Below are positions 1-64,000 of a DNA stretch of 64,000 bases, piece by piece (within the stretch, counting starts at the first letter, position 1; each line of letters begins with the position of its first letter). Below the pieces are notes generated by a model. That model searched no databases, was not told where the DNA came from, and saw nothing but the letters and a program-made list of their open reading frames with translations. The translations under genes were made by a program, and so were the position numbers. Source of the DNA: a virus. The stretch covers positions 1-64,000 of IMG/VR virus record IMGVR_UViG_3300025141_000042; one strand, given 5' to 3'.

Positions 1-3000
1 GCGCGATTTACCAGAATCCTTACCAGATCTCCCTCATCGTCATCTGCGATTGTCGCAATATCGTCATTCATTTTCTGTTGAAAGGGATCTTCTTGATCGC
101 CAATGTCCCCAATGTCAATCGGTGCCTTGCCCATCTTTTCCTTGGCGCGCCTTACGAGATTCCTTACTATCTTTTGTTCGCCGGGATCTGCAAGTGTCGC
201 AATGTCGTCGTCGATTTTCTGTTGAAAGGGATCTTCTTGATCACCCTCGCCTAAAACTTTTGAAATTTCTTCTTTGATAATTTGTGCTAATTGCTTTTTT
301 TCCTTACATGCCTTTGCAGCACCGAAGAGACCTTGCTGTGCTTTCGATACTGATTTTTCCTGCAACGGTTCTTCAATCACTTCCTCGCCTTCTGGCCCAG
401 GTGATTCTTTTTCTGCCTCGTATGCTGCGGTTGTAGGTTCCGGCACAGTAGCGGGCAATTCTTTCTCAAACTTATCAAAATATAATTTCAAGTTGGCAAT
501 GAGATATTCATAAAACATTGACTGATCTTTATCATTATCCAAGACAGCATATGCATCAACGATTTGTTTTCCAATGTTGTGGAATGTCTTTTCTGCGACA
601 TTCCTACCGGTCATATCCATGCCGGGGAGGGTTTCAAATTTTTCCTCTTCAGGTGTCTTTGCAAATGAGTCATCGCCAACATCAATGAATTTACCAGCAT
701 CATCATCGCCAACATCGATATCGAGTTCTTGGAGTTTGTCAGCTTCGTCATCTGCTTCATCAGCCAATTCAATCGGTGCCAGTGTTCTGACTGTTTGGTT
801 AATAACATGACTACGATAAGATTTTCGTTGCTGATCATCGGTTGTTAAAGTTTTGAAATCTGATTTTATAACCGGAACAATCCTTTTCAAGAGAGTTGCC
901 AAGACATTGATGCCCGTATTTCTGTGCGGCGGCATATCTGACTTTTCTTGGATTATTAGTTGTCGGATTGTTTCTCGCAAATGTACTTCCATCTGATAGC
1001 GGTCAAGCATTGCTTTCTGACTCTCGTTGATGTAAATAACACCAGATGTCTTCGAGGTGGACTCATCGAGTCTCGCAGTTTGACTTCCCCTTACTTTCTT
1101 TCGGATAAACTCTCTTAGTTTCATTTCTGCTATCACTTCTTCTCGCATGATCATTCCCTCTTTGCTTTTCGGTTCTCTCTTGCCGGCGCCTAATTGGACT
1201 GCTGCGCTGGTCATAGCAGATAGTTCTTGTAATCCTTTCGTCAGATTCCACACTTCGTCTTTTTCTTCAGGTGTCAACTCGGCAGGGAGCAGTTCTTTAA
1301 ATTTCTCATCATCATCTGCATCCATCGCCGGTTTCATATCACCGGTAGAACTCATACCACCGGCCTGAGGCGGTATCGGTCTTATTTCAACATCTACACC
1401 ATTTTCTTTTCCAACTCGGATGGCACGTTGATACCTCCCGTCCATGATGTCTTTTTCTCCCAGGACTAGAATTACTTTGTCGCCTTCTTCTACAAACTCT
1501 TTCAGAAAACTGTAAGTTGCTTGCACAGGACTCCGTGCTTCTGGAAATAGCGATGTACTTACGAAGGCATGTGCCATATCATCTAAATTGTAACGCCGCA
1601 GATAAATGTCCCAAATAGACTTGGATGCTTCGGGGGTGACCCCTTTATGTTCTACGGGTGAGATTAAAATAAAGATCTCATCGGCACTTCCATAGACTTC
1701 TTGAACTGCACCTAGATGCCCTGTGTGCGGAGGTTTGAATTTTCCAGGAAATACAGTTACGATACGATTAAACTCTTCTTTCTCTTCTTCAAGTTTCTTG
1801 ATCGGGGGCACGTTTCCTCTACCAAACTTAAATAACCCTAAGATTTGATTCGCTGGCGCGAAATTGCCGGTAAATTTATACGTTGTGCCATCATAGTCAA
1901 ATACAAACCCTTCTGCGGCAGAACCCACATTTTCTATAGATTTAATTTTTTTCATCTGCTGACTGAGGATCCGCATTGCTTCGTCACTGCCCGAACCTTT
2001 GATCGCGGCAATTGCAGATGCAACTTCAGACCTCAGTCTCTTTATTTCGTTGGGATTATCTAGAATAAAAGCACTTTTTAGTCCTCGTAATGCTTCCACC
2101 GCGAAATCGTGTACGACATCTTCCAACGGGTAAACTATCTTCTTTAAGATGTTTCCTGAATTTTTAACCATGTGTCGTGCTGTGCTTCGCGAAGTTTCAT
2201 CATCTTTCGGAATTTTGGACATTATTTTTGTTAAACTAAAACCTTTTTGGCCAAGGATTCTCGGCACCAGCATATCCCTTGCTTCTTCATTTATATCCGG
2301 GAGATTGGAGAGAACGAGCTCGGAAATTTCCTTTACAATAAAATCGCCGATTGTGTTGTTGTTTGACATCCCAGATTGACGCATAATGTCGGATAGTCTT
2401 TGCGTTGCTTCTTCTGTTGCCTCTTTATTTGTGAATTTTTCTAAATTCCTGATTGCGTTAACTTGTACTCCAAACTTATCACTTGCATCTTCTCTCTGTG
2501 CTCTGACCAGCGCGCCTTCTAGAGTTGCTAGTGTCTCATCATTTTGATATGGCGCCGCATCCCCAGTCTCTTTGTCTAAATTAAGATGACCAACCCGATG
2601 AATGACCAGATTCTTAGTATCATAATTTATAATATTCGGATTCCGAGGGTCCATGATCTCCGCATTATAGAAAATATTCGCATCGGGTCCAAAGATATCA
2701 ATTTGAGATTCAAGGGGGAGAGTTTGAACGGCATCTTCAAAAGCAGCAAAACCTTCTACGAAAGCTTTCTCTAAATTGCCACGACCTGAGAATTTCTGTG
2801 CTAATTCCTCAGCACTCATACCGCCGGACTTTAGATTACCTTTGTTTCTCGCTGCTTTTGCTCTCTTATCGCGGACACTATAAGAAACAAATAGATTTTG
2901 CCCATCTGTCTTCTCTGTTCCGACCAACTCGCCTTCAGAAGCTTTATTAAAGATATCCGTCATTTGACCGAAAGTCAAATCTAGGTTATCATAAAGGTGA

Positions 3001-3026
3001 TTCATATGTCCTGCAACGCCGCCCAT
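1..3026 (-). CDS. Ligase-like / NMNAT-like nucleotidyltransferase fusion, C-terminus cut by window edge
   Basis: The frame is open from the ATG at 3026 to the window start (at least 1008 residues). Residues 39-42 read KTDG inside GTEKTDGQNLF, followed by ARNKGNLKSGG and later NAEIMD. This is the pattern of the adenylylation domain of ATP-dependent DNA/RNA ligases (motif I KxDG). About residue 424-437 reads VFPGKFKPPHTGHL, the nucleotide-binding HxGH-type motif of the NMNAT/cytidylyltransferase superfamily. The C-terminal part is acidic, contains LREFIRKK, LRETIRQLI and LAQIIKEEI segments, and carries a 48-residue tandem repeat (DQEDPFQQK...DDIAT). The fusion suggests nucleotide transfer, possibly nucleic-acid or NAD-related, but the substrate is unknown. 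It begins immediately after the stop of the coiled-coil gene upstream. Confidence 0.75.
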   Translation of the reverse strand, partial: MGGVAGHMNHLYDNLDLTFGQMTDIFNKASEGELVGTEKTDGQNLFVSYSVRDKRAKAARNKGNLKSGGMSAEELAQKFSGRGNLEKAFVEGFAAFEDAVQTLPLESQIDIFGPDANIFYNAEIMDPRNPNIINYDTKNLVIHRVGHLNLDKETGDAAPYQNDETLATLEGALVRAQREDASDKFGVQVNAIRNLEKFTNKEATEEATQRLSDIMRQSGMSNNNTIGDFIVKEISELVLSNLPDINEEARDMLVPRILGQKGFSLTKIMSKIPKDDETSRSTARHMVKNSGNILKKIVYPLEDVVHDFAVEALRGLKSAFILDNPNEIKRLRSEVASAIAAIKGSGSDEAMRILSQQMKKIKSIENVGSAAEGFVFDYDGTTYKFTGNFAPANQILGLFKFGRGNVPPIKKLEEEKEEFNRIVTVFPGKFKPPHTGHLGAVQEVYGSADEIFILISPVEHKGVTPEASKSIWDIYLRRYNLDDMAHAFVSTSLFPEARSPVQATYSFLKEFVEEGDKVILVLGEKDIMDGRYQRAIRVGKENGVDVEIRPIPPQAGGMSSTGDMKPAMDADDDEKFKELLPAELTPEEKDEVWNLTKGLQELSAMTSAAVQLGAGKREPKSKEGMIMREEVIAEMKLREFIRKKVRGSQTARLDESTSKTSGVIYINESQKAMLDRYQMEVHLRETIRQLIIQEKSDMPPHRNTGINVLATLLKRIVPVIKSDFKTLTTDDQQRKSYRSHVINQTVRTLAPIELADEADDEADKLQELDIDVGDDDAGKFIDVGDDSFAKTPEEEKFETLPGMDMTGRNVAEKTFHNIGKQIVDAYAVLDNDKDQSMFYEYLIANLKLYFDKFEKELPATVPEPTTAAYEAEKESPGPEGEEVIEEPLQEKSVSKAQQGLFGAAKACKEKKQLAQIIKEEISKVLGEGDQEDPFQQKIDDDIATLADPGEQKIVRNLVRRAKEKMGKAPIDIGDIGDQEDPFQQKMNDDIATIADDDEGDLVRILVNR
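5..245 (-). repeat. Tandem coding repeat, 144-bp period
   Basis: The segments around 51-101 and 195-245 are nearly identical (tgtcgcaat...attttctgttgaaagggatc) and lie 144 bp, or 48 codons, apart. Both encode DQEDPFQQK-x-DDIAT in the acidic C-terminal region of the fusion protein. More copies could lie left of the window. Confidence 0.75.
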
Positions 3027-3278
3027 TTATTTGCCCTTTTCCTCTTCTAGAATTGTTAATTTTTCTTCTAGAATATTAACCCTTTCTTGTAATCTTCTAA
3101 CATGTCTTCTTACTTCTCTCAGATGTTCTTGCGCAAGTTCTATCTTGCGTGAATCGGATTGAGTTGAGGGTCTAAGACCCCCCAATGCTTCTTTGAGCGA
3201 TTGTAAATAACTATCTACACTAGGAGATTGTACTGATTCTCCCATCATAAATCTTTTTGTTACTTTGTGGAAATCCAT
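3027..3278 (-). CDS. Small coiled-coil protein
   Basis: This 83-residue protein has a C-terminal half of regular heptads (HLREVRRHVRRLQERVNILE), predicting a coiled coil. The N-terminal half is polar. Its stop abuts the ATG of the large fusion gene and its start overlaps the stop of the next gene upstream, so it belongs to the same transcription unit. No family was recognised; a small structural or scaffolding role would fit but is inference. Confidence 0.7.
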   Translation of the reverse strand: MDFHKVTKRFMMGESVQSPSVDSYLQSLKEALGGLRPSTQSDSRKIELAQEHLREVRRHVRRLQERVNILEEKLTILEEEKGK

Positions 3279-3601
3279 TATTCTCCACCCTCAGACTCAT
3301 CGTCGATGACTGGACTTGGAGCACTCTTCTTAGAAAAGAAGGAACTAAATGTTTCGGTTGTCTTTTCGACAGATTCCTCGACAGACTCTTTAACTTGATC
3401 GAGTTTTTCCTCTGCTGCCTCTTCTGCCTCTTTTGCTTTGGTCTCTACTTTCTTGGCAGCACGAGTTACACGACTCTTTGCTTTCTTTGCAACTGCTTTA
3501 GCATCTGCTTCGGCACTCATAATTGCTGCTTTGGCCTTCTTTGCCATGCTCGCCAATTTACGTGCTAATGCTCTCTTCTTTCGTTGTTTTGGACTAGTCA
3601 T
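3278..3601 (-). CDS. Basic Ala/Lys-rich N-terminus, acidic C-terminus protein
   Basis: The 107-residue protein is chosen to start at MTSPKQRKK (3601) because AAGGAG lies 10 nt upstream; an in-frame ATG at 3637 is an alternative. Residues 5-50 are rich in Ala and Lys (KKAKAAI, KAVAKKAKSR), like histone-H1-type or DNA-condensing tails. The second half is a Glu-rich helix ending SPVIDDESEGGE. Internal virion proteins can have such charge segregation, but no family was recognised. Confidence 0.65.
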   Translation of the reverse strand: MTSPKQRKKRALARKLASMAKKAKAAIMSAEADAKAVAKKAKSRVTRAAKKVETKAKEAEEAAEEKLDQVKESVEESVEKTTETFSSFFSKKSAPSPVIDDESEGGE

Positions 3602-3615
3602 TTGCTGTCTTCTCC

Positions 3616-4503
3616 TTATTGTGGGGGTGTGGGCCAATCTTGAGGATGGCGGTTTGATTTTCGGTCCGGCCGGTTCACCAGTTCCAGCCCGCTAGGGAGG
3701 TTCTGAATAAGAGCATCTGTTATTTTCTTAGCACTATTCCTCAACCCTAACTTTCCTATATTTGGAACTGCTTGAAGATGATTGTATATTTCTTTTTGGT
3801 CTTTCATCGCCCCCGCCTGCGCCAATTTTTTAAATAGATTTTTTAAATTTTCAACTGCGGTAGAAATCTTCATCCTTCCACCGGCCGGATCACGCGCATC
3901 ACTTACCACCATCCCTGGATCTAGATCATTATCCTGCATCATGCTCTCCATTGGACGGAGCAGATTCGCCTGGAAGAAATTCATTAGTTTCTCATTGTCG
4001 AGATTAGCAAGTTTAGGTTCTAGATTTTTATTAAATGTGCTAATCCTTTCACCATATTGACTTTTCTCAATCTTTGCTATATTTTCTTTGTAATTCTGAT
4101 TCTGTTCATCCGATTGGGGCGAATCTGTAGCACTGCTCACTTCCGTGCCGGTTACTTTTGAGGAATCAATAGCATCATTCATAGATTTGACGATATCCTT
4201 GAAGATTTGTTCTTCTTTGTCGATACCGGATCTGTGCAGCAGCATTAAGGTTTGGTTTGCGAACTGTTCTAACTTTTCTGCTTGACTCTTTAGGACATCC
4301 TGCGCATTGTCCGCCTGCCGGGATCCGCGTCGATCTGGGTATTTTCTCTTTAAGTACGCAAGTTTTTCTTCGGCATCTCTGACCTCTGGGTTTTTCATTA
4401 GATCGCTGAGACCGCTGAAAAAATTTTCTTCGATTTCTCCACCGGAAAATTGGTCAGTCAACCTTTCAAATAAAAGTTTATTTTTTGTATCATGAAACTT
4501 CAC
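3616..4503 (-). CDS. Hypothetical protein, probable virion-associated
   Basis: The likely start is the GTG at 4503, which overlaps the TGA of the upstream peptidase gene (GTGA). An ATG at 4620 would bury the frame deep in that gene. The product (about 295 residues) starts VKFHDTKNKLLFERL and is mostly helical and polar, with no membrane segment. LLFERL near the N-terminus resembles the tag of other proteins here, but weakly. No domain recognised. Confidence 0.65.
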   Translation of the reverse strand: MKFHDTKNKLLFERLTDQFSGGEIEENFFSGLSDLMKNPEVRDAEEKLAYLKRKYPDRRGSRQADNAQDVLKSQAEKLEQFANQTLMLLHRSGIDKEEQIFKDIVKSMNDAIDSSKVTGTEVSSATDSPQSDEQNQNYKENIAKIEKSQYGERISTFNKNLEPKLANLDNEKLMNFFQANLLRPMESMMQDNDLDPGMVVSDARDPAGGRMKISTAVENLKNLFKKLAQAGAMKDQKEIYNHLQAVPNIGKLGLRNSAKKITDALIQNLPSGLELVNRPDRKSNRHPQDWPTPPQ

Positions 4504-4892
4504 TTTCGATTTCTCCTGGAATCTTCCCAATCTCTCAGCAGCATGCACCCTTCCAGATATGCTTCCTCTTCCATCTTTCTTAGATGCTCGTTTTCTTGAG
4601 CATACCCTTCGCCAACACAACCTAATTTGTCAAACTCTCCTCTGCAATTCTGACAGTGGTGTACAAGTTCGTGAGACACCGATCTTAACACATCTTTCGG
4701 ATGTCTTTTAGAGATATAGACAGTTATAGATTTATTCTCCGGATCATAAAATGCTGTTTTTCCTAGGGGTTCCTCGGCATTCTTTTCATCTGCTCGTAAA
4801 AACAATTTTACAGGTTCAGAAATTGCCAACTTCTTTTTCGCATATGGAAAAAACTCTCTAATTAGATTTTTTATAACGCTATTGCTCTTCAT
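4500..4892 (-). CDS. Small zincin metallopeptidase-like protein
   Basis: In this 130-residue protein residues 74-78 are HELVH, the HExxH zinc-binding and catalytic motif of gluzincin/SprT-like peptidases. It is followed by HCQNCRGEF and a conserved-looking GEGYAQENE segment that could supply the third ligand. The N-terminus MKSNSVIKNLIREFF contains an IRE tripeptide like the packaged-protein tags in this window. No Shine-Dalgarno is visible; the octamer CTACTTAC ends 6 nt before the ATG, so the message may be leaderless. Confidence 0.75.
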   Translation of the reverse strand: MKSNSVIKNLIREFFPYAKKKLAISEPVKLFLRADEKNAEEPLGKTAFYDPENKSITVYISKRHPKDVLRSVSHELVHHCQNCRGEFDKLGCVGEGYAQENEHLRKMEEEAYLEGCMLLRDWEDSRRNRK

Positions 4893-4898
4893 GACACT

Positions 4899-4906
4899 GT
4901 AAGTAG
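4899..4906 (-). promoter_or_regulatory. Late-promoter-like octamer CTACTTAC
   Basis: On the minus strand CTACTTAC lies 6 nt before the ATG at 4892. It is one of about twelve CTAYTTAY copies in front of minus-strand genes. With T4-like late-promoter spacing, +1 would fall at the ATG. Confidence 0.4.
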
Positions 4907-4928
4907 ATATTTGAAACAGAAAAAGGCC

Positions 4929-5771
4929 TTAGATATCTTGAACTAGAATTTCAAACTGATCGATATAGAGGGTATCGTCATCATCCCCAGCCCCATCTTT
5001 CCAAGCATAGAACCCCATACCAATGTCTTGAAGACTTGGATCTATATATATAGCATCTGTGCTATTCACCCAGGTCGAACCAACCTTTTCCCAGACTTCT
5101 TGACCGCTAGCTACATCTCCAGCGGAACTCGTATAAGCATTTAAAGTAACGCCGGAACCACCCACAGGAATCATATCAAATCGCACTCTGTGCCATTCAT
5201 CGAGAGAATATTTGGTTCCTGAACCCCCCGTGCCTCCGGAGCATTCAATAGGAGGGAAAGAACCATTAATAGTACCCGAAACTTCATTTGTTCCAATATA
5301 TAGATGGGGTCGAGCTGCATCACCTGCACTATTATCCTGTTTCATTCCACTAAACTGTAAAGTATATCCTCCCAAATGGTAAAATCTAACGTCTGACCCA
5401 TGGGTGATATAGTCTTCCGATTGAGCCATGAAAGCTAAACCCACTCCACAATGATCTGCTTGATTCCCGTAACCGTTATATACTCTCAACCATGCTCTCA
5501 TTGAGTAAGCTTTGGAAGTTCCGAGTGAGGAGCTATATATTCCCCCATCAACGGATTCCTTTACTAGGTATCCTCCAAAACATTCGTTGGCATTAGTGCT
5601 AGTAAACATTCGACTATAAAAGTTAGCATTGGTAATAGGATCTGACAAAGTTGAATTCAGGCATGCTGATCCTGTAACACCCCCTGACCATCTAGTTGCT
5701 GGATGACTAGAGGGATCCGTTTCGTTGACGATGAAGAAATCCGAACTTGATAAAATTAAACCTAATGTCAT
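4929..5771 (-). CDS. Putative virion surface protein with a jelly-roll-like C-terminal region
   Basis: The 280-residue product has no charged clusters and is rich in Gly, Ser, Tyr and aromatic residues. Segments such as YSLDEWHRVRFDM and DDDDTLYIDQFEIL resemble LamG/concanavalin-like beta-sandwich domains of tail fibres and decoration proteins. Repeated Cys residues are scattered. AAGGAAG precedes the ATG by about 8 nt and a late-type octamer lies 23 nt upstream. The virion assignment is inference from composition and promoter type. Confidence 0.55.
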   Translation of the reverse strand: MTLGLILSSSDFFIVNETDPSSHPATRWSGGVTGSACLNSTLSDPITNANFYSRMFTSTNANECFGGYLVKESVDGGIYSSSLGTSKAYSMRAWLRVYNGYGNQADHCGVGLAFMAQSEDYITHGSDVRFYHLGGYTLQFSGMKQDNSAGDAARPHLYIGTNEVSGTINGSFPPIECSGGTGGSGTKYSLDEWHRVRFDMIPVGGSGVTLNAYTSSAGDVASGQEVWEKVGSTWVNSTDAIYIDPSLQDIGMGFYAWKDGAGDDDDTLYIDQFEILVQDI

Positions 5772-5794
5772 AATAATACTTCCTTTATTTATTG

Positions 5795-5802
5795 ATAAGT
5801 AG
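5795..5802 (-). promoter_or_regulatory. Late-promoter-like octamer CTACTTAT
   Basis: The octamer lies 23 nt upstream of the ATG at 5771, between that gene and the stop of the ADP-ribosyltransferase gene. The downstream gene has its own AAGGAAG ribosome site. Confidence 0.45.
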
Positions 5803-5804
5803 TT

Positions 5805-6917
5805 TTACACACCCGATGGAGCACTTTTGCCTACTTTCGGGTCAATTGTCTTCATACCCTTTGCCTTATGTTTGTTTTTTCCCTTCACAGTTAATCTCAT
5901 CATCTTCCCAAAACTCTTCTTTGCTGCCTTTTGATAAGGTTCTTCTTCGTTAACCTTCTCGCTCTCTGAGACCGGTCCTGCTGCATTTCCTGAAGAAGTC
6001 GCAGCAGGCGTATAGAACCACTCGTTTTCGTCCGTTCCTGCCCAACTGACGTGCTCTGAGGGCACTTCTTTGCTCACGACGATGCTGCCTTCGCCCCCGT
6101 GCTCCTGAGCATAGGATTTGGTGAGGGAAACCCAGTCTCCTGGTCTTAGAATCTTTGATGCTTTTGGATTTATTCCTCTGTATATCTTCACAGTCTTTGC
6201 CCCGAAATAAGGAATTGGTCTTCCCCACTTCCCATTGAACTTTTTATAGATTACATTGAGCAGGTTTTCTGGATCTGTATGTTTTGCCCGAAGCAATCTT
6301 TGTTCTTCGCCCTCGTTCATTCTTACCGCGTCGTGCAATATGGAGTCAGCGGTTTCGAGGAGTGTTGTTAATTTCTCTTCAAAGGGATCTTTTGCCTCAT
6401 TAAAAATCTTGCTGTGATTCTGCTCTGCTTTTGATGTGTCTATTTGAGGTCCATTGGAATAATAAATGGAGTCTAGATATTCTACTCCGTGATTATCGTC
6501 TGCTGATTTTTTTACATCAACGAAGTCGCTGCCCTTGCCGTCATAGAACTCTTTCCATACATTCTGAGCTGCTTGACTCACTTGTCCCTTATGGGGACTG
6601 GGCATCAGTCCGTTTCTTCCGGCATGTTGTATGGCAATTCGATACAGTGTCGGTCCATACCCCTTTTCTGCCCAGATTTCTTCAATCTTGAATACCTTTT
6701 GGACACCTTCCCAACCAAATCGAATCACTCCTTTGATAAATGGTTCTATCTTATCTCCATCTTCTATCTTGTCTTCTATCTTATCTTCTATCTTATTCTC
6801 TAGATCATATAAGATAATGTATGAGCCATCAATATAAAGTCCCAATTTTGAGATGTCTTCGATTGCTGCTTCTGAGATACAGGAAACTTGTTTTTTTATC
6901 GTAATCTTAATCTTCAT
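5805..6917 (-). CDS. ADP-ribosyltransferase candidate with GNAT-like N-terminal region (Alt-like effector)
   Basis: The start is taken at MKIKITIKK (6917) because two other proteins here begin MIKITIKP and MIKIKISKK; ATG 6938 is an alternative. Numbered from this start, KIYRG (Arg247), SLT (Ser264) and ENE (Glu297/Glu299) form the R-S-ExE signature of arginine-specific mono-ADP-ribosyltransferases. Residues around 86-125 (GPTLYRIAIQHAGRNGL...VSQAAQNVW) resemble an acetyltransferase-like domain seen in phage internal proteins. CISE|AA at residues 13-18 fits an (I/L)xE prohead-protease site. By analogy with T4 Alt, it may modify host proteins after injection. A short KIED repeat lies near residue 43. 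Confidence 0.7.
   Translation of the reverse strand: MKIKITIKKQVSCISEAAIEDISKLGLYIDGSYIILYDLENKIEDKIEDKIEDGDKIEPFIKGVIRFGWEGVQKVFKIEEIWAEKGYGPTLYRIAIQHAGRNGLMPSPHKGQVSQAAQNVWKEFYDGKGSDFVDVKKSADDNHGVEYLDSIYYSNGPQIDTSKAEQNHSKIFNEAKDPFEEKLTTLLETADSILHDAVRMNEGEEQRLLRAKHTDPENLLNVIYKKFNGKWGRPIPYFGAKTVKIYRGINPKASKILRPGDWVSLTKSYAQEHGGEGSIVVSKEVPSEHVSWAGTDENEWFYTPAATSSGNAAGPVSESEKVNEEEPYQKAAKKSFGKMMRLTVKGKNKHKAKGMKTIDPKVGKSAPSGV
6755..6800 (-). repeat. Short tandem repeat encoding KIED units
   Basis: About three imperfect 12-15-bp units (tcttctatcttatct) encode ENKIEDKIEDKIEDGDKIE in the ADP-ribosyltransferase candidate. It is a simple in-frame expansion, likely a flexible charged linker. Confidence 0.6.
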
Positions 6918-6947
6918 CTTATTTCTTCTTATTCTCAATAATAATGT

Positions 6948-7742
6948 TTATTCTTTCTTAGCTGGCATAAAAGGCCTTAAAGAGCCCCACTTATTAACTC
7001 GCAGGGCAGGGCGAACTAGTTCAGATGCCACAAAATTAACACCGCCGACCAATGGTCCAATCCACCCTAACCACTTTTTAACGTCTGTAACATGAGCCAC
7101 ATTTCCAATAAAGTCCTCTCCAAAGAATTTTGTAACACTCCCTATTAGAAATTCTTTAACTTGATTAATTACTTCTTCTTTCGCCATATCTCTCGGATTT
7201 GTGGCACTAGCTAGCGAGTCGATGAGAGCACCGATTTTCTTTTGAATCCATATTAACCCAACAGCCATAGAGGTACCGGGTATCACTTTCTTCCAACTGC
7301 TAGGACTTTTAAAGAAAGAGTCAAGCATCGCCTTTAGCTTTTGAAGTAGTTTGTTGGCAGCTGCACCAACTTTAGGTAAGCTACTGGCAACTTCAAGTGC
7401 TTTTTTTAGTTTTTTGGTATTTTCGTTTATTAGCCTGCCAATTATTGTATTCCATTTATCGATGGAATCACCCGTCTCGTCTATTAACATATTATAAAAA
7501 GCTTGCAAAAGATTTTTCATGTTGCCAGCGGCCGTTTTTAAATTCTCAGCTACGCTCTTTATGAAGTTCTCTAAGAGCATATGCTCTTCTAATATATGTC
7601 GCCTTAACTCCTCGCTGATTATGGTATCGCCCGATTCGTTAACCGGAAGGCTAATGCCCAATACTCTCGCGACATATATGTGGTTCTCACATATTTGGCT
7701 TTCTTCCATATACACTCGCCAATTTTCCATCAATAGTTTCAT
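6948..7742 (-). CDS. Tagged internal-protein candidate with amphipathic/hydrophobic segments
   Basis: This 264-residue protein begins MKLLMENWRVYMEESQ, the first of the MKLLxENWRxYMxE tags in this window; YMEE|S fits an (L/I/M)xE cleavage site. The rest is helical and contains two hydrophobic stretches, SMAVGLIWIQ and WLGWIGPLVGGVNFVASEL, which could insert into membranes. A role as an ejected or membrane-active internal virion protein is inferred. No enzyme motif is visible. Confidence 0.7.
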   Translation of the reverse strand: MKLLMENWRVYMEESQICENHIYVARVLGISLPVNESGDTIISEELRRHILEEHMLLENFIKSVAENLKTAAGNMKNLLQAFYNMLIDETGDSIDKWNTIIGRLINENTKKLKKALEVASSLPKVGAAANKLLQKLKAMLDSFFKSPSSWKKVIPGTSMAVGLIWIQKKIGALIDSLASATNPRDMAKEEVINQVKEFLIGSVTKFFGEDFIGNVAHVTDVKKWLGWIGPLVGGVNFVASELVRPALRVNKWGSLRPFMPAKKE

Positions 7743-7767
7743 TTTTTCTTGTCCTCTTCCGCGCCAA

Positions 7768-8010
7768 TTAACGCGATCTTAAAAATTTCCAAATTTGATA
7801 TTTTTTCTCATCAAATTCTACCATTTCTGATGGTATTTTCCCTGCTGGTGCTATGTAAGTCTCTACCCAATCTCTTGCTTCAAACAATTCTTGTTGCTCA
7901 TCGACTAAATCTTGATCATGCTTGAAGCGTAATACCTTGTCGATATTAGAAATTTCTTCGTTTATTTCTGCCAAAAGTAACTCAGAATTGCAAGTGTGAA
8001 AATTATACAT
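7768..8010 (-). CDS. Small acidic hypothetical protein
   Basis: The 80-residue product is Glu/Asp-rich and predicted helical (ELLLAEINEEISNIDKVL). AGAGGT lies about 7 nt before the ATG. It follows the ParB-like gene closely in the same direction. No domain was recognised. Confidence 0.65.
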   Translation of the reverse strand: MYNFHTCNSELLLAEINEEISNIDKVLRFKHDQDLVDEQQELFEARDWVETYIAPAGKIPSEMVEFDEKKYQIWKFLRSR

Positions 8011-8018
8011 ATTTACCT

Positions 8019-8501
8019 CTATTTCGTCCTACTGCCATGTTGTGTTATTCTCCTCGTTTTGACCTGGTTCAATATATCCATAGTCTTGATGTTATATTGG
8101 TCTGAATTTAAGTCTTTTGAGCTATTCCCAGACTGGACAAGTTCTAACCACTTTTCCCAGACACCTTCTTCTGCTTTTTCTTTGATATGGTTTCGAGTTA
8201 TAATGATTGGAATATCTTTTCCCAAAAGTTTTGCCGCCATCACCCTGTGGTGTCCATCACCGTGCTTGAATGTGCCGTCCAGAAACACTGTGATTTCTAC
8301 AGGCTCAGAAAGGTCAACCGTTTTTGCCCATGCTAGTTTTTCCTCATCACTCTTTTTGAAAAATTCTTTCCAGTGTGGCTCTGTTCTGTATTCACCCATA
8401 TGTGATTCTAGGTGTTCAGCAGGAAAATGAATATGTTGCCCTTTGGGAACATATTCTTCCACTTCAATAAACTTCCTGAAATTTTCCATTAGGAGTTTCA
8501 T
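8019..8501 (-). CDS. ParB/Srx-fold protein with N-terminal packaging-like tag
   Basis: The N-terminus MKLLMENFRKFIEVEE matches the tag family. Residues 82-86 are DGHHR followed by VMAAKLLG, the signature of the ParB/sulfiredoxin nucleotide-binding fold (known members bind CTP or ATP; some are nucleases). EPVEITVF precedes it as the expected beta strand. At 160 residues it is little more than the tag plus one domain. The ATG directly follows an 18-codon upstream ORF (TAAATG), suggesting translational coupling. Biochemical activity is not deducible. Confidence 0.75.
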   Translation of the reverse strand: MKLLMENFRKFIEVEEYVPKGQHIHFPAEHLESHMGEYRTEPHWKEFFKKSDEEKLAWAKTVDLSEPVEITVFLDGTFKHGDGHHRVMAAKLLGKDIPIIITRNHIKEKAEEGVWEKWLELVQSGNSSKDLNSDQYNIKTMDILNQVKTRRITQHGSRTK

Positions 8502-8558
8502 TTATCCGTGCCCGCCAGTTGTTATTTCCCACACTTTTAAGTTACTATTAGACATCAT
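8502..8558 (-). CDS. 18-residue leader peptide candidate
   Basis: A short ORF (MMSNSNLKVWEITTGGHG) starts after a strong AGAAGGAG site. Its TAA is immediately followed by the ATG of the ParB-like gene, which lacks a Shine-Dalgarno of its own. It could be a leader peptide that couples translation. Its small size keeps confidence low. Confidence 0.4.
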   Translation of the reverse strand: MMSNSNLKVWEITTGGHG

Positions 8559-8580
8559 CACTCCTTCTGTGTTGGTTTGG

Positions 8581-8609
8581 TCTGTTCTGGCGTTATAGCA
8601 CAGAACAGA
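8581..8609. promoter_or_regulatory. Inverted-repeat operator candidate
   Basis: TCTGTTCTG and CAGAACAGA form a perfect 9-bp inverted repeat with an 11-bp centre covering the -10 and part of the spacer of the promoter at 8592-8620. This is where a repressor would block RNA polymerase. The arms contain CTGT/ACAG as in LexA boxes, but the spacing differs. Confidence 0.5.
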
Positions 8610-8620
8610 GCGCTTGTCAA
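8592..8620 (-). promoter_or_regulatory. Sigma70-like promoter for the ParB-like gene
   Basis: The minus strand carries TTGACA (8615-8620), a 17-bp spacer and TATAAC (8592-8597). The predicted start near 8585 leads into the leader ORF and the ParB-like gene. Confidence 0.7.
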
Positions 8621-8625
8621 ACTTT

Positions 8626-9219
8626 TTATTTTTTTAATCTTATTATCCATGCCGGCACACTCGCACCAGACTTCTTCGCCAAGAAAACACGATGGTTGCC
8701 GTCAGCAACTTCGAGTCTGCCATCGGGTTCTTCCACTGCCGTGACTGGGGGCAGGTTCGCAAAATCAATGCCGTCTGGGTCTTTATCGCTATCGCGAAAA
8801 TACCTGTCTATCTTTCCCGACTTATAATCTTGATATTTCTGTTCCCTGTCTCTCATGTTGTCGCCTGAAACAAAAAGTTCGTCAGCATTGACTACTTCTG
8901 CTGTTTTTGGCGCATCGTACTTCTCTAGGTTCAATATAACATTTCTAATTTCCGAAAAAGGCGGAATTTCAGTCTTGTGATGTTCGACTGCTTCTCGCGC
9001 CCAACCTAAATCAAGCAGTTCTGACGCTAGGATCTGAACATTTTCAGGATTCTTGTACTTTGCATCAAAATCTTCCAACTCTCTAGTTGATATCATCTCG
9101 TTGAGATGCTTTCGCCATTCTTCACTAGATGATTCTTTTGCTTTTTCAATATCGATTGCATCCATTTTAGAATCGCCTTCGATTAAATATTGTCGCCATT
9201 GTTCTATCAGAAGTTTCAT
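8626..9219 (-). CDS. Second tagged ParB/Srx-fold protein
   Basis: This 197-residue protein begins MKLLIEQWRQYLIEGDSK, where YLIE|G fits the (L/I/M)xE site, and ends with ADGNHRVFLAKKSGASVP (DGNHR at 173-177), the ParB/Srx signature at the extreme C-terminus. The middle is helical and includes SEWRKHLNEM. It overlaps the preceding 645-residue gene by 4 nt. It is a paralogue in design, not in close sequence, of the 8019-8501 protein. Confidence 0.72.
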   Translation of the reverse strand: MKLLIEQWRQYLIEGDSKMDAIDIEKAKESSSEEWRKHLNEMISTRELEDFDAKYKNPENVQILASELLDLGWAREAVEHHKTEIPPFSEIRNVILNLEKYDAPKTAEVVNADELFVSGDNMRDREQKYQDYKSGKIDRYFRDSDKDPDGIDFANLPPVTAVEEPDGRLEVADGNHRVFLAKKSGASVPAWIIRLKK

Positions 9220-11153
9220 TTCTTTTTGCTCTCGATAATGATGTTTATTTTTCTCTTTTTGGATTCTGTTACTTTCTTTTCTGGTTCTTTCTCTTGAACC
9301 TTATTGATTGCGCCGATAATCTCTCTTATGTTCTTTTTGAACCTTTCTGGGTATTCGTTCATTAGTTTCATGACACGATAGTTCATTTCCGCTTCTCGGT
9401 CGTTCTGGTCATAGTTGGTGTTTTTGACAGTAAGTTTAACCCCCGGTCCTCCTCCAGAAGGACCGGATTTAGCAGAAGCACCCAGACTCGGTATTTGCCC
9501 AGGATCATACACATTCCCTATGTGGAGATCTCGTGCCGGATCAATGACCAGTTGAGCGAACTCAGATTCACCCCCTTTCTCTATCCCAGGAAGTTCTAAT
9601 TGCTTCTTGAGACTTTTTTGTATGTCTATCGCTGTACGATTTATGACATCAACAACTGGAGAATAATACGGGCGAGACAATCTTTGGGATGTTAAGATTA
9701 TCTTTGTTCCTGGCACAATAAAATCATATTCCAACTCTTCACCAACATAGGTTACAGCAACATTGTCCCATTTCCAAAGGCCTTTTTCCTCTTCTAATTG
9801 ATCGCTTACTTTGTCGATGAATGAGGGGGGAAGTATATCTCGATCTATGAACTCCCTTCTAATAAGTTCGGTGAGTTCAGCATTCTTATCATCAATCTCT
9901 ACTTCAACATCGTTAGCAAATGATTCATATTCCTCTGGTGAGCTTATTCCCATATCGGGTCTTATTCCGACTTTTAGATACATACTTTGAGTACCGTGAC
10001 CATCACTCCTCCAATCCCAATGAACCATGTTTTCAGCATCGTAGGTATCAAAACTTAAGTATATGTCGTCTTTGATAGCATTATATACCATATCGCCAAT
10101 CTCGTCAATTCTTTTGAATATAACATCGTCGTCGAAGTTCCCGTGAACCATAAAGCGAGTAGTAGCATCAGCATATATCGACTGGATTTCATCATCGATT
10201 TGTGCTCCTATCTCCGTCATATCCATTCGACGATTTGCCTCTGCTGTTATTTCTGTTACTTGCTCTTCCCACCCATTATCTGGGAGATTATTGCTTAGGT
10301 GATCCTCTATCTGCCTCATGATTCTATTCATTTTTTCTGTTGAGGTGGTTTCTTCCATTTGAGCATCCGCTCCATCATACCCAACTTCGTTATCTTCGGC
10401 ATCATAGAATTCATCAAAGGATCCTCCGGCATTTCCAACCCAGGCAACTTTTGATAAAGGATCATTATCATCAGCTGATGGATCGTAGGGTTTCCTAGTT
10501 TTATCTATTACAAAATAGAAAGCTTTTCCTTCCTTCGTGTAAGAATCAAAATAGTTTTGTGTGTCTTTGGCGGAAATACACCACTGGGTTCCTACACCAT
10601 AATAACAAGAGGCATGTGTCGATAGGGGGCGAATGACCATAAACTCTTCGTCGTCATAAATCACGTCAGACTCTGATTTTGCTTGTTTTGATGCTTTTCC
10701 TTTATCCTCTTTCTCTCTTTTTGCTCTCAGCATCGCCACCGTCGCCGTCTCAATATCGGATTCTAGTGTTTCAATATCTGTCCAAGAATTTAGATCTTTT
10801 GATAGTGGTTCACCATTGGCATCCCTCCAGGCTGCTGCCTTTTTAGAGAGGTTGTGGAAATCAAGTATCATATCGCCCATTCTAAGCACTTTACGAGCCA
10901 TAACTCTGGCAACAGAATCACGACTTAAACTTTGATCATCAAAACCGCCCTCCATATATGCTATCTCCATCTGTTTCATTGCCCAGTTGATATATTTGTG
11001 ATTGCCGGATGGATCTCTGTCTTCTAGAGCATCAACTATCTTAGATAGGATGGGATCGTCCTTGTATTTTGCCTTCATTGCTTTTAGATCCGCCATCGCC
11101 TCTTCTAGGCAATCAGATACGGTATGATTTGGTTTGATCGTAATCTTAATCAC
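9216..11153 (-). CDS. Large hypothetical protein with GTQWCIS motif, probable internal protein
   Basis: The 645-residue product starts MIKITIKPNHTVSDCLEEAM; CLEE|A fits a prohead-protease site and the first eight residues match two other N-termini here. Around residues 170-215, RPLSTHASCYYGVGTQWCIS followed by KAFYFVIDK forms a compact motif with Cys and Trp that looks conserved and enzyme-like. The rest is acidic and the C-terminus is Lys-rich (ESKKRKINIIIESKKK). It overlaps genes at both ends, placing it in the run of tagged genes. I could not assign a function. Confidence 0.65.
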   Translation of the reverse strand: MIKITIKPNHTVSDCLEEAMADLKAMKAKYKDDPILSKIVDALEDRDPSGNHKYINWAMKQMEIAYMEGGFDDQSLSRDSVARVMARKVLRMGDMILDFHNLSKKAAAWRDANGEPLSKDLNSWTDIETLESDIETATVAMLRAKREKEDKGKASKQAKSESDVIYDDEEFMVIRPLSTHASCYYGVGTQWCISAKDTQNYFDSYTKEGKAFYFVIDKTRKPYDPSADDNDPLSKVAWVGNAGGSFDEFYDAEDNEVGYDGADAQMEETTSTEKMNRIMRQIEDHLSNNLPDNGWEEQVTEITAEANRRMDMTEIGAQIDDEIQSIYADATTRFMVHGNFDDDVIFKRIDEIGDMVYNAIKDDIYLSFDTYDAENMVHWDWRSDGHGTQSMYLKVGIRPDMGISSPEEYESFANDVEVEIDDKNAELTELIRREFIDRDILPPSFIDKVSDQLEEEKGLWKWDNVAVTYVGEELEYDFIVPGTKIILTSQRLSRPYYSPVVDVINRTAIDIQKSLKKQLELPGIEKGGESEFAQLVIDPARDLHIGNVYDPGQIPSLGASAKSGPSGGGPGVKLTVKNTNYDQNDREAEMNYRVMKLMNEYPERFKKNIREIIGAINKVQEKEPEKKVTESKKRKINIIIESKKK

Positions 11154-12330
11154 TCTTAATTCTCCCTTCCAGATGTTTAACTAATTCAGAAACACTCTTA
11201 AGTTTGTTTTGCTTCATATACGAGGTGAACCTCTGCAAATAAGGTCGCAAGTGTGGTCTCGACCTTGCTCCTAGGAATTCCGTTGCGAAGACACTGGGTG
11301 CCTCATAATTATACCGCGTGAGGCGCTCTATGATGTCATCAATGTCTTGTTCTGTGACTATTATCTGTCCCTCCAGAAACTTTCGCTTTATTTCCTTCTT
11401 CATGGGATCTTCGTAAGTTGGTGGTTCTGTCTCATGAAATCCCGGCGTCTTTGACCACTCGTATAAATCAGTCTTAACAGCAATCATATCATCTCTGCGC
11501 GGATAACCTTCCGAGGAGAGTTCGCCCTGCTCCAACATGCCAAGAACCTCCGCAAGACCTGGGAGGAGCGAGTAAGTTGTCGCATTTCGCAGTTTAACGT
11601 GGAAAGCATCGCGCTCTTCTCCCCTAAAGGTAGTCTTTGCAGGATCCACGCCGGCTTCTTTTCTTATCTTCTCAAGTTCGTCATAGGTTACTGCCGATAA
11701 TTGCTTGTTCATGTAAAACTCGTTTTCTTTCTCTTCTGTGGGTATTATTTTAAGCGGGATACCGTGAGACTGTGCGAACTCGCTTACCTCTTTTAGATCT
11801 CGGAGATCTGGATACCTAATGCTCTGGTTGGGGATGTATTCGTATTTCGTCATTTTCCCGGCACCGATGGCATCAATCATGCTATCCACATCAGTCGCCC
11901 TTCCTTTGAAGATGGGGAGATAGACAACAATCTCTTTAATATAGTCAGAGGCGCTCTCTATCCACGCTTCGTCTGTCACTATCCGGTCTTCCATCTCCGA
12001 TTTGCCACCGCTAGTCCTATCCCTCCAGTAATCAAGTGGGGTGCCGGCATACTTCTGACCCAGTTTCCTGCCGTCCAAAGTAAATCGCACCTTCCCATCC
12101 TTGGTTAGGGGATACCCTTCCTTGAAGGCGAGCGGGGATCTGGCTGTGGAGAGGAAGTAGAACTTCCCCTTGTTTCCAATTTCGTCTGAATCACTACCAA
12201 ACGTGCCAGAGGTCATAATACGATTGGTCTTGGCGATATCTGCCATCCTGCCCAGACTGGTACCGTGATAAACAATGTTGCTTATGCCTTCGGTCATATA
12301 TCTTCGCCAGCTTTCTAAAATAAGTTTCAT
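11146..12330 (-). CDS. PARP/ART-superfamily-like protein with packaging-like tag
   Basis: In this 394-residue protein the N-terminus MKLILESWRRYMTEGISN is a clear tag with YMTE|G. VYHGTSLGRM (residues 19-28), then FYFLSTARS (about 56-64) and SEMEDRI (about 112-118) give an H-Y-E arrangement like PARP, Tpt1 and related ADP-ribosyl transferases. The C-terminal 250 residues are helical and unrecognised. If active, it would be a second ADP-ribosylating or NAD-using effector beside the 5805-6917 gene. The call rests on short motifs. Confidence 0.55.
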   Translation of the reverse strand: MKLILESWRRYMTEGISNIVYHGTSLGRMADIAKTNRIMTSGTFGSDSDEIGNKGKFYFLSTARSPLAFKEGYPLTKDGKVRFTLDGRKLGQKYAGTPLDYWRDRTSGGKSEMEDRIVTDEAWIESASDYIKEIVVYLPIFKGRATDVDSMIDAIGAGKMTKYEYIPNQSIRYPDLRDLKEVSEFAQSHGIPLKIIPTEEKENEFYMNKQLSAVTYDELEKIRKEAGVDPAKTTFRGEERDAFHVKLRNATTYSLLPGLAEVLGMLEQGELSSEGYPRRDDMIAVKTDLYEWSKTPGFHETEPPTYEDPMKKEIKRKFLEGQIIVTEQDIDDIIERLTRYNYEAPSVFATEFLGARSRPHLRPYLQRFTSYMKQNKLKSVSELVKHLEGRIKSD

Positions 12331-12366
12331 ATTTCCATACCATGGTCATTATAACATTTTTTAATG

Positions 12367-13146
12367 CTATCTTTCACTCTCTTCAAGACTCAGTAGGTCA
12401 TCATATGCCTTCAACTTAAGATCATTCAATTTTTCCAAGTAGCCATTTCTCCGAAGAACTTTAAAAGCAAGATTCTCGACCGAAAACTCACCTCCCTTTT
12501 CGAGTCCGCACTTTCGCATTTTTCCAAGTTTTTTCTTCAGAGAAATGACCGAATCGTATGTATTTCCTGGATTTCTTTCAGAATTTTGCTCGATTTCATC
12601 AATCTCTTCCATTAATTTAGCTGCTTTTGTCTTAATATCGTCTTTTTCGAGGGTAACTTGCAGTTTGTTCGGTTTTTTAACCCATTTGTCGTCTAAAATG
12701 GAGTAGATCCCGGAGGAGACATGTGGTTCGTTGGAATCTTGGGCATAAATCTCGACTTCGTGGTCGCCAATGTTGATATCGTGTGTTTTGTTCCACTCAA
12801 ACTTTGCTTTATCAAACATTTTCTTCACTAAGTCAGTATTTTCATCAATTTTCGAAAAATCCAACAAGATATGAAGATCGACATCGGAGAATTTGCTCCA
12901 ATTATAGTTAGCACCGCTACCGGTGATTATAATATCATCAATTAGGGAGTTCTTGACGTCTAAACTATCAAGAAAGTCTTCTGCAATCTTTTTTAGGTTC
13001 TTTTTTACGTCTTTTTTGATAAAATCGTCATCTTGCCAGACATCGGGACTCAACTCTTCCTTGACTTCGAAACTAGAGAGGTCAATTCTGTCGGGATCCA
13101 CCCTTTCAGAAATAAAAATTTTCCATTTTTTACTTGAGTAAAACAT
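12367..13146 (-). CDS. MNT-type nucleotidyltransferase, tagged
   Basis: The start is set at MFYSSKKWKIFISE (13146); its FISE|R aligns with the tag family and the octamer CTATTTAT ends 6 nt upstream. ATG 13197 would lie upstream of that promoter candidate. From this start, GSGANYNW at 76-83 and SDVDLH (Asp88, Asp90) form the GS-x(n)-DxD active site of pol-beta-like minimal nucleotidyltransferases, with HEVEIY (Glu130/Glu132) as a possible third acid. Such enzymes transfer NMPs to protein or RNA, and several are toxins. Here it may be an injected effector. Confidence 0.7.
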   Translation of the reverse strand: MFYSSKKWKIFISERVDPDRIDLSSFEVKEELSPDVWQDDDFIKKDVKKNLKKIAEDFLDSLDVKNSLIDDIIITGSGANYNWSKFSDVDLHILLDFSKIDENTDLVKKMFDKAKFEWNKTHDINIGDHEVEIYAQDSNEPHVSSGIYSILDDKWVKKPNKLQVTLEKDDIKTKAAKLMEEIDEIEQNSERNPGNTYDSVISLKKKLGKMRKCGLEKGGEFSVENLAFKVLRRNGYLEKLNDLKLKAYDDLLSLEESER

Positions 13147-13152
13147 ACGCCA

Positions 13153-13160
13153 ATAAATAG
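13153..13160 (-). promoter_or_regulatory. Late-promoter-like octamer CTATTTAT
   Basis: The octamer sits 6 nt before the ATG at 13146, the same geometry as at 4899-4906. It supports the internal start of the nucleotidyltransferase gene. Confidence 0.45.
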
Positions 13161-13200
13161 TTACCAAAAAGTGCTTTTTAGCACCTGTATGCATCAAATA

Positions 13201-13395
13201 TTATGCTTTTGGCGCGCAATCGTGAATCTTTTTTCTTATTTTTGTTAATTCTGAGGTTAACAAAATAAGTTTTCTTAATCTTGCTGCTGTCGGCACGTTA
13301 TTCTGCATGTCTTCCTTGGCTGCATCGTACTCTTTCTTTATCCTTCGATATTCTAAACTATCGTAGGTTAGAAGATCGACATTTATCTCTTTCAT
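13201..13395 (-). CDS. Small helical hypothetical protein
   Basis: The product of 64 residues starts MKEINVDLLTYDSLEYRR. It is predicted helical with alternating basic and acidic residues (RRIKKEYDAAKEDMQ) and ends HDCAPKA. The ATG overlaps the stop of the next upstream gene by 4 nt, so it is translationally coupled to the transpeptidase-like gene. No family recognised. Confidence 0.65.
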   Translation of the reverse strand: MKEINVDLLTYDSLEYRRIKKEYDAAKEDMQNNVPTAARLRKLILLTSELTKIRKKIHDCAPKA

Positions 13396-14075
13396 TTGCA
13401 TCCCCCACAATCGCAATCACAATCCTCGTAACCCGTAAGGTCCATAATTCCACAAGTAAAATCACCTTCTTCTAGGAGAGTATAGGTAAACTTATTACCA
13501 TAGAATTCTGCACTTGCTTCGCAAAGTTCCATCATTTTATAGAAGTCATCGGCATTCTGGAGGACTTGGCAACCTGCACTATAAGAATTGACGAGTTCGG
13601 TCGAACCTTTGGATGATGCCCTGTGAATATTTATACCAAAGAATCCCATTTCTGATTTGGAAGTATCAAAGTCTAGCGTGGAGTCTCTATTGTTATCTCT
13701 CCACACCGAAACAGGAGCTCCAGATTGGCGAAGTGCGGTATACATGCCATTATGTAAATCAATTTTGTGAGAACCTCTGTATTGACCAGGCACCAGGATA
13801 GCAGTACCTTTCTTATTGACAGGTTTCACTAGAGTCGTCCTGCCTGGGTCTGTCGTTGCTGGCGCACAGAACACCTCCCACTCTTTCTCTGCGTTCCTAT
13901 ATATAACACAAATATTATCATCGAACTGATTTGAGTCGGTCGTATTCTTTCTAATACCTATAATGTTGAGGTTTAGTGTCAAGTTTGAATCGAAAAATGT
14001 ATATTTTTTTCTTTTCATGGCATCTTTGACTTGATTGACAAACATTTCTGCCACCACATTCTTTATAATAGTCAT
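13392..14075 (-). CDS. L,D-transpeptidase-like peptidoglycan protein
   Basis: In this 227-residue protein residues 148-169 contain INIHRA (His151) and, after a short insert, SYSAGCQV (Ser166-x-Gly168-Cys169). This is the His and S-x-G-C arrangement of YkuD-type L,D-transpeptidases and related phage cell-wall proteins. The substrate-like region GQYRGSHKIDLHNG precedes it. The C-terminus is unusual: CDCDCGGCK, possibly metal-binding. A role in cell-wall cleavage or modification during infection is likely, but lytic activity is unproven. Confidence 0.6.
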   Translation of the reverse strand: MTIIKNVVAEMFVNQVKDAMKRKKYTFFDSNLTLNLNIIGIRKNTTDSNQFDDNICVIYRNAEKEWEVFCAPATTDPGRTTLVKPVNKKGTAILVPGQYRGSHKIDLHNGMYTALRQSGAPVSVWRDNNRDSTLDFDTSKSEMGFFGINIHRASSKGSTELVNSYSAGCQVLQNADDFYKMMELCEASAEFYGNKFTYTLLEEGDFTCGIMDLTGYEDCDCDCGGCK

Positions 14076-14305
14076 TTTAACTTCTCCTCCGAGAATGGAA
14101 CTAGGTTACCGAGAGGTGTCCTTATGGAAACTTGTAGTGTCGGTATATACACCTTGGCAACTTTCAGGGTCTTGCGAACTTCTAATATGACACAAGGAAT
14201 TAATGGCCAAGATTCCGTAATAGCTTCCAGTTTCCAAAATCTCTCTGCGGATGTGGCGAATCCCCATTCGTGCTTGGCAATTTCAAGCACATCGCAGTAC
14301 GCCAA
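14072..14305 (-). CDS. Small SH3/KOW-like protein, start uncertain
   Basis: The frame contains SGDLAYC upstream of CVILEVRKTLKVAKVYI, the GDL...V-strand layout of the small SH3/KOW-like family in this window. The start is unclear: 14305 is a TTG with GGAG only 2 nt upstream, and SGDL begins before it. Either a non-standard start is used or the 5' end is damaged. It overlaps the transpeptidase-like gene by 4 nt. Confidence 0.45.
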   Translation of the reverse strand: MAYCDVLEIAKHEWGFATSAERFWKLEAITESWPLIPCVILEVRKTLKVAKVYIPTLQVSIRTPLGNLVPFSEEKLK

Positions 14306-14327
14306 ATCTCCAGAGCAATAAATCCCC

Positions 14328-14948
14328 CTATCCCTCCTCGCGTAATTGTGCCTGGAATTCGCCTATGTCAACCTCTTTTGTATCTTCGTCGTCCCAGACA
14401 TTCCAGAGGTTATCATCATCTGCGCCAATTGGATAACTCTCGTTATCATAATAAGAATTTTCATCATACTCATACGAATAATCGTAATCATCTGGATCAT
14501 ATATCACGCCGACGCTATCAGGGTCGCCAGCTGTATATAAACTGACTTTTCTCTTTCCTTGCGGTTTGGGAAGTGGCGCAGTGTCTTCTTTTGGTTGAGA
14601 ACGACCGAAGACATGTCGCAATTGATCGTCTAGGGACTTCTTCTTTTTTGCCTCCCAGGTTTGCAGGTCGTCACATATTTTTTTCATGTGCTCATCACGA
14701 TTAAATATTTCTGAACCGGTCCTCATAAGATGTTTTTCCAGGAACCAATTTTCAGCAAGAGGAGTCCCATCCTCCATATAAGTCCGGACCAAATAATAAG
14801 ATAAACTTGGTTCATTTGGATCTGGTTGTATATCGATAATTTCTGCTTTGTGATTAAGCATATCGTCATGATCTTCATTCCAATAATGCCAACTCTTGTC
14901 CGGTCTTGGCGTGATACATACCCAATCTTTTAATTTAAAAACTGCCAT
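14328..14948 (-). CDS. SH3/KOW-like domain protein with long acidic tail
   Basis: The start at MAVFKLKDWVCITPR (14948) follows GAGGAAGAGGG. The 206-residue product has an N-terminal beta-rich domain (WVCITPRPD...AEIIDI...YYLVRTYMEDG) like the small SH3/KOW-like proteins. A linker follows, then an acidic, Tyr/Asp-rich C-terminus (DPDDYDYSYEYDENSYYDN). It is the longest family member seen here. Function unknown. Confidence 0.6.
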   Translation of the reverse strand: MAVFKLKDWVCITPRPDKSWHYWNEDHDDMLNHKAEIIDIQPDPNEPSLSYYLVRTYMEDGTPLAENWFLEKHLMRTGSEIFNRDEHMKKICDDLQTWEAKKKKSLDDQLRHVFGRSQPKEDTAPLPKPQGKRKVSLYTAGDPDSVGVIYDPDDYDYSYEYDENSYYDNESYPIGADDDNLWNVWDDEDTKEVDIGEFQAQLREEG

Positions 14949-14973
14949 CCCTCTTCCTCTAGGTTCACGAATG

Positions 14974-15228
14974 TTAAAATAGTAAGTAGAATTGCCCCTG
15001 CAAATACCACCTTTTTCCATCCTCTGTTATATTATAATACGGCACAAAGTCTTCGCTCTCCCTTTTTAACCATCTTACCATCATTAGATCCACTTTTTCA
15101 TACAAGGCACCCCCATGTTTCGAGGGGATAATTAGGTCGGTTTGTAATTCCAATACGATGCCTAAATTATCTAGATTTGTGCTGCTGCCTTTAAAAAATT
15201 TAAACTGCACCAAATCTCCTTCCTTCAT
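14974..15228 (-). CDS. Small SH3/KOW-like protein
   Basis: The 84-residue product starts MKEGDLVQFKFFKG and continues with NLGIVLELQ and VDLMMVRWLK, the GDLV...GIV...V-W arrangement shared by a dozen small proteins in this window. The fold is likely a five-strand barrel, as in SH3 or KOW domains. Targets are unknown. Confidence 0.65.
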   Translation of the reverse strand: MKEGDLVQFKFFKGSSTNLDNLGIVLELQTDLIIPSKHGGALYEKVDLMMVRWLKRESEDFVPYYNITEDGKRWYLQGQFYLLF

Positions 15229-15236
15229 AGGGATAA

Positions 15237-15413
15237 TTAGAGGGAACCAGCATCAGCACCCTCCTCTATCTCAGAAAAAAGTCTTTCATAATCTGGAGGA
15301 GAGGCGCCGCAGTGTCCTGGGTGTTGCACAAGGCCTCCGAAGATGGCACCAACTAAAATGCATGCGACTAAAAAAGAAGCGGAGATAGAAATTACTATAG
15401 GATCTTTTTTCAC
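15237..15413 (-). CDS. Small single-pass membrane protein
   Basis: From a GTG at 15413 the product is about 58 residues: VKKDP, then one hydrophobic helix (VISISASFLVACILVGAIFGG), then a polar tail. The promoter at 15421-15449 would start transcription within 1-2 nt of this GTG, so the message would be leaderless. The in-frame ATG at 15449 is inside the promoter. A holin or spanin role cannot be distinguished from other small membrane proteins. Confidence 0.5.
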   Translation of the reverse strand: MKKDPIVISISASFLVACILVGAIFGGLVQHPGHCGASPPDYERLFSEIEEGADAGSL

Positions 15414-15420
15414 AATGGTA

Positions 15421-15449
15421 AGTATAGCACAACAAAGGGGATCCGTCAA
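15421..15449 (-). promoter_or_regulatory. Sigma70-like promoter
   Basis: The minus strand carries TTGACG (15444-15449), a 17-bp spacer and TATACT (15421-15426). It lies inside a 10-bp inverted repeat and in front of the small membrane protein gene. Confidence 0.6.
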
Positions 15450-15463
15450 GACCCCCCTTTGTT
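15431..15463. promoter_or_regulatory. 10-bp inverted repeat over the -35 box
   Basis: AACAAAGGGG (15431-15440) and CCCCTTTGTT (15454-15463) are perfect arms around a 13-bp centre containing the -35 of the promoter at 15421-15449. An operator is likely. A weak terminator is an alternative, though no long T-run follows on the minus strand. Confidence 0.5.
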
Positions 15464-15493
15464 TTACTTAAAATATAAATTCTTATGTATTGC

Positions 15494-16042
15494 TTATGTT
15501 GTCTGCGTCCGCGCCTTTTCAACCGGCGCATCCTCCGCCGGCCCTAGGGAACTCTGTTGGCGCGTTTTTTTACCAACAAGTTTATCAATTTCAGTACCCA
15601 GTCTGGTCAGCAATGTCGAGAAGCTTCCAGTAAGAATATTTCCCGCGGCCGCCGCCTGCGCAAGTTTTGTTTTTAACTGAAGTATTACTATTCGCTCCAT
15701 CGCGGTAATCCCACTTTCTCCCGTTTCCTCTGCGTTTTTGCGTTGTGCTGTTACAGCAGCTCCCTGTGTTATTCCCTTGACCGCTTTATTCATCTTCCGT
15801 TGACTGGATCCTGGGAGATTGAATTCCGTAACCTTCCCTACTTCTTCGCCGATTATTTCTTCAAGTTTCGCACTGGTGAATTGGCCAGGGTTAACCCGCA
15901 CGATCACGGCATCGTTCTCGCTAGCATTAACTGCCTGTTCGGGACTGCCCTCTTCGCACTCGCCCTCATCGAGTTCTTCCTCAACCTTCTTGTCCAATTC
16001 TTCTTTGATTAAATTCCGAAGTAATTCTTCTGTCATCTTCAT
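15494..16042 (-). CDS. Internal or structural protein with LRxxIKEEL N-terminus
   Basis: The start MKMTEELLRNLIKEEL (16042) is preceded by GGAGGAG at 8 nt. The 182-residue product has an acidic N-terminal 45 residues rich in Glu with several IKE/LDE sites, then helical segments (AVKGITQGAAVTAQRKN, LQLKTKLAQAAAAG). N-termini of this type are common in phage virion proteins, which is general knowledge. A late-type octamer sits 23 nt upstream. Confidence 0.6.
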   Translation of the reverse strand: MKMTEELLRNLIKEELDKKVEEELDEGECEEGSPEQAVNASENDAVIVRVNPGQFTSAKLEEIIGEEVGKVTEFNLPGSSQRKMNKAVKGITQGAAVTAQRKNAEETGESGITAMERIVILQLKTKLAQAAAAGNILTGSFSTLLTRLGTEIDKLVGKKTRQQSSLGPAEDAPVEKARTQTT

Positions 16043-16065
16043 TGCAAAATCTCCTCCTGTTAACA

Positions 16066-16073
16066 ATAAATAG
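16066..16073 (-). promoter_or_regulatory. Late-promoter-like octamer CTATTTAT
   Basis: The octamer lies 23 nt before the ATG at 16042, leaving room for the GGAGGAG ribosome site. Confidence 0.45.
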
Positions 16074-16103
16074 TGTTTACGCTGCTTAATTTAGTTTTAT
16101 GGG

Positions 16104-16691
16104 TTAAAAATAATAAATAAGCGACAGATTGGGAATTGGAAAAAGTCCAACAAGTTGTAGGCCGCTAGCATCACCAACACTAATAGATGTCGAAAGAGGG
16201 AGATCGAATGCTAGTCCTATGGTATCCCACAAAATAAATTCAATTCCCAAACCGACACCAAAGTTAGTAAGCATACCATGAACAAATGTGTCAGGTATTG
16301 TTTCGCAGTTCTCTTCAACTTCCAGAACCTCATCCCATTCGCAATATTGCTCTGATGCCTGGTGCGTTCGACTGAAGAACACACCGGTCCCTGCTAACCC
16401 ATACACTCTGGCATGTTTCATACTAGCAAATGTAAGCATGACCTGGAAACCTGCTGAGGCGGCAAGGAAGTCTGTTGGTGTGCCAAAACCGCCTAGAGTG
16501 AGTTGATAACCCAGTCCATAGTATGGAGTGTGGTGCTTAAAACTTAAACCAATCCCTGTAGTGGCGCCAAGAGTCCCTCCAGATCCGAAATAGTTTTTCT
16601 GCAAACTGCTAGCATCGCGGTCGATCTCTAACGTCGTTGCCATGGCAGGAGTTGCCGTTGCAAATAGAATTGCTAATAAGATGTTTTTCAT
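16104..16691 (-). CDS. Exported outer-membrane beta-barrel-like protein
   Basis: The start at 16691 gives MKNILLAILFATATPAMA, a clear Sec signal peptide with AMA cleavage. The mature protein (about 177 residues) has alternating aromatic/hydrophobic strands (GIGLSFKHHTPYYGLGYQL, FGVGLGIEFILWDTIGLAF) and ends in LSLIYYF, a terminal Phe typical of outer-membrane barrels. This fits a host-surface modifying protein such as a superinfection-exclusion factor, which is inference. Its ribosome site lies in a hairpin. Confidence 0.6.
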   Translation of the reverse strand: MKNILLAILFATATPAMATTLEIDRDASSLQKNYFGSGGTLGATTGIGLSFKHHTPYYGLGYQLTLGGFGTPTDFLAASAGFQVMLTFASMKHARVYGLAGTGVFFSRTHQASEQYCEWDEVLEVEENCETIPDTFVHGMLTNFGVGLGIEFILWDTIGLAFDLPLSTSISVGDASGLQLVGLFPIPNLSLIYYF

Positions 16692-16697
16692 AAAAAA

Positions 16698-16719
16698 ATC
16701 CTCCCGATAAAGGGAGGAT
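16698..16719 (-). promoter_or_regulatory. Hairpin sequestering the ribosome binding site
   Basis: On the minus strand ATCCTCCC-TTTATC-GGGAGGAT forms a perfect 8-bp stem. The 3' arm is the Shine-Dalgarno of the 16104-16691 gene and is followed by seven T residues. It can act as an attenuator/terminator or as a translational switch. Confidence 0.6.
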
Positions 16720-16784
16720 AACATATATATAATATTTTTTTTAAGATAAGTTCTAATAATATAGGATACAGTTAAAGAACTCAA

Positions 16785-16951
16785 CTAGCCTATCAAACTT
16801 TGTAAATAAATAAATCATTCTCTCTCCAAATACTTCCCGCGACATTTATTTTTATTGATTTCTTTTTTCTTATTCTTGTGCAAACCACTCTTTCTTGGTT
16901 TACAAAGCATATTCTTGATAATATAATTTCTAGTTTTTTTAGAAGAAGACT
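16785..16951. other. A/T-rich intergenic stretch
   Basis: This 167-bp gap upstream of the exported-protein gene is very A/T-rich. A 31-codon minus-strand ORF starting MLCKPRKSGLHKNKKK lies near 16910 but lacks a ribosome site, so I do not call it a gene. Confidence 0.4.
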
Positions 16952-17311
16952 TCATGACCTTCGCCGTTTTCTTACGGGTTTTGTTTTGTCAAGTGCGTCT
17001 ACTGGTGCTGCTTTCTGCTTCGCGCCGGCGATATCGTTCATATGTGCTTTAAAGATTTTAACGAGTTCGTCTTCCAGTGCATGCATTGTTATTTGCAGAT
17101 CATTCTTTAGATTTGAACTAGGTTCCGATGTTGGCGCCTGGGAAAGCTTCCGCTGTGCCTTCGCATGTTCAGGACTACCAACAGGAGGAGGACCGACCCG
17201 TTGTTGTTGGAGCATGCCTCGGATATCCGCCCCTCGCGGAAGATTTTCCAATTCCTTTCGATTCAAGGACGATTCAGAAATAGTTTTTTTGGAAATTTTT
17301 ATCTTTATCAT
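16952..17311 (-). CDS. Small protein with MIKIKISKK...ISES N-terminus
   Basis: This 119-residue protein begins MIKIKISKKTISESSLNR, matching the MxIKITIKK starts of the ADP-ribosyltransferase candidate and the 645-residue protein; ISE|S fits an IxE cleavage site. The rest is polar, Pro/Gln-rich, then helical (NDLQITMHALEDELVKIF), and ends in KPVRKRRRS. It may be another packaged protein. A variant octamer CTAATTAT lies 4 nt before the ATG. Confidence 0.6.
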   Translation of the reverse strand: MIKIKISKKTISESSLNRKELENLPRGADIRGMLQQQRVGPPPVGSPEHAKAQRKLSQAPTSEPSSNLKNDLQITMHALEDELVKIFKAHMNDIAGAKQKAAPVDALDKTKPVRKRRRS

Positions 17312-17344
17312 ACCAATAATTAGTCCTTAGCATGGTGAAATGCC

Positions 17345-17638
17345 CTATTGCATCTCGCATCTAGTGTGGACCCATCGCCACTCACAGTTATGGAAATAAA
17401 AACACTGCGTTTCGTAGCAATCCTCTCCTATGTACCACTCACAGCAATCTCTGCCCTCATATGTGTCACACCTCTCGGCACGATGGTCATGAGGCACCTC
17501 ATCGCAGTCCTCATCAGAGGTGCCTGACGCTGCCACAGGTTCCCTTCCGTCATCATCGGACTCACTGCCCACGACAACGATGCAGGAGCAGCACACGGTC
17601 AATGACAGGACCACAGCAGTATTGAGTATGTATTTCAT
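17345..17638 (-). CDS. Cys-rich exported lipoprotein
   Basis: The 97-residue product has a signal segment MKYILNTAVVLSLTVCCSC, where TVCC/CCSC can serve as a lipobox. The mature part is acidic (ESDDDGREP) and carries about ten Cys (ERCDTYEGRDCCEWYIGEDC), suggesting disulfide bonds in the periplasm or outside. This composition recalls small Cys-rich secreted proteins of Myxococcota. No homologue recognised. Confidence 0.6.
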   Translation of the reverse strand: MKYILNTAVVLSLTVCCSCIVVVGSESDDDGREPVAASGTSDEDCDEVPHDHRAERCDTYEGRDCCEWYIGEDCYETQCFYFHNCEWRWVHTRCEMQ

Positions 17639-17653
17639 TGGTGAGAAACCTTT

Positions 17654-17857
17654 CTAATCAGAATCTTCCGGAATATCAGGGATGTCTACCCCAAATTCTT
17701 CTATTACAACGATGGGTCCAGGGAATGCTTCCGCCACTTCTTCATATGTGAGTTCTCCGGATATCAATGCCTCCAAGAGATGCTCTAGAATATCCCGTGG
17801 TATATTGGTTATATCAACGGTTCTCACGGCCCGATTTAGCGGAAACACCTTCCCCAT
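17654..17857 (-). CDS. Small acidic hypothetical protein
   Basis: The 67-residue product starts MGKVFPLNRAVRTVDITNIP and continues with a helix ILEHLLEALISGELTYEEVAEAF. A sequence with similar layout (IPRDILEHLL...LTYEEVAEAF) is found in 19867-20028 (MPLDVLWDFNRGILKFEDA), so both may be short members of one phage family. AGGATC lies upstream. Confidence 0.6.
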   Translation of the reverse strand: MGKVFPLNRAVRTVDITNIPRDILEHLLEALISGELTYEEVAEAFPGPIVVIEEFGVDIPDIPEDSD

Positions 17858-17859
17858 AT

Positions 17860-17967
17860 CTAGATCCTACAACCTTCGCAGAAGGAAAACACAATCAGGG
17901 TACAGATCAGCAAAAGAATTATTTCTCCCCTTACCTGTTTTAGACTACCTAAGACCATTTTCAACAT
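17860..17967 (-). CDS. Very small membrane protein
   Basis: A 35-residue ORF (MLKMVLGSLKQVRG...) has a hydrophobic segment IILLLICTLIVFSF and a C-terminal CEGCRI. The stop is 2 nt before the ATG of the downstream gene. Start could also be the ATG at 17957. Ribosome site is only moderate (GGGA). Confidence 0.4.
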   Translation of the reverse strand: MLKMVLGSLKQVRGEIILLLICTLIVFSFCEGCRI

Positions 17968-18028
17968 CTTTTTCCCATCCCATGGCGCTCCCACAAAGAA
18001 GTCCGCCATTTTTTTTCGCTTCTGGTGC

Positions 18029-18211
18029 CTAGGACGCCCCTAATGCCCTTTTCTGCGCACGTTTTTTCGCGGCATTTTTTTCTGCTTTAGACATATTGCT
18101 ATGCTTTTTCCATTTTTGCAACTCTTCTCGCCGCTCATCAGTGCTTTGATATAGGAATTGCTTGCAATTTTTCTCTTCTTCTTGTTTCGTGATCATCTGT
18201 ACTACCTTCAT
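18029..18211 (-). CDS. Small basic hypothetical protein
   Basis: The start MKVVQMITKQEEEKN (18211) is chosen because it follows the upstream stop and an AGGAAG site. The 60-residue product is helical and ends in a strongly basic tail (SKAEKNAAKKRAQKRALGAS) that could contact nucleic acid. Confidence 0.6.
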   Translation of the reverse strand: MKVVQMITKQEEEKNCKQFLYQSTDERREELQKWKKHSNMSKAEKNAAKKRAQKRALGAS

Positions 18212-18225
18212 ATTAAAGTTGCTTC

Positions 18226-18450
18226 CTATAGGTAAGAATTCCTGCCAAACCAAGTAAACGCACCGTATGGTTCTCTAACTTCCACCAGGCAGCGCCCACA
18301 ATGCTCTCCGTGTGCCATGGCATACTCTTCTGCCATATGCAGTGCCTCATCGATGGTTTCGGCATGGTCTATCTCTTCCCAACCATTGGTTTCCAGCGGT
18401 GGGTAGCACACGTTAAGAGGATCGTAATGTATCATAATTTTGTAAGACAT
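18226..18450 (-). CDS. Small hypothetical protein
   Basis: The 74-residue product MSYKIMIHYDPLNVCYPP... has a beta-strand start and an amphipathic helix TIDEALHMAEEYAMAHG, followed by CGRCLVEVRE. This beta-helix-beta pattern recalls small phage proteins with an ETIDEAL motif. Function unknown. Confidence 0.6.
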   Translation of the reverse strand: MSYKIMIHYDPLNVCYPPLETNGWEEIDHAETIDEALHMAEEYAMAHGEHCGRCLVEVREPYGAFTWFGRNSYL

Positions 18451-18462
18451 GTGGGTATACTC

Positions 18463-18681
18463 CTACTCGTTCTTCCACTCATATAAATAAACATCTCGCT
18501 CGAAATCTCGCGACGAACGATGCACCACGTCTCTCTCTGTGCGTTCCCGCATAAGACCCTCAAGTAAGGTATCGAGAACCTCCTCTCGTAGATGCGCTTC
18601 GTTGTTAATAATATCCTTCGCGGCAAAATTAACAATTGTGCGTCTACTAGCGACGTCGTAATCTCTAAAGTAATGATTCAT
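18463..18681 (-). CDS. Small helical protein, possible paralogue of 23550 and 24106 products
   Basis: The 72-residue product includes VNFAAKDIINNEAHLREEVLDTLLEGLM, comparable to KFAAADVTRYISQLDDITLSKLLEAA (23550) and HIAARDVTRFAEHLSDEVLRDLY (24106). All three have an (F/H)(A/I)A-x-D-(V/I) helix followed by a Leu-rich helix. A small accessory protein family within the operon is inferred. Confidence 0.55.
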   Translation of the reverse strand: MNHYFRDYDVASRRTIVNFAAKDIINNEAHLREEVLDTLLEGLMRERTERDVVHRSSRDFERDVYLYEWKNE

Positions 18682-18704
18682 GGTATTTTCCTTCTCGTTA
18701 AATG

Positions 18705-18905
18705 TTAGATATCGAATTCGTGAAAAAGTTCAAGTGCTTGCCCATCGTAGGCATATGTATAGAAGTGAACACCATCATTGGTCATCCAGCGTACTCGGTA
18801 ACGAGCCGGCCCGCCTGGTGACTTGCTATCCTCCCTCTCCTCTACAAAACCTATATAATCAATTGCCTTATCTCTCACAAGAGAACCTTCGCGTATATAC
18901 TGCAT
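18705..18905 (-). CDS. Small SH3/KOW-like protein
   Basis: Starting at MQYIREGSLVRDKA (18905; GGAAGG 10 nt upstream), the 66-residue product shows EGSLVRD, YIGFVEER and ARYRVRWM: the strand pattern of the small SH3/KOW-like family. ATG 18926 is an alternative overlapping the upstream stop. Confidence 0.6.
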   Translation of the reverse strand: MQYIREGSLVRDKAIDYIGFVEEREDSKSPGGPARYRVRWMTNDGVHFYTYAYDGQALELFHEFDI

Positions 18906-18918
18906 TGGTATACCCTTC

Positions 18919-19095
18919 CTATTCATGTATTAGACCAGCAGACAGCAGGTGTGCTGCTTTGCGGGCATATGAACCCTGTAACTTCCATACCATCCCTGTA
19001 TCCAGTAGTCTCTGGAAGAATGATATCATCTCGTCATATTCCATCTCGCCTTGCTCGAATGACATAATGTCATCAATACTTACGTCGTTTAACAT
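18919..19095 (-). CDS. Short helical phage protein
   Basis: The 58-residue ORF reads MLNDVSIDDIMSFEQGEM..., with FFQRLLDTGMVWKLQGSY and a final HLLSAGLIHE. The EQGE...F-x-LIDTG-x-W-LQG-Y pattern is one I recognise from small genes in many phages, though its function is unknown. It overlaps the downstream gene and fits the gap to the upstream one. Confidence 0.65.
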   Translation of the reverse strand: MLNDVSIDDIMSFEQGEMEYDEMISFFQRLLDTGMVWKLQGSYARKAAHLLSAGLIHE

Positions 19096-19101
19096 ATACT
19101 C

Positions 19102-19353
19102 TTATCCTTTCGTTTGCTCAAGTCTTTGCAACTCGAAACCGTAGTTATATTTTCTACGATGACTCTGATGGTTGAACCACAACACTGTGTAGGTTGGTTC
19201 TGTCTCCTGTGGGTCTAAGAACGGGTCCTCCTCGCTTAGAATCATTCCCACCATGTCCTCCGGTCTCCCCTCTCTCAGGTTGATGGCATGCCAATCTCTT
19301 TCATGGAGTTGCACCAAATCACCGGGTTTAAATTTATCTCTATCCAAGTCCAT
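19102..19353 (-). CDS. Small SH3/KOW-like protein
   Basis: The product (about 83 residues; MDLDRDKFKPGDLVQLHERD) has KPGDLVQL, DMVGMILSE and TYTVLWFNH, then a YGFELQRLE end. The start at 19353 places GAGG 6 nt upstream; the ATGs at 19356 and 19365 are alternatives. Part of a run of four adjacent genes of this fold. Confidence 0.62.
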   Translation of the reverse strand: MDLDRDKFKPGDLVQLHERDWHAINLREGRPEDMVGMILSEEDPFLDPQETEPTYTVLWFNHQSHRRKYNYGFELQRLEQTKG

Positions 19354-19540
19354 CATCTTCCTCAATTAACTCCAAGCAGTGACCGTATACCCATGCTATG
19401 CGCTTAACGTCTGCCGCCGGGCCCGCTGCCCATAATACCCTATAAATCACCACAGCGGGCCCGCTACTAGATTCCTCCAATACAATACCAATCAACCTAG
19501 GGTCATATACGTGCCTTACTAGGTCGCCGGCAATAAGCAC
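19340..19540 (-). CDS. Small SH3/KOW-like protein
   Basis: The 66-residue product starts MLIAGDLVRHVYDPRLIGIVLEE and has VVIYRVLWA and a C-terminal GHCLELIEED. AGDLVRH...GIV...YRVLW is the clearest consensus of the family. Its 3' end overlaps the next gene by 14 nt. Confidence 0.65.
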   Translation of the reverse strand: MLIAGDLVRHVYDPRLIGIVLEESSSGPAVVIYRVLWAAGPAADVKRIAWVYGHCLELIEEDDGLG

Positions 19541-19870
19541 TTATTCGGTACCTTTTCTGCAATCTCCGCCCAGTTGGAGACACCTGCCGCAAAGACCCTT
19601 GCCTACACAGTCGCCCAATTGAGTTTCCTGTTCTGACATGTCTCTAAGGAACATGAGTTCATGCGCGTACACATGTTTTGAATGCCGCTGCTGACTGGTC
19701 CAGTACACCTCATATGTTGACAGGTACTCCCTAGGGTGCCGGCACAGGACCACCCCAATCATACCATTGGCAATGCTGCCGTGCTCTCTGAAATACTTTA
19801 CTAAGTCGCCAGACTCATACTTTCTATGGTACTTGCTTAAGTCACAGTGCACTGGGGTTGGTTTGCTCAT
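19541..19870 (-). CDS. SH3/KOW-like protein with Cys tail
   Basis: The start MSKPTPVHCDLSKYHRKY (19870) follows GAGGG and overlaps the TGA of the small gene upstream (ATGA). The 109-residue product carries ESGDLVKYF, MIGVVLCRH and TYEVYWTS, then an added tail with CVGKGLCGRCLQLGGDC, a four-Cys cluster that may bind zinc. Confidence 0.62.
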   Translation of the reverse strand: MSKPTPVHCDLSKYHRKYESGDLVKYFREHGSIANGMIGVVLCRHPREYLSTYEVYWTSQQRHSKHVYAHELMFLRDMSEQETQLGDCVGKGLCGRCLQLGGDCRKGTE

Positions 19871-20028
19871 TTGCTGTCCCTCTCTTCCTCTTCTGTTACT
19901 GTGCCTGGGTATAATAGGCATGCGTCCTCAAATTTAAGTATGCCCCGGTTAAAGTCCCAAAGCACATCTAGCGGCATGCTATCTAAATCCACTGTCAACA
20001 CACTAGCACCACTCATATTATTCTCCAT
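19867..20028 (-). CDS. Short acidic phage protein
   Basis: This 53-residue ORF starts MENNMSGASVLTVDLDSM and continues PLDVLWDFNRGILKFEDACL. GGAG lies 8 nt upstream and the stop overlaps the next start by 4 nt, good signs of a real gene. It resembles the 17654-17857 product in the DVLWDF/DILEHL helix. Confidence 0.6.
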   Translation of the reverse strand: MENNMSGASVLTVDLDSMPLDVLWDFNRGILKFEDACLLYPGTVTEEEERDSK

Positions 20029-20347
20029 CGTTGTTCTCCGATCCTAACCATGCTTCTATCTCATCGCTGGTTGCCTGTGTAATTAGTTCCTCACGTGTCA
20101 CTGAGGCCGCGTATTTGACCCGTGGTTGCATGAACCATCTTCCTGGTTCTTCCTCTACAAACTTCTCCACTATGTACCCATTGTTCCATCTGCTTAGTTG
20201 GGTCATGCTGTAGGGGCATTTAAGTTGTGCATGCAAATTTTGCAAACTTCGTAGTTGCTCTCTCCCTCTTCTCCAACAAGAGGGATCGTCACTATAAGCA
20301 TGATACCAATCGTGGGCCTTCAATTGTTTACTGAATTCTTTTCTCAT
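20018..20347 (-). CDS. Hypothetical protein, 109 residues
   Basis: The product MRKEFSKQLKAHDWYHAYSD... is rich in Trp, Arg and Tyr, with WFMQPRVKYAASVTREELI and an acidic end DEIEAWLGSE. It overlaps neighbours at both ends (11 nt and 20 nt). No motif recognised; it could bind nucleic acid or protein through the basic N-terminal half. Confidence 0.6.
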   Translation of the reverse strand: MRKEFSKQLKAHDWYHAYSDDPSCWRRGREQLRSLQNLHAQLKCPYSMTQLSRWNNGYIVEKFVEEEPGRWFMQPRVKYAASVTREELITQATSDEIEAWLGSENNDGE

Positions 20348-20603
20348 CGTCCTCTATCCTCTCAACTTCGCATGCGGGAATCCACCCACACCATTTAGCA
20401 AATTTACCTTTTTCGTCTCTCTCTGTGCTCTCAAACAATATACTAGTACCCTTAAATACCGTGCTGTTTGTGTTCCAATTATCCGACCACTGTGGTAACT
20501 TCTTTACCATCACCAAAGTGTGTTCCTTGAATCGGTTCTTGGTTCGCCTTGAAGCATCTTTTTTTGCCCGGTGGGTTGCTGTCATCATTCTCTCCGTTAG
20601 CAC
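20328..20603 (-). CDS. Small SH3/KOW-like or OB-like protein
   Basis: The product of up to 91 residues includes HTLVMVKKLPQW, TSILFESTERD and a final WIPACEVERIEDD, with a basic N-terminus (HRAKKDASRRTKNRF). Strand spacing is similar to the SH3/KOW-like family but GDLV is absent. The true start may be MMTATHRAK or MTATHRAK, a few codons downstream. Confidence 0.5.
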   Translation of the reverse strand: MLTERMMTATHRAKKDASRRTKNRFKEHTLVMVKKLPQWSDNWNTNSTVFKGTSILFESTERDEKGKFAKWCGWIPACEVERIEDDEKRIQ

Positions 20604-20824
20604 ATTGTGATTGTCTTAAGCGGCGCGCACAGTTCCGTCTGTGATTGATTTAAGAACTCTCCCTTGCGGCCGGCATACTCAAACCATTTGACACGCACGT
20701 CGCCTTGACTGCTGCCCTCTGGCAGTTTAGCAACAACAATGCCATGTGCAGCTGCACCATCGGGTCCACGACAGTAGTATGATACCAAGTCGCCCACTTC
20801 CCATTCATGCTCCCAATTCTTCAT
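20597..20824 (-). CDS. Small SH3/KOW-like protein
   Basis: The start MKNWEHEWEVGDLVSYYC (20824) follows AAGGAG by 8 nt. The 75-residue product has VGDLVSYY, HGIVVAKL and DVRVKWFEY, a clear family pattern. The upstream ATG at 20881 would overlap the preceding gene. Confidence 0.65.
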   Translation of the reverse strand: MKNWEHEWEVGDLVSYYCRGPDGAAAHGIVVAKLPEGSSQGDVRVKWFEYAGRKGEFLNQSQTELCAPLKTITMC

Positions 20825-20840
20825 CTCTCTCTCCTTGCTA

Positions 20841-21026
20841 TTATAACCAACCCAAGCGGTGACCGTCTTCATCGTGCACACGAATGATTGCGGTTGGGTA
20901 ATGCTCGTTATATACTACTCGCTCTACAATGTATTCCCACTCTGGATCATCTTTGTTATTCGCTTCTGCGATTCTTTCTGCCTTCTCATACGACATTACT
21001 CTTGCTGTGTGGATATCGTTCAACAT
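20841..21026 (-). CDS. Small hypothetical protein
   Basis: The product (61 residues, MLNDIHTARVMSYEKAER) starts at 21026, where AAGGA lies 5 nt upstream; the ATG at 21086 overlaps the upstream gene by 50 nt. A helix SYEKAERIAEANNKD is followed by strands YIVERVVYN and AIIRVHDED. Unknown function. Confidence 0.55.
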   Translation of the reverse strand: MLNDIHTARVMSYEKAERIAEANNKDDPEWEYIVERVVYNEHYPTAIIRVHDEDGHRLGWL

Positions 21027-21036
21027 GTGTTCCTTA

Positions 21037-21189
21037 TTATGCCTCTTTATATGCATCAAACCAACCTTCGCCATGGGTGTCTTCACGCTCGCAATGCTCT
21101 TGTGCTTCTTCTAACGTGTAACCATAATCAATAACTTCTTCTGGTCCTTTGAAGTGGAACCTTACAATATTATACAATTTCTCTGTCAT
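21037..21189 (-). CDS. Short phage protein
   Basis: The 50-residue product MTEKLYNIVRFHFKGPEE... with YGYTLEEAQEHCERED and WFDAY is a pattern I recognise from many tailed phages. The start at 21189 lies downstream of GAGAGAG; the frame upstream is not coding-like. It probably forms a small beta-alpha-beta unit; role unknown. Confidence 0.65.
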   Translation of the reverse strand: MTEKLYNIVRFHFKGPEEVIDYGYTLEEAQEHCEREDTHGEGWFDAYKEA

Positions 21190-21191
21190 CT

Positions 21192-21235
21192 TACAACTCT
21201 CTCTCTCTTTTTTCTTGGCAAAATTTTTGGGTTTT
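21192..21235 (-). repeat. Upstream direct repeat, copy 1
   Basis: About 35 bp (CTCTCTCTCTTTTTTCTTGG then CAAAATTTTTGGG on the plus strand) recur at 22028-22069, each directly upstream of a small minus-strand gene. It carries a GAGAGAG ribosome-site-like tract and may be a shared 5' leader or promoter segment. Confidence 0.55.
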
Positions 21236-21241
21236 TGATTT

Positions 21242-22030
21242 TCATATGATTGTCCCCGCACCCTTGCATGTCTCGCAGTTGGGATTGATTGCTCGGTCAT
21301 GCATTCCCCATTCCGCGCCATGCGTGCCACCGCAGTCCTCGCATGCGTGGGTGCGATTCCATTCTTCCTCTGATTGGTCCTTGGCTTCTTGCACTGCGCT
21401 TTGAATCTCTTCTAGTGTACAAGGAAATGGCACTTCGATAGTTATAAAGTCTGCCTCGCTCCCCTCGCAATACCCTGCTGCCCAAAAATATGGACCATGG
21501 ATCTCTTCTTGGGCGCAAATGGTGAGATAGGTGAAGCGTCCCTTCTTCGTTTTTTTAATCAACCCTTCCGTAGTCCCATCCGAGTTTGACTCAAGTTCCT
21601 TCAACCATTTTGAGTTGAATTCTTTGTAGGGATGGTCCGAGACTGCTGTCCCTATTAGACGTGGGTTGTGGGTTTTTCTCCATTTTTCTAGTTCCGCATC
21701 TTCGAACATCCATTCTGGTTCGTTTGTCATTAACTGCCATGCTAATCCCTTGGGGATTCGCTTGTGGGTGGGCGACTGTGGTCCGGTGGGGTGTTCTTCC
21801 GACGGGTACTCCCCATAGCAGGGCAAAGGTTGATATCGTTTTTTTCCAACTTGGCCCCACGTGTGGATGAAGATCCCCGATATGCTTTCACGGCACTTAA
21901 CAGTGTATTTCACCAATTTGGTCCCGATTTTCCCTTCACTCACCCCGCATCGGACTCCTTGGGACTCTTCCGTGGGACAGTATAGTGTTTCTAGGTCTGC
22001 CGGGGTTCGGGTTACTTTTTGCTTTTTCAT
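21242..22030 (-). CDS. Hypothetical protein with C-terminal zinc-finger-like motif
   Basis: This 262-residue product ends with CEDCGGTHGAEWGMHDRA...CETCKGAG, a CxxC...CxxC zinc-binding element of the DnaJ type. The N-terminal two-thirds are mixed alpha/beta with several Trp and Tyr, and contain VKYTVKCRESISGIFIHTWG. It could be a nucleic-acid or protein-binding adaptor. The start overlaps the stop of the upstream small gene. Confidence 0.6.
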   Translation of the reverse strand: MKKQKVTRTPADLETLYCPTEESQGVRCGVSEGKIGTKLVKYTVKCRESISGIFIHTWGQVGKKRYQPLPCYGEYPSEEHPTGPQSPTHKRIPKGLAWQLMTNEPEWMFEDAELEKWRKTHNPRLIGTAVSDHPYKEFNSKWLKELESNSDGTTEGLIKKTKKGRFTYLTICAQEEIHGPYFWAAGYCEGSEADFITIEVPFPCTLEEIQSAVQEAKDQSEEEWNRTHACEDCGGTHGAEWGMHDRAINPNCETCKGAGTII

Positions 22031-22230
22031 CCCTTAACTCTCTCTCTTTTTTCTTGGCAAAATTTTTGGGTGCCTTTTTTAGATCTGTCAATTTTTCTTA
22101 GCACTATTTCGCACGTCCTTAGCCGCCATATATGCCCTAGATCTAGTAGGGACTTACATTCGGGGTACCAGGGGCCCCCCACCCCCACATGGCCTGCTGC
22201 TGTCTTGTATTGCTTAACCGTAAACATCAT
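22027..22230 (-). CDS. Small hypothetical protein
   Basis: The 67-residue product starts MMFTVKQYKTAAGHVGVGGP, then WYPECKSLLDLGHIW and a basic C-terminus (KIDRSKKGTQKFCQEKRER). Its last codons overlap the 21242-22030 start. No clear ribosome site, so it may be translated by coupling to the zinc-ribbon gene upstream. Confidence 0.45.
   Translation of the reverse strand: MMFTVKQYKTAAGHVGVGGPWYPECKSLLDLGHIWRLRTCEIVLRKIDRSKKGTQKFCQEKRERVKG
22028..22069 (-). repeat. Upstream direct repeat, copy 2
   Basis: Second copy of the 21192-21235 repeat. Here it lies inside the end of the small gene 22027-22230 and upstream of the 21242-22030 ATG. Confidence 0.55.
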
Positions 22231-22357
22231 CCCAACATTTGTCTGTCACTGTTCTATCACAGTCGTCACATATGTAACCACCATCTACTGATTCGAATAC
22301 AGTTGTTTCATATTCACTGACGTCACACGTATCACACTTTGCTTCTTCTATATCCAT
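22214..22357 (-). CDS. 47-residue zinc-ribbon-like protein
   Basis: The ORF starts MDIEEAKCDTCDVSEYET and contains CDTC and CDDCDRTVTDKC, two CxxC knuckles 20-25 residues apart, typical of minimal zinc ribbons. Too short for routine gene calling. Its stop overlaps the next gene by 17 nt. A role as a small adaptor or transcription modulator is speculative. Confidence 0.55.
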   Translation of the reverse strand: MDIEEAKCDTCDVSEYETTVFESVDGGYICDDCDRTVTDKCWDDVYG

Positions 22358-22411
22358 GATGCTTAACTTTCTGTTAGATTATTATTTCTTTATGTATCGC
22401 CCAATGATTGA

Positions 22412-22642
22412 TCAGTGGGTAACGGTTACTGGTCTGACTGACCGACGCTGAAAGAGGTCCGTTGTATTATCCTCGAAGGATAGTTCTACATACAGGCAGT
22501 CTTTGCAGTCTGAGGTCCATGTCTTTTTTGCTTTGCCTAACCATTGATAATAACTAGACTGAGCATCTAATACTAATACATCTGTCCCTTCTTTGATTGG
22601 TTCTAAAGTATACAGACCATTAATAAGAGAATAGTTTTTCAT
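22412..22642 (-). CDS. Small beta-rich protein
   Basis: The 76-residue product MKNYSLINGLYTLEPIKEGT has GTDVLVLDAQSSYYQWLGK and CLYVELSFED, then RRSVRPVTVTH. Strand arrangement resembles the SH3/KOW-like small proteins but without GDLV. Function unknown. Confidence 0.55.
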   Translation of the reverse strand: MKNYSLINGLYTLEPIKEGTDVLVLDAQSSYYQWLGKAKKTWTSDCKDCLYVELSFEDNTTDLFQRRSVRPVTVTH

Positions 22643-22658
22643 AGTGTATCGACCCTTT

Positions 22659-22868
22659 CTAGATCAGTGGTTTGTTATAGTTGACTGATGCATGTTCTAG
22701 ATCACTAACGTCTTCTATTGTTTTGAACTCGCCTAGTCCTAGATAATAACCATTGGCAAACTGCCAGCAGATACCGCGAGTTGTGTTATACTTGCCGATG
22801 GCCACAGTCTGAACATAACCGACATTACCAAATTTATTCTTTACTAAGGATCCTCGCTTGTACATCAT
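22659..22868 (-). CDS. Small SH3/KOW-like protein
   Basis: The 69-residue product starts MMYKRGSLVKNKFGNVGYVQ and has GICWQFANGYYLG, matching the GSLV...GYV...W-x-NG pattern. The start overlaps the upstream stop by 4 nt. Confidence 0.6.
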   Translation of the reverse strand: MMYKRGSLVKNKFGNVGYVQTVAIGKYNTTRGICWQFANGYYLGLGEFKTIEDVSDLEHASVNYNKPLI

Positions 22869-23032
22869 GGCAACTCTCCTAGGGTATGTTGATATAGTGC
22901 TAGGCGCAGTTGGTTGACTTCATCAACTCCCTGGGATTCATTATCTCTATTGGACTCCAACCATTCGAGTTCTGCGGCACTAGGGATATCTGGTGTGCCA
23001 AAGATGCTGATGTGTTCTAGATATGCAGTCAT
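22865..23032 (-). CDS. Small hypothetical protein
   Basis: The start MTAYLEHISIFGTPDIPSAA (23032) is preferred; the longer frame to 23107 would lie within the upstream gene. The 55-residue product has a C-terminal helix DEVNQLRLALYQHTLGEL. No family recognised. Confidence 0.55.
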   Translation of the reverse strand: MTAYLEHISIFGTPDIPSAAELEWLESNRDNESQGVDEVNQLRLALYQHTLGELP

Positions 23033-23033
23033 A

Positions 23034-23297
23034 TTATTTGCTCGCTCTCTTGTTTGGTTTCTTCTTGGATACTGTTTTCTTCTTCTTAAGTTCCTTGGTG
23101 CCACCAACTATCTCGAATACCATCTTAAGATCATCCGGCGTTACATAGCGCTGAGTCTCGTAACGTGCCTTAAGGCCTTTAATATCTTCCAACTGAGTGT
23201 TACTGACTGATCGATACTCCGAAATATATGTTAATACTCCGTATAAACTACCGATTTTAGTTCCTGCATAATCAATTACGTTATAAGTCCAGGGCAT
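23034..23297 (-). CDS. Small protein with basic tail
   Basis: The 87-residue product MPWTYNVIDYAGTKIGSLYG ends in GGTKELKKKKTVSKKKPNKR, a strongly basic tail that could bind DNA or RNA. The N-terminal part has short strands and a helix TQLEDIKGLKARYETQRY. Confidence 0.58.
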   Translation of the reverse strand: MPWTYNVIDYAGTKIGSLYGVLTYISEYRSVSNTQLEDIKGLKARYETQRYVTPDDLKMVFEIVGGTKELKKKKTVSKKKPNKRASK

Positions 23298-23298
23298 A

Positions 23299-23550
23299 TT
23301 ACTGTTCTCCTTCTTGGGTTAGGTTGCTCGTTAATTGTTTTTCGAGGTTATGTATTGATATGTTAGCATGGGCGAGGTTCTTTTTGTATCGCGCAAAGGT
23401 TGCACCCGCATCGTTATTGGGATCCAAAGCACATAAGCGAGAAAGAACCTGTTCTAAATCCTTTTTATATTCCTCAATAAGAGATAATAGATCTCGCGGA
23501 AATGTTGCTTCCCCAGGGGTGTATAGCATGTGTAAAGTTACTTGTCTCAT
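23299..23550 (-). CDS. Small helical protein
   Basis: The 83-residue product MRQVTLHMLYTPGEATFPRD is mostly helical (LLSLIEEYKKDLEQVLSRLC and FARYKKNLAHANISIHNLEK), consistent with a helical hairpin. The ATG overlaps the TAA upstream by one base. Unknown function. Confidence 0.58.
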   Translation of the reverse strand: MRQVTLHMLYTPGEATFPRDLLSLIEEYKKDLEQVLSRLCALDPNNDAGATFARYKKNLAHANISIHNLEKQLTSNLTQEGEQ

Positions 23551-23807
23551 TATTTTTTACCTTTCAGGTCTTTCATTAAACCACCATTGGCAATGTATGT
23601 ATCTAACCGTTCCCATGGTTGATCTGCCTGGGGATATGCAGCAGCATAATCTGCATCGTCGATACGACGGAATTGCTCTGCTGCTGCCGCTTCAAGCAAT
23701 TTGCTTAGGGTGATGTCGTCGAGTTGACTTATGTACCGGGTAACATCGGCAGCAGCAAACTTAAGCACCCATGGTCTCTTCAGGGTATTGGCATCTATTT
23801 CTCGCAT
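23550..23807 (-). CDS. Small helical protein, paralogue of the 24106 product
   Basis: The 85-residue product contains KFAAADVTRYISQLDDITLS and AAYPQADQPWERLDTYI. It aligns by eye with the 24106-24339 protein (AARDVTRFAEHLSDEVL...AAVAAEL), two genes away, suggesting duplication within this operon. Confidence 0.6.
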   Translation of the reverse strand: MREIDANTLKRPWVLKFAAADVTRYISQLDDITLSKLLEAAAAEQFRRIDDADYAAAYPQADQPWERLDTYIANGGLMKDLKGKK

Positions 23808-24106
23808 TATTGATCTCCTCGTCGTTGGTTGGTTAAAGATTGGTCGCTCTCAGGATATCTGGTACGGGTGCGACTGGCAGCAGCGGCAGGATACTCCTTG
23901 CGAAGTTGGTTAAGATCGCCGCAGATCTGGTTATCTTTGATCATGATATCTGCTACATGGGTGTATTCTAAGCGCAAATGCTTGATCATGTCCATGTCCA
24001 CTAATGCCTGAAAAAGGTCAATAGTATCGCCGGCTTCCATATGGCCATGCTCATATGCGTCTAGGTATCTGCCGAGGTTGCCGAGATTGATATTGATGAT
24101 GTCCAT
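23807..24106 (-). CDS. Small helical protein
   Basis: The 99-residue product MDIININLGNLGRYLDAYEH has a long helix around HIKHLRLEY and a C-terminal QLRKEYPAAAASRTRTRYPE. It lies between the two paralogues 23550 and 24106 with 1-nt overlaps at both ends. Function unknown. Confidence 0.58.
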   Translation of the reverse strand: MDIININLGNLGRYLDAYEHGHMEAGDTIDLFQALVDMDMIKHLRLEYTHVADIMIKDNQICGDLNQLRKEYPAAAASRTRTRYPESDQSLTNQRRGDQ

Positions 24107-24339
24107 TATAGATCTCCTCGGAATGCAGCAAGCACCTCGCTGTGTTGTGCCTCGACATCATAGTCCTCGTCGTCGGAGTGAAGGGGAGCATAGCATGCTT
24201 CACGGTCGTCCAACTCTGCCGCGACGGCAGTATACAAATCGCGAAGAACCTCGTCGCTGAGGTGCTCGGCAAAGCGGGTCACGTCGCGGGCGGCAATGTG
24301 GAGCATGCTTAGTTGGGTGCTGGTGAGGTTCTTGGCCAT
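24106..24339 (-). CDS. Small helical protein, first gene of the small-gene operon
   Basis: The start MAKNLTSTQLSMLHIAARDV (24339) follows AAAGGA. The 77-residue product is a paralogue of 23550 by the AARDVTRF...LSDEVLRDL helices. It is the first gene after the promoter at 24379-24407, so the run of small genes down to about 17.3 kb may be one early operon. Confidence 0.62.
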   Translation of the reverse strand: MAKNLTSTQLSMLHIAARDVTRFAEHLSDEVLRDLYTAVAAELDDREACYAPLHSDDEDYDVEAQHSEVLAAFRGDL

Positions 24340-24378
24340 TGTGATCTGTCCTTTCAAAAGTGATCTCTCTATACCATC

Positions 24379-24407
24379 ACCTTATCAGAGTGATCTCCAT
24401 CCGTCAA
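24379..24407 (-). promoter_or_regulatory. Sigma70-like promoter of the small-gene operon
   Basis: The minus strand has TTGACG (24402-24407), a 17-bp spacer containing AGATCA, and TAAGGT (24379-24384) preceded by an extended -10 TGA. Transcription would start near 24372 and enter the 24106-24339 gene. Confidence 0.6.
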
Positions 24408-24437
24408 GCATATAATGGAGCAAAATGCACTTTTTTG

Positions 24438-24453
24438 TGTGATCCACATCACA
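24438..24453. promoter_or_regulatory. CRP/FNR-family operator candidate
   Basis: TGTGATCCACATCACA is a perfect match to TGTGA-N6-TCACA, the CRP consensus. Its centre lies about 73 bp upstream of the predicted start of the minus-strand promoter, a position used by class I activators. Confidence 0.5.
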
Positions 24454-24512
24454 CTTTACGAAGGTGGTATAAGTGTGCGGAAATACAGGGGAAAAATAAG
24501 TGCTTAAAATGC

Positions 24513-24542
24513 TTGACTTTTTTTGTTAGGGTGTGCTAGATA
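24513..24542 (+). promoter_or_regulatory. Plus-strand promoter candidate
   Basis: TTGACT (24513-24518), an 18-bp spacer and TAGATA (24537-24542) point away from the small-gene operon toward the phosphomannomutase gene, in antisense. No plus ORF follows, so any transcript would be non-coding. Confidence 0.3.
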
Positions 24543-24731
24543 CTCCACCACTATTGCCTATCTTGCTACTCCCTTCCTAGAGTCTCACGTGTGCAATTGT
24601 GCTTTATTATTAATAACTTATATAATACACTAAACCATGAACACTTCCAGGTACTTAGGAAAGTGCTTATAGTGGGCATATTTTGGGTGCATTTAATGGT
24701 TCTTGCTTGCTAGAATATGCGGGAATATGTC

Positions 24732-25466
24732 TTAAAATATACCATTGGAAAGCAGTGCGTAAGTCTCTCTCTTCTCTCTTATCTGATACACTGTACCATT
24801 GCCTTGCTCTACCACATATGCTAGTCGATGGTCATTGCCACCGGGCAAGCATTTATCCCCAAAGAATATAACTTGCTCTGGGTTAACTTGCTTGTGTTCT
24901 ATTAGGTATCTCAGTACCTGACTCTTATCCTTGCCTCTCATACTAACATCAATGCTTATCTCTCCGCCTACTGAGAATTCATATTTCTCTCTATACTTCT
25001 CATTCATTCTCTCAGCAAACTCTTTTCTCTCATTACTATAATAATCATACTGGCCATACTCATGTCTCTTCTCTACTGGGATATCTCTTCCACATACAGA
25101 CACATTAATCATTCCTACTCTCTTCTCTATATGATTACCATACCTAACCTTAAACCTACTACCATTAATGAACTGTTCACAATCACTTAGGAGTTCTTCA
25201 TCTACTGGGAATTCATTAATATATTTTATATCTTCTTTACCCTCGACATAATAATTCCCCAGGCAATAGAACTTGCCGGCAAACTTATCCAGAATGCTAT
25301 CCGTTAACTGTTCTTTAATTTTGTCTTTATCCGACCCTGTTACGATGTAGCAATTTCCTTGGACGTGTGGTTGGTTTAACCACTTGGTTAGCACAACTCG
25401 GTCCTCATCAGTAATAGGTTTTCTTGGTTCTGTTAGCGTACCATCTACATCAAACAAGTATATCAT
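24732..25466 (-). CDS. Eukaryote-type phosphomannomutase-like HAD phosphatase
   Basis: In this 244-residue protein FDVDGT at 5-10 is HAD motif I (Asp6 nucleophile, Asp8). KRVGMINVSVCGRD, EFSVGGEISIDV (163-174) and FFGDKCLPGGNDH (201-213) follow the order and wording of the eukaryotic PMM1/PMM2 family, as does FYCLGNYYVEG. Known members interconvert mannose-6-P and mannose-1-P for GDP-mannose. The length (244) matches that family. In a phage it might supply sugar nucleotides for DNA or surface glycosylation, or act as a sugar phosphatase. No other sugar genes are in view. Confidence 0.75.
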   Translation of the reverse strand: MIYLFDVDGTLTEPRKPITDEDRVVLTKWLNQPHVQGNCYIVTGSDKDKIKEQLTDSILDKFAGKFYCLGNYYVEGKEDIKYINEFPVDEELLSDCEQFINGSRFKVRYGNHIEKRVGMINVSVCGRDIPVEKRHEYGQYDYYSNERKEFAERMNEKYREKYEFSVGGEISIDVSMRGKDKSQVLRYLIEHKQVNPEQVIFFGDKCLPGGNDHRLAYVVEQGNGTVYQIREKRETYALLSNGIF

Positions 25467-25620
25467 AATACTTTATGCCTCTCGCTCTCTCACGTGACAT
25501 GTGTGCTAGCATACAGCAAGGTAGGGCACCAGACACTGCATTCCATATGCTATTGGTTCTCAGGGGCAATCCTGCAATTAAAGTGTGGTTGGTTGGTTAA
25601 GTGGGTTAAGTGGGTTAAGT

Positions 25621-25645
25621 GGCTAGCGGAAAAAATCGGCGCGAA
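25621..25645 (-). repeat. Truncated terminator-type repeat, copy 1
   Basis: GGCTAGCGGAAAAAATCGGC then GCGAA matches 27885-27909 at 24 of 25 positions. Here only one arm of the hairpin is present, 8 nt beyond the stop of the ParB-like gene at 25653, so it looks like a decayed terminator. Tandem GGGTTAAGT units lie just before it. Confidence 0.5.
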
Positions 25646-25652
25646 TAATCTA

Positions 25653-26051
25653 TCACTGTTGTGTTACTATCACTGGTACCTCTGCCATTCCCATCTTCTG
25701 TGCTGCCAAGAAGCGATGGTGGCCATCCAATATATGAAAGAATGGTTCCGGCATGCCCGTCTTAGATGTTCCCTCATACTCTTCGTCGCCCTGTAATCTA
25801 GCAGTAACAACGGGTTTCTGTTGGCATACTTGTATAGGTTCAAAATGTCCGCTCTCGATTGCTTTAACCTTTGCCTGTATCCTGCTTTCACATTCAGCAC
25901 TCGGGCAATCATGCTCCTTGCCGTGACCCAACTCTTCAGTTGGGAGAATTTGCTGGATAGAGACATATGCAATATTCTCTTTTAAATATCCCCACGATTC
26001 CATTAATCGCTTGTTGATCATTTTGTTTCTTTTGTTGAAATGATTTTTCAC
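25653..26051 (-). CDS. ParB/Srx-fold protein with RLMESWGY cassette
   Basis: The GTG start at 26051 gives MKNHFNKRNKMINKRLMESW, the second tag type; KRLME|S fits an LxE site. The 132-residue protein then has SIQQILPTEEL and ends with ILDGHHRFLAAQKMG (DGHHR 109-113), the ParB/Srx nucleotide-binding signature. It is the third protein here combining a packaging-like tag with this fold. Biochemical function unknown. Confidence 0.7.
   Translation of the reverse strand: MKNHFNKRNKMINKRLMESWGYLKENIAYVSIQQILPTEELGHGKEHDCPSAECESRIQAKVKAIESGHFEPIQVCQQKPVVTARLQGDEEYEGTSKTGMPEPFFHILDGHHRFLAAQKMGMAEVPVIVTQQ
25987..26051 (-). repeat. RLMESWGY cassette DNA repeat, copy 1
   Basis: A 65-bp segment encoding the N-terminal cassette of the 25653-26051 gene recurs at 26373-26437 and 27399-27464, with a truncated copy at 26443-26467. 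Similarity drops sharply after the Tyr codon. Confidence 0.7.
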
Positions 26052-26054
26052 AGA

Positions 26055-26462
26055 TTATCCCTGCTCCAAACCCAAATATTTTCTGATCCCGTTTCTAATA
26101 TTTTCTACTTGCTCACCGATATCAAAACCTGCACCGAGTGCTTTAAAGTTACTGCTGTTTGTTTTCATTATTTTTTTAACAAAGGCATCTTCGTTGTTGG
26201 TCATATTGTCCCTCCAAGTTTTCAATTTCTTGGGAGTTGGTTTTTCCCACACAACGAGCTCTTCCAACTCCTCTGCCATGTTTTCGGCGGTCCATGGGTG
26301 TGTAATGTTGGGTTCTGGTGGGAAATCCAAATCCGGAATTTGCTCCTGCTCTTCGGTAAGTTTAGTGTTTCCGTATCCCCACGATTCCATTAGTCGCTTG
26401 TTGATGCTTTCGTTTCTTTCGTTGAAGTGTTTTTTCAAAAGAATATCCCCCCACGATTCCAT
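26055..26462 (-). CDS. Hypothetical protein with two RLMESWG tags in tandem
   Basis: The ATG at 26462 gives MESWGDILLKKHFNERNESI, then NKRLMESWGYGNTK. A TTG at 26438 would instead give MKKHFNERN, matching the relatives. The upstream copy of the tag looks like a remnant of recombination. The remaining 100 residues (EEQEQIPDLDFPPEPNITHP...) are acidic and helical with no recognised domain. Confidence 0.6.
   Translation of the reverse strand: MESWGDILLKKHFNERNESINKRLMESWGYGNTKLTEEQEQIPDLDFPPEPNITHPWTAENMAEELEELVVWEKPTPKKLKTWRDNMTNNEDAFVKKIMKTNSSNFKALGAGFDIGEQVENIRNGIRKYLGLEQG
26373..26437 (-). repeat. RLMESWGY cassette DNA repeat, copy 2
   Basis: Close relative of 25987-26051, encoding KKHFNERNESINKRLMESWG. 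A truncated third copy (25 bp, 26443-26467) lies directly upstream. Confidence 0.7.
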
Positions 26463-26495
26463 TAATCTCGCCTCGCTTATACTGTGTTCTTGTCA

Positions 26496-27464
26496 TTATT
26501 GGTTGCTGTATATCTCATCGTCATCGGTGTGTTCGGATTCAAGACTGTCTAGAAATTCCCCGATGGAAGCATGATTTTCCCGTTCTTTGTGGAAAGTGCT
26601 CCAATCTTCGTAACCGGCGTTTTTGACATCGTCGGCAAATCCCTTTAGGTCTTTCAGCTGATCAGCCCTGCCCTTTCCGGTGATAGCAAGGTTCTTCCAA
26701 TACTCCTCTTGTTCGGGAGTTCTCCCGCGGCTCAGATATTTCAGATATTTCTTTTCCAGGTGTTTGGCCACAGCGTCGGAAGGGTGCTTCTCAGTATTTC
26801 CTTCTTCAAACCTATAATTGTAAAGTGGATCCTCGTCAGGGTTTCTATTTTGGCCGTAGAATTCTTCTGCTGCTTTGTCGATTTTATCATTTTCTAGTTT
26901 ATCAAGATATGCTTCATATTCCGCCTTGCGCTGGTCTTTGTCGCGCCATGTTTGATATGCGCTTTCACCTGCCTGATGGTCATCACCCCTCGCAGGTGGT
27001 GCGTTGTCCCGCGCCCAGGTATCAAAAGATGGGGCATTCTCACTGATTAACCCTTCAAGCGTCTCAGGAGCAGCAGTCGAAGACTTCTCGGAGTTGGGGG
27101 ATAGGCCCCGCGTTGCGCCGAAGTATTCCTCTACTGCTTCTTCTTTCGCAGATTGGAACCGATTGTACAGATCCTTCGATCCACCACTGGCCGTAGATGG
27201 TTTCAGCAGTTTATTTAAGAGGACCTCCGCATCAGCTTGGGTACCTGGTTCACCGTCTTCTAAAACTTTCACCATTCCGGCCACAACGGCGGCCGCATCA
27301 GTTTTAACGACATCGCCTGCGTCTGTTTTTCGATTATCATCACGATAATAACCATTATATCCCACTTTATAAGAATCTTCCGGAGTGAGGGGCCTCGTAT
27401 ATCCCCACGATTCCATTAGTCGCTTGTTAAGGTCTTTGCTTCTTTTGCTAAGATGTTTTTTCAT
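26496..27464 (-). CDS. Large tagged hypothetical protein
   Basis: This 322-residue protein starts MKKHLSKRSKDLNKRLMESW, followed by GYTRPLTPEDSYKVGYNGYY. AGGAGGG precedes the ATG. The body is polar, Asp/Lys/Glu-rich and helical (RDKDQRKAEYEAYLDKLEND), and ends SEHTDDDEIYSNQ. It resembles internal virion proteins in composition. A late-type octamer lies 46 nt upstream. Confidence 0.62.
   Translation of the reverse strand: MKKHLSKRSKDLNKRLMESWGYTRPLTPEDSYKVGYNGYYRDDNRKTDAGDVVKTDAAAVVAGMVKVLEDGEPGTQADAEVLLNKLLKPSTASGGSKDLYNRFQSAKEEAVEEYFGATRGLSPNSEKSSTAAPETLEGLISENAPSFDTWARDNAPPARGDDHQAGESAYQTWRDKDQRKAEYEAYLDKLENDKIDKAAEEFYGQNRNPDEDPLYNYRFEEGNTEKHPSDAVAKHLEKKYLKYLSRGRTPEQEEYWKNLAITGKGRADQLKDLKGFADDVKNAGYEDWSTFHKERENHASIGEFLDSLESEHTDDDEIYSNQ
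27399..27464 (-). repeat. RLMESWGY cassette DNA repeat, copy 4
   Basis: The farthest copy of the cassette, at the start of the 26496-27464 gene. The last 30 bp (ATCCCCACGATTCCATTAGT and following) are nearly identical to the other copies. Confidence 0.7.
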
Positions 27465-27510
27465 TACGGTAATCCCTCCTAGGATTCTTTCAAAGTTTTG
27501 TTCTCGGTAT

Positions 27511-27518
27511 ATAAATAG
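27511..27518 (-). promoter_or_regulatory. Late-promoter-like octamer CTATTTAT
   Basis: The octamer sits 46 nt upstream of the ATG at 27464, in the gap before the next gene, as part of ACTATTTATATACC. Confidence 0.45.
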
Positions 27519-27554
27519 TATGCAGATACCCTTTTAGTCCCCGGATTTCATCAA

Positions 27555-27770
27555 TTATTGGTTCTCAGGCAATCCTACAACCAGTTCTAAGTTTGTCTTC
27601 CAGTTCCAGTCATCAATATACGGTGGGTCATCTACGTGTCCTCCAACCCACAATACTTTAACCATCCTTGTCTCTTCGGCAATAACCAGACCTACCCCAA
27701 AGTCAGCATTTGGGTCTTCTGTGCACTTCACTAAGTCGCCGACGTTCATGCTCAACTGTTCTTCTCGCAT
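27555..27770 (-). CDS. Small SH3/KOW-like protein
   Basis: The 71-residue product reads MREEQLSMNVGDLVKCTEDP and has FGVGLVIAEETRMVKVLWVG and NLELVVGLPE. VGDLVK...GLVI...VKVLW is a textbook member of the small family. It stands alone between the tagged genes and the terminator at 27892-27923. Confidence 0.65.
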   Translation of the reverse strand: MREEQLSMNVGDLVKCTEDPNADFGVGLVIAEETRMVKVLWVGGHVDDPPYIDDWNWKTNLELVVGLPENQ

Positions 27771-27884
27771 ATATTATATCCTATATCCTTTTTTTACCCC
27801 TCGGAATGTTCCAGAGGTATTGAAGCAGCGATAAGCAATTAAGTGCTAGTGTTAAGTGTTGGTGCTAAATGTTAGGTGTTAGGT

Positions 27885-27909
27885 GGCTAGTGGAAAAAAT
27901 CGGCGCGAA
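27885..27909 (-). repeat. Terminator-type repeat, copy 2
   Basis: Full-length partner of 25621-25645; here the second hairpin arm (CGCGCCGAT) follows, forming a complete terminator. Confidence 0.55.
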
Positions 27910-27923
27910 AAAAACGCGCCGAT
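27892..27923 (-). terminator. Rho-independent terminator
   Basis: On the minus strand ATCGGCGCG-TTTTTTT-CGCGCCGAT (27899-27923) is a perfect 9-bp stem followed by TTTTTTCC. It lies 20 nt beyond the stop of the ParB-like gene at 27943. Confidence 0.8.
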
Positions 27924-27942
27924 CTCGCATAACCCTATGCTC

Positions 27943-29229
27943 CTATACGCTTTCCCTTTTCTCTTCATTTCTTTGGGTTAACTCTTTGTAGCACCTTTTA
28001 ACATAATCAACATCTTTCAGGTTTCCATAAGTCATAACCATGTCCTCGCGGTACATACCTTCCTTAATTTGGGGTATGTACTTAACAACTATTTGCATTT
28101 CTTTGCCGGCCGGTAATCCATGTGACCAAATATACTTATTCTGTTCCTGTAAAAAGTCATCAACACTAACCCTAGACTTAAAGAACAATTCTGTACTAGG
28201 AGAACCGTGGGTGGTCGTGATGACCTCCAATTTTTTCGGTGACTTTCCTCCATGATCTTTTCTGTAATCTCTCACTTTCGCGCTGATGTCCCCCGATAAT
28301 TTAGGTAAGAAACCGCCCACGTCTGCCTTCAGTAAAAATCTTTGAAAGATTGTTTCACCAATATTTCCTTCTTTTGTCTCATGCTCGGCGGCGAGGGCCA
28401 TCCATAGGGCGCGAGAATCTTTGTCAAGAGATGCAATTTTATGTATCTCTTCCGACATGTAGGAATTGAGCGCTTTTTTGGCGCCACGTTCTGCTTTAAG
28501 GCGACTACCAATATTCCATCTGTAAGCTCTGTCTTCCAAGTCTTTTAGAATCACCGACTTTAGATTTTTAATCGAAGATTTGAGTTCTTGTCGTTCTTTT
28601 TTCGATAAACCCTCTGCTTTCTTGAGCGCCAGTTCAGCAGTTGCTATTTTTTGTCGCTCTTCTCTCATATATGAGGGGCAGAGCAAAGTCTTCTTCAGTG
28701 AAAGTTTAATTGTGTGAGGGGTACTCGCCTCTCCATTGTCAGCATGAGAGTTGTCTATCATCTTATCGTCAATCTGATCGCACTGAGGCATTGAACCCGA
28801 TTCATCGTCGATATCTCCGATAATGAACTTAAATTGAGCTCTTCGGCCGGCCGCAAGGCGAGTATGACCTTTCTTTCCAGTAAAGGAAAGATCGTGAACT
28901 TCACTATCTAAACGAGTTGAGACGGTGATAGGTTTTCTAATTCCCTTAATGCCTGTTTCGGGGTGACCTTCGGTTGCCTGAATGTAATAGCGTTCAACGA
29001 CTTCCTCTGGAGTTCCTTCCCCTCGCGGTTGGTTATCGTTTGGATCTGGGGTTTCCTTGTCGTAACAGAAAATGTCATTGATATCCAGTACCACCAAACC
29101 CTCTGCGTTCAAGTCAACACCTTGAAAAGCGGGGTGCTCTGCGGTTGCTGCTGCAATTCGCTCTGGTGTATTCAGGATCTCTGCAATCGCTAGCGTTGAG
29201 TTTTTTTGATTTAATAAAGTAAGTCCCAT
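27943..29229 (-). CDS. Large ParB-like protein in a single-gene unit
   Basis: In this 428-residue protein VLDINDIF (48-55), IRKPITVSTRL (97-107) and GKKGHTRLAAGRRAQ (118-132; GHTR 121-124) match the ParB N-terminal domain, with GHTR in the place of the usual GxRR/GHHR. A helical linker (ALKKAEGLSKKERQELKSSI) and an unrecognised C-terminal domain of 200 residues follow. It has its own promoter (29270-29298) and terminator, so it is expressed separately. It may be a DNA-binding or CTP-dependent protein, but not a standard partition ParB. Confidence 0.65.
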   Translation of the reverse strand: MGLTLLNQKNSTLAIAEILNTPERIAAATAEHPAFQGVDLNAEGLVVLDINDIFCYDKETPDPNDNQPRGEGTPEEVVERYYIQATEGHPETGIKGIRKPITVSTRLDSEVHDLSFTGKKGHTRLAAGRRAQFKFIIGDIDDESGSMPQCDQIDDKMIDNSHADNGEASTPHTIKLSLKKTLLCPSYMREERQKIATAELALKKAEGLSKKERQELKSSIKNLKSVILKDLEDRAYRWNIGSRLKAERGAKKALNSYMSEEIHKIASLDKDSRALWMALAAEHETKEGNIGETIFQRFLLKADVGGFLPKLSGDISAKVRDYRKDHGGKSPKKLEVITTTHGSPSTELFFKSRVSVDDFLQEQNKYIWSHGLPAGKEMQIVVKYIPQIKEGMYREDMVMTYGNLKDVDYVKRCYKELTQRNEEKRESV

Positions 29230-29269
29230 AATTCCCTCCTTTTGGTTAAAGTGTTCTTCCTATATGATC

Positions 29270-29298
29270 ACTATAGCAGATCACTTTTGGTTTGTCAA
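29270..29298 (-). promoter_or_regulatory. Sigma70-like promoter of the large ParB-like gene
   Basis: TTGACA (29293-29298), a 17-bp spacer with TGATCT, and TATAGT (29270-29275), followed by another GATC. It lies 41 nt upstream of the ATG. Confidence 0.75.
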
Positions 29299-29309
29299 GT
29301 GTTTAATTG

Positions 29310-29346
29310 AAAAAAGTGCCACAGTAAGCATAACCTATTGTGGCAC
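29310..29346 (-). terminator. Rho-independent terminator
   Basis: On the minus strand GTGCCACA (29339-29346), a 15-nt loop and TGTGGCAC (29316-29323) are followed by TTTTTTC. It ends the unit holding tRNA-Gly and the nuclease-like gene. Confidence 0.75.
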
Positions 29347-29352
29347 AGGGAC

Positions 29353-30252
29353 TTACATAAATCTAAGCCAAACTGCTTTCCCGGTGCCTCCTGTTTTAGT
29401 TTGAATCTTGAAATTGTTATCATCATCAAGTTCTTTCTTGCAATAACCTGCAAAATCCAAATCATTGTCTGAAGTGGAAGAAAAGTGCTTAAACTCAAAA
29501 CGATCCGACTTTTTGGCGTCAAAGACCCCTAGGTGAGTAGCAGATTCTACATTATCTTTTCCATACTTCAAGTTTCCCCTGATTGCTTCGGCAATAACAT
29601 TGAGCATAAAATCCGGATAGTTGTCGCGAATGAACTTCAGTTTGGGAGACGGCACGTCAAGACCATACTTAGCTAAATTCAATACTTTCCTCGCGCCCTT
29701 CTGACTGTCTAGGAATTGCTCTAACTCATCTCCATAGAGTCTTGGCCATTTCTTCAATTTGCGCCCAATGCCGGCTGAACTCTTTATTGGTCCTACTCGA
29801 AATTTCGGATGAAGGTCTTCTTTGGGAATACCTGCTCCTTCCGGTTGGGACCAGACATCAAAGAGGTCATCTATGCTAGCAAGCAGTCCGAGGTTTTTAG
29901 AGCGCTCCGGACTCTGCTCAAAGACACTGTAAAAAAGTGCCTTGGTTTCTCCGTATTTCGATGATGTCGCTCGGCCTTTTACGTTCTTTAAACTAAGTCG
30001 GCACGGTTCATGATCCGGAGATTCAATCAAAACATCTGTCTTTGGATGATCCTTATAGGATGGTTCCTTTCCCCGTAGTTCCGACCACTCTCTGAGTGTT
30101 TCTTTTCTTCCTAGACCCCGTGCCTTGACGCGCTCGTCGGTGGGGTCAAACCCAATTATTTCACATACAGTTTTTCTGGTTTCGGAGTGCAACTTGTTAA
30201 ACTCCCCTGCAAAAAAACCCTCTTTCTTTTTAGAATCGTTGGTTTTTGCCAT
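29353..30252 (-). CDS. Putative PD-(D/E)xK nuclease-like protein
   Basis: In this 299-residue protein KTDVLIESPDHEPCRLSLKN (about residues 67-86) has the D-x(n)-S-x-K layout of restriction-endonuclease-like active sites, followed by KYGETKALFYSVFE. The C-terminus TKTGGTGKAVWLRF is typical of compact DNA-binding enzymes. It lies alone after a tRNA and is bounded by a promoter and a terminator. If it is an endonuclease, the C5 or Dam methyltransferases of this window could protect phage DNA. The catalytic Glu/Asp is not certain. Confidence 0.45.
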   Translation of the reverse strand: MAKTNDSKKKEGFFAGEFNKLHSETRKTVCEIIGFDPTDERVKARGLGRKETLREWSELRGKEPSYKDHPKTDVLIESPDHEPCRLSLKNVKGRATSSKYGETKALFYSVFEQSPERSKNLGLLASIDDLFDVWSQPEGAGIPKEDLHPKFRVGPIKSSAGIGRKLKKWPRLYGDELEQFLDSQKGARKVLNLAKYGLDVPSPKLKFIRDNYPDFMLNVIAEAIRGNLKYGKDNVESATHLGVFDAKKSDRFEFKHFSSTSDNDLDFAGYCKKELDDDNNFKIQTKTGGTGKAVWLRFM

Positions 30253-30345
30253 TTTATCACTTCTCTTTCTTGTTGTGGTACCGTGCTCGGTGCCGTTCTA
30301 AATCCTCACGTGTCATGTAAGGAAAGTTTCTCTTCTTTCTCGAAT

Positions 30346-30420
<75 letters not shown>

Positions 30421-30430
30421 GTCGTAGTAT

Positions 30431-30459
30431 ACGATAACAGATCATTTTTAACTTGTCAA
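30431..30459 (-). promoter_or_regulatory. Sigma70-like promoter of the tRNA unit
   Basis: TTGACA (30454-30459), a 17-bp spacer with TGATCT at the same position as at 29270-29298, and TATCGT (30431-30436), 10 bp before the tRNA 5' end. Confidence 0.75.
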
Positions 30460-30468
30460 GTATATATT

Positions 30469-30750
30469 TCATGTTTTCTTCTTTTTCTTTCTTCTTGCCC
30501 TCGGATAGAATCCCCTTAACCACCTGCTTATGTCGAAGAGGAGGTAGTCATCGTGGTGAAAGTGCTCGCCGTTTGGCATGATTACAATATATTCCTCTCC
30601 TGCTCCGTACCATCTCTCAAGCGGTTGGGCAGTCTCTTCGTGCACCAGCGCATAGTTCAGCGAGTCGAGGCTCACACTGTTCCCGTAGCGACTGCATAGG
30701 GCAGTATACTTCTCTACCTGCTTCCAGGTTAACATCAATTGCTCTGCCAT
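30469..30750 (-). CDS. Small hypothetical protein with basic tail
   Basis: The start MAEQLMLTWKQVEKYTALC (30750) follows AAGGGAG. The 93-residue product has IVIMPNGEHFHHDDYLLFDI and ends in RARRKKKKKT. Partial resemblance to the SH3/KOW-like proteins in the middle. Possible nucleic-acid binding through the tail is inference. Confidence 0.58.
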   Translation of the reverse strand: MAEQLMLTWKQVEKYTALCSRYGNSVSLDSLNYALVHEETAQPLERWYGAGEEYIVIMPNGEHFHHDDYLLFDISRWLRGFYPRARRKKKKKT

Positions 30751-30809
30751 ACTCACACTCCCTTGTGGAAAAAATGGCGCGATCACGCGGTTATCTATCT
30801 GTCTATATC

Positions 30810-31085
30810 TCATTCGAGACCATGATAATCTTTCGCTTCTTTTATGTGTCGTAACATGGTGCGCATCCTTTTCTCATAAAGGGGCAATCCCTCTATTGTA
30901 AGTTCTGTACACTCGTTCTCAATGTAGGTCGCCTTGTAATGATAAGGGCGACGTTGGAAGAAGTCATAGAGTCGGTATGTCTCTCTCTTCTCATCCTTCT
31001 CTACGACAATGCCTATGTCTTCTGGAAATTCATTGTCGTAGAGCAGGGTTCCTAACTCAATTTTTAACCTTCTGTATTTGGTCAT
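30810..31085 (-). CDS. SH3/KOW-like protein
   Basis: In this 91-residue product KIELGTLLYDNEFPEDIGIV, then VEKDEKRETYRLYDF, follows the GTLL...GIVV...Y-R-L order of the family. The C-terminal helix RMRTMLRHIKEAKDYHG is extra. The start overlaps the upstream membrane-protein gene by 29 nt. Confidence 0.55.
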   Translation of the reverse strand: MTKYRRLKIELGTLLYDNEFPEDIGIVVEKDEKRETYRLYDFFQRRPYHYKATYIENECTELTIEGLPLYEKRMRTMLRHIKEAKDYHGLE

Positions 31086-31386
31086 CTATTTCTCTTTGTT
31101 TTTGTTTTCTCTTTTCCCTCTTTTGGCGCCACTTCTCAACCTGGACGCCAAAGGCAAAGGCACTACTGAAGAGACCCCATCCGCAGACAAAGACCGCTGT
31201 TGCGTATAAGAAGGTTGCGCTGATCTGGACGGTTGTTGCTACGTCTGATGTCCCTAGGTGTGTCAACGCTGTTGACATAGACGAGAATATCAGAAGCCCG
31301 GCGAAAGAAATCGCTAGCACAAGAGGTGTAAAAATAGGGTAATCGTCGTTGGTCCAAGGTTCTTTTTCATAATCTTTTTGTTTCAT
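31057..31386 (-). CDS. Two-pass membrane protein
   Basis: The 109-residue product has two hydrophobic helices (PLVLAISFAGLLIFSS and ATFLYATAVFVCGWGLFSSAF) and a basic C-terminal tail (KWRQKREKRKQKQREID) that should lie in the cytoplasm. No holin-specific features are visible. Confidence 0.62.
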   Translation of the reverse strand: MKQKDYEKEPWTNDDYPIFTPLVLAISFAGLLIFSSMSTALTHLGTSDVATTVQISATFLYATAVFVCGWGLFSSAFAFGVQVEKWRQKREKRKQKQREIDDQIQKVKN

Positions 31387-31436
31387 TTAAGATCTCCTGT
31401 TGTTGTTAAGTTTTTCCCCCTTGGAAATGTTTGGGG

Positions 31437-31646
31437 TTAAACCGCCGGGAAGTGCCGCTTCAGTGTTGCGGATGCTTCTTCTGCATCAGCGAGACCCTTG
31501 GTCAACAGTTTCAGTTCCTCTAGTATATCTGAGTGATCAGCAACTGCCAATGGTTCGTTCAGGTATAGTGTTAATGTGGCCCGGTACTTTTGTGCTTCCG
31601 CATCATAATGTGCCACGAGGGCATCTAAGAAAGAATTACTTGCCAT
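31437..31646 (-). CDS. Small helical protein
   Basis: The 69-residue product MASNSFLDALVAHYDAEAQK is entirely helical with ILEELKLLTKGLADAEEASA, a possible short coiled coil. It overlaps the upstream gene by 11 nt. Unknown function. Confidence 0.58.
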   Translation of the reverse strand: MASNSFLDALVAHYDAEAQKYRATLTLYLNEPLAVADHSDILEELKLLTKGLADAEEASATLKRHFPAV

Positions 31647-31866
31647 GCACTAAACTCCTTTTTGTTCTCGGGTCAAGTTTCCCGAGGGTGTTAATCTTCT
31701 CTTTCAATTTCTTGCTCTTCGCTCTTGCTCGCTGCAACTTCATTTGGCAGTCTTCAAGCGTTTCTAATAAATTCATAATGTCAACATAACTCGAAATAGG
31801 ATGCTTTTTTATTTCCTTTATTTCCCTCTTTTTGAGAACCTTGGGAAAAGCATTTGTTTTGCTCAC
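31636..31866 (-). CDS. Small coiled-coil protein
   Basis: The 76-residue product contains YVDIMNLLETLEDCQMKLQR followed by ARAKSKKLKEKINTL, a coiled-coil pattern with a basic C-terminus. It is the first gene after the promoter at 31885-31913. Confidence 0.6.
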   Translation of the reverse strand: MSKTNAFPKVLKKREIKEIKKHPISSYVDIMNLLETLEDCQMKLQRARAKSKKLKEKINTLGKLDPRTKRSLVHGK

Positions 31867-31884
31867 TGCATACCTCCAACCCTA

Positions 31885-31913
31885 ATCATAGCAGACTGCT
31901 CTGCTCGTGTCAA
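31885..31913 (-). promoter_or_regulatory. Sigma70-like promoter
   Basis: TTGACA (31908-31913), a 17-bp spacer and TATGAT (31885-31890), 18 bp before the ATG of 31636-31866. Confidence 0.7.
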
Positions 31914-31931
31914 GTATTTATTTGGTGTAAC

Positions 31932-32012
31932 CTATAATTTAAATATCGCTATGACGCAGAACATGATAGACAGAGAATATCCTATTGCCAGTATTGCTAG
32001 TACCAGTTCCAT
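31932..32012 (-). CDS. 26-residue membrane peptide
   Basis: The ORF reads MELVLAILAIGYSLSIMFCV plus a short IAIFKL end, essentially one transmembrane helix. GAGGAG lies 10 nt upstream and its ATG overlaps the upstream phosphatase stop as TAATG. Small membrane peptides of this kind often modulate host membrane proteins. Confidence 0.5.
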   Translation of the reverse strand: MELVLAILAIGYSLSIMFCVIAIFKL

Positions 32013-32920
32013 TATTCGCTTCTCCTCGATACTTTCCCAGAGGAGATATCATAAGAAAGGGATGCCTCTGGACTTCTGCCCTCGATAGTGCCGGTGTCTG
32101 GATCTATCGCTGTAAACGCATATCCGCCTGGTGCCATACCCTGTTGCTTCCTCGTGTTCGCATCCAGTGTGCAATCACAAGCAAAGTGGGGGATGTCGTG
32201 GCGGGCGATGAACTTGTGACCGGTAGTTTGACTATCGTGACCGTGGACAACGTAGTTGATATCCACGGTCTTAAGGGTGGATGCGCCAACCTCAGTAAAT
32301 TGATAAGAACTATTCCTATACTTGGTCCTTATAAGGACACCAAGAGGACCATGGTAGAAATTATGGAGGGCCAATCTGCACCATTCCCTGTGTCGCATCA
32401 GTGATGGAAAGTTATCGGGAGTCTCGTTGTTAAGAATCTCTGAAAGTTTCATAGCAGATGCATCATCAACTCCCGCATGAACAAAAAGAAACTCCCCATC
32501 TCTATGGAAGAGTTCCATGTCTTCAAAGAACCAAGCATACTCTCCGCCTGGATAGAGAAATATCTCTCTTGCTCTCTCGATGCCCTCGCACTCTGCCAGG
32601 AATGGTCTAATGCGGTTCGCCCAACGGGGAGGTGTGAAGATCGTCGCAAACCTACTGAAAGGATCACCCTTCTCTTCCCAGTTTTGAAGAACCATGAGCA
32701 TCCTTATGTCGTGGTTTCCTGCCAAGATCTTCACCTCTACTTCTTCTGAAAGTTCTTTTATCCTATCCAGAAGTCCTAGGTTACTCGGTCCCTTATCTAG
32801 GCAATCTCCGCCTATCAGGTACAATGCTGATGGGTCTGTGCAGTGTTTTAGAGAGTTCTCGAAGGCCTGTGGGTCAGCATGCAAATCAGCAAAGAAGTAA
32901 ACCTTTCGAGATAATCGCAT
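32012..32920 (-). CDS. PPP-family metallophosphatase
   Basis: The start MRLSRKVYFFADLHADP (32920) follows GAGGGG and overlaps the upstream stop. In the 302-residue product DLHADP (12-17), GGDCLDKG (37-44), GNHD (68-71), FVHAG and VVHGHD give the full GDxHG/GDxVDRG/GNHE/HGH motif set of calcineurin-like PPP phosphatases (lambda-phosphatase type). It may dephosphorylate host proteins or nucleotides. It is coupled to the di-iron gene upstream. Confidence 0.85.
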   Translation of the reverse strand: MRLSRKVYFFADLHADPQAFENSLKHCTDPSALYLIGGDCLDKGPSNLGLLDRIKELSEEVEVKILAGNHDIRMLMVLQNWEEKGDPFSRFATIFTPPRWANRIRPFLAECEGIERAREIFLYPGGEYAWFFEDMELFHRDGEFLFVHAGVDDASAMKLSEILNNETPDNFPSLMRHREWCRLALHNFYHGPLGVLIRTKYRNSSYQFTEVGASTLKTVDINYVVHGHDSQTTGHKFIARHDIPHFACDCTLDANTRKQQGMAPGGYAFTAIDPDTGTIEGRSPEASLSYDISSGKVSRRSE

Positions 32921-32924
32921 TGGC

Positions 32925-33803
32925 TTACCCCTCTCGAAGTTGGCCAATGGCATTCCTGAGTTTCTGGAGGTTTGATAGGTTGCTTTTCTCAGGGAATGTC
33001 AATTCGTTGCGGAAGTCAATCAACTTTAGCATGGTATCCATCATCGGATACCGTTCCCCCAATTCATCTGACAGCAAATCCATTGCCGCGACCTGCTTCT
33101 TCCTGGCATGTGCAAAGATATCTCTTGCTGATATTCCCAACATAGCAAAGTCTTCTTCTAGAGACTTGAGCATGCTAAACTGCTTCATGTATCCCCTGAA
33201 TTGCCACACTAACAAATCCGCCTTTTGGAGTACCGACATCTGTGACAGTACCTTTGGCAAGTAAAGCGTCCCCAGTGCAATATGGCGCGCTTCGTCTTGC
33301 TCAATCTTCAGGAGAAGGTCGGACAAGACAGGTTCTATATTCTTCTCTCTCACTACTTTGAACAGCGTCAGTGCCATAGGTTCCACCATCAACTGCATGC
33401 CCAAGAGGATCTTGGCCTGTGAGTCTGCGCGCAAAATAGATTCCAGGAACTCTTCAGCATTCTTTTCAACTCTATCTGGTGCCTGACCAATCATATTCAG
33501 GTAGTCTCGCATCACATAAAAGTGTCTTGCCTCGTCATGTGCCTGCGATGTTGCTGCCATCCTTGCCTCATCATCCTCAGTAATGATGGCCAGGGTAGAG
33601 GAGATCTTCCAAGCAGCGAGTTCGCCCATCAGAATGATACCAAAAATATTTGTGAGTGCTCTCGTGTCGTAACCCGATAGAGATGGGGTGCCATGGCGAG
33701 CAATGCATTCTTGCATATACTCTCTACCGTCCCAGATATTTTTCTGCCCCTTGTGATAAAGTTGTTCGACCTTAAGAATATTGTCCTGTAATGATGACGG
33801 CAT
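32925..33803 (-). CDS. Ferritin-like di-iron carboxylate protein
   Basis: In this 292-residue helical protein the ligands are visible in order: GELAAWK (Glu), HDEARHFY (ExxH), MVEPMAL (Glu), IEQDEARHIALG (ExxH). This E-ExxH-E-ExxH set is the two-iron site of ferritin-like oxidases, including AurF-type oxygenases and R2-like proteins. It could oxidise a small molecule or store iron. Neighbours give no pathway context. Confidence 0.75.
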   Translation of the reverse strand: MPSSLQDNILKVEQLYHKGQKNIWDGREYMQECIARHGTPSLSGYDTRALTNIFGIILMGELAAWKISSTLAIITEDDEARMAATSQAHDEARHFYVMRDYLNMIGQAPDRVEKNAEEFLESILRADSQAKILLGMQLMVEPMALTLFKVVREKNIEPVLSDLLLKIEQDEARHIALGTLYLPKVLSQMSVLQKADLLVWQFRGYMKQFSMLKSLEEDFAMLGISARDIFAHARKKQVAAMDLLSDELGERYPMMDTMLKLIDFRNELTFPEKSNLSNLQKLRNAIGQLREG

Positions 33804-33820
33804 AAAAATTCCCTTCCTGC

Positions 33821-34051
33821 TTAATATCTAGATCTTATTGCTACCAGGTTGCCATCTGAATCGAACGCGCACACAACCTCGGGATCATGTTCGCTGCCCG
33901 TCTGAATCGTTATCCTGTCCTTGCCGCTCCGATAAAGAATACCTGCCTTTTCAAGCAGTGACTCCAGGAGTGCCTGATCGGTACCGGTATCGACGTCCAT
34001 GGTATTAACTAGTTTGTCACTATCGCGAGTTCCTTCGGAAAACTTTAACAT
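33821..34051 (-). CDS. Small hypothetical protein
   Basis: The start is uncertain: MLKFSEGTRDSDKL (34051) or a later MDVDTGTDQ. The 76-residue product ends with VVCAFDSDGNLVAIRSRY, a strand pair seen in small phage proteins. The 5' end overlaps the neighbouring gene by 32 nt, and a longer frame to 34180 would overlap it far more. Confidence 0.5.
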   Translation of the reverse strand: MLKFSEGTRDSDKLVNTMDVDTGTDQALLESLLEKAGILYRSGKDRITIQTGSEHDPEVVCAFDSDGNLVAIRSRY

Positions 34052-34679
34052 CCTTTTCGCGAAAGGTTCTGGAGGTAGTGTTGGGCGTGCGCCAGTAGGA
34101 TGTAAAGTGTGGTTTCTCGTCCGGACGTGCTGCAATATGCCCAACATACCAGCGTCCATCTTTACAATAATCGTACTCATCCTTAACCTCCGTTATTATA
34201 TAAGTATAATCACGATGATGCCTAGAGGTCTTCCTGCCTTCCACCAGATCACCCTTGGAAAATCTTGGGATGCTGGTAGTGTTGTGTCTCCAAACAAGGA
34301 ACCTCTTGTCAGTTGTCATCATGTCATAAATATTTTTAGCAGGCACGAAATCTATTCCCATGCATCCTGCCGCCTTGTACCTATTCACGGGCACAGAAAA
34401 ACTAAATCGGGTACCATGAAACTCCACACAAGAGGAGAATGTCTGCCTAATCTCCGCGTCCTGTGAGTATTTCTGCTTCCATTCATCATAGAGTTCCCGA
34501 CTTCCCGTAGTCTCTTCCCAGGTTGCGAGTATGTCCATTTGGCGAGCAGTGAGGCCATCATGCTTCTTATTCTGAGTGATGAAGGATTTACATATATCTC
34601 TTGAGTATACATTCGCACCATCATCGAAAACTTCGAGACACTTGAGTAACCTGACGTATGTATCACGCTCACAAACCAT
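34020..34679 (-). CDS. Hypothetical protein with a KOW-like segment
   Basis: The 219-residue product has a helical N-terminal half (RQMDILATWEETTGSRELYD) and a C-terminal segment FSKGDLVEGRKTSRHHRDYT followed by YIITEVKDEY, which has the GDLV...I-T-x-V pattern of the small SH3/KOW-like proteins. It looks like a fusion of that fold to a longer N-terminal domain. Confidence 0.55.
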   Translation of the reverse strand: MVCERDTYVRLLKCLEVFDDGANVYSRDICKSFITQNKKHDGLTARQMDILATWEETTGSRELYDEWKQKYSQDAEIRQTFSSCVEFHGTRFSFSVPVNRYKAAGCMGIDFVPAKNIYDMMTTDKRFLVWRHNTTSIPRFSKGDLVEGRKTSRHHRDYTYIITEVKDEYDYCKDGRWYVGHIAARPDEKPHFTSYWRTPNTTSRTFREKDVKVFRRNSR

Positions 34680-34688
34680 ACCAGACCC

Positions 34689-34973
34689 CTAGAGCACCGA
34701 TGCTCGCTCTTCAAGATCGATGATAACTTTGCCGGTGTTCTCCTGCATGGAGTCCTGTATCGAAAGATAACCCATGTGTTCAACTATCTCTCGCACTTGT
34801 CGTGCCATGGGAGTGCTCTTGCCAGTGATTATCTCAACGGGCATGCGCTCCTTATCGATGTTCTCATACAGAAAGTTAAAAACCTCCAGCGCAACGTCTG
34901 CATGCCTAACTTTGTGAAGGTCCAATATTCGACCCTTCCATTTTCTAGTTCTAGTTTTCTTAATTGGTTTCAT
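34689..34973 (-). CDS. Smr-domain protein
   Basis: The start MKPIKKTRTRKWKGR (34973) overlaps the upstream stop (TAATG). The 94-residue product has ILDLHKVRHADVALEVFNFL and VEIITGKSTPMARQVREIVE, the LDLHG...ITGxG pattern of the Smr domain, with LHK for LHG. Smr proteins are nucleases or nickases of DNA or RNA; the change in the first motif may affect activity. Confidence 0.65.
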   Translation of the reverse strand: MKPIKKTRTRKWKGRILDLHKVRHADVALEVFNFLYENIDKERMPVEIITGKSTPMARQVREIVEHMGYLSIQDSMQENTGKVIIDLEERASVL

Positions 34974-35188
34974 TATTCTCCCATCCTTTCCCATGCTGCA
35001 AAAATTAAACCCTCTCGTTTCGCATGATGTAATCCAAATAAGGTAGCGGTAAACCCTCCTAGTGCAGCATAACCGGCATGCCGCCAGAAGATGCCTTGCA
35101 CGTTCAGCATACACGCTACAAACAGGACTATGAATAGGGCCCAGAATACAAAATCCAAATATACCCATAACTTTAGTTTCTTGCTCAT
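34973..35188 (-). CDS. Small two-pass membrane protein
   Basis: From MSKKLKLWVYLDF (35188; GAGGAG upstream) the product has hydrophobic helices FVFWALFIVLFVACML and HAGYAALGGFTATLFG, and ends LIFAAWERMGE. It overlaps genes on both sides by 4 nt or less. Confidence 0.62.
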   Translation of the reverse strand: MSKKLKLWVYLDFVFWALFIVLFVACMLNVQGIFWRHAGYAALGGFTATLFGLHHAKREGLIFAAWERMGE

Positions 35189-35442
35189 TTCATTTTCTCC
35201 TCTGCTCGATACAGGCGTGACCACTCATCACTGAGATCAATTGCTGCCATTTGACCGTATGCTTGTGCCATCAATACCCATAAGATCCTCTTTACCTCAT
35301 CGGTCTGCATGGTATCTGTGCCCTCGTTCATAACTATCTCGCTCAGTCCATTAGCAAACGGGATAGGGTTAACCGGGAATGATGAATTAAACATTGCGGT
35401 TGTAAGGTTTTTTCGTTGTTGTTCGGTCATTGTATTGCTCAT
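35185..35442 (-). CDS. Small helical protein
   Basis: The start MSNTMTEQQRKNLTTAMF (35442) forms ATGA with the upstream stop. The 85-residue product is helical with VKRILWVLMAQAYGQMAAID, ending EEKMK. Unknown function. Confidence 0.58.
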   Translation of the reverse strand: MSNTMTEQQRKNLTTAMFNSSFPVNPIPFANGLSEIVMNEGTDTMQTDEVKRILWVLMAQAYGQMAAIDLSDEWSRLYRAEEKMK

Positions 35443-35615
35443 ATCTTTCCGCAACCATCGCATTCGATGTTGCTATCACAATCTTCTGTTATTCTCTCGC
35501 CGGGCTGTAGTGCTATCTGTTCTAGTTGGAGTTCGAGACATTCCTCACAAAAATAGAGAGTCTCGATACAACCCTGTGCCCATAAATCAAATCCATACTT
35601 TTGTAGTGGTCGCAT
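35439..35615 (-). CDS. 58-residue zinc-finger-like protein
   Basis: The ORF starts MRPLQKYGFDLWAQGCIETL and contains CEEC and CDGCG, with a Glu-rich spacer. The paired CxxC knuckles suggest a small zinc ribbon. Its stop overlaps the next start as ATGA. Short enough to be missed by length cut-offs. Confidence 0.6.
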   Translation of the reverse strand: MRPLQKYGFDLWAQGCIETLYFCEECLELQLEQIALQPGERITEDCDSNIECDGCGKI

Positions 35616-35627
35616 CTTACTTGCTTC

Positions 35628-35915
35628 CTAGGCATTCGCCAAAATGTTTTCTAGTTGTTCCTGATCGACATCGAACCTTTCCCAATTGGAAGGCAGATCT
35701 TTCACATAAGAATTGATGTGTCCGGAGGTGGTTCGAGTCCGGATCTGTTTGCCTTTCTCGTTTGCTCCGTTTGTGATGAACACCGCCTGCGGGGATCCAG
35801 CACCGGTATAATGAGTATGAACCACTACCGGGGTTTCATACGAGAACAGGACAGTATGCTTGCTTGTCTTAATCTCAGTTTGGTTTGTCCCGAGTGTCTT
35901 AAATTTGAGTGTCAT
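35628..35915 (-). CDS. Small beta-rich phage protein
   Basis: The start at MTLKFKTLGTNQTEIKTS (35915) is fixed by the promoter at 35955-35983; an ATG at 35975 lies within it. The 95-residue product has TVLFSYETPVVVHTHYTG and TTSGHINSYVKDL, a layout I recognise from small proteins of many phages. The last residues (QEQLENILANA) are helical. Confidence 0.65.
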   Translation of the reverse strand: MTLKFKTLGTNQTEIKTSKHTVLFSYETPVVVHTHYTGAGSPQAVFITNGANEKGKQIRTRTTSGHINSYVKDLPSNWERFDVDQEQLENILANA

Positions 35916-35954
35916 ATTTATACCTTTCGTTTTTTGATCGCTGTAGGAATATTG

Positions 35955-35983
35955 ATCATAACATAGAGAGATCACCCTGTCAA
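35955..35983 (-). promoter_or_regulatory. Sigma70-like promoter
   Basis: TTGACA (35978-35983), a 17-bp spacer with TGATCT, and TATGAT (35955-35960), followed by CAATATT. It reads into 35628-35915. Confidence 0.75.
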
Positions 35984-36099
35984 GAACATAATGGCAGTTT
36001 TTTTACACAGATATATCGGGCACTTACGATTGACCATTAACGCTCATGAGAAAACCTAGCATTTTCAACCACTTGCGAAAACCTAGTGTTTCTGAATAC

Positions 36100-36282
36100 T
36101 TACACCCTTTCCACCCAGCGTGTTGAAATGACCTCTGTTCTAGAATCGCAGTCGCAGGTCCATAGAATGCGTAGAATATCGTGTTCGATACCGGGAGCGA
36201 TATCAACGATTATTCCAACGCTATCCATATTTTGGCGCAAGAGTATTGGAGGGGCGCCACTAGCGAGTTCAATCTGCCTCAA
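36100..36282 (-). pseudogene. Possibly disrupted SH3/KOW-like gene
   Basis: The frame encodes IELASGAPPILL...DSVGIIVDIAPG...ILRILWT, a good family pattern, but the expected GDLIRLRQ lies upstream of the first ATG with no start codon before a stop. A run of nine A (just after 36310) sits at the break, so a frameshift (real, or a sequencing error) may have separated the start. Confidence 0.35.
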
Positions 36283-36548
36283 TCGGATGAGATCCCCGCG
36301 AGCGAAGGTTGTTTTTTTTTCGCTCGGAAGGGGAGACCTTCGCGAAGTATGCTTTTAATGAATCTACCCTAGCAAAGACCGGCGGAGTAACGAAAGGAAA
36401 TACCGAATGTGCCAATTGAAAAAAGGAAGAGCAGAATAGAATGGCCGCAATCTTAAGTGCTACGCGGAAATGCTGGAAATACGATTCCCCAACTTCCTTT
36501 GGGTGTTTTGTGAAAATATTCATCCTCTTTTTCAATCCTTCAAACTCT
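36283..36548. other. Gene-poor stretch
   Basis: No convincing gene: the only minus frame (36269-36574) has no coding-like composition. The area includes the nine-A run and an AAAAAAGGAAGAG tract, and may be the remains of a lost or broken small gene. Confidence 0.35.
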
Positions 36549-36722
36549 TCAGAGTTTCTTTGCACTCTCAGCATCCACCGTCACCTTCCAGGATGGACCC
36601 AGAACTACGACCTGATTTGCCTCTTCATGGATCTCAACAACTATGCCAACGCGGGTAGTCTCAGCAAAAGTGATCTGTACCATATCGCCCTCCCGCAGTG
36701 GGGGTTCGTGTTCGTTGGGCAT
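36549..36722 (-). CDS. Small SH3/KOW-like protein
   Basis: From MPNEHEPPLREGDMVQITF (36722) the 57-residue product has EGDMVQI, RVGIVVEIHEE and VVVLGPSW. AAGGAG lies directly before the ATG, closer than usual, so an upstream coupling to the membrane-protein gene is possible. Confidence 0.58.
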   Translation of the reverse strand: MPNEHEPPLREGDMVQITFAETTRVGIVVEIHEEANQVVVLGPSWKVTVDAESAKKL

Positions 36723-36726
36723 CTCC

Positions 36727-36972
36727 TTAGTCGTCGGTTCCGAATTTCTCTTTAAGTTGATAAAAAATTCGAATGAAATTGAGATATACTGCGAAACCAT
36801 TGATGGCCAATAGTGCCGAAATGAATGTAACATGCATGATGCTGCCAGATCCATGCTCAAATAACATGAGAAGTATCTCAAGGGTCAAGAATGTGCAGAA
36901 TAGACTTATTGCCAGCATAAGAAATGCCCATGGCAATCGAAGTTTTTCTGAATTTATAAATTTCTTAATCAT
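36727..36972 (-). CDS. Small two-pass membrane protein
   Basis: The 81-residue product has hydrophobic helices LPWAFLMLAISLFCTFLTLE and HVTFISALLAINGFAVYLNF separated by EHGSGS. AGAAGGAGAG precedes the ATG, with an octamer 28 nt upstream. This arrangement occurs in many large phages; role unknown. Confidence 0.65.
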   Translation of the reverse strand: MIKKFINSEKLRLPWAFLMLAISLFCTFLTLEILLMLFEHGSGSIMHVTFISALLAINGFAVYLNFIRIFYQLKEKFGTDD

Positions 36973-37000
36973 CTTTTTGTAACTCTCCTTCTTGTGAACA

Positions 37001-37008
37001 ATAAGTAG
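37001..37008 (-). promoter_or_regulatory. Late-promoter-like octamer CTACTTAT
   Basis: It sits 28 nt before the ATG at 36972, between the membrane-protein gene and the stop of 37013-37270. Confidence 0.45.
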
Positions 37009-37012
37009 TTTT

Positions 37013-37270
37013 TCATTCTCCTAGAAGACCACTTATTCCCTTTTCGTTGTTGCGCTGCTCTCGCAGAAGTTCGTTGTGCCGATCCAGATCGAAGTCTAGA
37101 TCATCAAGGCACACGCTATAGTGGCCATCACCATAAATCGCTGCCAGTTCGTGCCAGCATCTGAGTGCTGGGTAGTTCTCACCAAACTTCTCCTGAAAGA
37201 TAATCGAACTTAAATCCGCGTAGTCTGGATGCTCCAGTACGACAGTGACTGTGTAATATGGGATTCCCAT
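37013..37270 (-). CDS. Small hypothetical protein
   Basis: The 85-residue product MGIPYYTVTVVLEHPDYADL has a strand-helix-strand start and an Asp-rich end (CLDDLDFDLDRHNELLREQ). Its ATG overlaps the upstream stop by one base. Unknown function. Confidence 0.58.
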   Translation of the reverse strand: MGIPYYTVTVVLEHPDYADLSSIIFQEKFGENYPALRCWHELAAIYGDGHYSVCLDDLDFDLDRHNELLREQRNNEKGISGLLGE

Positions 37271-37512
37271 TATTGTACCTCTTCTTGTTTCTTCTGCTTT
37301 CGCTCTTCTATAAGTTTCTTTGCCTCATCTACCATGCTATCCATATTGTTAGCATAGGGGATGACGCGACGATCAAAACTGAATATGTTTCTCTCTCCGT
37401 TTGAGAAGAAAAACTTTATAAGGTCATCTTCTGAAGAGAGGGGGCCCAGTGCCATCTCCTCTTTGCCCAGATAAGCGACCATTTCGTTAGTTTTATTTGC
37501 CTTCTTCGACAT
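37270..37512 (-). CDS. Small hypothetical protein
   Basis: The 80-residue product MSKKANKTNEMVAYLGKEEM is mixed, with FFFSNGERNIFSFDRRVIPY and a basic/Glu tail. It overlaps the small membrane-protein ORF upstream by 20 nt. Confidence 0.55.
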   Translation of the reverse strand: MSKKANKTNEMVAYLGKEEMALGPLSSEDDLIKFFFSNGERNIFSFDRRVIPYANNMDSMVDEAKKLIEERKQKKQEEVQ

Positions 37513-37624
37513 TCACAATACTCCCTGTTATTACTCTCTTCACTAAAATTGTGCCGGTATAGAGAATGGCAGCGTAGCAGTATGCTACGAGCATTATCTT
37601 CCTTGCTTTCTTTGCAATGGTCAT
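37493..37624 (-). CDS. 43-residue membrane protein
   Basis: The ORF starts MTIAKKARKIMLVAYCYAAI and is a single hydrophobic helix flanked by basic residues, ending SIVNVEEGK. It fills the gap between the neighbouring genes with a 20-nt overlap. Too short for routine detection. Confidence 0.45.
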   Translation of the reverse strand: MTIAKKARKIMLVAYCYAAILYTGTILVKRVITGSIVNVEEGK

Positions 37625-37632
37625 AGCAGTGC

Positions 37633-38055
37633 CTAGACCTCGTTGCCGTCGTTCCAGTTAACCGAAATCCATCGATTCTTGCTGCTGTTACTGGAGGTGA
37701 TAAAGGTACCAGGAAGCAGTCTCCTGACCTCGATGAGCGTTGGGGCAAGGTACATCGCATCTAGAGGAGTCATATCATATTTGTAACTCCAGTCACCTGA
37801 ATCTGCTGCCAAGAATACCCATTCTGCGATGATGGCACCAATCTGCTGTGCCTTCCTGTCAATCAACTTCTGACTCTCCGGAGAGATGTAGTTTTTTTGG
37901 TGCGTCTGAAGGGCGCGGGCCCTTCTGACCATCTTTTGCAACTCTTCCCTCTCTACAATATTTTCTCCGATACCTTCAGGTAAGTCGTGGACCTCCTCTG
38001 GTTCGAAATCCACATACCCATCAAACAATTTGGTAGAATCACTTCCGCTAATCAT
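37633..38055 (-). CDS. Hypothetical protein
   Basis: The start MISGSDSTKLFDGYVDFEPE (38055) is chosen over 38217, which lies in the upstream gene. The 140-residue product has a helical middle (MVRRARALQTHQKNYISPES) and WVFLAADSGDWSYKYDMTPL. Function unknown. Confidence 0.58.
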   Translation of the reverse strand: MISGSDSTKLFDGYVDFEPEEVHDLPEGIGENIVEREELQKMVRRARALQTHQKNYISPESQKLIDRKAQQIGAIIAEWVFLAADSGDWSYKYDMTPLDAMYLAPTLIEVRRLLPGTFITSSNSSKNRWISVNWNDGNEV

Positions 38056-38059
38056 AATC

Positions 38060-38380
38060 TTAACCTTTCTGTGTTGTTTTGCTTCTCTTGTTGTGTTGAA
38101 ACTTTTCCTCAATCCCCCGAAGACGTGCTCGCAAGTTTGCCGTAATCGTGAGCATTCGGCGGATTGATTTGGGCGTTTCAGTTGCCGCTGGAGTTGAACG
38201 AATAGCATTGAGATCATCTCTCAACTCTTGCGATTGCGCAAGTTCCACTATGTCCCTCAACTCTCCCTCTATGATGCCAATATTGTTCCCATACAAGCGC
38301 TCATGGCCTGCGACGTTCACAGTAGCAGCATCTACTTCTTCTTTTATTATTTTTAGTAATCTCATCTTAGTGGTTGTCAT
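38060..38380 (-). CDS. Small protein with MRLLKIIKEE N-terminus
   Basis: The 106-residue product begins MTTTKMRLLKIIKEEVDAAT, similar to MKMTEELLRNLIKEEL at 16042; IIKEE contains an IxE site. The rest is helical with basic C-terminus. It could be another internal or scaffold-associated protein. Confidence 0.58.
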   Translation of the reverse strand: MTTTKMRLLKIIKEEVDAATVNVAGHERLYGNNIGIIEGELRDIVELAQSQELRDDLNAIRSTPAATETPKSIRRMLTITANLRARLRGIEEKFQHNKRSKTTQKG

Positions 38381-38985
38381 TCGGAATCTCCTTCGTTGGA
38401 TTCAATAATCATATCCCAGTGACCGGTTGCTTCATCATTGGCAGATGTCGTTGTGGTAAAATCTATGCGGCGGCCATTGGGGACACCTTCTAGTTCAGAT
38501 ATCCGAATTTCGGTACGACTTCCAATATCATCATACTCCCATTCTCCTGGCAGCCTGCCAGAGCAAACTATGGTACCGACATGGAATTCCCCGCTTGCAT
38601 GCGCAGCAGACATAGAAGATCCCAGAAACCGATGAACTGCGCCTGGTGCGAGTTGATCGCTACCGAGTCCGCCATTCACTTGCAGGAGTGCCATCGCAGC
38701 ACCAGAGGCTGTCGTGACATTGATCTCCACTTCAGCATATTCTTCATCGTTGAAACCCCTGACATAAGACGGTGTTGTATCTAGGGATGTCACATCGCCG
38801 ATATTGGCGCGCAGACTAGTGTCGAAAATATCCACGAAATGGTCACCTGAGTTAGAGTGGAAACCGTAGTCATAGTAACTCATCATGCTTGATTGTTCTA
38901 CGGTGTCATCGTATTCTCTTTGTGACAGGCATCCGGAAAAGACCATAAGGCCTATAACAGATAGCATAAATTTAAACTTTATCAT
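38377..38985 (-). CDS. Exported lipoprotein
   Basis: From MIKFKFMLSVIGLMVFSGC (38985) a Sec/lipobox signal is clear, with Cys19 as the acylation site. GAGGA precedes the ATG. The mature part (about 183 residues) is beta-rich, with SYVRGFNDEEYAEVEINVTT and EWEYDDIGSRTEIRISELEG. A surface or periplasmic role is likely; the family is unknown. Confidence 0.65.
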   Translation of the reverse strand: MIKFKFMLSVIGLMVFSGCLSQREYDDTVEQSSMMSYYDYGFHSNSGDHFVDIFDTSLRANIGDVTSLDTTPSYVRGFNDEEYAEVEINVTTASGAAMALLQVNGGLGSDQLAPGAVHRFLGSSMSAAHASGEFHVGTIVCSGRLPGEWEYDDIGSRTEIRISELEGVPNGRRIDFTTTTSANDEATGHWDMIIESNEGDSE

Positions 38986-39004
38986 AAAATCCTCTTTTTT
39001 TTCT

Positions 39005-39313
39005 CTACTGTATGTTCGAAGAGATATAGATTGCCCTTTTTGCAACGACATTGAATAAGAAGTCTGCATAACGATACTTGCCTGACTCTCCGACCTCAGA
39101 TACATACTGCTTCCACATGACCCAGGCATCCATATAATCTTGCATTGTTGTGGATGCTTCAGTAAAGGGTAAGATCTTGCCCTCATCAGACAACTCGTTA
39201 ATGAGTTCTGCCATGTTCGCCATCGATTGTGTATTGAAGTCTCCATAATCATAATCATCATCATCGTATGTATGATAAGTGAAAGAACCAGAACTCTCAT
39301 TGTTATCTGACAT
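39005..39313 (-). CDS. Small acidic hypothetical protein
   Basis: The start MSDNNESSGSFTYHTYDDDD (39313) follows GGAGGG; an upstream ATG at 39340 lacks one. The 102-residue product has an Asp/Tyr-rich N-terminus and a helical body (MAELINELSDEGKILPF). Unknown function. Confidence 0.58.
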   Translation of the reverse strand: MSDNNESSGSFTYHTYDDDDYDYGDFNTQSMANMAELINELSDEGKILPFTEASTTMQDYMDAWVMWKQYVSEVGESGKYRYADFLFNVVAKRAIYISSNIQ

Positions 39314-39351
39314 TCTTTTTTTCCCTCCGGAAGAAACCATTTTCTCTATTG

Positions 39352-39359
39352 GTAAATAG
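39352..39359 (-). promoter_or_regulatory. Late-promoter-like octamer CTATTTAC
   Basis: It lies 38 nt before the ATG at 39313, directly after the VWA/peptidase gene stop. Confidence 0.4.
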
Positions 39360-39361
39360 TT

Positions 39362-40582
39362 TCACTTAAGCACCAACACCCTTTCTTTTGTGGTAAAGTA
39401 TGGAGCATGAGAACCGGCAGCATCAGTCACCCACACCCGCTGACACTTGGACGGACCTGGTTTGGGAGCATACATATCTGTCAAGATGATGTGTCCGTCA
39501 AAGTTATTTTCATTAACATATTTGGTGGGGGCATCAAAGTTTGTGCCACCGCGAAGAACCCTGACATTCTTTCGCCTCTCTCCGCGCTTCCAAACAAACA
39601 CCTCCGATTCGAAAACCTGATCATCAAATGGTACCACAACAAATTCTGCTACCTTGGCCAACTCTGCCAGTTCAGCGAAGAACGTATCCAGCAGGGTGTC
39701 ACTCACAGACCCAGACTGGTCAATACTGATTGCTATCCTTGCCTGTCGGCGCTTATTCTTACCGGGATGAATATAGGGATACCTCCGATTGATATTCTTT
39801 ATAGATGAGCGCTTGTTTACCACCTGTGAGGTTCTCACGAAGTATCTAAGGAGTTTTTTCCAGTCAAGGGTATGACCAATGATATTTTCCTTTATGTGCT
39901 CTCTCACTTGACGTGAGACCGAACCCCAGGAGTTTGTCTTATCACATTCCTCAGATGCCTTCTTGGTCATCTCCTTCAGTCTCTCTTTTGCAATCTCTTT
40001 TGTCTGTTGGTTGGCATCGCCCCAAGAATCATGGCTGTCAAATTGACCATTGCCTTCGCCTGGTTTGCCCTTCCCCTTTCCGTTGCCTTGTTCCTCCTGT
40101 TCCTCCCCTTCTCCTTCGCCTTCGGCGTGAGACTGTTGCGATTTCTTTTTGGGATCCTGCTCGCTCTTCAGCGCATCGTAGTACCATTCGGCCGTCATTA
40201 GGGGCGGGAATCGCTCGTAGTCTCCCTCTCCCGGTATGCAGCAACCTGGTGGCAGTTCGGTGCGGATATGCCAGTTGATTGCAAGGTCGGTGGCCACGTT
40301 CCAGAGCACACTCATCTTCCCTTCGGGGAGTCTATCTGTGATGTGCTCGAACACCAAATGGTAGAACTCATGCTTCAAGACTCCGCCCATCTCCTTCTCG
40401 GTAATGGACTCAAAATATTCAGGGTTATAGAGAAGTTCATAGTACCCAGTATGTTTGTTGATCATTACTCCAGCAGTGGGAACAGATCGACTGACCTTCT
40501 TATCTATCCTTCGCGATAGTGCCGCAAAGAAAGGTTCATCCTGCAACAATCTATAGATGTGCTTGTTCAGATCGAATGTCAT
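39362..40582 (-). CDS. VWA-like putative metallopeptidase (MoxR partner)
   Basis: The start MTFDLNKHIYRLLQDEPFF (40582) follows AGGGG. In the 406-residue product HEFYHLVFEH (71-80) is an HExxH zincin motif and IAISIDQSGSVSDTLLD is a VWA MIDAS-like DxSGS. Between them lies a Gln/Glu/Gly-rich linker (EEQEQGNGKGKGKPGEGN). This is the architecture of the VWA-metallopeptidase family whose genes sit beside MoxR ATPases, as here. The pair probably remodels or cleaves a protein complex. Confidence 0.8.
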   Translation of the reverse strand: MTFDLNKHIYRLLQDEPFFAALSRRIDKKVSRSVPTAGVMINKHTGYYELLYNPEYFESITEKEMGGVLKHEFYHLVFEHITDRLPEGKMSVLWNVATDLAINWHIRTELPPGCCIPGEGDYERFPPLMTAEWYYDALKSEQDPKKKSQQSHAEGEGEGEEQEEQGNGKGKGKPGEGNGQFDSHDSWGDANQQTKEIAKERLKEMTKKASEECDKTNSWGSVSRQVREHIKENIIGHTLDWKKLLRYFVRTSQVVNKRSSIKNINRRYPYIHPGKNKRRQARIAISIDQSGSVSDTLLDTFFAELAELAKVAEFVVVPFDDQVFESEVFVWKRGERRKNVRVLRGGTNFDAPTKYVNENNFDGHIILTDMYAPKPGPSKCQRVWVTDAAGSHAPYFTTKERVLVLK

Positions 40583-40583
40583 G

Positions 40584-40844
40584 CTACCCCTTCTCTCTTT
40601 TTGAACGTGCGTCTCTGGTTTTGGGCGCCATCCTAATCCGCGCATCTCTAGGACTCACCAGACTTTCCCGATAACCGCCTGCATCGTTCAACCACCAGAC
40701 GCGATAATACACTTTAAAATCAGTGTCATCTATAGTAGATGAGTTGTTCCACTTTGTCTTTACCATAACCAAACCCAGTATTCCTGTCTCGCAGTTCTCA
40801 ACCAGGTCTCCCACGCGGTAATTTCGCGAACTACGCTGGGGCAT
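40584..40844 (-). CDS. Small SH3/KOW-like protein
   Basis: Starting at MPQRSSRNYRVGDLVENCE (40844) the 86-residue product has VGDLVEN, LGLVMVKTK and YYRVWWLND. The ATG overlaps the end of the zincin gene by 14 nt. Confidence 0.62.
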   Translation of the reverse strand: MPQRSSRNYRVGDLVENCETGILGLVMVKTKWNNSSTIDDTDFKVYYRVWWLNDAGGYRESLVSPRDARIRMAPKTRDARSKREKG

Positions 40845-41295
40845 TCCACTCTCGTTCTGATGCCCAATCAATATAGGACATGATACATTTAGCGGCACAG
40901 TTCTCGTATGCCCTTTCGTCTAGTTTTATCCCCAACCCCTCAGCAAGTTCTTTGCCGTTCTTCCATGCCTGCATCTCTTCATCCAGGAGTTGGACCCTGT
41001 AGGCATATGACTTGATAGGTTTGCCGGTGAGGTCTGATTTTGCTAACAGTTGATATTTCCCATAGCGGTAGGCGGCGCCGGAACCGACTTCGCGATTCAT
41101 GGCATGCCCGATCTCATGTAAGAGGGTGAACATTTGGTTCTCGCCCGTCTGAGATTCGTTGATGATAATCAATCTATCCTCTGGCATATACCTATCGCAT
41201 TGGCCAGTGGCGAAAACAACAGTGATTTGCTTGACTTCTTTTGCCCATTTTACTAACTTATTAATGTTCTTGCTGTGCTTGTTCTTGTATGGCAT
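40831..41295 (-). CDS. Zincin-like metallopeptidase
   Basis: From MPYKNKHSKNINKLVKWA (41295; AAGGAAGG upstream) the 154-residue product carries FTLLHEIGHAMNRE (57-70), an HExxH with a following Glu-bearing helix (WKNGKELAEG) that may supply the third ligand. Together with the VWA peptidase and MoxR it forms a small proteolysis or unfoldase module. Confidence 0.75.
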   Translation of the reverse strand: MPYKNKHSKNINKLVKWAKEVKQITVVFATGQCDRYMPEDRLIIINESQTGENQMFTLLHEIGHAMNREVGSGAAYRYGKYQLLAKSDLTGKPIKSYAYRVQLLDEEMQAWKNGKELAEGLGIKLDERAYENCAAKCIMSYIDWASEREWNAPA

Positions 41296-41351
41296 CGCAG
41301 TAACCTTCCTTTCTCTTGTTTCTTCTGTAATTCTTGGGTTGCTGATTGTCT

Positions 41352-42440
41352 CTATTCTTCTACAGTCTTCTGTACCAGGGATACAATGTGATCTCCCACT
41401 CTTTTTCCATCTACCTCCGCACCGTGGAAATTTATAATATTGTCTCGGATGGCACATCTTCCGACAATTGAAAACAATTTCATTGCCATCTCTCCGGGGA
41501 TTGTCACGAAGTATGCCGCCAAGTTATCCAATTGCTGGCTGCTTAACTCTGTTTCATCAAAGATCTTTGAATTCTCCATCTTCTCTATCAATGCGCCATG
41601 CTTGTTGATATCAAATTCTTCTGTAAGTTTGATATCACCCTTGTCGAGGATATCATCGACAGTCACCATGCGGTCATGATTGATGTAGAAATCACGGAAG
41701 GCAATTGCTGCTTCAAAACCAAGAAATCCTTGTGTGAGGGAGAACAACTCAGATTCACTGAGTTCTTCCCGCATAATGCGTATTGTCTCGCTGAATCTTA
41801 CCCACGACCGGCGACTAGGGTATACCTTGCCCGGTTCATAGTTGCCACTGGCATGCTCAAGGTGGTTTCTATTCTCGTTGATAAAATCCCAAACGACCGG
41901 TTCTACTTTCTTGTCGGATGCCCAGGTAAGCCAATCCTCAACCGTGGGTTCTATATCGAATACCGTATAACGATCCAGTTCAGCAGGATCCATTTCCCCA
42001 ACCTGATACTCTGAAGAGTTTTCGCCGCCATTAACTGCGGCGACGATGACCGTATCCTCATGGAGGGTGTGCCCGTTTAATTTGCGAGAGTCAGTGAGTT
42101 CAAAGATGCCCTGTCTGACTTCTGGAGTTGCTCGATCAATCTCATCCAAGAATAAGAGGACTCCGCGATCACATGCTTCCTTGAACCAGTCTGGTGGGTT
42201 CCATCTTGTCACGGTTGCGCCCCTGGTGTTGTCGATAGATGGGAGACCCATGAGGTCACCCTCGGTCATCTGGGAGGCGCGACGCTCGATAACACCACCA
42301 GTGTAGGGTAGATCCCCCTCTATTTGATATACTACCTCAGACTTGCCAATACCATGGCGGCCGCGAAGGATAATGGGGTATCTCGCTGCTAAGACATGAG
42401 GTGCTGCGAAAAGAAATGTTTTGAAATCGATTGCTGACAT
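41352..42440 (-). CDS. MoxR-like AAA+ ATPase
   Basis: From MSAIDFKTFLFAAPHVLAAR (42440) the 362-residue product has Walker A GRHGIGKS (27-34), Walker B GVLLFLDEIDRA (around 95-106), and the MoxR-type MTEGDLMGLP and AVNGG sensor. The partner VWA/peptidase lies two genes downstream. MoxR/VWA pairs act as chaperones inserting cofactors or remodelling proteins; the phage target is unknown. Confidence 0.85.
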   Translation of the reverse strand: MSAIDFKTFLFAAPHVLAARYPIILRGRHGIGKSEVVYQIEGDLPYTGGVIERRASQMTEGDLMGLPSIDNTRGATVTRWNPPDWFKEACDRGVLLFLDEIDRATPEVRQGIFELTDSRKLNGHTLHEDTVIVAAVNGGENSSEYQVGEMDPAELDRYTVFDIEPTVEDWLTWASDKKVEPVVWDFINENRNHLEHASGNYEPGKVYPSRRSWVRFSETIRIMREELSESELFSLTQGFLGFEAAIAFRDFYINHDRMVTVDDILDKGDIKLTEEFDINKHGALIEKMENSKIFDETELSSQQLDNLAAYFVTIPGEMAMKLFSIVGRCAIRDNIINFHGAEVDGKRVGDHIVSLVQKTVEE

Positions 42441-42472
42441 ATTATTTTGCCTTTTGTTACTTCTGTTGCTAT

Positions 42473-43171
42473 CTAGGTCCACTCTTCGAGGATCGTTGCT
42501 CTACACTCTCTATGCCCTCCAGCGGCAGAAAGGGTTTTGAAATAATCCCTAACATTCTGCCACCCCTCGAAGAGAGTAGATGCGTCATAACCGCGCAAGA
42601 GGCGTGAAGTTGGCGCATATACCGGTGATGCGATTCTCCAATACCCACCAATCCGAGATTTTGCCAGTTCGCCATATTCTGCTTCTGTGATCTTTTTAAG
42701 TTCTGGCATGTATCTAAAGACCTTCCCCTCAGAACACCACTCGCGCTTCAGTTCGTGGTTTGCAAACCTCACCTTCCAAACTGGCGGAGAAGGAATAGAC
42801 AACCCAAAAGCGGTAGAGACTCCCCAACCACGACCATAGGAACCTGTCTCGATCTTAGGTTGGCCGAGGATGTGGACCTTGATCCAGCGCTTGCCCGGTT
42901 TGCGGAAGAAAAGCGCGTCCCATTCGAGTTCTGTGATTAACCCTAATGCTGTTGCTTCCTCTTTTCCCTGTACTGCCTGTATATATTCGACAAGAGCACC
43001 CACTGCGAGGCCACGGGCATGAAGATCTTCTGACACCAACTGGATAAATTTGCTATTCATTTGCGCAAACTTGGCACCATGTTCTTTCAATTCGGCACAT
43101 GTGCGCCGATCATGATCGGTTGAGCGACAATAGGAGCATCTCCTAGGGTTTCGTTCTAAAGTTTGTGACAT
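42473..43171 (-). CDS. Zinc-knuckle protein
   Basis: From MSQTLERNPRRCSYCRSTDH (43171) the 232-residue product has CSYCRSTDHDRRTC, a C-x2-C-x4-H-x4-C zinc knuckle, at residues 12-25. The rest is helical then mixed, with FFRKPGKRWIKVHILGQP. Zinc knuckles bind single-stranded nucleic acid. Confidence 0.65.
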   Translation of the reverse strand: MSQTLERNPRRCSYCRSTDHDRRTCAELKEHGAKFAQMNSKFIQLVSEDLHARGLAVGALVEYIQAVQGKEEATALGLITELEWDALFFRKPGKRWIKVHILGQPKIETGSYGRGWGVSTAFGLSIPSPPVWKVRFANHELKREWCSEGKVFRYMPELKKITEAEYGELAKSRIGGYWRIASPVYAPTSRLLRGYDASTLFEGWQNVRDYFKTLSAAGGHRECRATILEEWT

Positions 43172-43176
43172 TACGA

Positions 43177-43467
43177 TTAGGCCTTGCCAATAATATAGTC
43201 CAAGACATTGCCGCTGTTGCCAGACAATCCGCCATACATGGTAGAAAACTCTAACCACTTTTGGCCAAATGAGGACGGTTCCCGGTATTTTACAACTATC
43301 ATAAACTCATCCGGATCGTATACAGAAAACAACTCATCAACTGCGGCGCGATCTTCTTCCTTAAAACTATAAGTTTCCACAAGTTTGGGAAGGGCAGCAG
43401 AAAGGAGATCCTCGATCCCCGAGTCTATATCAATCGGACTTGCTTTATACACTTTAACCATGATCAT
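43177..43467 (-). CDS. Small hypothetical protein
   Basis: The start MIMVKVYKASPIDIDSG (43467) is downstream of GGGAG and of the promoter at 43505-43533. The 96-residue product is mixed, with FSVYDPDEFMIVVKYREP. Unknown function. Confidence 0.58.
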   Translation of the reverse strand: MIMVKVYKASPIDIDSGIEDLLSAALPKLVETYSFKEEDRAAVDELFSVYDPDEFMIVVKYREPSSFGQKWLEFSTMYGGLSGNSGNVLDYIIGKA

Positions 43468-43504
43468 AGTCTTTTCTCCCAATTCCTAATCTGATCTGTC
43501 ATCC

Positions 43505-43533
43505 ATTATCGCAGAATAGAGATCATTTGTCAA
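43505..43533 (-). promoter_or_regulatory. Sigma70-like promoter
   Basis: TTGACA (43528-43533), a 17-bp spacer with TGATCT, and GATAAT (43505-43510). It reads into 43177-43467. Confidence 0.7.
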
Positions 43534-43565
43534 GTCTTTTGTGCGGAAACTTTAAGTGCCCGGAT

Positions 43566-43925
43566 CTATGATGTTTTCTTTTTGACACGTTTGGTGGCCA
43601 CGCCTAAGTCCTTGTTATTGCTAGACTTCTTCGAAGTGCTTGATTTCTTTCGCTTTTTCTTGGGCGCAGCAACTTTCGTCTGTAAGTCCTTGATTTCTAA
43701 CAACTCAATTTCTTTTGCCTTTAATTCCAATAAGATAGCATGATTGTTAGATTCCAAGACACTTATGCGATCCCTGTGATAGTTGACCAGATCCTCTAAG
43801 GTATCAATCTGCTTTTTCTGTGATCGCAGTTCAGATATCAATTTATTAATCTCTTCGGGGCGATTCTTTTTTGCTCCCGCATGTAGTGATTCTCTTATTT
43901 TCTCTGCGTTTGTTTTTCTTCTCAT
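43566..43925 (-). CDS. Coiled-coil protein with basic C-terminus
   Basis: From MRRKTNAEKIRESLHAG (43925; AAGGA upstream) the 119-residue product has a long coiled coil (LISELRSQKKQIDTLEDLVN, then LKAKEIELLEIKDLQ) and a Lys-rich tail (KKKRKKSSTSKKSSNN). It resembles a DNA-binding or scaffolding helix protein. Confidence 0.6.
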   Translation of the reverse strand: MRRKTNAEKIRESLHAGAKKNRPEEINKLISELRSQKKQIDTLEDLVNYHRDRISVLESNNHAILLELKAKEIELLEIKDLQTKVAAPKKKRKKSSTSKKSSNNKDLGVATKRVKKKTS

Positions 43926-43926
43926 G

Positions 43927-44103
43927 TTATTTTCCTTTCTCAAGTTGTTTCACGAATTTGTTATAGTGATGACCGCATAGACGGTGACCGGATGGTGTTT
44001 GCCAAGTGTATTCCTCAAGGCAGTTGTCACACTTCTTCGCATGGTTGATATCTATTCCGCGAAGAAGAACTGTTGCAATGATTTTCCTAATCCTATTCAG
44101 CAT
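43927..44103 (-). CDS. 58-residue Cys/His protein
   Basis: From MLNRIRKIIATVLLRGID (44103) the ORF contains CDNC and CGHHYNKF, a possible zinc site, with a hydrophobic N-terminus. It overlaps the upstream membrane-protein gene stop. Confidence 0.5.
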   Translation of the reverse strand: MLNRIRKIIATVLLRGIDINHAKKCDNCLEEYTWQTPSGHRLCGHHYNKFVKQLEKGK

Positions 44104-44375
44104 CAAAACAAACCTGGACTGATCTGAGTTGAATAATAGAAGAGTGCTGTGCCGTACAGGATTATCCCCACCCACTCGCGTTGCATCCGCAACACAAGCA
44201 GTCCGTAACTCCTCAGTGCCAACATACCCAGCAAGGCATATTTGGCGCCCACCTTATTATCAACAACAAGAAAACATAAGATAAAGATAAATGCTAGTGT
44301 CACTAGGACGGCATGAGACTCTATCCTCTTCATTGCGCGATCAAACTTTTCCTGCTCTTCGTTTTCGTTAGACAT
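44103..44375 (-). CDS. Two- or three-pass membrane protein
   Basis: From MSNENEEQEKFDRAMKRIES (44375) the 90-residue product has VTLAFIFILCFLVVD, YALLGMLALRSYGLLVL and WVGIILYGTALFYY. It overlaps the endolysin stop, so a holin-like role is possible; this is inference from position only. Confidence 0.55.
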   Translation of the reverse strand: MSNENEEQEKFDRAMKRIESHAVLVTLAFIFILCFLVVDNKVGAKYALLGMLALRSYGLLVLRMQREWVGIILYGTALFYYSTQISPGLF

Positions 44376-44904
44376 TTTGTGCCTCCTTCTCTGGAACTGT
44401 TCTCTTTTTCTTTTTCTTATAACCATTCTCGTAAAATGTCCAATGCCAAGTTTCACCCTCTACGTCGTTGTAGAAACCAAATCTCTTAGCATTGCGGACA
44501 AGCCACCAATAAAGGATGGTCCTGTTCTTCTTCTTGTCTATCACCCGTGTTGTGCCGGCAATATCGACTGACATGCCCATTTGGTGCGAACTGTGCCCTG
44601 GGCGGGCAGCAAGTTCGCCTTTTGCTCTGTGTAGTATTCTCTGCTCGCGATGCGTTCTGAACGCCGTTGTCACACTAAGGTGGAATCCATCTTTTGCTGC
44701 TGCAACCATCATATCCCGGAAGTTCTTTGCTGGTCTTGTAGCAAGTGCCAGGGAAGACCCGTGGGTACCCTTCTGGTGGATAGAGGAAACATTAAGTATG
44801 TAAGGTTTCCCTCCCCTGTAACCCTTTACTGATTTATATATTATCTCTTCGGCACCTCCATTGCTAATGGTGGCCAAGACCAATAAAATTGCTGGAATTG
44901 TCAT
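44368..44904 (-). CDS. D-Ala-D-Ala carboxypeptidase-like endolysin (peptidase M15)
   Basis: The 178-residue protein has an N-terminal signal segment MTIPAILLVLATISNGGAEE. HSSHQMGMSVDIAG (His107, Asp114) and GETWHWTFYE (Glu151, His154) are the zinc ligands and catalytic residues of the VanY/DacB (M15B) family. AAFRTHREQRILH precedes them. The product cleaves peptide stems of peptidoglycan; export is likely by Sec or a holin. A small membrane protein follows directly. Confidence 0.85.
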   Translation of the reverse strand: MTIPAILLVLATISNGGAEEIIYKSVKGYRGGKPYILNVSSIHQKGTHGSSLALATRPAKNFRDMMVAAAKDGFHLSVTTAFRTHREQRILHRAKGELAARPGHSSHQMGMSVDIAGTTRVIDKKKNRTILYWWLVRNAKRFGFYNDVEGETWHWTFYENGYKKKKKRTVPEKEAQNV

Positions 44905-44913
44905 TCTCTTTTC

Positions 44914-45183
44914 TTAGTCCTTCCCTAGACTGGGAATCATGATATCTTGCTTGCTCATCCACATCCCGGTACCCTTCTCAACCCAAAACACAAAAATCTT
45001 GGGGTTCGTGAATTTCTCTGCGGCGTCCTTCAGATCATATACGTCAAACTCTACCTGCTCAAACCCCATAACAATGCCCACGCCTGCCTTTCTGGTATAG
45101 TCACCCCTAAAGCATACCACATCTCCAACAGAGATGTCAAGTGTTTTTTTCAAGTGACCCGTATTGTCCGCTAAGTCTGCCAT
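44914..45183 (-). CDS. Small SH3/KOW-like protein
   Basis: The 89-residue product has DISVGDVVCFRGDY, GVGIVMGFEQ and FDVYDLKDA, a clear family member, ending IFVFWVEKGTGMWMS. An octamer lies 7 nt before the ATG, as in the leaderless group. Confidence 0.62.
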   Translation of the reverse strand: MADLADNTGHLKKTLDISVGDVVCFRGDYTRKAGVGIVMGFEQVEFDVYDLKDAAEKFTNPKIFVFWVEKGTGMWMSKQDIMIPSLGKD

Positions 45184-45190
45184 ACTGCTT

Positions 45191-45198
45191 GTAAATAG
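45191..45198 (-). promoter_or_regulatory. Late-promoter-like octamer CTATTTAC
   Basis: It lies 7 nt before the ATG at 45183 and faces away from the plus-strand genes, in a divergent intergenic region of 130 bp. Confidence 0.4.
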
Positions 45199-45313
45199 TC
45201 ATCGAGCAGTATCTGGACTATTTCCATACTAGTTACTTCTAGAGGCAGAGCACAAAAAGAAGAACACAGGAGCCAGAACACAAGAAAAGCAGAGGAAAAA
45301 AAAGTAAAAAATT

Positions 45314-45523
45314 ATGGGACACAGTGCTAAACTATATGTGAAGAGTGCCTGCATGGTATGTAAGAATAAGACATACTTCTGTGCCTACTGCGATGGAGTA
45401 GGAAGCGTGTTTGTGGAAGCATCAGACAAAAGTGTCTCAAGATGGTTGACCGAGTTGACAGAAGAGAGGAAACAAAGTATACTAGAAGATGTCGGCACAA
45501 ACGGAGATGACCCAGAGGTATAA
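45314..45523 (+). CDS. Small Cys-rich (zinc-ribbon-like) protein
   Basis: One of only two plus-strand genes. The 69-residue product reads MGHSAKLYVKSACMVCKNKT, then CAYCDGVG, two CxxC knuckles. AGAGGAAAA precedes the ATG. It is immediately followed by the MopE/VWA lipoprotein gene and probably shares its message. Confidence 0.65.
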   Translation: MGHSAKLYVKSACMVCKNKTYFCAYCDGVGSVFVEASDKSVSRWLTELTEERKQSILEDVGTNGDDPEV

Positions 45524-45525
45524 AA

Positions 45526-47478
45526 ATGAGAAAAATCACCATTCTATTGACACTATTTATTTCGCTTTTTGGCGGATGTAGTTGTGATGATGAAAAACTC
45601 TTTTTTAGTTGCCCCGTACCGAGTCCCTGTATCAACACAGCAGATGGCGGTATATTCGTGTTTGACCAAGATTACCAATCTCGTACACAAGGCGAGTGCC
45701 AACTCGGCATGACTGCATGCGATGAAGACAACAGGCAGATTTGTGTTGGCCAAGTTAAACCAATCGCCGAAACTTGTGACGGTCTAGACAACAACTGCGA
45801 TGGCATCGTAGATAACCAAATTTCTAGAGATATTGACGGAGATCTCTTCAATGATCTTACGTCCTGCTTGAATGCTACGGATTGCGACGACAGGAATCCG
45901 AATATCTTTCCTGGCGCAGATGAAATATGTAACGGTATTGATGATGATTGTGATGGTGAGATAGATGAAGTGGGTCCATATGAATGTTGGACTGGTGCTC
46001 CGGATGCTGTATTTAGCGATGATACCCCATGCAGAACTGGCATAGTTGCTTGCGTTGATGGTGCCTGGTCTGGGTGTGAGGGGCAAGTCCTTGCGCATGT
46101 AGAGTTGTGCGACACTATAGATAATGACTGTAACGGAATAGTAGATGATGACCCATACTATGTAGGTCTGCCATGTGGACCAGAGTCTACCATTGGCCAA
46201 TGTAGTTATGGGAGTAATGCATGCATTAATGGAGAACTTCTCTGTGTCGGCGCACAGTTTCCCCAAAATGAAATATGCGATAACATAGACAACGACTGCG
46301 ATGGGATGACGGACAATGATCTAGAAAGACTATGTGAGTCCGACTGTGGTCAGGGCATAGAGTTTTGTTCGGGAGGCGCATGGGGTGGATGTACTGCGGC
46401 AATGCCTGGGTTTGAGTTTTGCGATGGTGTTGACAATGATTGCGATGGAGAAGTGGATGAGAATTGTCCCTGTGTAGAAGGTGATGCGCAAGCATGTCAG
46501 GAAGATCCTATGATGGATCAGTACACAGGCGAATGGATGAGTTGTGGCACTGGTATCCAAGTTTGCGACAGTCTTGGAGTATGGGGAGAATGCTTCTGGT
46601 TCGGACCTGGGGAAGAGGTGTGCAACAATTGGGATGACGATTGCGATAATACCATAGACGGAATGGAAGCGGTCTGCGGAGTTCAACCAGAGGAAACTCT
46701 GGGCGTTGGAGAATGCCGTGCCGGAGTTGCTGTCTGTACCGCAGGAGAATGGGGGGAGTGTGTTGGCGAGATTGGACCAGAGGAAGAAGTTTGCGATGCG
46801 TTGGACAATGATTGTGATGGCGAGGTTGACGAGGATTTAAATATACACGACAAGGTAGACATGGTTTTTGCCATTGATATTTCCGGTTCCATGGGTGCAT
46901 ACATTGCTGCTCTCGCCGAGGGCATCTCGAACTATGTAGCAGACTTCGAAGGCACAGAACATCGCTTTGCTCTTGTTCCATTCCCAGAGGCCTCTGGTGG
47001 GGGCGGCGCGCCCTACATTGTTGCAACGGGTCCACCTCTGGTTGATGTAAATACCTTCCTTACTGCATTGACATCTATAATAAATGCCCAAGGCGGAGGG
47101 TATGAACCATCCATAGATGTGATGTATGACTTGGTGAGTCCGGATGATCCGGCCGGCATCGGTTGGCGGGAAGATGCTTACCCATACATAATCTTGATCA
47201 CCGATGAAGGGGCACAGAGTTGGTCACAACTTCAGGCATCAGCAATATATTGGAATGCCTTTAATTGTCAGTTAGGTTCTTGCGAAGCAGGAGACTCAGT
47301 GGAGACATTTATCATAGGCAAGACAGAATACTTCTTCGGGTTTCACGAGATTGTCTACGGGGATACAGACAGGTTCTATGAGATCACTCCTGCAAACGGG
47401 ACCCGATATACCGAAATGCTCAAAGATGTCTTCACAAACATCTGCCTCACCGAAGAAGATGCCGGTACCACACCATAA
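45526..47478 (+). CDS. MopE-repeat and VWA-domain lipoprotein, moron-like
   Basis: The signal MRKITILLTLFISLFGGCSC has the lipobox FGGC. Residues about 80-440 hold at least seven acidic Cys repeats of the MopE type (CDGLDNNCDGIVDN, CNGIDDDCDGEIDE, CDNIDNDCDGMTDN, CDGVDNDCDGEVDE, CDALDNDCDGEVDE). From about 445 a VWA domain follows with DISGSMG (MIDAS) and IILITDEGAQSW. The 650-residue product should be anchored outside the cytoplasm. MopE-type repeats bind metal and are most common in Deltaproteobacteria. Its own strand, terminator and upstream gap suggest acquisition from a host. Confidence 0.8.
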   Translation: MRKITILLTLFISLFGGCSCDDEKLFFSCPVPSPCINTADGGIFVFDQDYQSRTQGECQLGMTACDEDNRQICVGQVKPIAETCDGLDNNCDGIVDNQISRDIDGDLFNDLTSCLNATDCDDRNPNIFPGADEICNGIDDDCDGEIDEVGPYECWTGAPDAVFSDDTPCRTGIVACVDGAWSGCEGQVLAHVELCDTIDNDCNGIVDDDPYYVGLPCGPESTIGQCSYGSNACINGELLCVGAQFPQNEICDNIDNDCDGMTDNDLERLCESDCGQGIEFCSGGAWGGCTAAMPGFEFCDGVDNDCDGEVDENCPCVEGDAQACQEDPMMDQYTGEWMSCGTGIQVCDSLGVWGECFWFGPGEEVCNNWDDDCDNTIDGMEAVCGVQPEETLGVGECRAGVAVCTAGEWGECVGEIGPEEEVCDALDNDCDGEVDEDLNIHDKVDMVFAIDISGSMGAYIAALAEGISNYVADFEGTEHRFALVPFPEASGGGGAPYIVATGPPLVDVNTFLTALTSIINAQGGGYEPSIDVMYDLVSPDDPAGIGWREDAYPYIILITDEGAQSWSQLQASAIYWNAFNCQLGSCEAGDSVETFIIGKTEYFFGFHEIVYGDTDRFYEITPANGTRYTEMLKDVFTNICLTEEDAGTTP

Positions 47479-47480
47479 AC

Positions 47481-47505
47481 AAAAAGCGCACCACAAGGGT
47501 GCGCT
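47481..47505. terminator. Bidirectional-type terminator
   Basis: AGCGCACC-ACAAG-GGTGCGCT (47485-47505) is an 8-bp stem. On the minus strand it is followed by TTTTTG, ending the hsp20 message; on the plus strand it follows the MopE/VWA gene directly. Confidence 0.7.
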
Positions 47506-47529
47506 CCTACTTTGTATCTGTTGTAATGC

Positions 47530-47976
47530 CTAGGCAATTGCAATAGATGTTGGTTTTGATTCTTCCGTTGGGGGGATCACAACCCTCAGCAATCCATTTT
47601 CAAATGAAGCATCTGAACTCTTCATCTCAAGTTGGTTCTCGTAATCGACAAACGACTTCGAGAAAGACCTCCGAGCAATCCGACGCGATGGTGCGTCACC
47701 TTTCGAGGCAGAGTCACAAGAGATCGTAATATAGTTATCCCTCACTTCCACCTTTAAGTCTTCCCTGGAGAAACCAGCGAGAGCTACCTCGATCACCTGA
47801 TTATTTTCCTCATCCTTGTAGATATCCGTAAGGGGATATCCTTCCGTGGATTTCTTTGTGACCTCGCCGGACCAATCTGGCGAGCGAATGATCAGTTGTT
47901 CGAAGATCGAGTCAAGCACCGATTGTCCCATGATGGACGGAAAGTAGTGGTTTCTAGTTAGTTTATTATTAGTCAT
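47530..47976 (-). CDS. hsp20: Hsp20-family small heat-shock protein
   Basis: In this 148-residue protein the alpha-crystallin domain is recognised by YPLTDIYKDEENNQVIEVAL, AGFSREDLKVEVRDNYITIS and the final ENGLLRVVIPP. It acts as a holdase preventing aggregation. It shares its block with GroEL and ClpP, suggesting a proteostasis module for virion or host proteins. It is driven by a perfect-consensus promoter with an overlapping operator. Confidence 0.9.
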   Translation of the reverse strand: MTNNKLTRNHYFPSIMGQSVLDSIFEQLIIRSPDWSGEVTKKSTEGYPLTDIYKDEENNQVIEVALAGFSREDLKVEVRDNYITISCDSASKGDAPSRRIARRSFSKSFVDYENQLEMKSSDASFENGLLRVVIPPTEESKPTSIAIA

Positions 47977-48043
47977 GTTTATTCTCCTTTAAAAGCAAGT
48001 TTATGACTTGGTTAACGTGCCCCGACATGGCAGCACAGATACT

Positions 48044-48072
48044 ATTATAAACACCCAAGCACTGGGTGTCAA
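48044..48072 (-). promoter_or_regulatory. Consensus sigma70 promoter of hsp20
   Basis: TTGACA (48067-48072), a 17-bp spacer and TATAAT (48044-48049): a perfect match to the consensus. The spacer is occupied by an inverted repeat. Confidence 0.85.
48051..48069. promoter_or_regulatory. Operator-like inverted repeat in the hsp20 promoter
   Basis: ACACCCA-AGCAC-TGGGTGT is a perfect 7-bp inverted repeat filling the spacer between -10 and -35 of the hsp20 promoter. A repressor here would block the promoter. It does not match CIRCE or HAIR consensus elements. Confidence 0.55.
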
Positions 48073-48081
48073 GTTCTTATC

Positions 48082-48483
48082 TTATGAATTTACAATTGTA
48101 CCTTCAGACCAAAAGCGATCATTCTTTTTCTGGTCCGTGATTACCAGGACTTCGATACAGTCTTTCTTTAGTCGATGTCGGTAATATTCAAGGTTCCCGT
48201 AGAGCGGCCGAGAGGTCTTCCTTTGGAACTTTTCTCTGGGTGGGGGTTGGTTCAGGAACTGCAAGCATGCTTCAACCAGTTGCCTCTCAGGGACTCCCTG
48301 GTCTAAGCGTTGCTTTAGTTCTGCATCCAAATCCAATTGACCTGCAACGACCCATCGTTTGCTGCCAAAACCCTTCACATCCCAAAACATCGAACCGTGG
48401 TATCTTCCATCCCTCTTCTTTTCGTCTCTTGCTGCGAAACCGTATTCTTCAACGGGTTTCCACTTGCATGGTACTGTCTCCAT
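48082..48483 (-). CDS. Hypothetical protein
   Basis: The 133-residue product METVPCKWKPVEEYGFAARD is mixed alpha/beta with GSKRWVVAGQLDLDAELKQ and ends VLVITDQKKNDRFWSEG. It lies between glutaredoxin and the hsp20 promoter. No domain recognised. Confidence 0.6.
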   Translation of the reverse strand: METVPCKWKPVEEYGFAARDEKKRDGRYHGSMFWDVKGFGSKRWVVAGQLDLDAELKQRLDQGVPERQLVEACLQFLNQPPPREKFQRKTSRPLYGNLEYYRHRLKKDCIEVLVITDQKKNDRFWSEGTIVNS

Positions 48484-48485
48484 CT

Positions 48486-48740
48486 TTATCTACCTCTCTT
48501 CTCAAGGAGTTTTTCTAGTTCGGTGAATCCGCCCACCAGATCCATCTTTCCCCTGCTGTCGCACTCCAAGACAACGGGGACTGTTGGGTGGTTAAATTGC
48601 TTCTTGACCATCTCGTGATATCCAACAGAATTATCAACAACTGTCACAACGTATTCAGTGCTGGAACTCTCCAGTAACTCAACCGCAAGTTTGCAATAGG
48701 GGCAATCGACTTTTATGAAAAGGTGGAAAAAACTAAACAC
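48486..48740 (-). CDS. Glutaredoxin
   Basis: The 84-residue product has CPYC at residues 13-16 in IKVDCPYCKLAVELLESS, the cis-Pro VPVVLE, and GGFTELEKLLE: all hallmarks of glutaredoxin/NrdH. It would reduce disulfides, for example of a ribonucleotide reductase, though none is visible in this window. Confidence 0.85.
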   Translation of the reverse strand: MFSFFHLFIKVDCPYCKLAVELLESSSTEYVVTVVDNSVGYHEMVKKQFNHPTVPVVLECDSRGKMDLVGGFTELEKLLEKRGR

Positions 48741-48748
48741 TCTCTAAC

Positions 48749-49039
48749 CTAACCCTTCAGTAAAGTTCTCTTTGATGACCGGCACTTCTCCACGATTTGT
48801 GCCGGAGTTCCTATGACTCTTATTTCGTGGGGTCGCAATCCGGAGCGAATCGTGACGCGGGAAAAGGAATGACTTGCATTCAGTTCCGGCGGCAAGGCAC
48901 CCTCCTGCAAGAGAGACTCGGCACGTTCATCTCGGCGGACGCTAATGATCTGCTCGGGGTTGACGTAGACCTCTCCTAATTGGAGTTTGTACTCGCCGGC
49001 AAAAGTTTCCCAATTCACTTCAACTAATTCTACTAGCAT
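48749..49039 (-). CDS. Small FlbD-like beta protein
   Basis: From MLVELVEVNWETFAGEYKLQ (49039) the 96-residue product has VYVNPEQIISVRRD and FSRVTIRSGLRPHEIRVIGT. The VNP-x-x-I-x-S-V motif is shared with small FlbD-like proteins. Function in a phage is unknown. Confidence 0.6.
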   Translation of the reverse strand: MLVELVEVNWETFAGEYKLQLGEVYVNPEQIISVRRDERAESLLQEGALPPELNASHSFSRVTIRSGLRPHEIRVIGTPAQIVEKCRSSKRTLLKG

Positions 49040-49280
49040 GCTGCTCTCCTTCTGTGCTCTTCTCAAAGAGGTATATCGACTTTGAGAGCACAAGCCAAAC
49101 CTGTCCGCCGCAGACTATCCTAGAATAACCCTCCAGTTGTTTGCATTTATTCAGATAAATGGCCAACTCTGGTTTTGCGGTGAACATGTATTTGTCTATA
49201 TATCGCAAGGGTTCTTCTCCGCTTTCTATTTCGACGAGAAGAACCTCCGATGGGATATGTAGTAAGTCGCCTGCCCTCAA
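49020..49280 (-). CDS. Small SH3/KOW-like protein
   Basis: The 86-residue product starts MRAGDLLHIPSEVLLVEIES and has IVCGGQVWLVLSKSIYLFE. AGDLLHI is the family start, though the later strands differ. Confidence 0.55.
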   Translation of the reverse strand: MRAGDLLHIPSEVLLVEIESGEEPLRYIDKYMFTAKPELAIYLNKCKQLEGYSRIVCGGQVWLVLSKSIYLFEKSTEGEQHASRIS

Positions 49281-49561
49281 GCACCCTCCGGGTTATTGCT
49301 GGCACTGAGAAGTTCGTGGTACTGCGAAAGGATGCTAGCACAATCCTCCAGACGTTCGTTGATTAATCCCAGTTCTCTCTGTGCTCCTTGAAGGATTCCC
49401 ACAGTCTCTGCAATGTCTGCTGTATTGGATAATTTCTCCATCGCGAAACGCAACTTCGAGTTCTGGATTCCACCTAATTTTTGCCGCACGTTATCAATCA
49501 GCATCCTTACGTCTGCTGGAATCTCGCTAGCATCTGTTCTTATTGTTAGTTTTGCACTCAT
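49277..49561 (-). CDS. Small helical protein
   Basis: The 94-residue product MSAKLTIRTDASEIPADVRM is helical (MLIDNVRQKLGGIQNSKLRF; ERLEDCASILSQYHELLSA). No family recognised. The ATG overlaps the next stop by 4 nt. Confidence 0.6.
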   Translation of the reverse strand: MSAKLTIRTDASEIPADVRMLIDNVRQKLGGIQNSKLRFAMEKLSNTADIAETVGILQGAQRELGLINERLEDCASILSQYHELLSASNNPEGA

Positions 49562-49577
49562 CTTAATCCTCTCTCTC

Positions 49578-49847
49578 TCACCCCAATGCAGCGGTGACTA
49601 TATATGAAACAACGCCAATCATGGCAGAAACGAGCATCCAAAGCAACTTGGTGGATGTGTTCTTCCACCCCTCAAGTTCCCTTATCCTCGCATAAAGACC
49701 CTCATCAGGATGATACACTGCTTCTCTGACCTTTGAGATATCGGCGGCCATGGATTCCTGCTTCTCACGGAGTTCGTCAATCTTCATGTCTAATACATCC
49801 AGTTTGCCATCGAGCATGCTCAAGCAAAGGTTTGTCTTATCTTCCAT
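49578..49847 (-). CDS. Coiled-coil membrane-anchored protein
   Basis: In this 89-residue protein a coiled coil (LDVLDMKIDELREKQESMAA) is followed by a C-terminal hydrophobic helix LLWMLVSAMIGVVSYIVTA. GGAGG precedes the ATG. The helix at the very C-terminus suggests tail-anchoring, as in some spanins or lysis regulators. Confidence 0.65.
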   Translation of the reverse strand: MEDKTNLCLSMLDGKLDVLDMKIDELREKQESMAADISKVREAVYHPDEGLYARIRELEGWKNTSTKLLWMLVSAMIGVVSYIVTAALG

Positions 49848-49883
49848 GTGGTTTTCCTCCGCCGGTTACTTTGATTTGCCTGT

Positions 49884-49891
49884 ATAAATAG
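49884..49891 (-). promoter_or_regulatory. Late-promoter-like octamer CTATTTAT
   Basis: It lies 36 nt before the ATG at 49847, just after the groEL stop, as part of AACTATTTATAC. Confidence 0.5.
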
Positions 49892-49895
49892 TTCC

Positions 49896-51467
49896 TTACT
49901 CGTCAATTATCGCGTGACTTGTTGTGATAAGAGTACCGATTGCCGATACAGAATTCTGAAGTGCACACCGGGTTACTTTTACTGGATCGATGATGCCATT
50001 TTCCTTGAGATCTACAATCTCGCCTGTCGAAAAATTAAAACCTGTACCCTCTTCGGTAGACAATGCCTGGTCTAAGACAACATCTGGTTTCATTCCTGCG
50101 TTTCTGGCCATCTGCTTAATCGGTGCCTGGACGGCATCAGTAACGATCTTTACGCCAAGTTCTTGATCTCGGTTTTCAGCATCTATCTCCACTTCCTTCG
50201 ATGCCAAGAGGAGTGCCATGCCGCCGCCGGAGATCATTCCCTCCTGTTGTGCCGACTTGACTGCCTCAAGGGCATCTTCGATGCGATGCTTTTTCTCAAT
50301 CATCTCCACTTCCGTATTGCCGCCAACATTGATAATAGCAATGCCGCTGGCCAAGCGAGTGATACGTTCTTGGATCCTTTCACAGACCTGCATATTGTCA
50401 GTCTGCTCAAACTGAGACTTGAGAAGTTCAACACGCTCGGAGACCTGCTCTTCGCTTCCGTTACCTCCGACAACAGTTGTCAGTGTCTTAGTTGCCTCAA
50501 TTGATTTAGCATTACCCAAGTTAGTCAGTTTAACGTCTCTCAACTTCAAGCCCGAGGAGCGGGAAATGAATGTGGCGCCGACACTGATTGCTAAGTCTTC
50601 CAGGATGTTTCGTCTCTCCTCGCCATAGCGGGGGCCCTTGATAGCAGCAACTTTCATAGTTCCTCGTGCTGCGTTCATTATCATTGCCGCGAGTGCCTGA
50701 CCTTCTATCTCCTCGGCGACAACCACTAGTGGGCGACCATCTCTCGCGATCAGTTCTAGGACCGGTAAAATGTCTTCTACGAATTCTATCTTTTCATCGG
50801 TAACAAGGAATAGGGGATCGTTGTATTTCAGCACTCCCCTGCGCTCGTCGGTCACAAACGCGCCGGCAGCATAACCGTTATCGAAACGAAAACCTTCCAC
50901 GAGATCCAGACTTGTATCTAATGATTTGCCATCCTCAATTGTAATCGAACCATCTTTGCCGATCATATCGATTGCCGTAGAGATAAGTTTGCCGATGGTC
51001 CTGTCTCCGTTCGCTGAGATGGTAGCAATGTCCTCAATATCCGACAGTTTTGTTACCTTCTTTGAAATGTTGCGAAGATTGGAGACAATCACAGAGGTTG
51101 CCTTGTCAATGCCACGTTTCAGTTCGACAGGAGAGGCACCGGCAACGATGTGCTTCTGTGCCTCTAGAAAAATAGCACGAGCAATAACAATTGCAGTAGT
51201 GGTTCCATCGCCAGCACTATTGTTGGTCTCCTCGCTTGCTTGTTTGATTATTTGTGCGCCAACATTCTCAAACGGGTCGTCAAAGTCTACGAACCGTGCG
51301 ACAGTTACACCGTCTTTAGTGATAATTGGAGAACCACTCTTCGGGTGGAGAATCACATTCCTCCCTTTGGGGCCCATGGTGGCAGAAACATTGTCGGCCA
51401 ACTTGTTTATGCCATTTAAAATTTTCTGATTTAAACCTTTTTGCGTATCAAGGTATTGTTTCGACAT
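49896..51467 (-). CDS. groEL: GroEL-type chaperonin
   Basis: In this 523-residue protein MGPKGRNVIL, GDGTTTAIVIARAI (the ATPase loop), EVEMIEKKHRIEDALEAVKS and EGMISGGGMALL match group I chaperonins closely, including the catalytic Asp in IEDAL. The C-terminus ends IIDE without the GGM tail. Length is about 25 residues shorter than E. coli GroEL. No groES is visible, so it may use the host's co-chaperonin or work alone, as some phage GroELs do. Confidence 0.95.
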   Translation of the reverse strand: MSKQYLDTQKGLNQKILNGINKLADNVSATMGPKGRNVILHPKSGSPIITKDGVTVARFVDFDDPFENVGAQIIKQASEETNNSAGDGTTTAIVIARAIFLEAQKHIVAGASPVELKRGIDKATSVIVSNLRNISKKVTKLSDIEDIATISANGDRTIGKLISTAIDMIGKDGSITIEDGKSLDTSLDLVEGFRFDNGYAAGAFVTDERRGVLKYNDPLFLVTDEKIEFVEDILPVLELIARDGRPLVVVAEEIEGQALAAMIMNAARGTMKVAAIKGPRYGEERRNILEDLAISVGATFISRSSGLKLRDVKLTNLGNAKSIEATKTLTTVVGGNGSEEQVSERVELLKSQFEQTDNMQVCERIQERITRLASGIAIINVGGNTEVEMIEKKHRIEDALEAVKSAQQEGMISGGGMALLLASKEVEIDAENRDQELGVKIVTDAVQAPIKQMARNAGMKPDVVLDQALSTEEGTGFNFSTGEIVDLKENGIIDPVKVTRCALQNSVSAIGTLITTSHAIIDE

Positions 51468-51504
51468 TATTCCTCCGATCAGTTAAGTGATCATCTTTTT
51501 GGTT

Positions 51505-51533
51505 ATTATACAGATAAAAAACATCTTTGTCAA
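51505..51533 (-). promoter_or_regulatory. Consensus sigma70 promoter of groEL
   Basis: TTGACA (51528-51533), 17 bp, TATAAT (51505-51510): a perfect consensus. GATC words flank the leader, and CGGAGGA precedes the ATG. Confidence 0.85.
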
Positions 51534-51536
51534 GGA

Positions 51537-52973
51537 TTAATTTTCCCGATCAGTTTTGTTGTTCGGATCCGTGCCGGCGAGGGATACAACTTTCGCGGTC
51601 TTATCTGGCAACTCGTTGGCCTTCTCAGTCGCTGCGATGCCGACTGCTGCCCTGTTGGAGGCTATTGTAGTTAAGTAAGTCTGGACAGTTTCGGTAAATG
51701 TGGCCAAACTGTTGAACATATCAATTATCGCTTCGTCAATCTGCCCTACGGCTACTTCAATAGTCTTTGCAATGTCTGCATCTGAAAAGTTCAACACAAT
51801 TGGTGGTTCAAGATTTCCCTCTGCCAGCGCGAACTTCATCCACTCAGACTGGGTGAGACTAAAATCTGTGTGTATTTTTTCGGTTTTTGGATCGTGTCCG
51901 GTCAAATTACGCTTTTTAAACTTGGCATTATAAAGTTTTCCCATCTGTCCTATTAGTTTCAGAAATCTTTGGCGTTCATCAGAAGGCATTTCTTCTGCAC
52001 GTGCTCTGGGATTGGTTTTGGCGTTGGCACCAACAACCTTTCCTAGAAGGGGACCAAGATCATCGACATCAAGCAAATTACGCAACCCTTCTTCGTCAAT
52101 ATCAAGAATTTCGCCCGTCTGCGCCATCTGTGATATCACATCAAGAACTTCTGTTCCTGTTAGTTTGTCACCCTGACCTTCTTGTACTGCATTGGTAGCC
52201 AAAAATGTTTTACGATATTGGGGTTTCAAAACAACCTTGGCAGGATCTTCTGGATCGGGATCAAAGAGATCTTTGTTAAGAAACTCGTTTATATTTGTTG
52301 CATCAACAGTGAACCTGTAGAATGCCAGAGAACCAACCTGACCCGAACTACCCGCTGGTTTTTTGATAAATATATCAAAATAAACCCTTTTAGTTGGGCT
52401 ATTGTTTAGAGATGCATAGAGGTTCTTGATACTACCATCAACCGCTGCCTTGCCGTCGATTTTCGTTTTAATCGAAATAGGCGTCCCATCAACATCTATG
52501 ACGTCGCCAATCTGAAGTTCTTTGTTCGCTAGGCCAGCTTCTTCTTGGGCCGAGCGATAAAAGGCACTTATAAGCCCTTCATTAACAAAACCTGCCGGAG
52601 ATGCCTGAAAGCTCTTAAACAACCTATTGAAAGTCTCTAACAAGATAATCTGAGATAGAATTCTCCTTGGGTTCTTGATCTTTCCGAGAGTGCCCTCCCT
52701 TAGTTTAGTCATTTGCTGCTCGATGATTTTCAAGCGGTCCTGTACAGAATCCTTGCCAGCAGTTGCGGTCCTAACGATGCGATCAAGTTCTGCGCGCTCC
52801 ACCGTATCTAACTTGCCCCAGTTCTCTGACATCTGCAACTTAAAGAGTTCTAGCACCTTGCCTTGTTCTGCCTTCAACCTGCTCTCTTCGTTCAGAGGTG
52901 CTACTTCTTTTTTCCCAGCAAACAGGGTATCTATTTCTAGTTCAACAAACCTCAACAATTCCTTTGCGCTCAT
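51537..52973 (-). CDS. Large hypothetical, probable virion protein
   Basis: The 478-residue product starts MSAKELLRFVELEIDTLFAG and is helical at the N-terminus (LDRIVRTATAGKDSVQDRLK). A central segment (ELQIGDVIDVDGTPISIKTK) and a conserved-looking NAKTNPRARAEEMPSDERQR follow. It lies between groEL and the acidic virion-like gene, with an octamer upstream, so virion association is likely but unproven. Confidence 0.6.
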   Translation of the reverse strand: MSAKELLRFVELEIDTLFAGKKEVAPLNEESRLKAEQGKVLELFKLQMSENWGKLDTVERAELDRIVRTATAGKDSVQDRLKIIEQQMTKLREGTLGKIKNPRRILSQIILLETFNRLFKSFQASPAGFVNEGLISAFYRSAQEEAGLANKELQIGDVIDVDGTPISIKTKIDGKAAVDGSIKNLYASLNNSPTKRVYFDIFIKKPAGSSGQVGSLAFYRFTVDATNINEFLNKDLFDPDPEDPAKVVLKPQYRKTFLATNAVQEGQGDKLTGTEVLDVISQMAQTGEILDIDEEGLRNLLDVDDLGPLLGKVVGANAKTNPRARAEEMPSDERQRFLKLIGQMGKLYNAKFKKRNLTGHDPKTEKIHTDFSLTQSEWMKFALAEGNLEPPIVLNFSDADIAKTIEVAVGQIDEAIIDMFNSLATFTETVQTYLTTIASNRAAVGIAATEKANELPDKTAKVVSLAGTDPNNKTDREN

Positions 52974-53045
52974 CTGGTCATTTCCTTCTCCCGAAATAGG
53001 ATTTAATTATTAACTATTGTAACATAATTAAGTAGGTATTGTAAT

Positions 53046-53053
53046 ATAAATAG
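53046..53053 (-). promoter_or_regulatory. Late-promoter-like octamer CTATTTAT
   Basis: It lies 72 nt before the ATG at 52973 (CCTATTTATATTAC). A variant, CTACTTAA, sits at 53028-53035. Confidence 0.4.
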
Positions 53054-53075
53054 GCAATACAAATCGCAAAACAGC

Positions 53076-53111
53076 AAAAACCACTCACTAGAGGGCATGC
53101 GAGTGGTTTTT
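53076..53111. terminator. Bidirectional terminator
   Basis: AAAAACCACTC and GAGTGGTTTTT form an 11-bp stem with T-runs on both strands. It lies 55 nt after the stop of 53166-53783. Confidence 0.75.
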
Positions 53112-53165
53112 ACTTACTGATTGTTACTGTCCAATAAAATTATTTATTAATATATTGTTATTTTA

Positions 53166-53783
53166 TTACTTATTTTCGGCAGCGAGTCGCTCTTTGACAC
53201 GTTTGGTCACTTCAGCAACAACGCTATCCAAATCCAAATTCGATTCTTGGTAGACTTCGCCTTCGCCTTCGACCGGTGCGTCAGCGATTTCCATTTCGGC
53301 ATCTGCATCCAAATCCGCTGGCATCTCATCGTCGGCAGGTGCTTCTGCTTCGGCCGAGTCCATGGACACTTCTACTCCCAAAACAGCGGCAACTGCGTTA
53401 ACTACGTCTTTCAGCAGTCCTTCTTTGTCGCCTAAGTCTGCATCGTCTGCCATCGCATCCATCGCATCGTCTGCTGGAGGTTCGTCTGCTGGAGGTTCGT
53501 CTGCTGGAGGTTCGTCTGCCATTGGGTCGTCTTCCATTTCCTCTTTTGTGATCTCTTCTTTGGCAATTTCCTCGCTTACTTCTTCGTCAGTGACTTCATT
53601 AACCTCTTCTTTGGCGGACCCTTCGGTCACCTCGTCGGTCACTTCTTCGTCAACAACTTTGTTAACCTCTTCCAATTCTTCTTTATATAAGTCTGTAACA
53701 AACTCTTCTGCCAATGGTTTTAGATTTGCCAATCGCATGAACTGGCGGACGGAACCTTCTTCAAGTAAAGCTTTCTTTGACAT
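53166..53783 (-). CDS. Acidic virion/scaffold-like protein
   Basis: The 205-residue product starts MSKKALLEEGSVRQFMRLAN; LLEE|G fits an LxE cleavage site and the RQFMRLANLKPLAEEF stretch resembles N-termini of phage internal proteins. The middle is extremely Glu/Asp-rich with EEVTDEVTEG repeats and three ADEPP units. A scaffold, core or internal protein is inferred. Confidence 0.6.
   Translation of the reverse strand: MSKKALLEEGSVRQFMRLANLKPLAEEFVTDLYKEELEEVNKVVDEEVTDEVTEGSAKEEVNEVTDEEVSEEIAKEEITKEEMEDDPMADEPPADEPPADEPPADDAMDAMADDADLGDKEGLLKDVVNAVAAVLGVEVSMDSAEAEAPADDEMPADLDADAEMEIADAPVEGEGEVYQESNLDLDSVVAEVTKRVKERLAAENK
53470..53514 (-). repeat. Three 15-bp tandem repeats (ADEPP units)
   Basis: Three identical units TCTGCTGGAGGTTCG encode consecutive ADEPP repeats in the acidic protein. 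A variable coding microsatellite-like array, likely a flexible linker. Confidence 0.8.
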
Positions 53784-53847
53784 AATTCACTCTCTCCCTC
53801 TTTTTTTTATTGCCGCTATGGTTTGCGACAAAGAAATTAAATCACTT

Positions 53848-53855
53848 ATAAGTAG
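53848..53855 (-). promoter_or_regulatory. Late-promoter-like octamer CTACTTAT
   Basis: It lies 64 nt before the ATG at 53783 (ATACTACTTATAAG). Confidence 0.45.
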
Positions 53856-53880
53856 TATTTAAAAACGCAAAAAACCCCTC

Positions 53881-54120
53881 TCACTGAGTTATACCGCGTA
53901 TTCTTTTAGAAAGTTTTATCAAGGATGTATCTTGGATCTGTTTCACCCTGACATAACTTATTTTCAATCTTTCTGCAACTTCGTGCAGTGTCATATCTCC
54001 GTTCTTTTCTATCGAGATTAGTGCACAGTTCTGTTCTTCTCCATGTTCTATCCACATCCTGCAATCAGTCTTCGTGCATTCCTCGTTTTTGGCCATACAC
54101 TCTTTCGCGCACTTTCTCAT
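53881..54120 (-). CDS. Sigma-70 region-4-like protein
   Basis: In this 79-residue protein the C-terminal half MTLHEVAERLKISYVRVKQI (residues 46-65) is a helix-turn-helix like sigma-70 region 4, which reads the -35 box; the N-terminal half is Cys-rich (CAKECMAKNEECTKTDC). With no region 2 it could be a co-activator or anti-sigma rather than a full sigma factor. It is a candidate reader of the late octamers. Confidence 0.6.
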   Translation of the reverse strand: MRKCAKECMAKNEECTKTDCRMWIEHGEEQNCALISIEKNGDMTLHEVAERLKISYVRVKQIQDTSLIKLSKRIRGITQ

Positions 54121-54419
54121 AAATCCATTTCCTCTTCAAACATATCAAAGATGTCTTCTATTTCGCTATCTGGCAATCTAAATCTCCTACCAGTGGCATC
54201 AGAAAGGGTTCTCTCTTTATCGAGGATATTTTGTTTCCCCTTTACATGGAGATCCTTTCTCTTCTTAAATTCCACTATGTATTCGATAAACGCGGGATCG
54301 TCCTCCAAGAAGGATGCAACAACTCCTCTGAAAAATTGCCTTTTAGTGATGCCCTCGTGCTTCAACTTTATAAGCAGTTTGGCATAGGTCGTGTCTTCAT
54401 CTTCGAAACCTATTATCAT
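54117..54419 (-). CDS. Hypothetical protein
   Basis: The start MIIGFEDEDTTYAKLLIKLK (54419) overlaps the ClpP stop (ATGA). The 100-residue product is helical with KRQFFRGVVASFLEDDPAFI and ends in an acidic helix (DIFDMFEEEMDL). Unknown function, but coupled to ClpP. Confidence 0.65.
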   Translation of the reverse strand: MIIGFEDEDTTYAKLLIKLKHEGITKRQFFRGVVASFLEDDPAFIEYIVEFKKRKDLHVKGKQNILDKERTLSDATGRRFRLPDSEIEDIFDMFEEEMDL

Positions 54420-55084
54420 TTGATGTCGCTGTTTGGGGCACCGAGGATATCGTCTACCAGTCCATATTTCAAGCATGTTTTCGCGTCAAACCACAAATCG
54501 TGCTTAAGAATATCTGACAACTGCTTCTTCGGAATCTTGGCATGCCTCTCGTATATGAGTTTTATTCTCCCCATGAGTGTGTCACTGTTTTTCATATCGT
54601 CCTTCAGTTCCTCATACTTTCCCCACATACCAGATGAAAGTTGGTGGATAAGCATATAGGAATTCTCTCTGATATATCTCTCTGTGGCGACCACGCTCAT
54701 CATGGTAGCAGCAGATGCTGCACACCCCTCAACGATAGAGTGGACCGGCGCAGGTACCGAGATAATAGTATCGACCGTAGACAGACCAGCAAAGACACTT
54801 CCACCGTAAGAGTTGATATGAAGTTTAACGGGCGGAGGCGAGATTCCATAACTCTGAGAAGTGGTTACCATCGAATTGGCAATCTCCTGAATATTCTTAT
54901 TTAAGGAAAGACACTCAGTTCTTGTTACCTCCGAATAGAAGTAGATCCTATTCGATGAAGTTGTGACTTGGTTCTCGGTACCCTCATCAGTGCCCGAGGG
55001 CGTAGATGGCGCGGTGGCATGGGTAATATCTTTCCCCCAGTGGGCGAGGGCGCCGGCATTATATTTCAACATAAAATTACTCAC
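54416..55084 (-). CDS. clpP: ClpP-type protease
   Basis: In this 222-residue protein INSYGGSVFAGL, EGCAASAATMMSV (Ser124), YMLIHQLSS (His147) and HDLWFDA (Asp196) give the Ser-His-Asp triad in ClpP order. The N-terminus is 30 residues longer than usual and Ser/Thr-rich. Phage ClpP-like proteases mature heads or degrade host proteins. It is coupled to the gene downstream. Confidence 0.9.
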   Translation of the reverse strand: MSNFMLKYNAGALAHWGKDITHATAPSTPSGTDEGTENQVTTSSNRIYFYSEVTRTECLSLNKNIQEIANSMVTTSQSYGISPPPVKLHINSYGGSVFAGLSTVDTIISVPAPVHSIVEGCAASAATMMSVVATERYIRENSYMLIHQLSSGMWGKYEELKDDMKNSDTLMGRIKLIYERHAKIPKKQLSDILKHDLWFDAKTCLKYGLVDDILGAPNSDIK

Positions 55085-55338
55085 TTTTCCTCCATGGTGC
55101 TCTCAACGACTGAGATTGCAGTATCCCAACAGTTTGGACAATAAAGTCTTACAAGGCCTTCGTCGTTTCGAACGACGACTCTCCAGGACTTTACCATCTC
55201 TTTATCTTTCTTATCGAAGTCTTCCAAACAAGCACTACACTCGTCAGGGAGACGATCAAACATATTCATTTTTTTCTGTAAATCTTTTTTTGCTCTTTTA
55301 GCGCTGGAAGAAATAGTCTTTTTTATTTTCTTCGGCAT
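55081..55338 (-). CDS. Small zinc-ribbon-like protein
   Basis: The 85-residue product has a basic N-terminus (MPKKIKKTISSSAKRAKKDL) and two knuckles, CSACLEDFDKKD and YCPNCWD. Overlap with ClpP is 4 nt. Similar small proteins with CxxC...CPxCW occur in large phages; role unknown. Confidence 0.65.
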   Translation of the reverse strand: MPKKIKKTISSSAKRAKKDLQKKMNMFDRLPDECSACLEDFDKKDKEMVKSWRVVVRNDEGLVRLYCPNCWDTAISVVESTMEEK

Positions 55339-55939
55339 AATTCAAATCCATCAATCTAAGGGTTTCGTTAACGTGCTTAATGAAAGTAGTGTGTTCTTTT
55401 TCCCACCCCTTGTACTTCGGTCCTTCGTGGTCCGGATCTCCGTGCTGACCTGGGTTTGCTGCTCGGATGCTGGCATGGACCAACTCGTGCACGAAAGAAG
55501 TATCATAAATTTTTGTTGTAAATGCTCTTCTCACAATTATATAATCTTTCGACCTGGTGAGTCCGGAGGCCACGCCACTTTCAATAAAAGTCCCATCAAC
55601 CGAGTACCCTCTCTCAAATGGCATCAAGTCTTCTCTCCACTCAATCATGATGTTGTTCAGGTTCTCGTAAGCGGCATCTGCGCGGTCGCCAAATGTCTCG
55701 TACCAAGATACATAGAAAACCTGAAGGGCCACGGATACTTCTCCTGGGTCTGGGAAATTGCATTGTTCCTGTTTCTGATAGGCATATTTCCACCCAGGTA
55801 TTCTCGTCAGTTCGTTCTTAGAGACGCAATCATGCTGGTCTTCCTGAGATGCTGGAAGGCGAACGGTGAGGCATCCGAAGGCAACAGAGATGCCAAGCAC
55901 GATACAAACCACAGGAACGAATAACCTCCAAAACATCAA
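55298..55939 (-). CDS. Exported zinc metallopeptidase-like protein
   Basis: The 213-residue protein has a Sec-type signal MMFWRLFVPVVCIVLGISVA and FGC (Cys23) as a possible lipobox. FVHELVHASIRAANPG (HELVH 151-155) followed by HGDPDHEGP (His171) gives three zinc ligands of a gluzincin. It could degrade cell-wall or surface proteins. Confidence 0.7.
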   Translation of the reverse strand: MMFWRLFVPVVCIVLGISVAFGCLTVRLPASQEDQHDCVSKNELTRIPGWKYAYQKQEQCNFPDPGEVSVALQVFYVSWYETFGDRADAAYENLNNIMIEWREDLMPFERGYSVDGTFIESGVASGLTRSKDYIIVRRAFTTKIYDTSFVHELVHASIRAANPGQHGDPDHEGPKYKGWEKEHTTFIKHVNETLRLMDLNYAEENKKDYFFQR

Positions 55940-55954
55940 AAATAACTAGTGGTG

Positions 55955-56434
55955 CTATCTCTCTATTGACGAAATCAGAGGGTTTTCGCCCATTGAGTTC
56001 CACCCAAAGATGATTACTGCGGACGGAAACGGTGCTCCGGCCTTTGCAGCACCAAATTTTAATCTGCCCTTCACAAAGAAGATCTGCGATGCTCTCATAC
56101 AATATTCGTGCCAATATGATGTATCGGTTCGAGCAGGGATGAGCATCACAACAGTGGTCTTATCCTTGCGGGATTCCTCATACCCTTTCTTTATCCACTT
56201 CTTTATATCCCTGCCATAAGGAGGGTTAACGAAGACCGTTTTGCATGGGCCCCAGTTCTTAGAAAGTCCATCATCTTCCTCCGTGTAGAAGGTTTTACAT
56301 TTGGTTGTCTCGGCTGTGGCACATGGATCCAAATCAAAGTTGAAGTCTCTATCCAACTTGTCAAAGAAATCCTGGGGTGTTTCCCAACTCATCTCTTTAC
56401 TGCTAAACATTAATTTCTTTGTGTGGTTGTTCAT
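55955..56434 (-). CDS. Phage Dam-type DNA adenine methyltransferase
   Basis: In this 159-residue protein ETPQDFFDKLDRDF, DPCATAE (36-42) and VFVNPPYGRDIKKW (NPPYG 70-74) are the motifs of phage N6-adenine methyltransferases (PF05869). It likely methylates adenine and protects phage DNA or regulates promoters. GATC sites cluster in several promoters of this window. Confidence 0.85.
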   Translation of the reverse strand: MNNHTKKLMFSSKEMSWETPQDFFDKLDRDFNFDLDPCATAETTKCKTFYTEEDDGLSKNWGPCKTVFVNPPYGRDIKKWIKKGYEESRKDKTTVVMLIPARTDTSYWHEYCMRASQIFFVKGRLKFGAAKAGAPFPSAVIIFGWNSMGENPLISSIER

Positions 56435-56541
56435 TCTTGTTTTTCCTTGTTTGCCCTATGGCCCACAAACACTGCCCAAGAAAAGGCAGCGATGGCGAAC
56501 CACGGCAGAAGAGTCTCGATTGTCGCGAGCAGAGATTCCAT
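56431..56541 (-). CDS. 36-residue membrane peptide
   Basis: The ORF MESLLATIETLLPWFAIAAF has one hydrophobic helix and a basic end HRANKEKQE. The stop overlaps the start of the Dam gene. It lies with another small membrane peptide, possibly a lysis or membrane-modulating pair. Confidence 0.45.
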   Translation of the reverse strand: MESLLATIETLLPWFAIAAFSWAVFVGHRANKEKQE

Positions 56542-56548
56542 TACCCAA

Positions 56549-56662
56549 TCACTCGCCAGCATCATCAAACTCGGCACACATCTCTTCGCAACCCATCGGG
56601 GTAGTGAGGAGAGTCGCAACAACAAATCCAGTTATCGAAAGCATAGTGATGAAAAAGACCAT
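56549..56662 (-). CDS. 37-residue membrane peptide
   Basis: The ORF MVFFITMLSITGFVVATLL, then TTPMGCEEMCAEFDDAGE, has one helix and two Cys. No strong ribosome site. Position between dUTPase and Dam suggests it is real, but it is very short. Confidence 0.4.
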   Translation of the reverse strand: MVFFITMLSITGFVVATLLTTPMGCEEMCAEFDDAGE

Positions 56663-56682
56663 GGTAAAATATCTTCTGTAAT

Positions 56683-57219
56683 TCACGGACTCCACTCCCC
56701 TTCGAAGTCAAAGCACATATCAGCATAACGCGGAAGCGATGCCTTCAGATCCTTGGGCGACTTCTTGTCGGTACTTCCCAGTGCGCCGTCTTTACGATCA
56801 CTCATAGCAATGGGGTAGTATCCGTAGAGATCATCCTCATTCTTCTCGAATGCCTTGAAATGAACCACAGGGAACAAAATAACCTGGGCAATCTTATCGC
56901 CGGGATTGATAGTCTGATTTTCGGACCCTACATTGTGGAGGTTTACAAACACTTCGCCATCGTAACCTGGATCGATTACGCATGCCCCAACAAGTAAACT
57001 CTTCTTTGATGCATTGCCTGAACGATTCTTTACCTCCAGGCAGTATCCGTGTGGTACGCCAAACTTATAGCCCGTCTGGAAGAGGCGACTCTGGCGTGGG
57101 GCAATGAGGATCGGTTCATTATCGGCAGGGTTGAAATACATGTCCAATCCTGCGTCGCTTGGGTTTGACCGCGTGGGCGGAACAACATTCTTTCTAACTC
57201 TTGTAAATTCTAGAATCAT
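56683..57219 (-). CDS. dut: dUTPase
   Basis: In this 178-residue protein motifs I SDAGLDM (21-27), II NRSGNASKK (65-73) and III GACVIDPGYDGEVFV (78-92) are those of trimeric dUTPases, and motif IV GDKIAQVILFP follows. The final motif V is less clear (GALGSTDKK). It hydrolyses dUTP, supplying dTMP precursors and limiting uracil in phage DNA. Confidence 0.92.
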   Translation of the reverse strand: MILEFTRVRKNVVPPTRSNPSDAGLDMYFNPADNEPILIAPRQSRLFQTGYKFGVPHGYCLEVKNRSGNASKKSLLVGACVIDPGYDGEVFVNLHNVGSENQTINPGDKIAQVILFPVVHFKAFEKNEDDLYGYYPIAMSDRKDGALGSTDKKSPKDLKASLPRYADMCFDFEGEWSP

Positions 57220-57220
57220 A

Positions 57221-57394
57221 TTATCCTCTCGATGAGTAAAATGGAATCTGCTTGGGAACGATGCTTACTCTATCCCCCTTAATGTCCACCTTAAATTCAG
57301 TTTCGCTATATGACCTCAAATCGCCGTCACAATCAATGACTGTGAAATCATCTTCTCTTCCGTTAGGATCTCTTACTAGTTCCATTTTAATCAT
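57221..57394 (-). CDS. Small hypothetical protein
   Basis: From MIKMELVRDPNGREDDFTVI (57394; GGAGAGAG upstream) the 57-residue product is beta-rich and ends QIPFYSSRG. It precedes dUTPase by one base. Confidence 0.6.
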   Translation of the reverse strand: MIKMELVRDPNGREDDFTVIDCDGDLRSYSETEFKVDIKGDRVSIVPKQIPFYSSRG

Positions 57395-57404
57395 CCTCTC
57401 TCTC

Positions 57405-57572
57405 CTATTGATCAATATGAATTAACATATCTGGAAATGCAACATTTTGCGTATCGACGCAACCGGCATCGCCTGCGTCACTAGTACCACCGTCTAGGTC
57501 GGCACATCTCATTCTACCATCTTCAATACATCCTGTCAAGGATAAAAGAACTGCAACTATAACTTTTTTCAT
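57405..57572 (-). CDS. Small lipoprotein
   Basis: The 55-residue ORF MKKVIVAVLLSLTGCIEDGR has a lipobox LTGC (Cys15) and an Asp-rich end. The ATG overlaps the Dcm stop. A promoter-like TTGACA-17-TAGAAT lies inside it (57511-57539), possibly for dUTPase. Confidence 0.6.
   Translation of the reverse strand: MKKVIVAVLLSLTGCIEDGRMRCADLDGGTSDAGDAGCVDTQNVAFPDMLIHIDQ
57511..57539 (-). promoter_or_regulatory. Possible internal promoter for the dUTPase group
   Basis: TTGACA (57534-57539), 17 bp and TAGAAT (57511-57516) within the small lipoprotein gene. Overlap with coding sequence makes chance possible. Confidence 0.4.
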
Positions 57573-58594
57573 AACTTACTCTCCTCATTTGTTTGTTTGT
57601 TGATTCCCTCAAAAATATGTGATATAACATCGACTGTCCATCCGTTGCCGGTCATCTTGTATCTCATGCCGCTGGTTATTCCCTCTACCTCTGTGTAGTT
57701 GTCTGGGATGGTCTGCAATCTCTCTGCTTCTAGGGGGTTTACTTTTCTTATATCTTTCCCGTCAAAAACATGGGGGTGAGATGACACAGTTATAATTTCA
57801 GACTTATGTCTTCCTTCGCCTATGCGGCCTATTCTCTGAATCTTAAGTTTGTCAGGGCGCATAACCAGAATTCGACCCTGCGTGTCTCTGCGCCAGCAGA
57901 AGCTTTTCTTGGGATCGGGCGAGTGGCGATATTTAGATGATTCCAAGAGAGGGATCAACTTTTGCAACACCCTCTGATCGGACATTACCTCTTCGCCATA
58001 ATAGGGTTCCATAATGTCTCTAAGGAGTACGCCCCCTCTGTCTGTGTCGATCCCTTCTTTATCGAAGGGGATATTTGTCCAGTACAGTCTCTGCCTGCTT
58101 TGGGCTGAGAAGTTTTTACTGTCTATCTTCTGAGGTTCTACACCAAGTTGATCGGAGATTATATCCTGGAACTCTTTCTTCATCTTGACATTCTCAAAGA
58201 GGAAATACTTTGGTTCTGTTTCCTTCAGGAGTCTTACGAACTCAAAGAACAATTTACTTCGCGGATCATCCAAGTTAAGTCGCGGGGGGAGCTGCGGGAG
58301 TTTCTCCGCCTCAGAGTCCTCCGAGTTCTTCTTCGAGTTTGTCTGTGCTTTGTTGGCAGAGAAACTGAAACCTTGACATGGACTTCCGCCCATGAGCAAA
58401 TCAATCTGGGGAAGTTCCGAACCCTTGACTTCGAGAACATCGCCGATGTGAATCGTATCGGGGAAATTATGCCGCGTTACCTTTTCTGCGTTCTTATCAA
58501 TTTCACTAGCAAAGTATTTATCTACCCTTATCCCTGCTCTGTTTAAAGCAATTTGACCGCAACTTATGCCATCAAACAAACTAAGTACATTCAT
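57569..58594 (-). CDS. C5-cytosine DNA methyltransferase
   Basis: In this 341-residue protein MNVLSLFDGISCGQIALNRA (motif I), GGSPCQGFSFS (PCQ, Cys73) and FLFENVKM (ENV, Glu134) are clear. The C-terminal part holds the small target-recognition region. It methylates cytosine C5 at an unknown site, protecting phage DNA or evading restriction. Confidence 0.93.
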   Translation of the reverse strand: MNVLSLFDGISCGQIALNRAGIRVDKYFASEIDKNAEKVTRHNFPDTIHIGDVLEVKGSELPQIDLLMGGSPCQGFSFSANKAQTNSKKNSEDSEAEKLPQLPPRLNLDDPRSKLFFEFVRLLKETEPKYFLFENVKMKKEFQDIISDQLGVEPQKIDSKNFSAQSRQRLYWTNIPFDKEGIDTDRGGVLLRDIMEPYYGEEVMSDQRVLQKLIPLLESSKYRHSPDPKKSFCWRRDTQGRILVMRPDKLKIQRIGRIGEGRHKSEIITVSSHPHVFDGKDIRKVNPLEAERLQTIPDNYTEVEGITSGMRYKMTGNGWTVDVISHIFEGINKQTNEESKL

Positions 58595-58621
58595 CTAACC
58601 TTCTCCTTTATGGTGAGATAT

Positions 58622-58649
58622 ATTCTAACACAATAAAAATCTATGTCAA
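58622..58649 (-). promoter_or_regulatory. Sigma70-like promoter of the C5 methyltransferase
   Basis: TTGACA (58644-58649), a 16-bp spacer and TAGAAT (58622-58627) on the minus strand, about 28 bp before the ATG. Confidence 0.65.
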
Positions 58650-58661
58650 GTATAAAGTGGA

Positions 58662-59189
58662 TTATTTTTCGCTAAAAGAAGTATTGGTTGCATGAAATGA
58701 ATCGATAATGTCCCTAAACTCATCCATCCCTGACCGATTAGACTTCTTCTTCGTCAACTTCTTAACCAACTCGGAACTGCTCTGCACTTTGCGGCCGCCG
58801 ATGGCAAACACCATTTCGATGCCGACTTCATCACACACTTCTCGCTCGCGTTGACATATCGACTCCTCATCGATGGTGCCGCCGTTGGCAAAATAATCTG
58901 GTTCTACTTTTCGCAGAGTGTTCGCAACGGTGCCATCGGCATCATCAGCAACAACAACACGGGCGACTTTCTTGATGCTCTTGAGGAGTTCAATTCGCTC
59001 CTCAAGAGTCATGAAATAGTATCCCTTTTTATCCAAGAGCCACTGGTCAGTATTCAGGATGACCACGACTCGACCATACTTGGCGGCGGCACGGATAAGT
59101 TGGAGGTGTCCGATGTGAATCGGATCAAACCCCCCACTAATAGCAACCAGTTTATTTTTTCTCTTCTTCTTACCGGTCATTTGGATCAC
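58662..59189 (-). CDS. Cytidylyltransferase-like nucleotidyltransferase
   Basis: The 175-residue product has AISGGFDPIHIGHLQLIRAA (GGFDPIHIGH 19-28), the HxGH ATP/CTP-binding motif, and a later FAIGGRKVQSSSELVKKL typical of the ISSS element. Possible roles are NMN or sugar-phosphate adenylyl/cytidylyl transfer. A GTG at 59189 or an ATG (MTGKK, 59180) are alternative starts; the former overlaps the dnaE stop. Confidence 0.8.
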   Translation of the reverse strand: MIQMTGKKKRKNKLVAISGGFDPIHIGHLQLIRAAAKYGRVVVILNTDQWLLDKKGYYFMTLEERIELLKSIKKVARVVVADDADGTVANTLRKVEPDYFANGGTIDEESICQREREVCDEVGIEMVFAIGGRKVQSSSELVKKLTKKKSNRSGMDEFRDIIDSFHATNTSFSEK

Positions 59190-62100
59190 CCAAGGAGTTT
59201 GAAATATCTTGTGATACTGCGAGTTGAGAAACCCCAGACCGGATCATAATCCAGTTTTGCCATGTAGGGGTGATTCGTGTGGATCATATCTCTGCCCTTC
59301 TGGATACCCCAGCACTTAATCGCGGCAGACTCACTGTTCTTATCGATTGCCTCAACGAGCCACCAATCCTTACCATGCTTGGTCTTCTTTGGGATAACTT
59401 TCCTGGGTATGAACCACACTACGCCCAGTCCTTCATCGAATTCGCTGATGGGCGGAACAGCAACCTCTTCCAGTCGGCGCTCCACTTCCTTGGTCATGAC
59501 CAGATCGAAAGGAAAGAGACCGGTGAGATCAATAAGATTCTCTAGTTTTTCCTCGGCAGTAAAATCTCCTTCTGGAGCGAATTTCTCGATGTTCTCCTTA
59601 AGGTTCTTTTCCTTCCTGGGTCTGTCGCTTGCAATTGCCATCCAAAAGTGTTTCAGACCTGTGAACCTTTCATCCACCAATGCATTCATTGCCTGTGATC
59701 GAACAAGGGCATCAATGCTCTTCTTGTTTACTTTCGAGTATGACATACGCTCATTGAAGAGGAAATCCTCAACCGTCTTGAATGGGCGGTGCTCAACGAT
59801 CTCTTTAATTGCTGCATCCCCTAGACCCTTGACACTGGATAGTGGTTGAATCAACGTCTTTCCATCTTCGCTTATCTCCCATGTAAATCCGCTCGTGTTT
59901 ATATCGAGTTTCCTAATTCCGAAACCCATGCTTCGGGCAATGTTAATTGCTTTCTCTTTACGTGCTTCCGGTTCTTTGTCTAGGAATGCTGCCATCCATT
60001 CAGATGGGTAATAGTTTAACAACCACGCACATTGAAACGAGAGAATACTGTAACTCAAGGCATGGGACTTATTGAAACCGTACCCGGAAAAGTATTCGAA
60101 ATTATCCCACAACTTCTGTGCTTTATCAGCATGGATATCCTTCTCAAGGCATCCAGTGATGAACTTGTCGTGGATCTTCGTCTTTAATTTGTCTTTCTGG
60201 GAACCCTTCTTTGTGAGGATCTTGCGAAGCATATTCCCTTCGTCCAGACTGAGGTCTTTGCCCAAGCGGTGGGCAAGCAATGCAATCTGTTCTTGAAAGA
60301 TCATAAACCCGTAAGTCTCTTTCGTAATCTCTTTCACAATCTTGTGTTCGTATTTGATATTATCCGGACTCTTTTTCGCTGAGATGTAATTCTTGTCAAC
60401 CTTGGCAGACAAGGGTCCAGGGCGATAGATGCTTGTAATCGCAGACAGGTCAACAATGTTCTTCGGCTTTACCTGCTTGCAGAATCTCTGGGCGCCTCCT
60501 TCTGTGAATTGGAATATGCCTGCCCAGCGACCCTTCTGGAAGACCCCTTTATACACCTTCTGATCATCCAGGTCAATCACGTTCGGATGGAGATTCTTTT
60601 CGTAAAAATCTTTCACATCACTGAAGGATGGATCTGGATTGTTGTGGTGCCTCTTGAGGATGTGCGTGATTGCCGATTCCATCATGCGCAAAGATGCTAG
60701 ACCCAGGATATCAAACTTAATAAACCCCATGGGTTCTAGGTGGCGGACATTCTGACCCTCACTCCATGGAGTCTGCTTGACGCCTCCGCTGTTAATGATG
60801 GGCATATGCCTGTCTAAGTTATCGCCAACAACGACGCCGCCGGCATGGCGCGAACAACTGCGGATTTGACCATAGAGTGCATCAATGTCTGTGGCGGCCG
60901 TCGGGTATTTGCGGAAGAAATCCTGCAAAGTCGGACTGTGCTCCTTTACTTCCTCGAAAGTAGGGATATACATGCCAGCAGACATGCCCTTCGCCTTCTT
61001 GGCAAGCGGTGTGGCCTCTTTCATCATTACGCTGGTTACAATGTTCACCTCTTTAAACGGGATCCCTTGCATCTTACTAATGTCTTTAATAAGGGACTTA
61101 AGTTGGAGGGTGTTCCAGTTGGAAATCGGCACAACTTTATCCTCACCCCACTCTTCGATTAGAACCTCTTTGAGAACCATGGGATCCGAAACGTCATAAT
61201 CTATATCAGGGAAACCTGCGTCTTTCTGGTTTCTCGTCATGAACCGCTCGAACAGCAAGTCATACTTAAGAGGATCTACCTGCGTGATCCCCAGGACATA
61301 CGCCACCAAGGAACCGGCGGCACTGCCGCGAGCAGGACCGACCAACTGGCGGGAAGAGGCGATATCAGCAATAGCTTTCATCGTCAGAAAGTATTGTGAA
61401 AAATCATTAATATTAATGACCTCCAACTCCTCAGTCAACCTCTCTACATAAACAGACCTCTTATTGAGACCGGCGGATTTAAGTCCCGCAGTGGCACACT
61501 CCACAAGCGCATCGGCCGGGGTCTTGCCCTCGGGTACCACGAAACTTGGTAATCGTACCGTATTATCTGGTAGAAACCTGGATATTCTGACATGGGCAAT
61601 GTTATGTGTTTCGGCGATAGAGTCGCGTACCAGATTATCATCGTATTCATATCCGCAATCCTTTGAGTAGGACTTATAAGACTCCCACATCTCATCCCCG
61701 TTTTTGGGGTAAAGTTGGTATGCCATCCCATCAATATCTTCTGGGAGTTCTGAGTTTTCAGTCCCTTTTCCAATCCAACCTAATTGTTTGTAAACTTCTC
61801 TTTGCTTCCAGGATTGGGGGTTCGGGTAGTGACTGTCGGCCGTGCTGATCATCTTCAGATCGAACTCTTTTGCTATCTCAATAATGTGCTTGTTGAGTTG
61901 ATGCTGCTCGTCGATCCTGTTCCATTGCAATTCCGCATACCATCTGTCTCCGAAGATATCAACCATCTTCGATGTGGTCGTGCGCATGGCGTCCCTCACT
62001 GCGTCAGGACCGCTGTCACGGTTCTCCCAGAAGTCGCCTGCATAGACGCCGCCGAGACATGCGGATGCTGCTATGACCCCACTGTTGTGCTCCTGGAGCA

Positions 62101-62620
62101 TATCATAATCTATCCTAGGGAATCGATAATAATTCCCCTCGCGGTAACTCTTGCTGATCAGGGTAAAGATATTATTCAAACCTTCCTGGTTCTGTGCCAG
62201 GAGGATCAAATGGCGCCGCTTATTCAAGATGCTCTTTATTGCTTTCTTGGTTTCCTGCTCATCTTCGACTGTGGCACCAGAGACATCATCATCCAACTTT
62301 GCTGACTTCTTCTTGCTCGCTGCCTTCTCTTCTTTGATGCGCTCGTACTCTGAGCGCCACTCTTTAATCGAGGGAATGAAGTATGCTTCGACTCCAAAAA
62401 TGGGTTTAAAATCTTTGCCATCTTGCTCCATCTTCTTGGCATGTAGCACCTGGTATGCCAAACCATTCATGTTCCCATGATCGGTGAGTGCCAAAGCATC
62501 CATGCCATTTTCGTAAGCAAAATCCATGTGTGCTTGTGGGTAACCTAGTCCGTCAAAGACGCTAGCAACAGAGTGGGCATGGAGGCCGACGAAAGGGATG
62601 GAGGAGACTTTTCTTTGCAT
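59186..62620 (-). CDS. dnaE: DnaE-like C-family DNA polymerase (replicative alpha subunit)
   Basis: The 1144-residue product has a PHP domain start (FVGLHAHSVASVFDGLGYPQ and LTDHGNMNG), GPARGSAAGSLVAYVLGIT, the catalytic PDIDYDV (about 470), KFDILGLASLRM (about 636) and GYGFNKSHALSYS. All are the order and spacing of bacterial DNA polymerase III alpha, only slightly shorter than E. coli DnaE. Phages with this enzyme bring their own replisome core. It lies downstream of a strong promoter. Confidence 0.95.
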   Translation of the reverse strand: MQRKVSSIPFVGLHAHSVASVFDGLGYPQAHMDFAYENGMDALALTDHGNMNGLAYQVLHAKKMEQDGKDFKPIFGVEAYFIPSIKEWRSEYERIKEEKAASKKKSAKLDDDVSGATVEDEQETKKAIKSILNKRRHLILLAQNQEGLNNIFTLISKSYREGNYYRFPRIDYDMLQEHNSGVIAASACLGGVYAGDFWENRDSGPDAVRDAMRTTTSKMVDIFGDRWYAELQWNRIDEQHQLNKHIIEIAKEFDLKMISTADSHYPNPQSWKQREVYKQLGWIGKGTENSELPEDIDGMAYQLYPKNGDEMWESYKSYSKDCGYEYDDNLVRDSIAETHNIAHVRISRFLPDNTVRLPSFVVPEGKTPADALVECATAGLKSAGLNKRSVYVERLTEELEVININDFSQYFLTMKAIADIASSRQLVGPARGSAAGSLVAYVLGITQVDPLKYDLLFERFMTRNQKDAGFPDIDYDVSDPMVLKEVLIEEWGEDKVVPISNWNTLQLKSLIKDISKMQGIPFKEVNIVTSVMMKEATPLAKKAKGMSAGMYIPTFEEVKEHSPTLQDFFRKYPTAATDIDALYGQIRSCSRHAGGVVVGDNLDRHMPIINSGGVKQTPWSEGQNVRHLEPMGFIKFDILGLASLRMMESAITHILKRHHNNPDPSFSDVKDFYEKNLHPNVIDLDDQKVYKGVFQKGRWAGIFQFTEGGAQRFCKQVKPKNIVDLSAITSIYRPGPLSAKVDKNYISAKKSPDNIKYEHKIVKEITKETYGFMIFQEQIALLAHRLGKDLSLDEGNMLRKILTKKGSQKDKLKTKIHDKFITGCLEKDIHADKAQKLWDNFEYFSGYGFNKSHALSYSILSFQCAWLLNYYPSEWMAAFLDKEPEARKEKAINIARSMGFGIRKLDINTSGFTWEISEDGKTLIQPLSSVKGLGDAAIKEIVEHRPFKTVEDFLFNERMSYSKVNKKSIDALVRSQAMNALVDERFTGLKHFWMAIASDRPRKEKNLKENIEKFAPEGDFTAEEKLENLIDLTGLFPFDLVMTKEVERRLEEVAVPPISEFDEGLGVVWFIPRKVIPKKTKHGKDWWLVEAIDKNSESAAIKCWGIQKGRDMIHTNHPYMAKLDYDPVWGFSTRSITRYFKLLG

Positions 62621-62650
62621 AGATGATCCGTTCGTTAGAGTTCAGGCAAT

Positions 62651-62679
62651 ATAATAGCAGGTCTTAACAGACATGTCAA
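62651..62679 (-). promoter_or_regulatory. Sigma70-like promoter of dnaE
   Basis: TTGACA (62674-62679), a 17-bp spacer and TATTAT (62651-62656), 31 bp before the ATG. Confidence 0.75.
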
Positions 62680-62731
62680 GACATTTGTTGTGTTTTTGTA
62701 AGTGCTTGATTTTGCTTAGGTAATCGTCAAC

Positions 62732-63466
62732 TCATCCCAGTTGACGGAAGACCACATCTGGGCGGCCGGACTCATAAGCACCAATTTTGGCCTTCAGATC
62801 ATCTGGTATTTCTTCAATAGATTTATATTTCTTCAGTTCATCGGCATATATGCTCGTTCTTGGATCAAAAATATTGACTGCCTCGTATTTCCAGTCGGAG
62901 GGAGCATACTGATCGTTCCATGCCCATGCGTCTGCAACTTTACCAAAACCACTCTTCTTGTAAAAACCGGTTAAGAAACCGTCAAAGTGATCTAGTTTCT
63001 GACCACCATTGCGAATTGCTGCATCCATCATTTCACGACCGATGCCGCCGATGCCGGAATTGTTGTGGACGCTAACAATATCCCCGTCTTCTTTGATAGC
63101 AAAACCGAGATTGTGTTCCTTCAGTTTGAACAATCTCATGCTTGCCAAATCTTTTTGGGAGTAGGACGTGAGGAAGCCGCCCCTCTTGCCCGAGTTGAGA
63201 GAATCCATGAATCCCTGTGGGTTTTGTTCTTCCCATTCGTCTGCCCTTATCATGCCCAATACAGAATCGTTATCACCGTCTTCACCAATCGCAAAGACGT
63301 TTGCCATCATCTCTTGCTCGGCAGCCATTCTTAGGTAGTCATCCGGCGAACCATTGCCTGGTTCCTGCAATGGCATCTCTTCTTTCTCCACAAGAGACTC
63401 CGCCAATACGTTCTGTGTGGCCAGTCTCTTATAGTGAGTTCTCCATTTATCCATTATCTGCTTCAT
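62732..63466 (-). CDS. Tagged GNAT-like protein
   Basis: The 244-residue protein begins MKQIMDKWRTHYKRLATQNV, a variant of the MKLLMENWRxY tag. The body resembles a GNAT acetyltransferase: LFKLKEHNLGFAIKEDGDIV, GIGGIGREMMDAAIRNGG and FLTGFYKKSGFGK, with a C-terminal YADELKKYKSIEEIPDDLKA. If packaged, it may acetylate host proteins or detoxify. AAGGAG lies upstream. Confidence 0.62.
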   Translation of the reverse strand: MKQIMDKWRTHYKRLATQNVLAESLVEKEEMPLQEPGNGSPDDYLRMAAEQEMMANVFAIGEDGDNDSVLGMIRADEWEEQNPQGFMDSLNSGKRGGFLTSYSQKDLASMRLFKLKEHNLGFAIKEDGDIVSVHNNSGIGGIGREMMDAAIRNGGQKLDHFDGFLTGFYKKSGFGKVADAWAWNDQYAPSDWKYEAVNIFDPRTSIYADELKKYKSIEEIPDDLKAKIGAYESGRPDVVFRQLG

Positions 63467-63662
63467 CGTATAACTCCTTAATGAACTTGTCGGCCTCGTC
63501 CTTCGTTGGGAAACTGGCCAGTGTTAAGATTGTTGGGTTGTATTTGAACAGTGCCCTGGCAATATAGCATTCGCTATCAAACTTTGGATCGGAGTATTTC
63601 TCCGACCACAGAGCAGCAATCTCAGAATCTAAAAGGTAACAACCATCGTGCAATTTTTTCAC
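63447..63662 (-). CDS. Small hypothetical protein
   Basis: The GTG start at 63662 with AGGAGTT 8 nt upstream gives MKKLHDGCYLLDSEIAALWS and 71 residues, mixed alpha/beta with LTLASFPTKDEADKFIKELY. An octamer overlaps this leader. Unknown function. Confidence 0.6.
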   Translation of the reverse strand: MKKLHDGCYLLDSEIAALWSEKYSDPKFDSECYIARALFKYNPTILTLASFPTKDEADKFIKELYDEADNG

Positions 63663-63674
63663 TCTATAACTCCT

Positions 63675-63682
63675 ATAAGTAG
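63675..63682 (-). promoter_or_regulatory. Late-promoter-like octamer CTACTTAT
   Basis: It ends 12 nt before the GTG at 63662; the AGGAG ribosome site begins right after it. If this is a -10 box, the ribosome site would sit outside the message, so this copy is less convincing. Confidence 0.25.
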
Positions 63683-63684
63683 AA

Positions 63685-63999
63685 TTAAATATCTTTTATG
63701 TTATCTTTGCCAAACGGATTAAGTTCGTGATACTTTAAGATCATCTTTGGTTTCACCACATATTTTGCATAATCGCTGCCCATATACTTGGCGTAACCTT
63801 CCCAGTTATCTATATTGAAGTATCTCTCGGTCTCCATTACCGTCTGACCATCTAAATTTATATCTCCGAACACCTTCTCAATTGGAAAGTGCCTTGCACT
63901 ATACCTCTCTTCCTTTGGGAGTAAATCCCCTTTTACTGTCTTTTCTTTTTCATCGAAATAGGCACCAGGAGCATACACTCCCGTTCCCCCTCTTATGAT
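63685..63999 (-). CDS. C-terminal part of a protein cut by the window end
   Basis: The frame stays open to the window edge with IIRGGTGVYAPGAYFDEKEK, so the real start is beyond 64000; the GTG at 63978 is probably internal. The visible part has RYFNIDNWEGYAKYMGSDYA and a C-terminal KMILKYHELNPFGKDNIKDI. No domain recognised. Confidence 0.55.
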   Translation of the reverse strand: MIRGGTGVYAPGAYFDEKEKTVKGDLLPKEERYSARHFPIEKVFGDINLDGQTVMETERYFNIDNWEGYAKYMGSDYAKYVVKPKMILKYHELNPFGKDNIKDI

Positions 64000-64000
64000 C

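Follow-up and report, generated by a model that had tools for sequence, protein, structure and literature searches.

One of the closest known systems to the locus described here is found in the T4-like cyanophages S-PM2, P-RSM6 and S-PRM1, where a gene for a DUF6267 (PF19782) protein immediately precedes one for a cytidyltransferase. DUF6267 is a family of unknown function, and the literature searched contained no paper on it. Proteomes of S-SCSM1, S-SZBM1 and S-CREM2 virions contain NMNAT-like or cytidylyltransferase proteins, and S-CBWM1 is cited alongside (PMC9602691, PMC9146016, PMC10665884); according to the authors, virion proteomes may include carry-over from the lysate (PMC10665884, PMC9602691). 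In T4, the internal proteins bear targeting propeptides of 10–19 residues, and the prohead protease gp21 cuts after L/I-X-E (PMC9026906).

Open frame and relatives

The window, i.e. the whole stretch of DNA that was analysed, comprises 64,000 nucleotides of a viral record of 100,291 bp, which is itself a fragment. The frame under study starts with an ATG at position 3026 of the minus strand and remains open for 1008 codons to base 3, the end of the record. The contig also encodes a T4-type major capsid protein (phrog_138, 6e-72) and a tail sheath, which identifies the phage as a T4-like myovirus.

3..3026, minus strand: whole open frame, 1008 codons, C-terminus lost at the contig end (reading frame)
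3027..3278, minus strand: 83-aa coiled-coil-like ORF upstream, also in relatives (sequence)

A 119-aa, Ala/Lys-rich, histone-H1-like ORF is located just upstream (3278-3637, minus strand), and similar ORFs precede the gene in relatives L004 and L032.

A first scan returned 24 viral loci with 35–49% identity, and a profile scan at least 574 related viral stretches. Relatives are encoded in 574 of the 599 viral stretches that matched the motif pattern, indicating that the motif set is not due to chance. No relative was confirmed among 84,980 bacterial and archaeal genomes (18 pattern matches, 0 relatives) in a scan that was pattern-based and hence of limited reach. Each of 17 records checked contains a single copy of the gene. 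Apart from a cytidylyltransferase-class match near residue 430 that stays below threshold, the curated libraries give almost nothing. The family is real and widespread, with members so far in viruses only, and its probable ligase-like class is unannotated in the records examined.

The ligase-like domain

A ligase-like N-terminal domain had been proposed in the sequence-only reading on the basis of KTDG at residues 39–42 and ARNKGNLKSGG at residues 59–69. Both are present, and E38-K39-T-D41-G42, R60-N61 and G68-G69 are conserved in relatives. Across 65 diverse sequences, the invariant positions include H7, H10, E38, K39, D41, G42, R60, E372, G373, F376, Y383 and K384, while E123 is kept in at least 90%. 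The KxDG of motif I is followed by motifs III, IV and V, in this order. Motif I, an Arg about 20 residues on, and motifs III, IV and V is the order found in covalent nucleotidyltransferases.

1815..3026, minus strand: ligase-like (KxDG) domain, residues 1–404 (motifs, model, fold matches)
2901..2915, minus strand: EKTDG, residues 38–42, motif I, in which Lys39 is the predicted nucleotidyl acceptor (E, K, D and G invariant, 65 sequences)
2820..2849, minus strand: RNKGNLKSGG, residues 60–69, with the conserved Arg about 20 residues past motif I (conservation)
2643..2669, minus strand: YNAEIMDPR, residues 120–128, candidate motif III (E123 at least 90%)
1947..2543, minus strand: insert separating motifs IIIa and IV, mainly helical, residues ~162–360 (model secondary structure)
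1899..1913, minus strand: EGFVF, residues 372–376, motif IV (E-G and F376 invariant)
1845..1880, minus strand: YKFTGNFAPANQ, residues 383–394, motif V with Lys384 (Y, K, T, G, F, A, P, N and Q invariant)

The AlphaFold model of residues 2–404, whose numbering is that of the window protein minus one, has a pLDDT of 94.2 and a pTM of 0.90. In this model, one strand terminates at K39 and another begins at about residue 43, as in motif I. Each of the best 11 PDB fold matches is an RNA or DNA ligase, with T4 Rnl1 in the first place and a Palaeococcus RNA ligase, T4 Rnl2, the African swine fever virus ligase and an Aquifex ligase among the others. The scores are weak (E from 0.012, TM near 0.2), so the fold provides a ranking argument and not a strong score. 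The score is probably lowered by the helical insert of ~170–200 residues that separates motifs IIIa and IV. RNA ligases also appear among the viral-model fold matches. The proposed domain class is supported by the motif order and, at weak scores, by the lead of ligases in the ranking. The model, on which the reading had staked the fold and the place of Lys39, agrees in part: its fold resembles ligases, and this residue is at the strand end. A capping enzyme, also suggested there, was rejected because RNA ligases rank first.

Profile searches gave little. No family was assigned to the N-terminal domain in scans of Pfam, NCBIfam, PHROGs and PADLOC. The RNA_ligase PF09414/Rnl1/Rnl2 profile leaves the window protein unmatched and matches 3 of 24 relatives (best E=0.073, below the curated cut-off), and the ligase-domain profile returned only chance helical matches from PDB sequences. 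Residues 117–196 weakly resemble the gp63 family (phrog_562, E=0.056). The LigA-type NAD-specificity domain Ia was not recognised in the ~35 residues before motif I, and no ligase match came from Pfam or NCBIfam. The HMNH sequence at residues 7–10 (H-x-x-H), for which no role is known among ligases, does not vary within the family or the aligned DUF6267 sequences.

DUF6267 proteins resemble this domain in their length (~400 residues), in the order of their motifs (H-x-x-H-L, KxDG, EGFV and K) and in being placed immediately before, or fused with, an NMNAT/cytidylyltransferase domain; they differ in that the pair is usually encoded by two genes. The Pfam DUF6267 profile does not detect the window family. 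An alignment of the DUF6267 and window profiles is collinear over the full length and weak (P=0.016), and hhalign aligned only motifs IV–V between the window-family alignment A3 and a set of four DUF6267 sequences. The model of the S-PM2 protein matches the fold of the window domain with E=2.8e-4. Judged from sequence and models, DUF6267 is probably homologous to the ligase-like domain. The DUF6267 part in S-PM2 is p138; p140 was discarded as a counterpart, having no matching motifs. ORF90 of S-SCSM1, which adjoins the NMNAT-like virion protein of that phage, is not DUF6267 by Pfam.

The NMNAT-class domain

The motif noted earlier near residue 430 corresponds to VFPGKFKPPHTGHL at residues 426–439 and contains the HxGH signature (H434-x-G-H437).

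1212..1766, minus strand: NMNAT/NadD/CoaD-class nucleotidyltransferase domain, residues 421–605 (profile, model, fold matches)
1716..1727, minus strand: HTGH, residues 434–437, HxGH motif (H437 in 46 of 46 sequences, H434 in 42 of 46)
1332..1352, minus strand: SSTGDMK, residues 559–565, counterpart of (I)SxTxxR, one residue longer and with K in place of R (alignment)

The final Arg of (I)SxTxxR is kept in 43 of the 46 sequences, with SSTGDMK in its place in the window. The profile of these sequences matches M. jannaschii NMNAT (MJ0541) with E=1.3e-7. The domain model (pLDDT 90.8) matched NadD, CoaD and NMNAT structures at a probability of 1.00. The assignment of the second domain to the NMNAT/NadD/CoaD-class adenylyltransferases is thus supported by the HxGH motif, the MJ0541 profile match and the fold matches. 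All matches to the NMNAT equivalog are under the curated NCBIfam/Pfam cut-offs, and, on the model, the substrate class could equally be NadD- or CoaD-like. A stand-alone cytidylyltransferase-like protein of the same broad class (PF01467, 1.1e-15) is encoded at 58662-59189 (minus strand), and L032 has a similar ORF near the gene.

In most loci a single ORF holds both domains, in either order; otherwise they are encoded by adjacent genes, as in L028. The ligase domain comes first in the marine relatives and second in another group and in Mel-JY01. Given their co-occurrence in both orders, the two domains probably work together.

The C-terminal part

Downstream of the NMNAT-class domain, the frame continues with repeats, an acidic TGIN module, and a truncated end.

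939..1142, minus strand: LxE/LRxxIR repeats, residues 629–696, with LREFIR 637, LDE655, INE668, LRETIR 683 and IQE694 (sequence)
417..917, minus strand: TGIN module, residues ~704–870, with its own ORF in most relatives but fused in the window protein (comparison with relatives)
3..371, minus strand: residues 886–1008, with LxE sites LQE890 and LGE927 and two GDQEDPFQQK repeat copies, cut by the contig end (sequence)

The LRxxIR segments recorded before are present (LREFIR 637–642, LRETIR 683–688), with a diverged third, LAQIIK, at 913. Their suggested place as part of the enzyme was not borne out: they are LxE-flanked repeats that precede the third module, and most relatives carry them on a neighbouring ORF of its own.

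Predicted protease sites at the module borders

The ligase domain starts at [LIM]-x-E|GG or Met-GG. E|GG with L, I, M or V at P3 is found in 48 of 52 distinct non-Met junctions before the conserved GG, while 12 further junctions start with Met and 4, including those of L027 and L071, fit neither pattern. Several E|GG junctions are located deep inside chains of 700–1500 residues, with P1=E and P3=L/I/M/V kept there, so the pattern cannot be explained by a leader effect.

1767..1814, minus strand: inter-domain linker with LEE414, predicted [LIM]xE protease site, residues 405–420 (linker counts)

Of 49 distinct linkers to the NMNAT domain, 44 contain [LIM]xE, and shuffled sequences give 20.1 ± 3.3, an excess of 7 SD. 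Upstream of the TGIN module, where the motif flanks the LRxxIR repeats, the count is 37 of 37 against 18.4 ± 2.9 in shuffles. All counts in this section, those of the junctions and capsid proteins included, come from related, non-independent sequences; the motif is short, and shuffling does not correct for kinship.

The major capsid proteins of these phages carry LxE in their N-terminal part in 17 of 17 cases examined, with LxE|A/G/S at residues 50–70 in 16. The density of the motif is 6.5 per 100 in the first 65 residues and 1.1 beyond. A gene for a gp21-type protease (Peptidase_S77) is present in 18 of 21 records, i.e. in nearly all larger relatives. The 100-kb contig of the window, a fragment, is one of the three records in which it was not found.

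Polyprotein relatives and neighbouring genes

In L019, a frame of 1572 residues joins a metalloprotease homologue, the ligase domain, a stretch like window 9216-11153, DUF4116 repeats and the NMNAT domain, with LNEN, LNEGG and LTEN at the borders between the parts. In L096 (4133-9409), a chain of 1759 aa contains an AAA_33/zeta-toxin-like P-loop kinase domain, the NMNAT-class domain and the ligase-like domain.

4500..4892, minus strand: putative zinc metalloprotease (HELVHH), homologue fused into the L019 polyprotein (52% identity to L019; weak Peptidase_M91 match)
6948..7742, minus strand: gene with a capsid-targeting-like N-terminal tag, MKLLMENWRVYMEE (sequence)
8019..8501, minus strand: same capsid-targeting-like tag, MKLLMENFRKFIEVEE; ParB-like body by eye (sequence)
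8626..9219, minus strand: same capsid-targeting-like tag, MKLLIEQWRQYLIEG (sequence)
11146..12330, minus strand: same capsid-targeting-like tag, MKLILESWRRYMTEG (sequence)

The tag, MKLLxExWRxYLxE, is common to neighbouring genes with unrelated bodies. LxE occurs within the first ~20 residues in 8 of 13 genes of the cluster and in 15 of 90 elsewhere (Fisher p=0.0012). Many relatives have a predicted targeting leader that ends in L/I-x-E. The window protein starts with MGG, and neither a targeting leader nor a capsid-targeting sequence (CTS) was found in it; if it is packaged, the LxE/LRxxIR repeats would be the likeliest signal. The virion-detected cyanophage proteins correspond to the NMNAT-like part only, and their N-termini read MKSFLQFLKEA in S-SCSM1 and MKNFSSFLTEA in S-CREM2.

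Further features of the window were noted, most of them by eye. The ORFs at 5805-6938 and 11146-12330 (minus strand) contain possible ADP-ribosyltransferase-like motifs (YRG...SLT...ENEWFY; YHGTS); this identity is not claimed, as Pfam and PADLOC gave no support. Three consecutive ORFs at 25653-27464 (minus strand) have a common N-terminal stretch ending in LNKRLMESWGY or INKRLMESWGY, possibly a modular tag. The ORF at 49896-51467 (minus strand) has a GroEL-type chaperonin-like start, and the start of a 1144-aa ORF at 59186-62620 (minus strand) resembles DnaE/PHP-type DNA polymerase III alpha, which is unusual in a T4-like phage.

Proposed function and alternatives

The protease-site pattern at the module borders, and with it a likely head-packaged status, goes beyond the earlier reading. 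We lean towards a head-packaged polyprotein of RNA-repair and NAD enzymes that is cut during head maturation. The chain contains at least three modules: the ligase-like covalent nucleotidyltransferase, the NMNAT/NadD/CoaD-class adenylyltransferase and the acidic TGIN module. The T4-like myovirus would pack it into the prohead, where a protease of the T4 gp21 type would cut at [LIM]xE between modules. The freed enzymes would remain in the head and enter the cell alongside the DNA. There, the ligase-like enzyme may seal broken RNA, most likely tRNAs cleaved by host anticodon nucleases, while the NMNAT-like enzyme may replenish NAD, or a dinucleotide related to it, on which the host and injected NAD-consuming enzymes draw. 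Three observations favour RNA repair: the nearest folds are RNA ligases, L096 contains the P-loop kinase domain, and Pol-beta-like nucleotidyltransferases are encoded near two relatives (weak matches). Such nucleotidyltransferases act together with phage RNA ligases (PMC7824862). More tentatively, the capsid-maturation protease would dice a multi-enzyme chain in the prohead at borders written in the capsid's own L-x-E code, and the injected ligase and NMNAT would act as one unit, with the NMNAT-like part possibly remaking the NAD of the ligase.

The protein might instead be a bifunctional intracellular enzyme that is never packaged, with LxE as an ordinary feature of charged linkers. The missing CTS fits such an enzyme, as do the distance between the gene and the major capsid gene in most large marine records and the possible carry-over in virion proteomics (PMC10665884, PMC9602691). 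We nevertheless regard it as unlikely, given that the linker excess over shuffles is large, that P1 and P3 are kept even in domains embedded in a longer protein, that capsid proteins conserve the same motif and that unrelated neighbouring genes have a CTS-like tag in common. Even if the chain is packaged, its release could be due to the adjacent zincin-like metalloprotease. Its ORF at 4500-4892 and the homologue within the L019 polyprotein speak for this, and metallopeptidase processing is proposed for polyvalent proteins (PMC5512222). Since the junction motif is the known gp21 motif and also the capsid-protein motif of the same phages, we consider the metalloprotease an improbable substitute for the gp21-type enzyme.

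The two remaining alternatives concern the ligase-like domain itself, and we give both of them little credence. In one, it depends on NAD and releases NMN, which the NMNAT-like domain turns back into NAD. Such a cycle would account for the tie between the two domains in both orders, and the invariant H-x-x-H before motif I is otherwise without explanation, but there is no recognisable domain Ia in the short stretch before motif I, the nearest folds are ATP-dependent RNA ligases, and the NMNAT-like domain may have NadD- or CoaD-like specificity. In the other, the domain is catalytically dead and serves assembly. T4 gp63 has an additional tail-fibre role, a precedent which, together with the weak similarity of residues 117–196 to the gp63 family, points in this direction; the expected catalytic positions are, however, conserved across very diverged relatives.

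Comparison with known systems

On the polyprotein reading, a large family of aquatic phage proteins that lacks annotation would gain a likely enzyme class, as would DUF6267, though less firmly. The reading would also explain the recurrent NMNAT-like proteins in cyanophage virions, and the exact mature N-termini can be predicted from it. Should cleavage be real, the maturation protease has a second task, the processing of polyproteins for injected enzymes.

T4 RNA ligase 1 (gp63) and RNA ligase 2 have the motif order of the window domain and are its closest solved folds, with no significant sequence match. The window family differs from them in the large helical insert between motifs IIIa and IV, in the single conserved Lys of motif V and in the fused NMNAT-class domain. 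T4 Alt and the internal proteins IPI-III undergo L/I-x-E processing and have a short N-terminal targeting peptide, as predicted for many relatives and neighbours of the window gene; the enzymes are different, and the window system has several modules per chain. Polyvalent proteins (Iyer et al. 2017, PMC5512222) are multidomain phage proteins that are predicted to be packaged and injected, with a linked metalloprotease. The window family likewise combines several effector domains in one phage protein, whereas a text search of that paper gave no NMNAT and ligases only in passing, and no account of prohead-protease sites at domain borders was found there. Head-packaged multi-domain phage effectors are already known, and the window family would be a variant of these with ligase-like and NMNAT modules.
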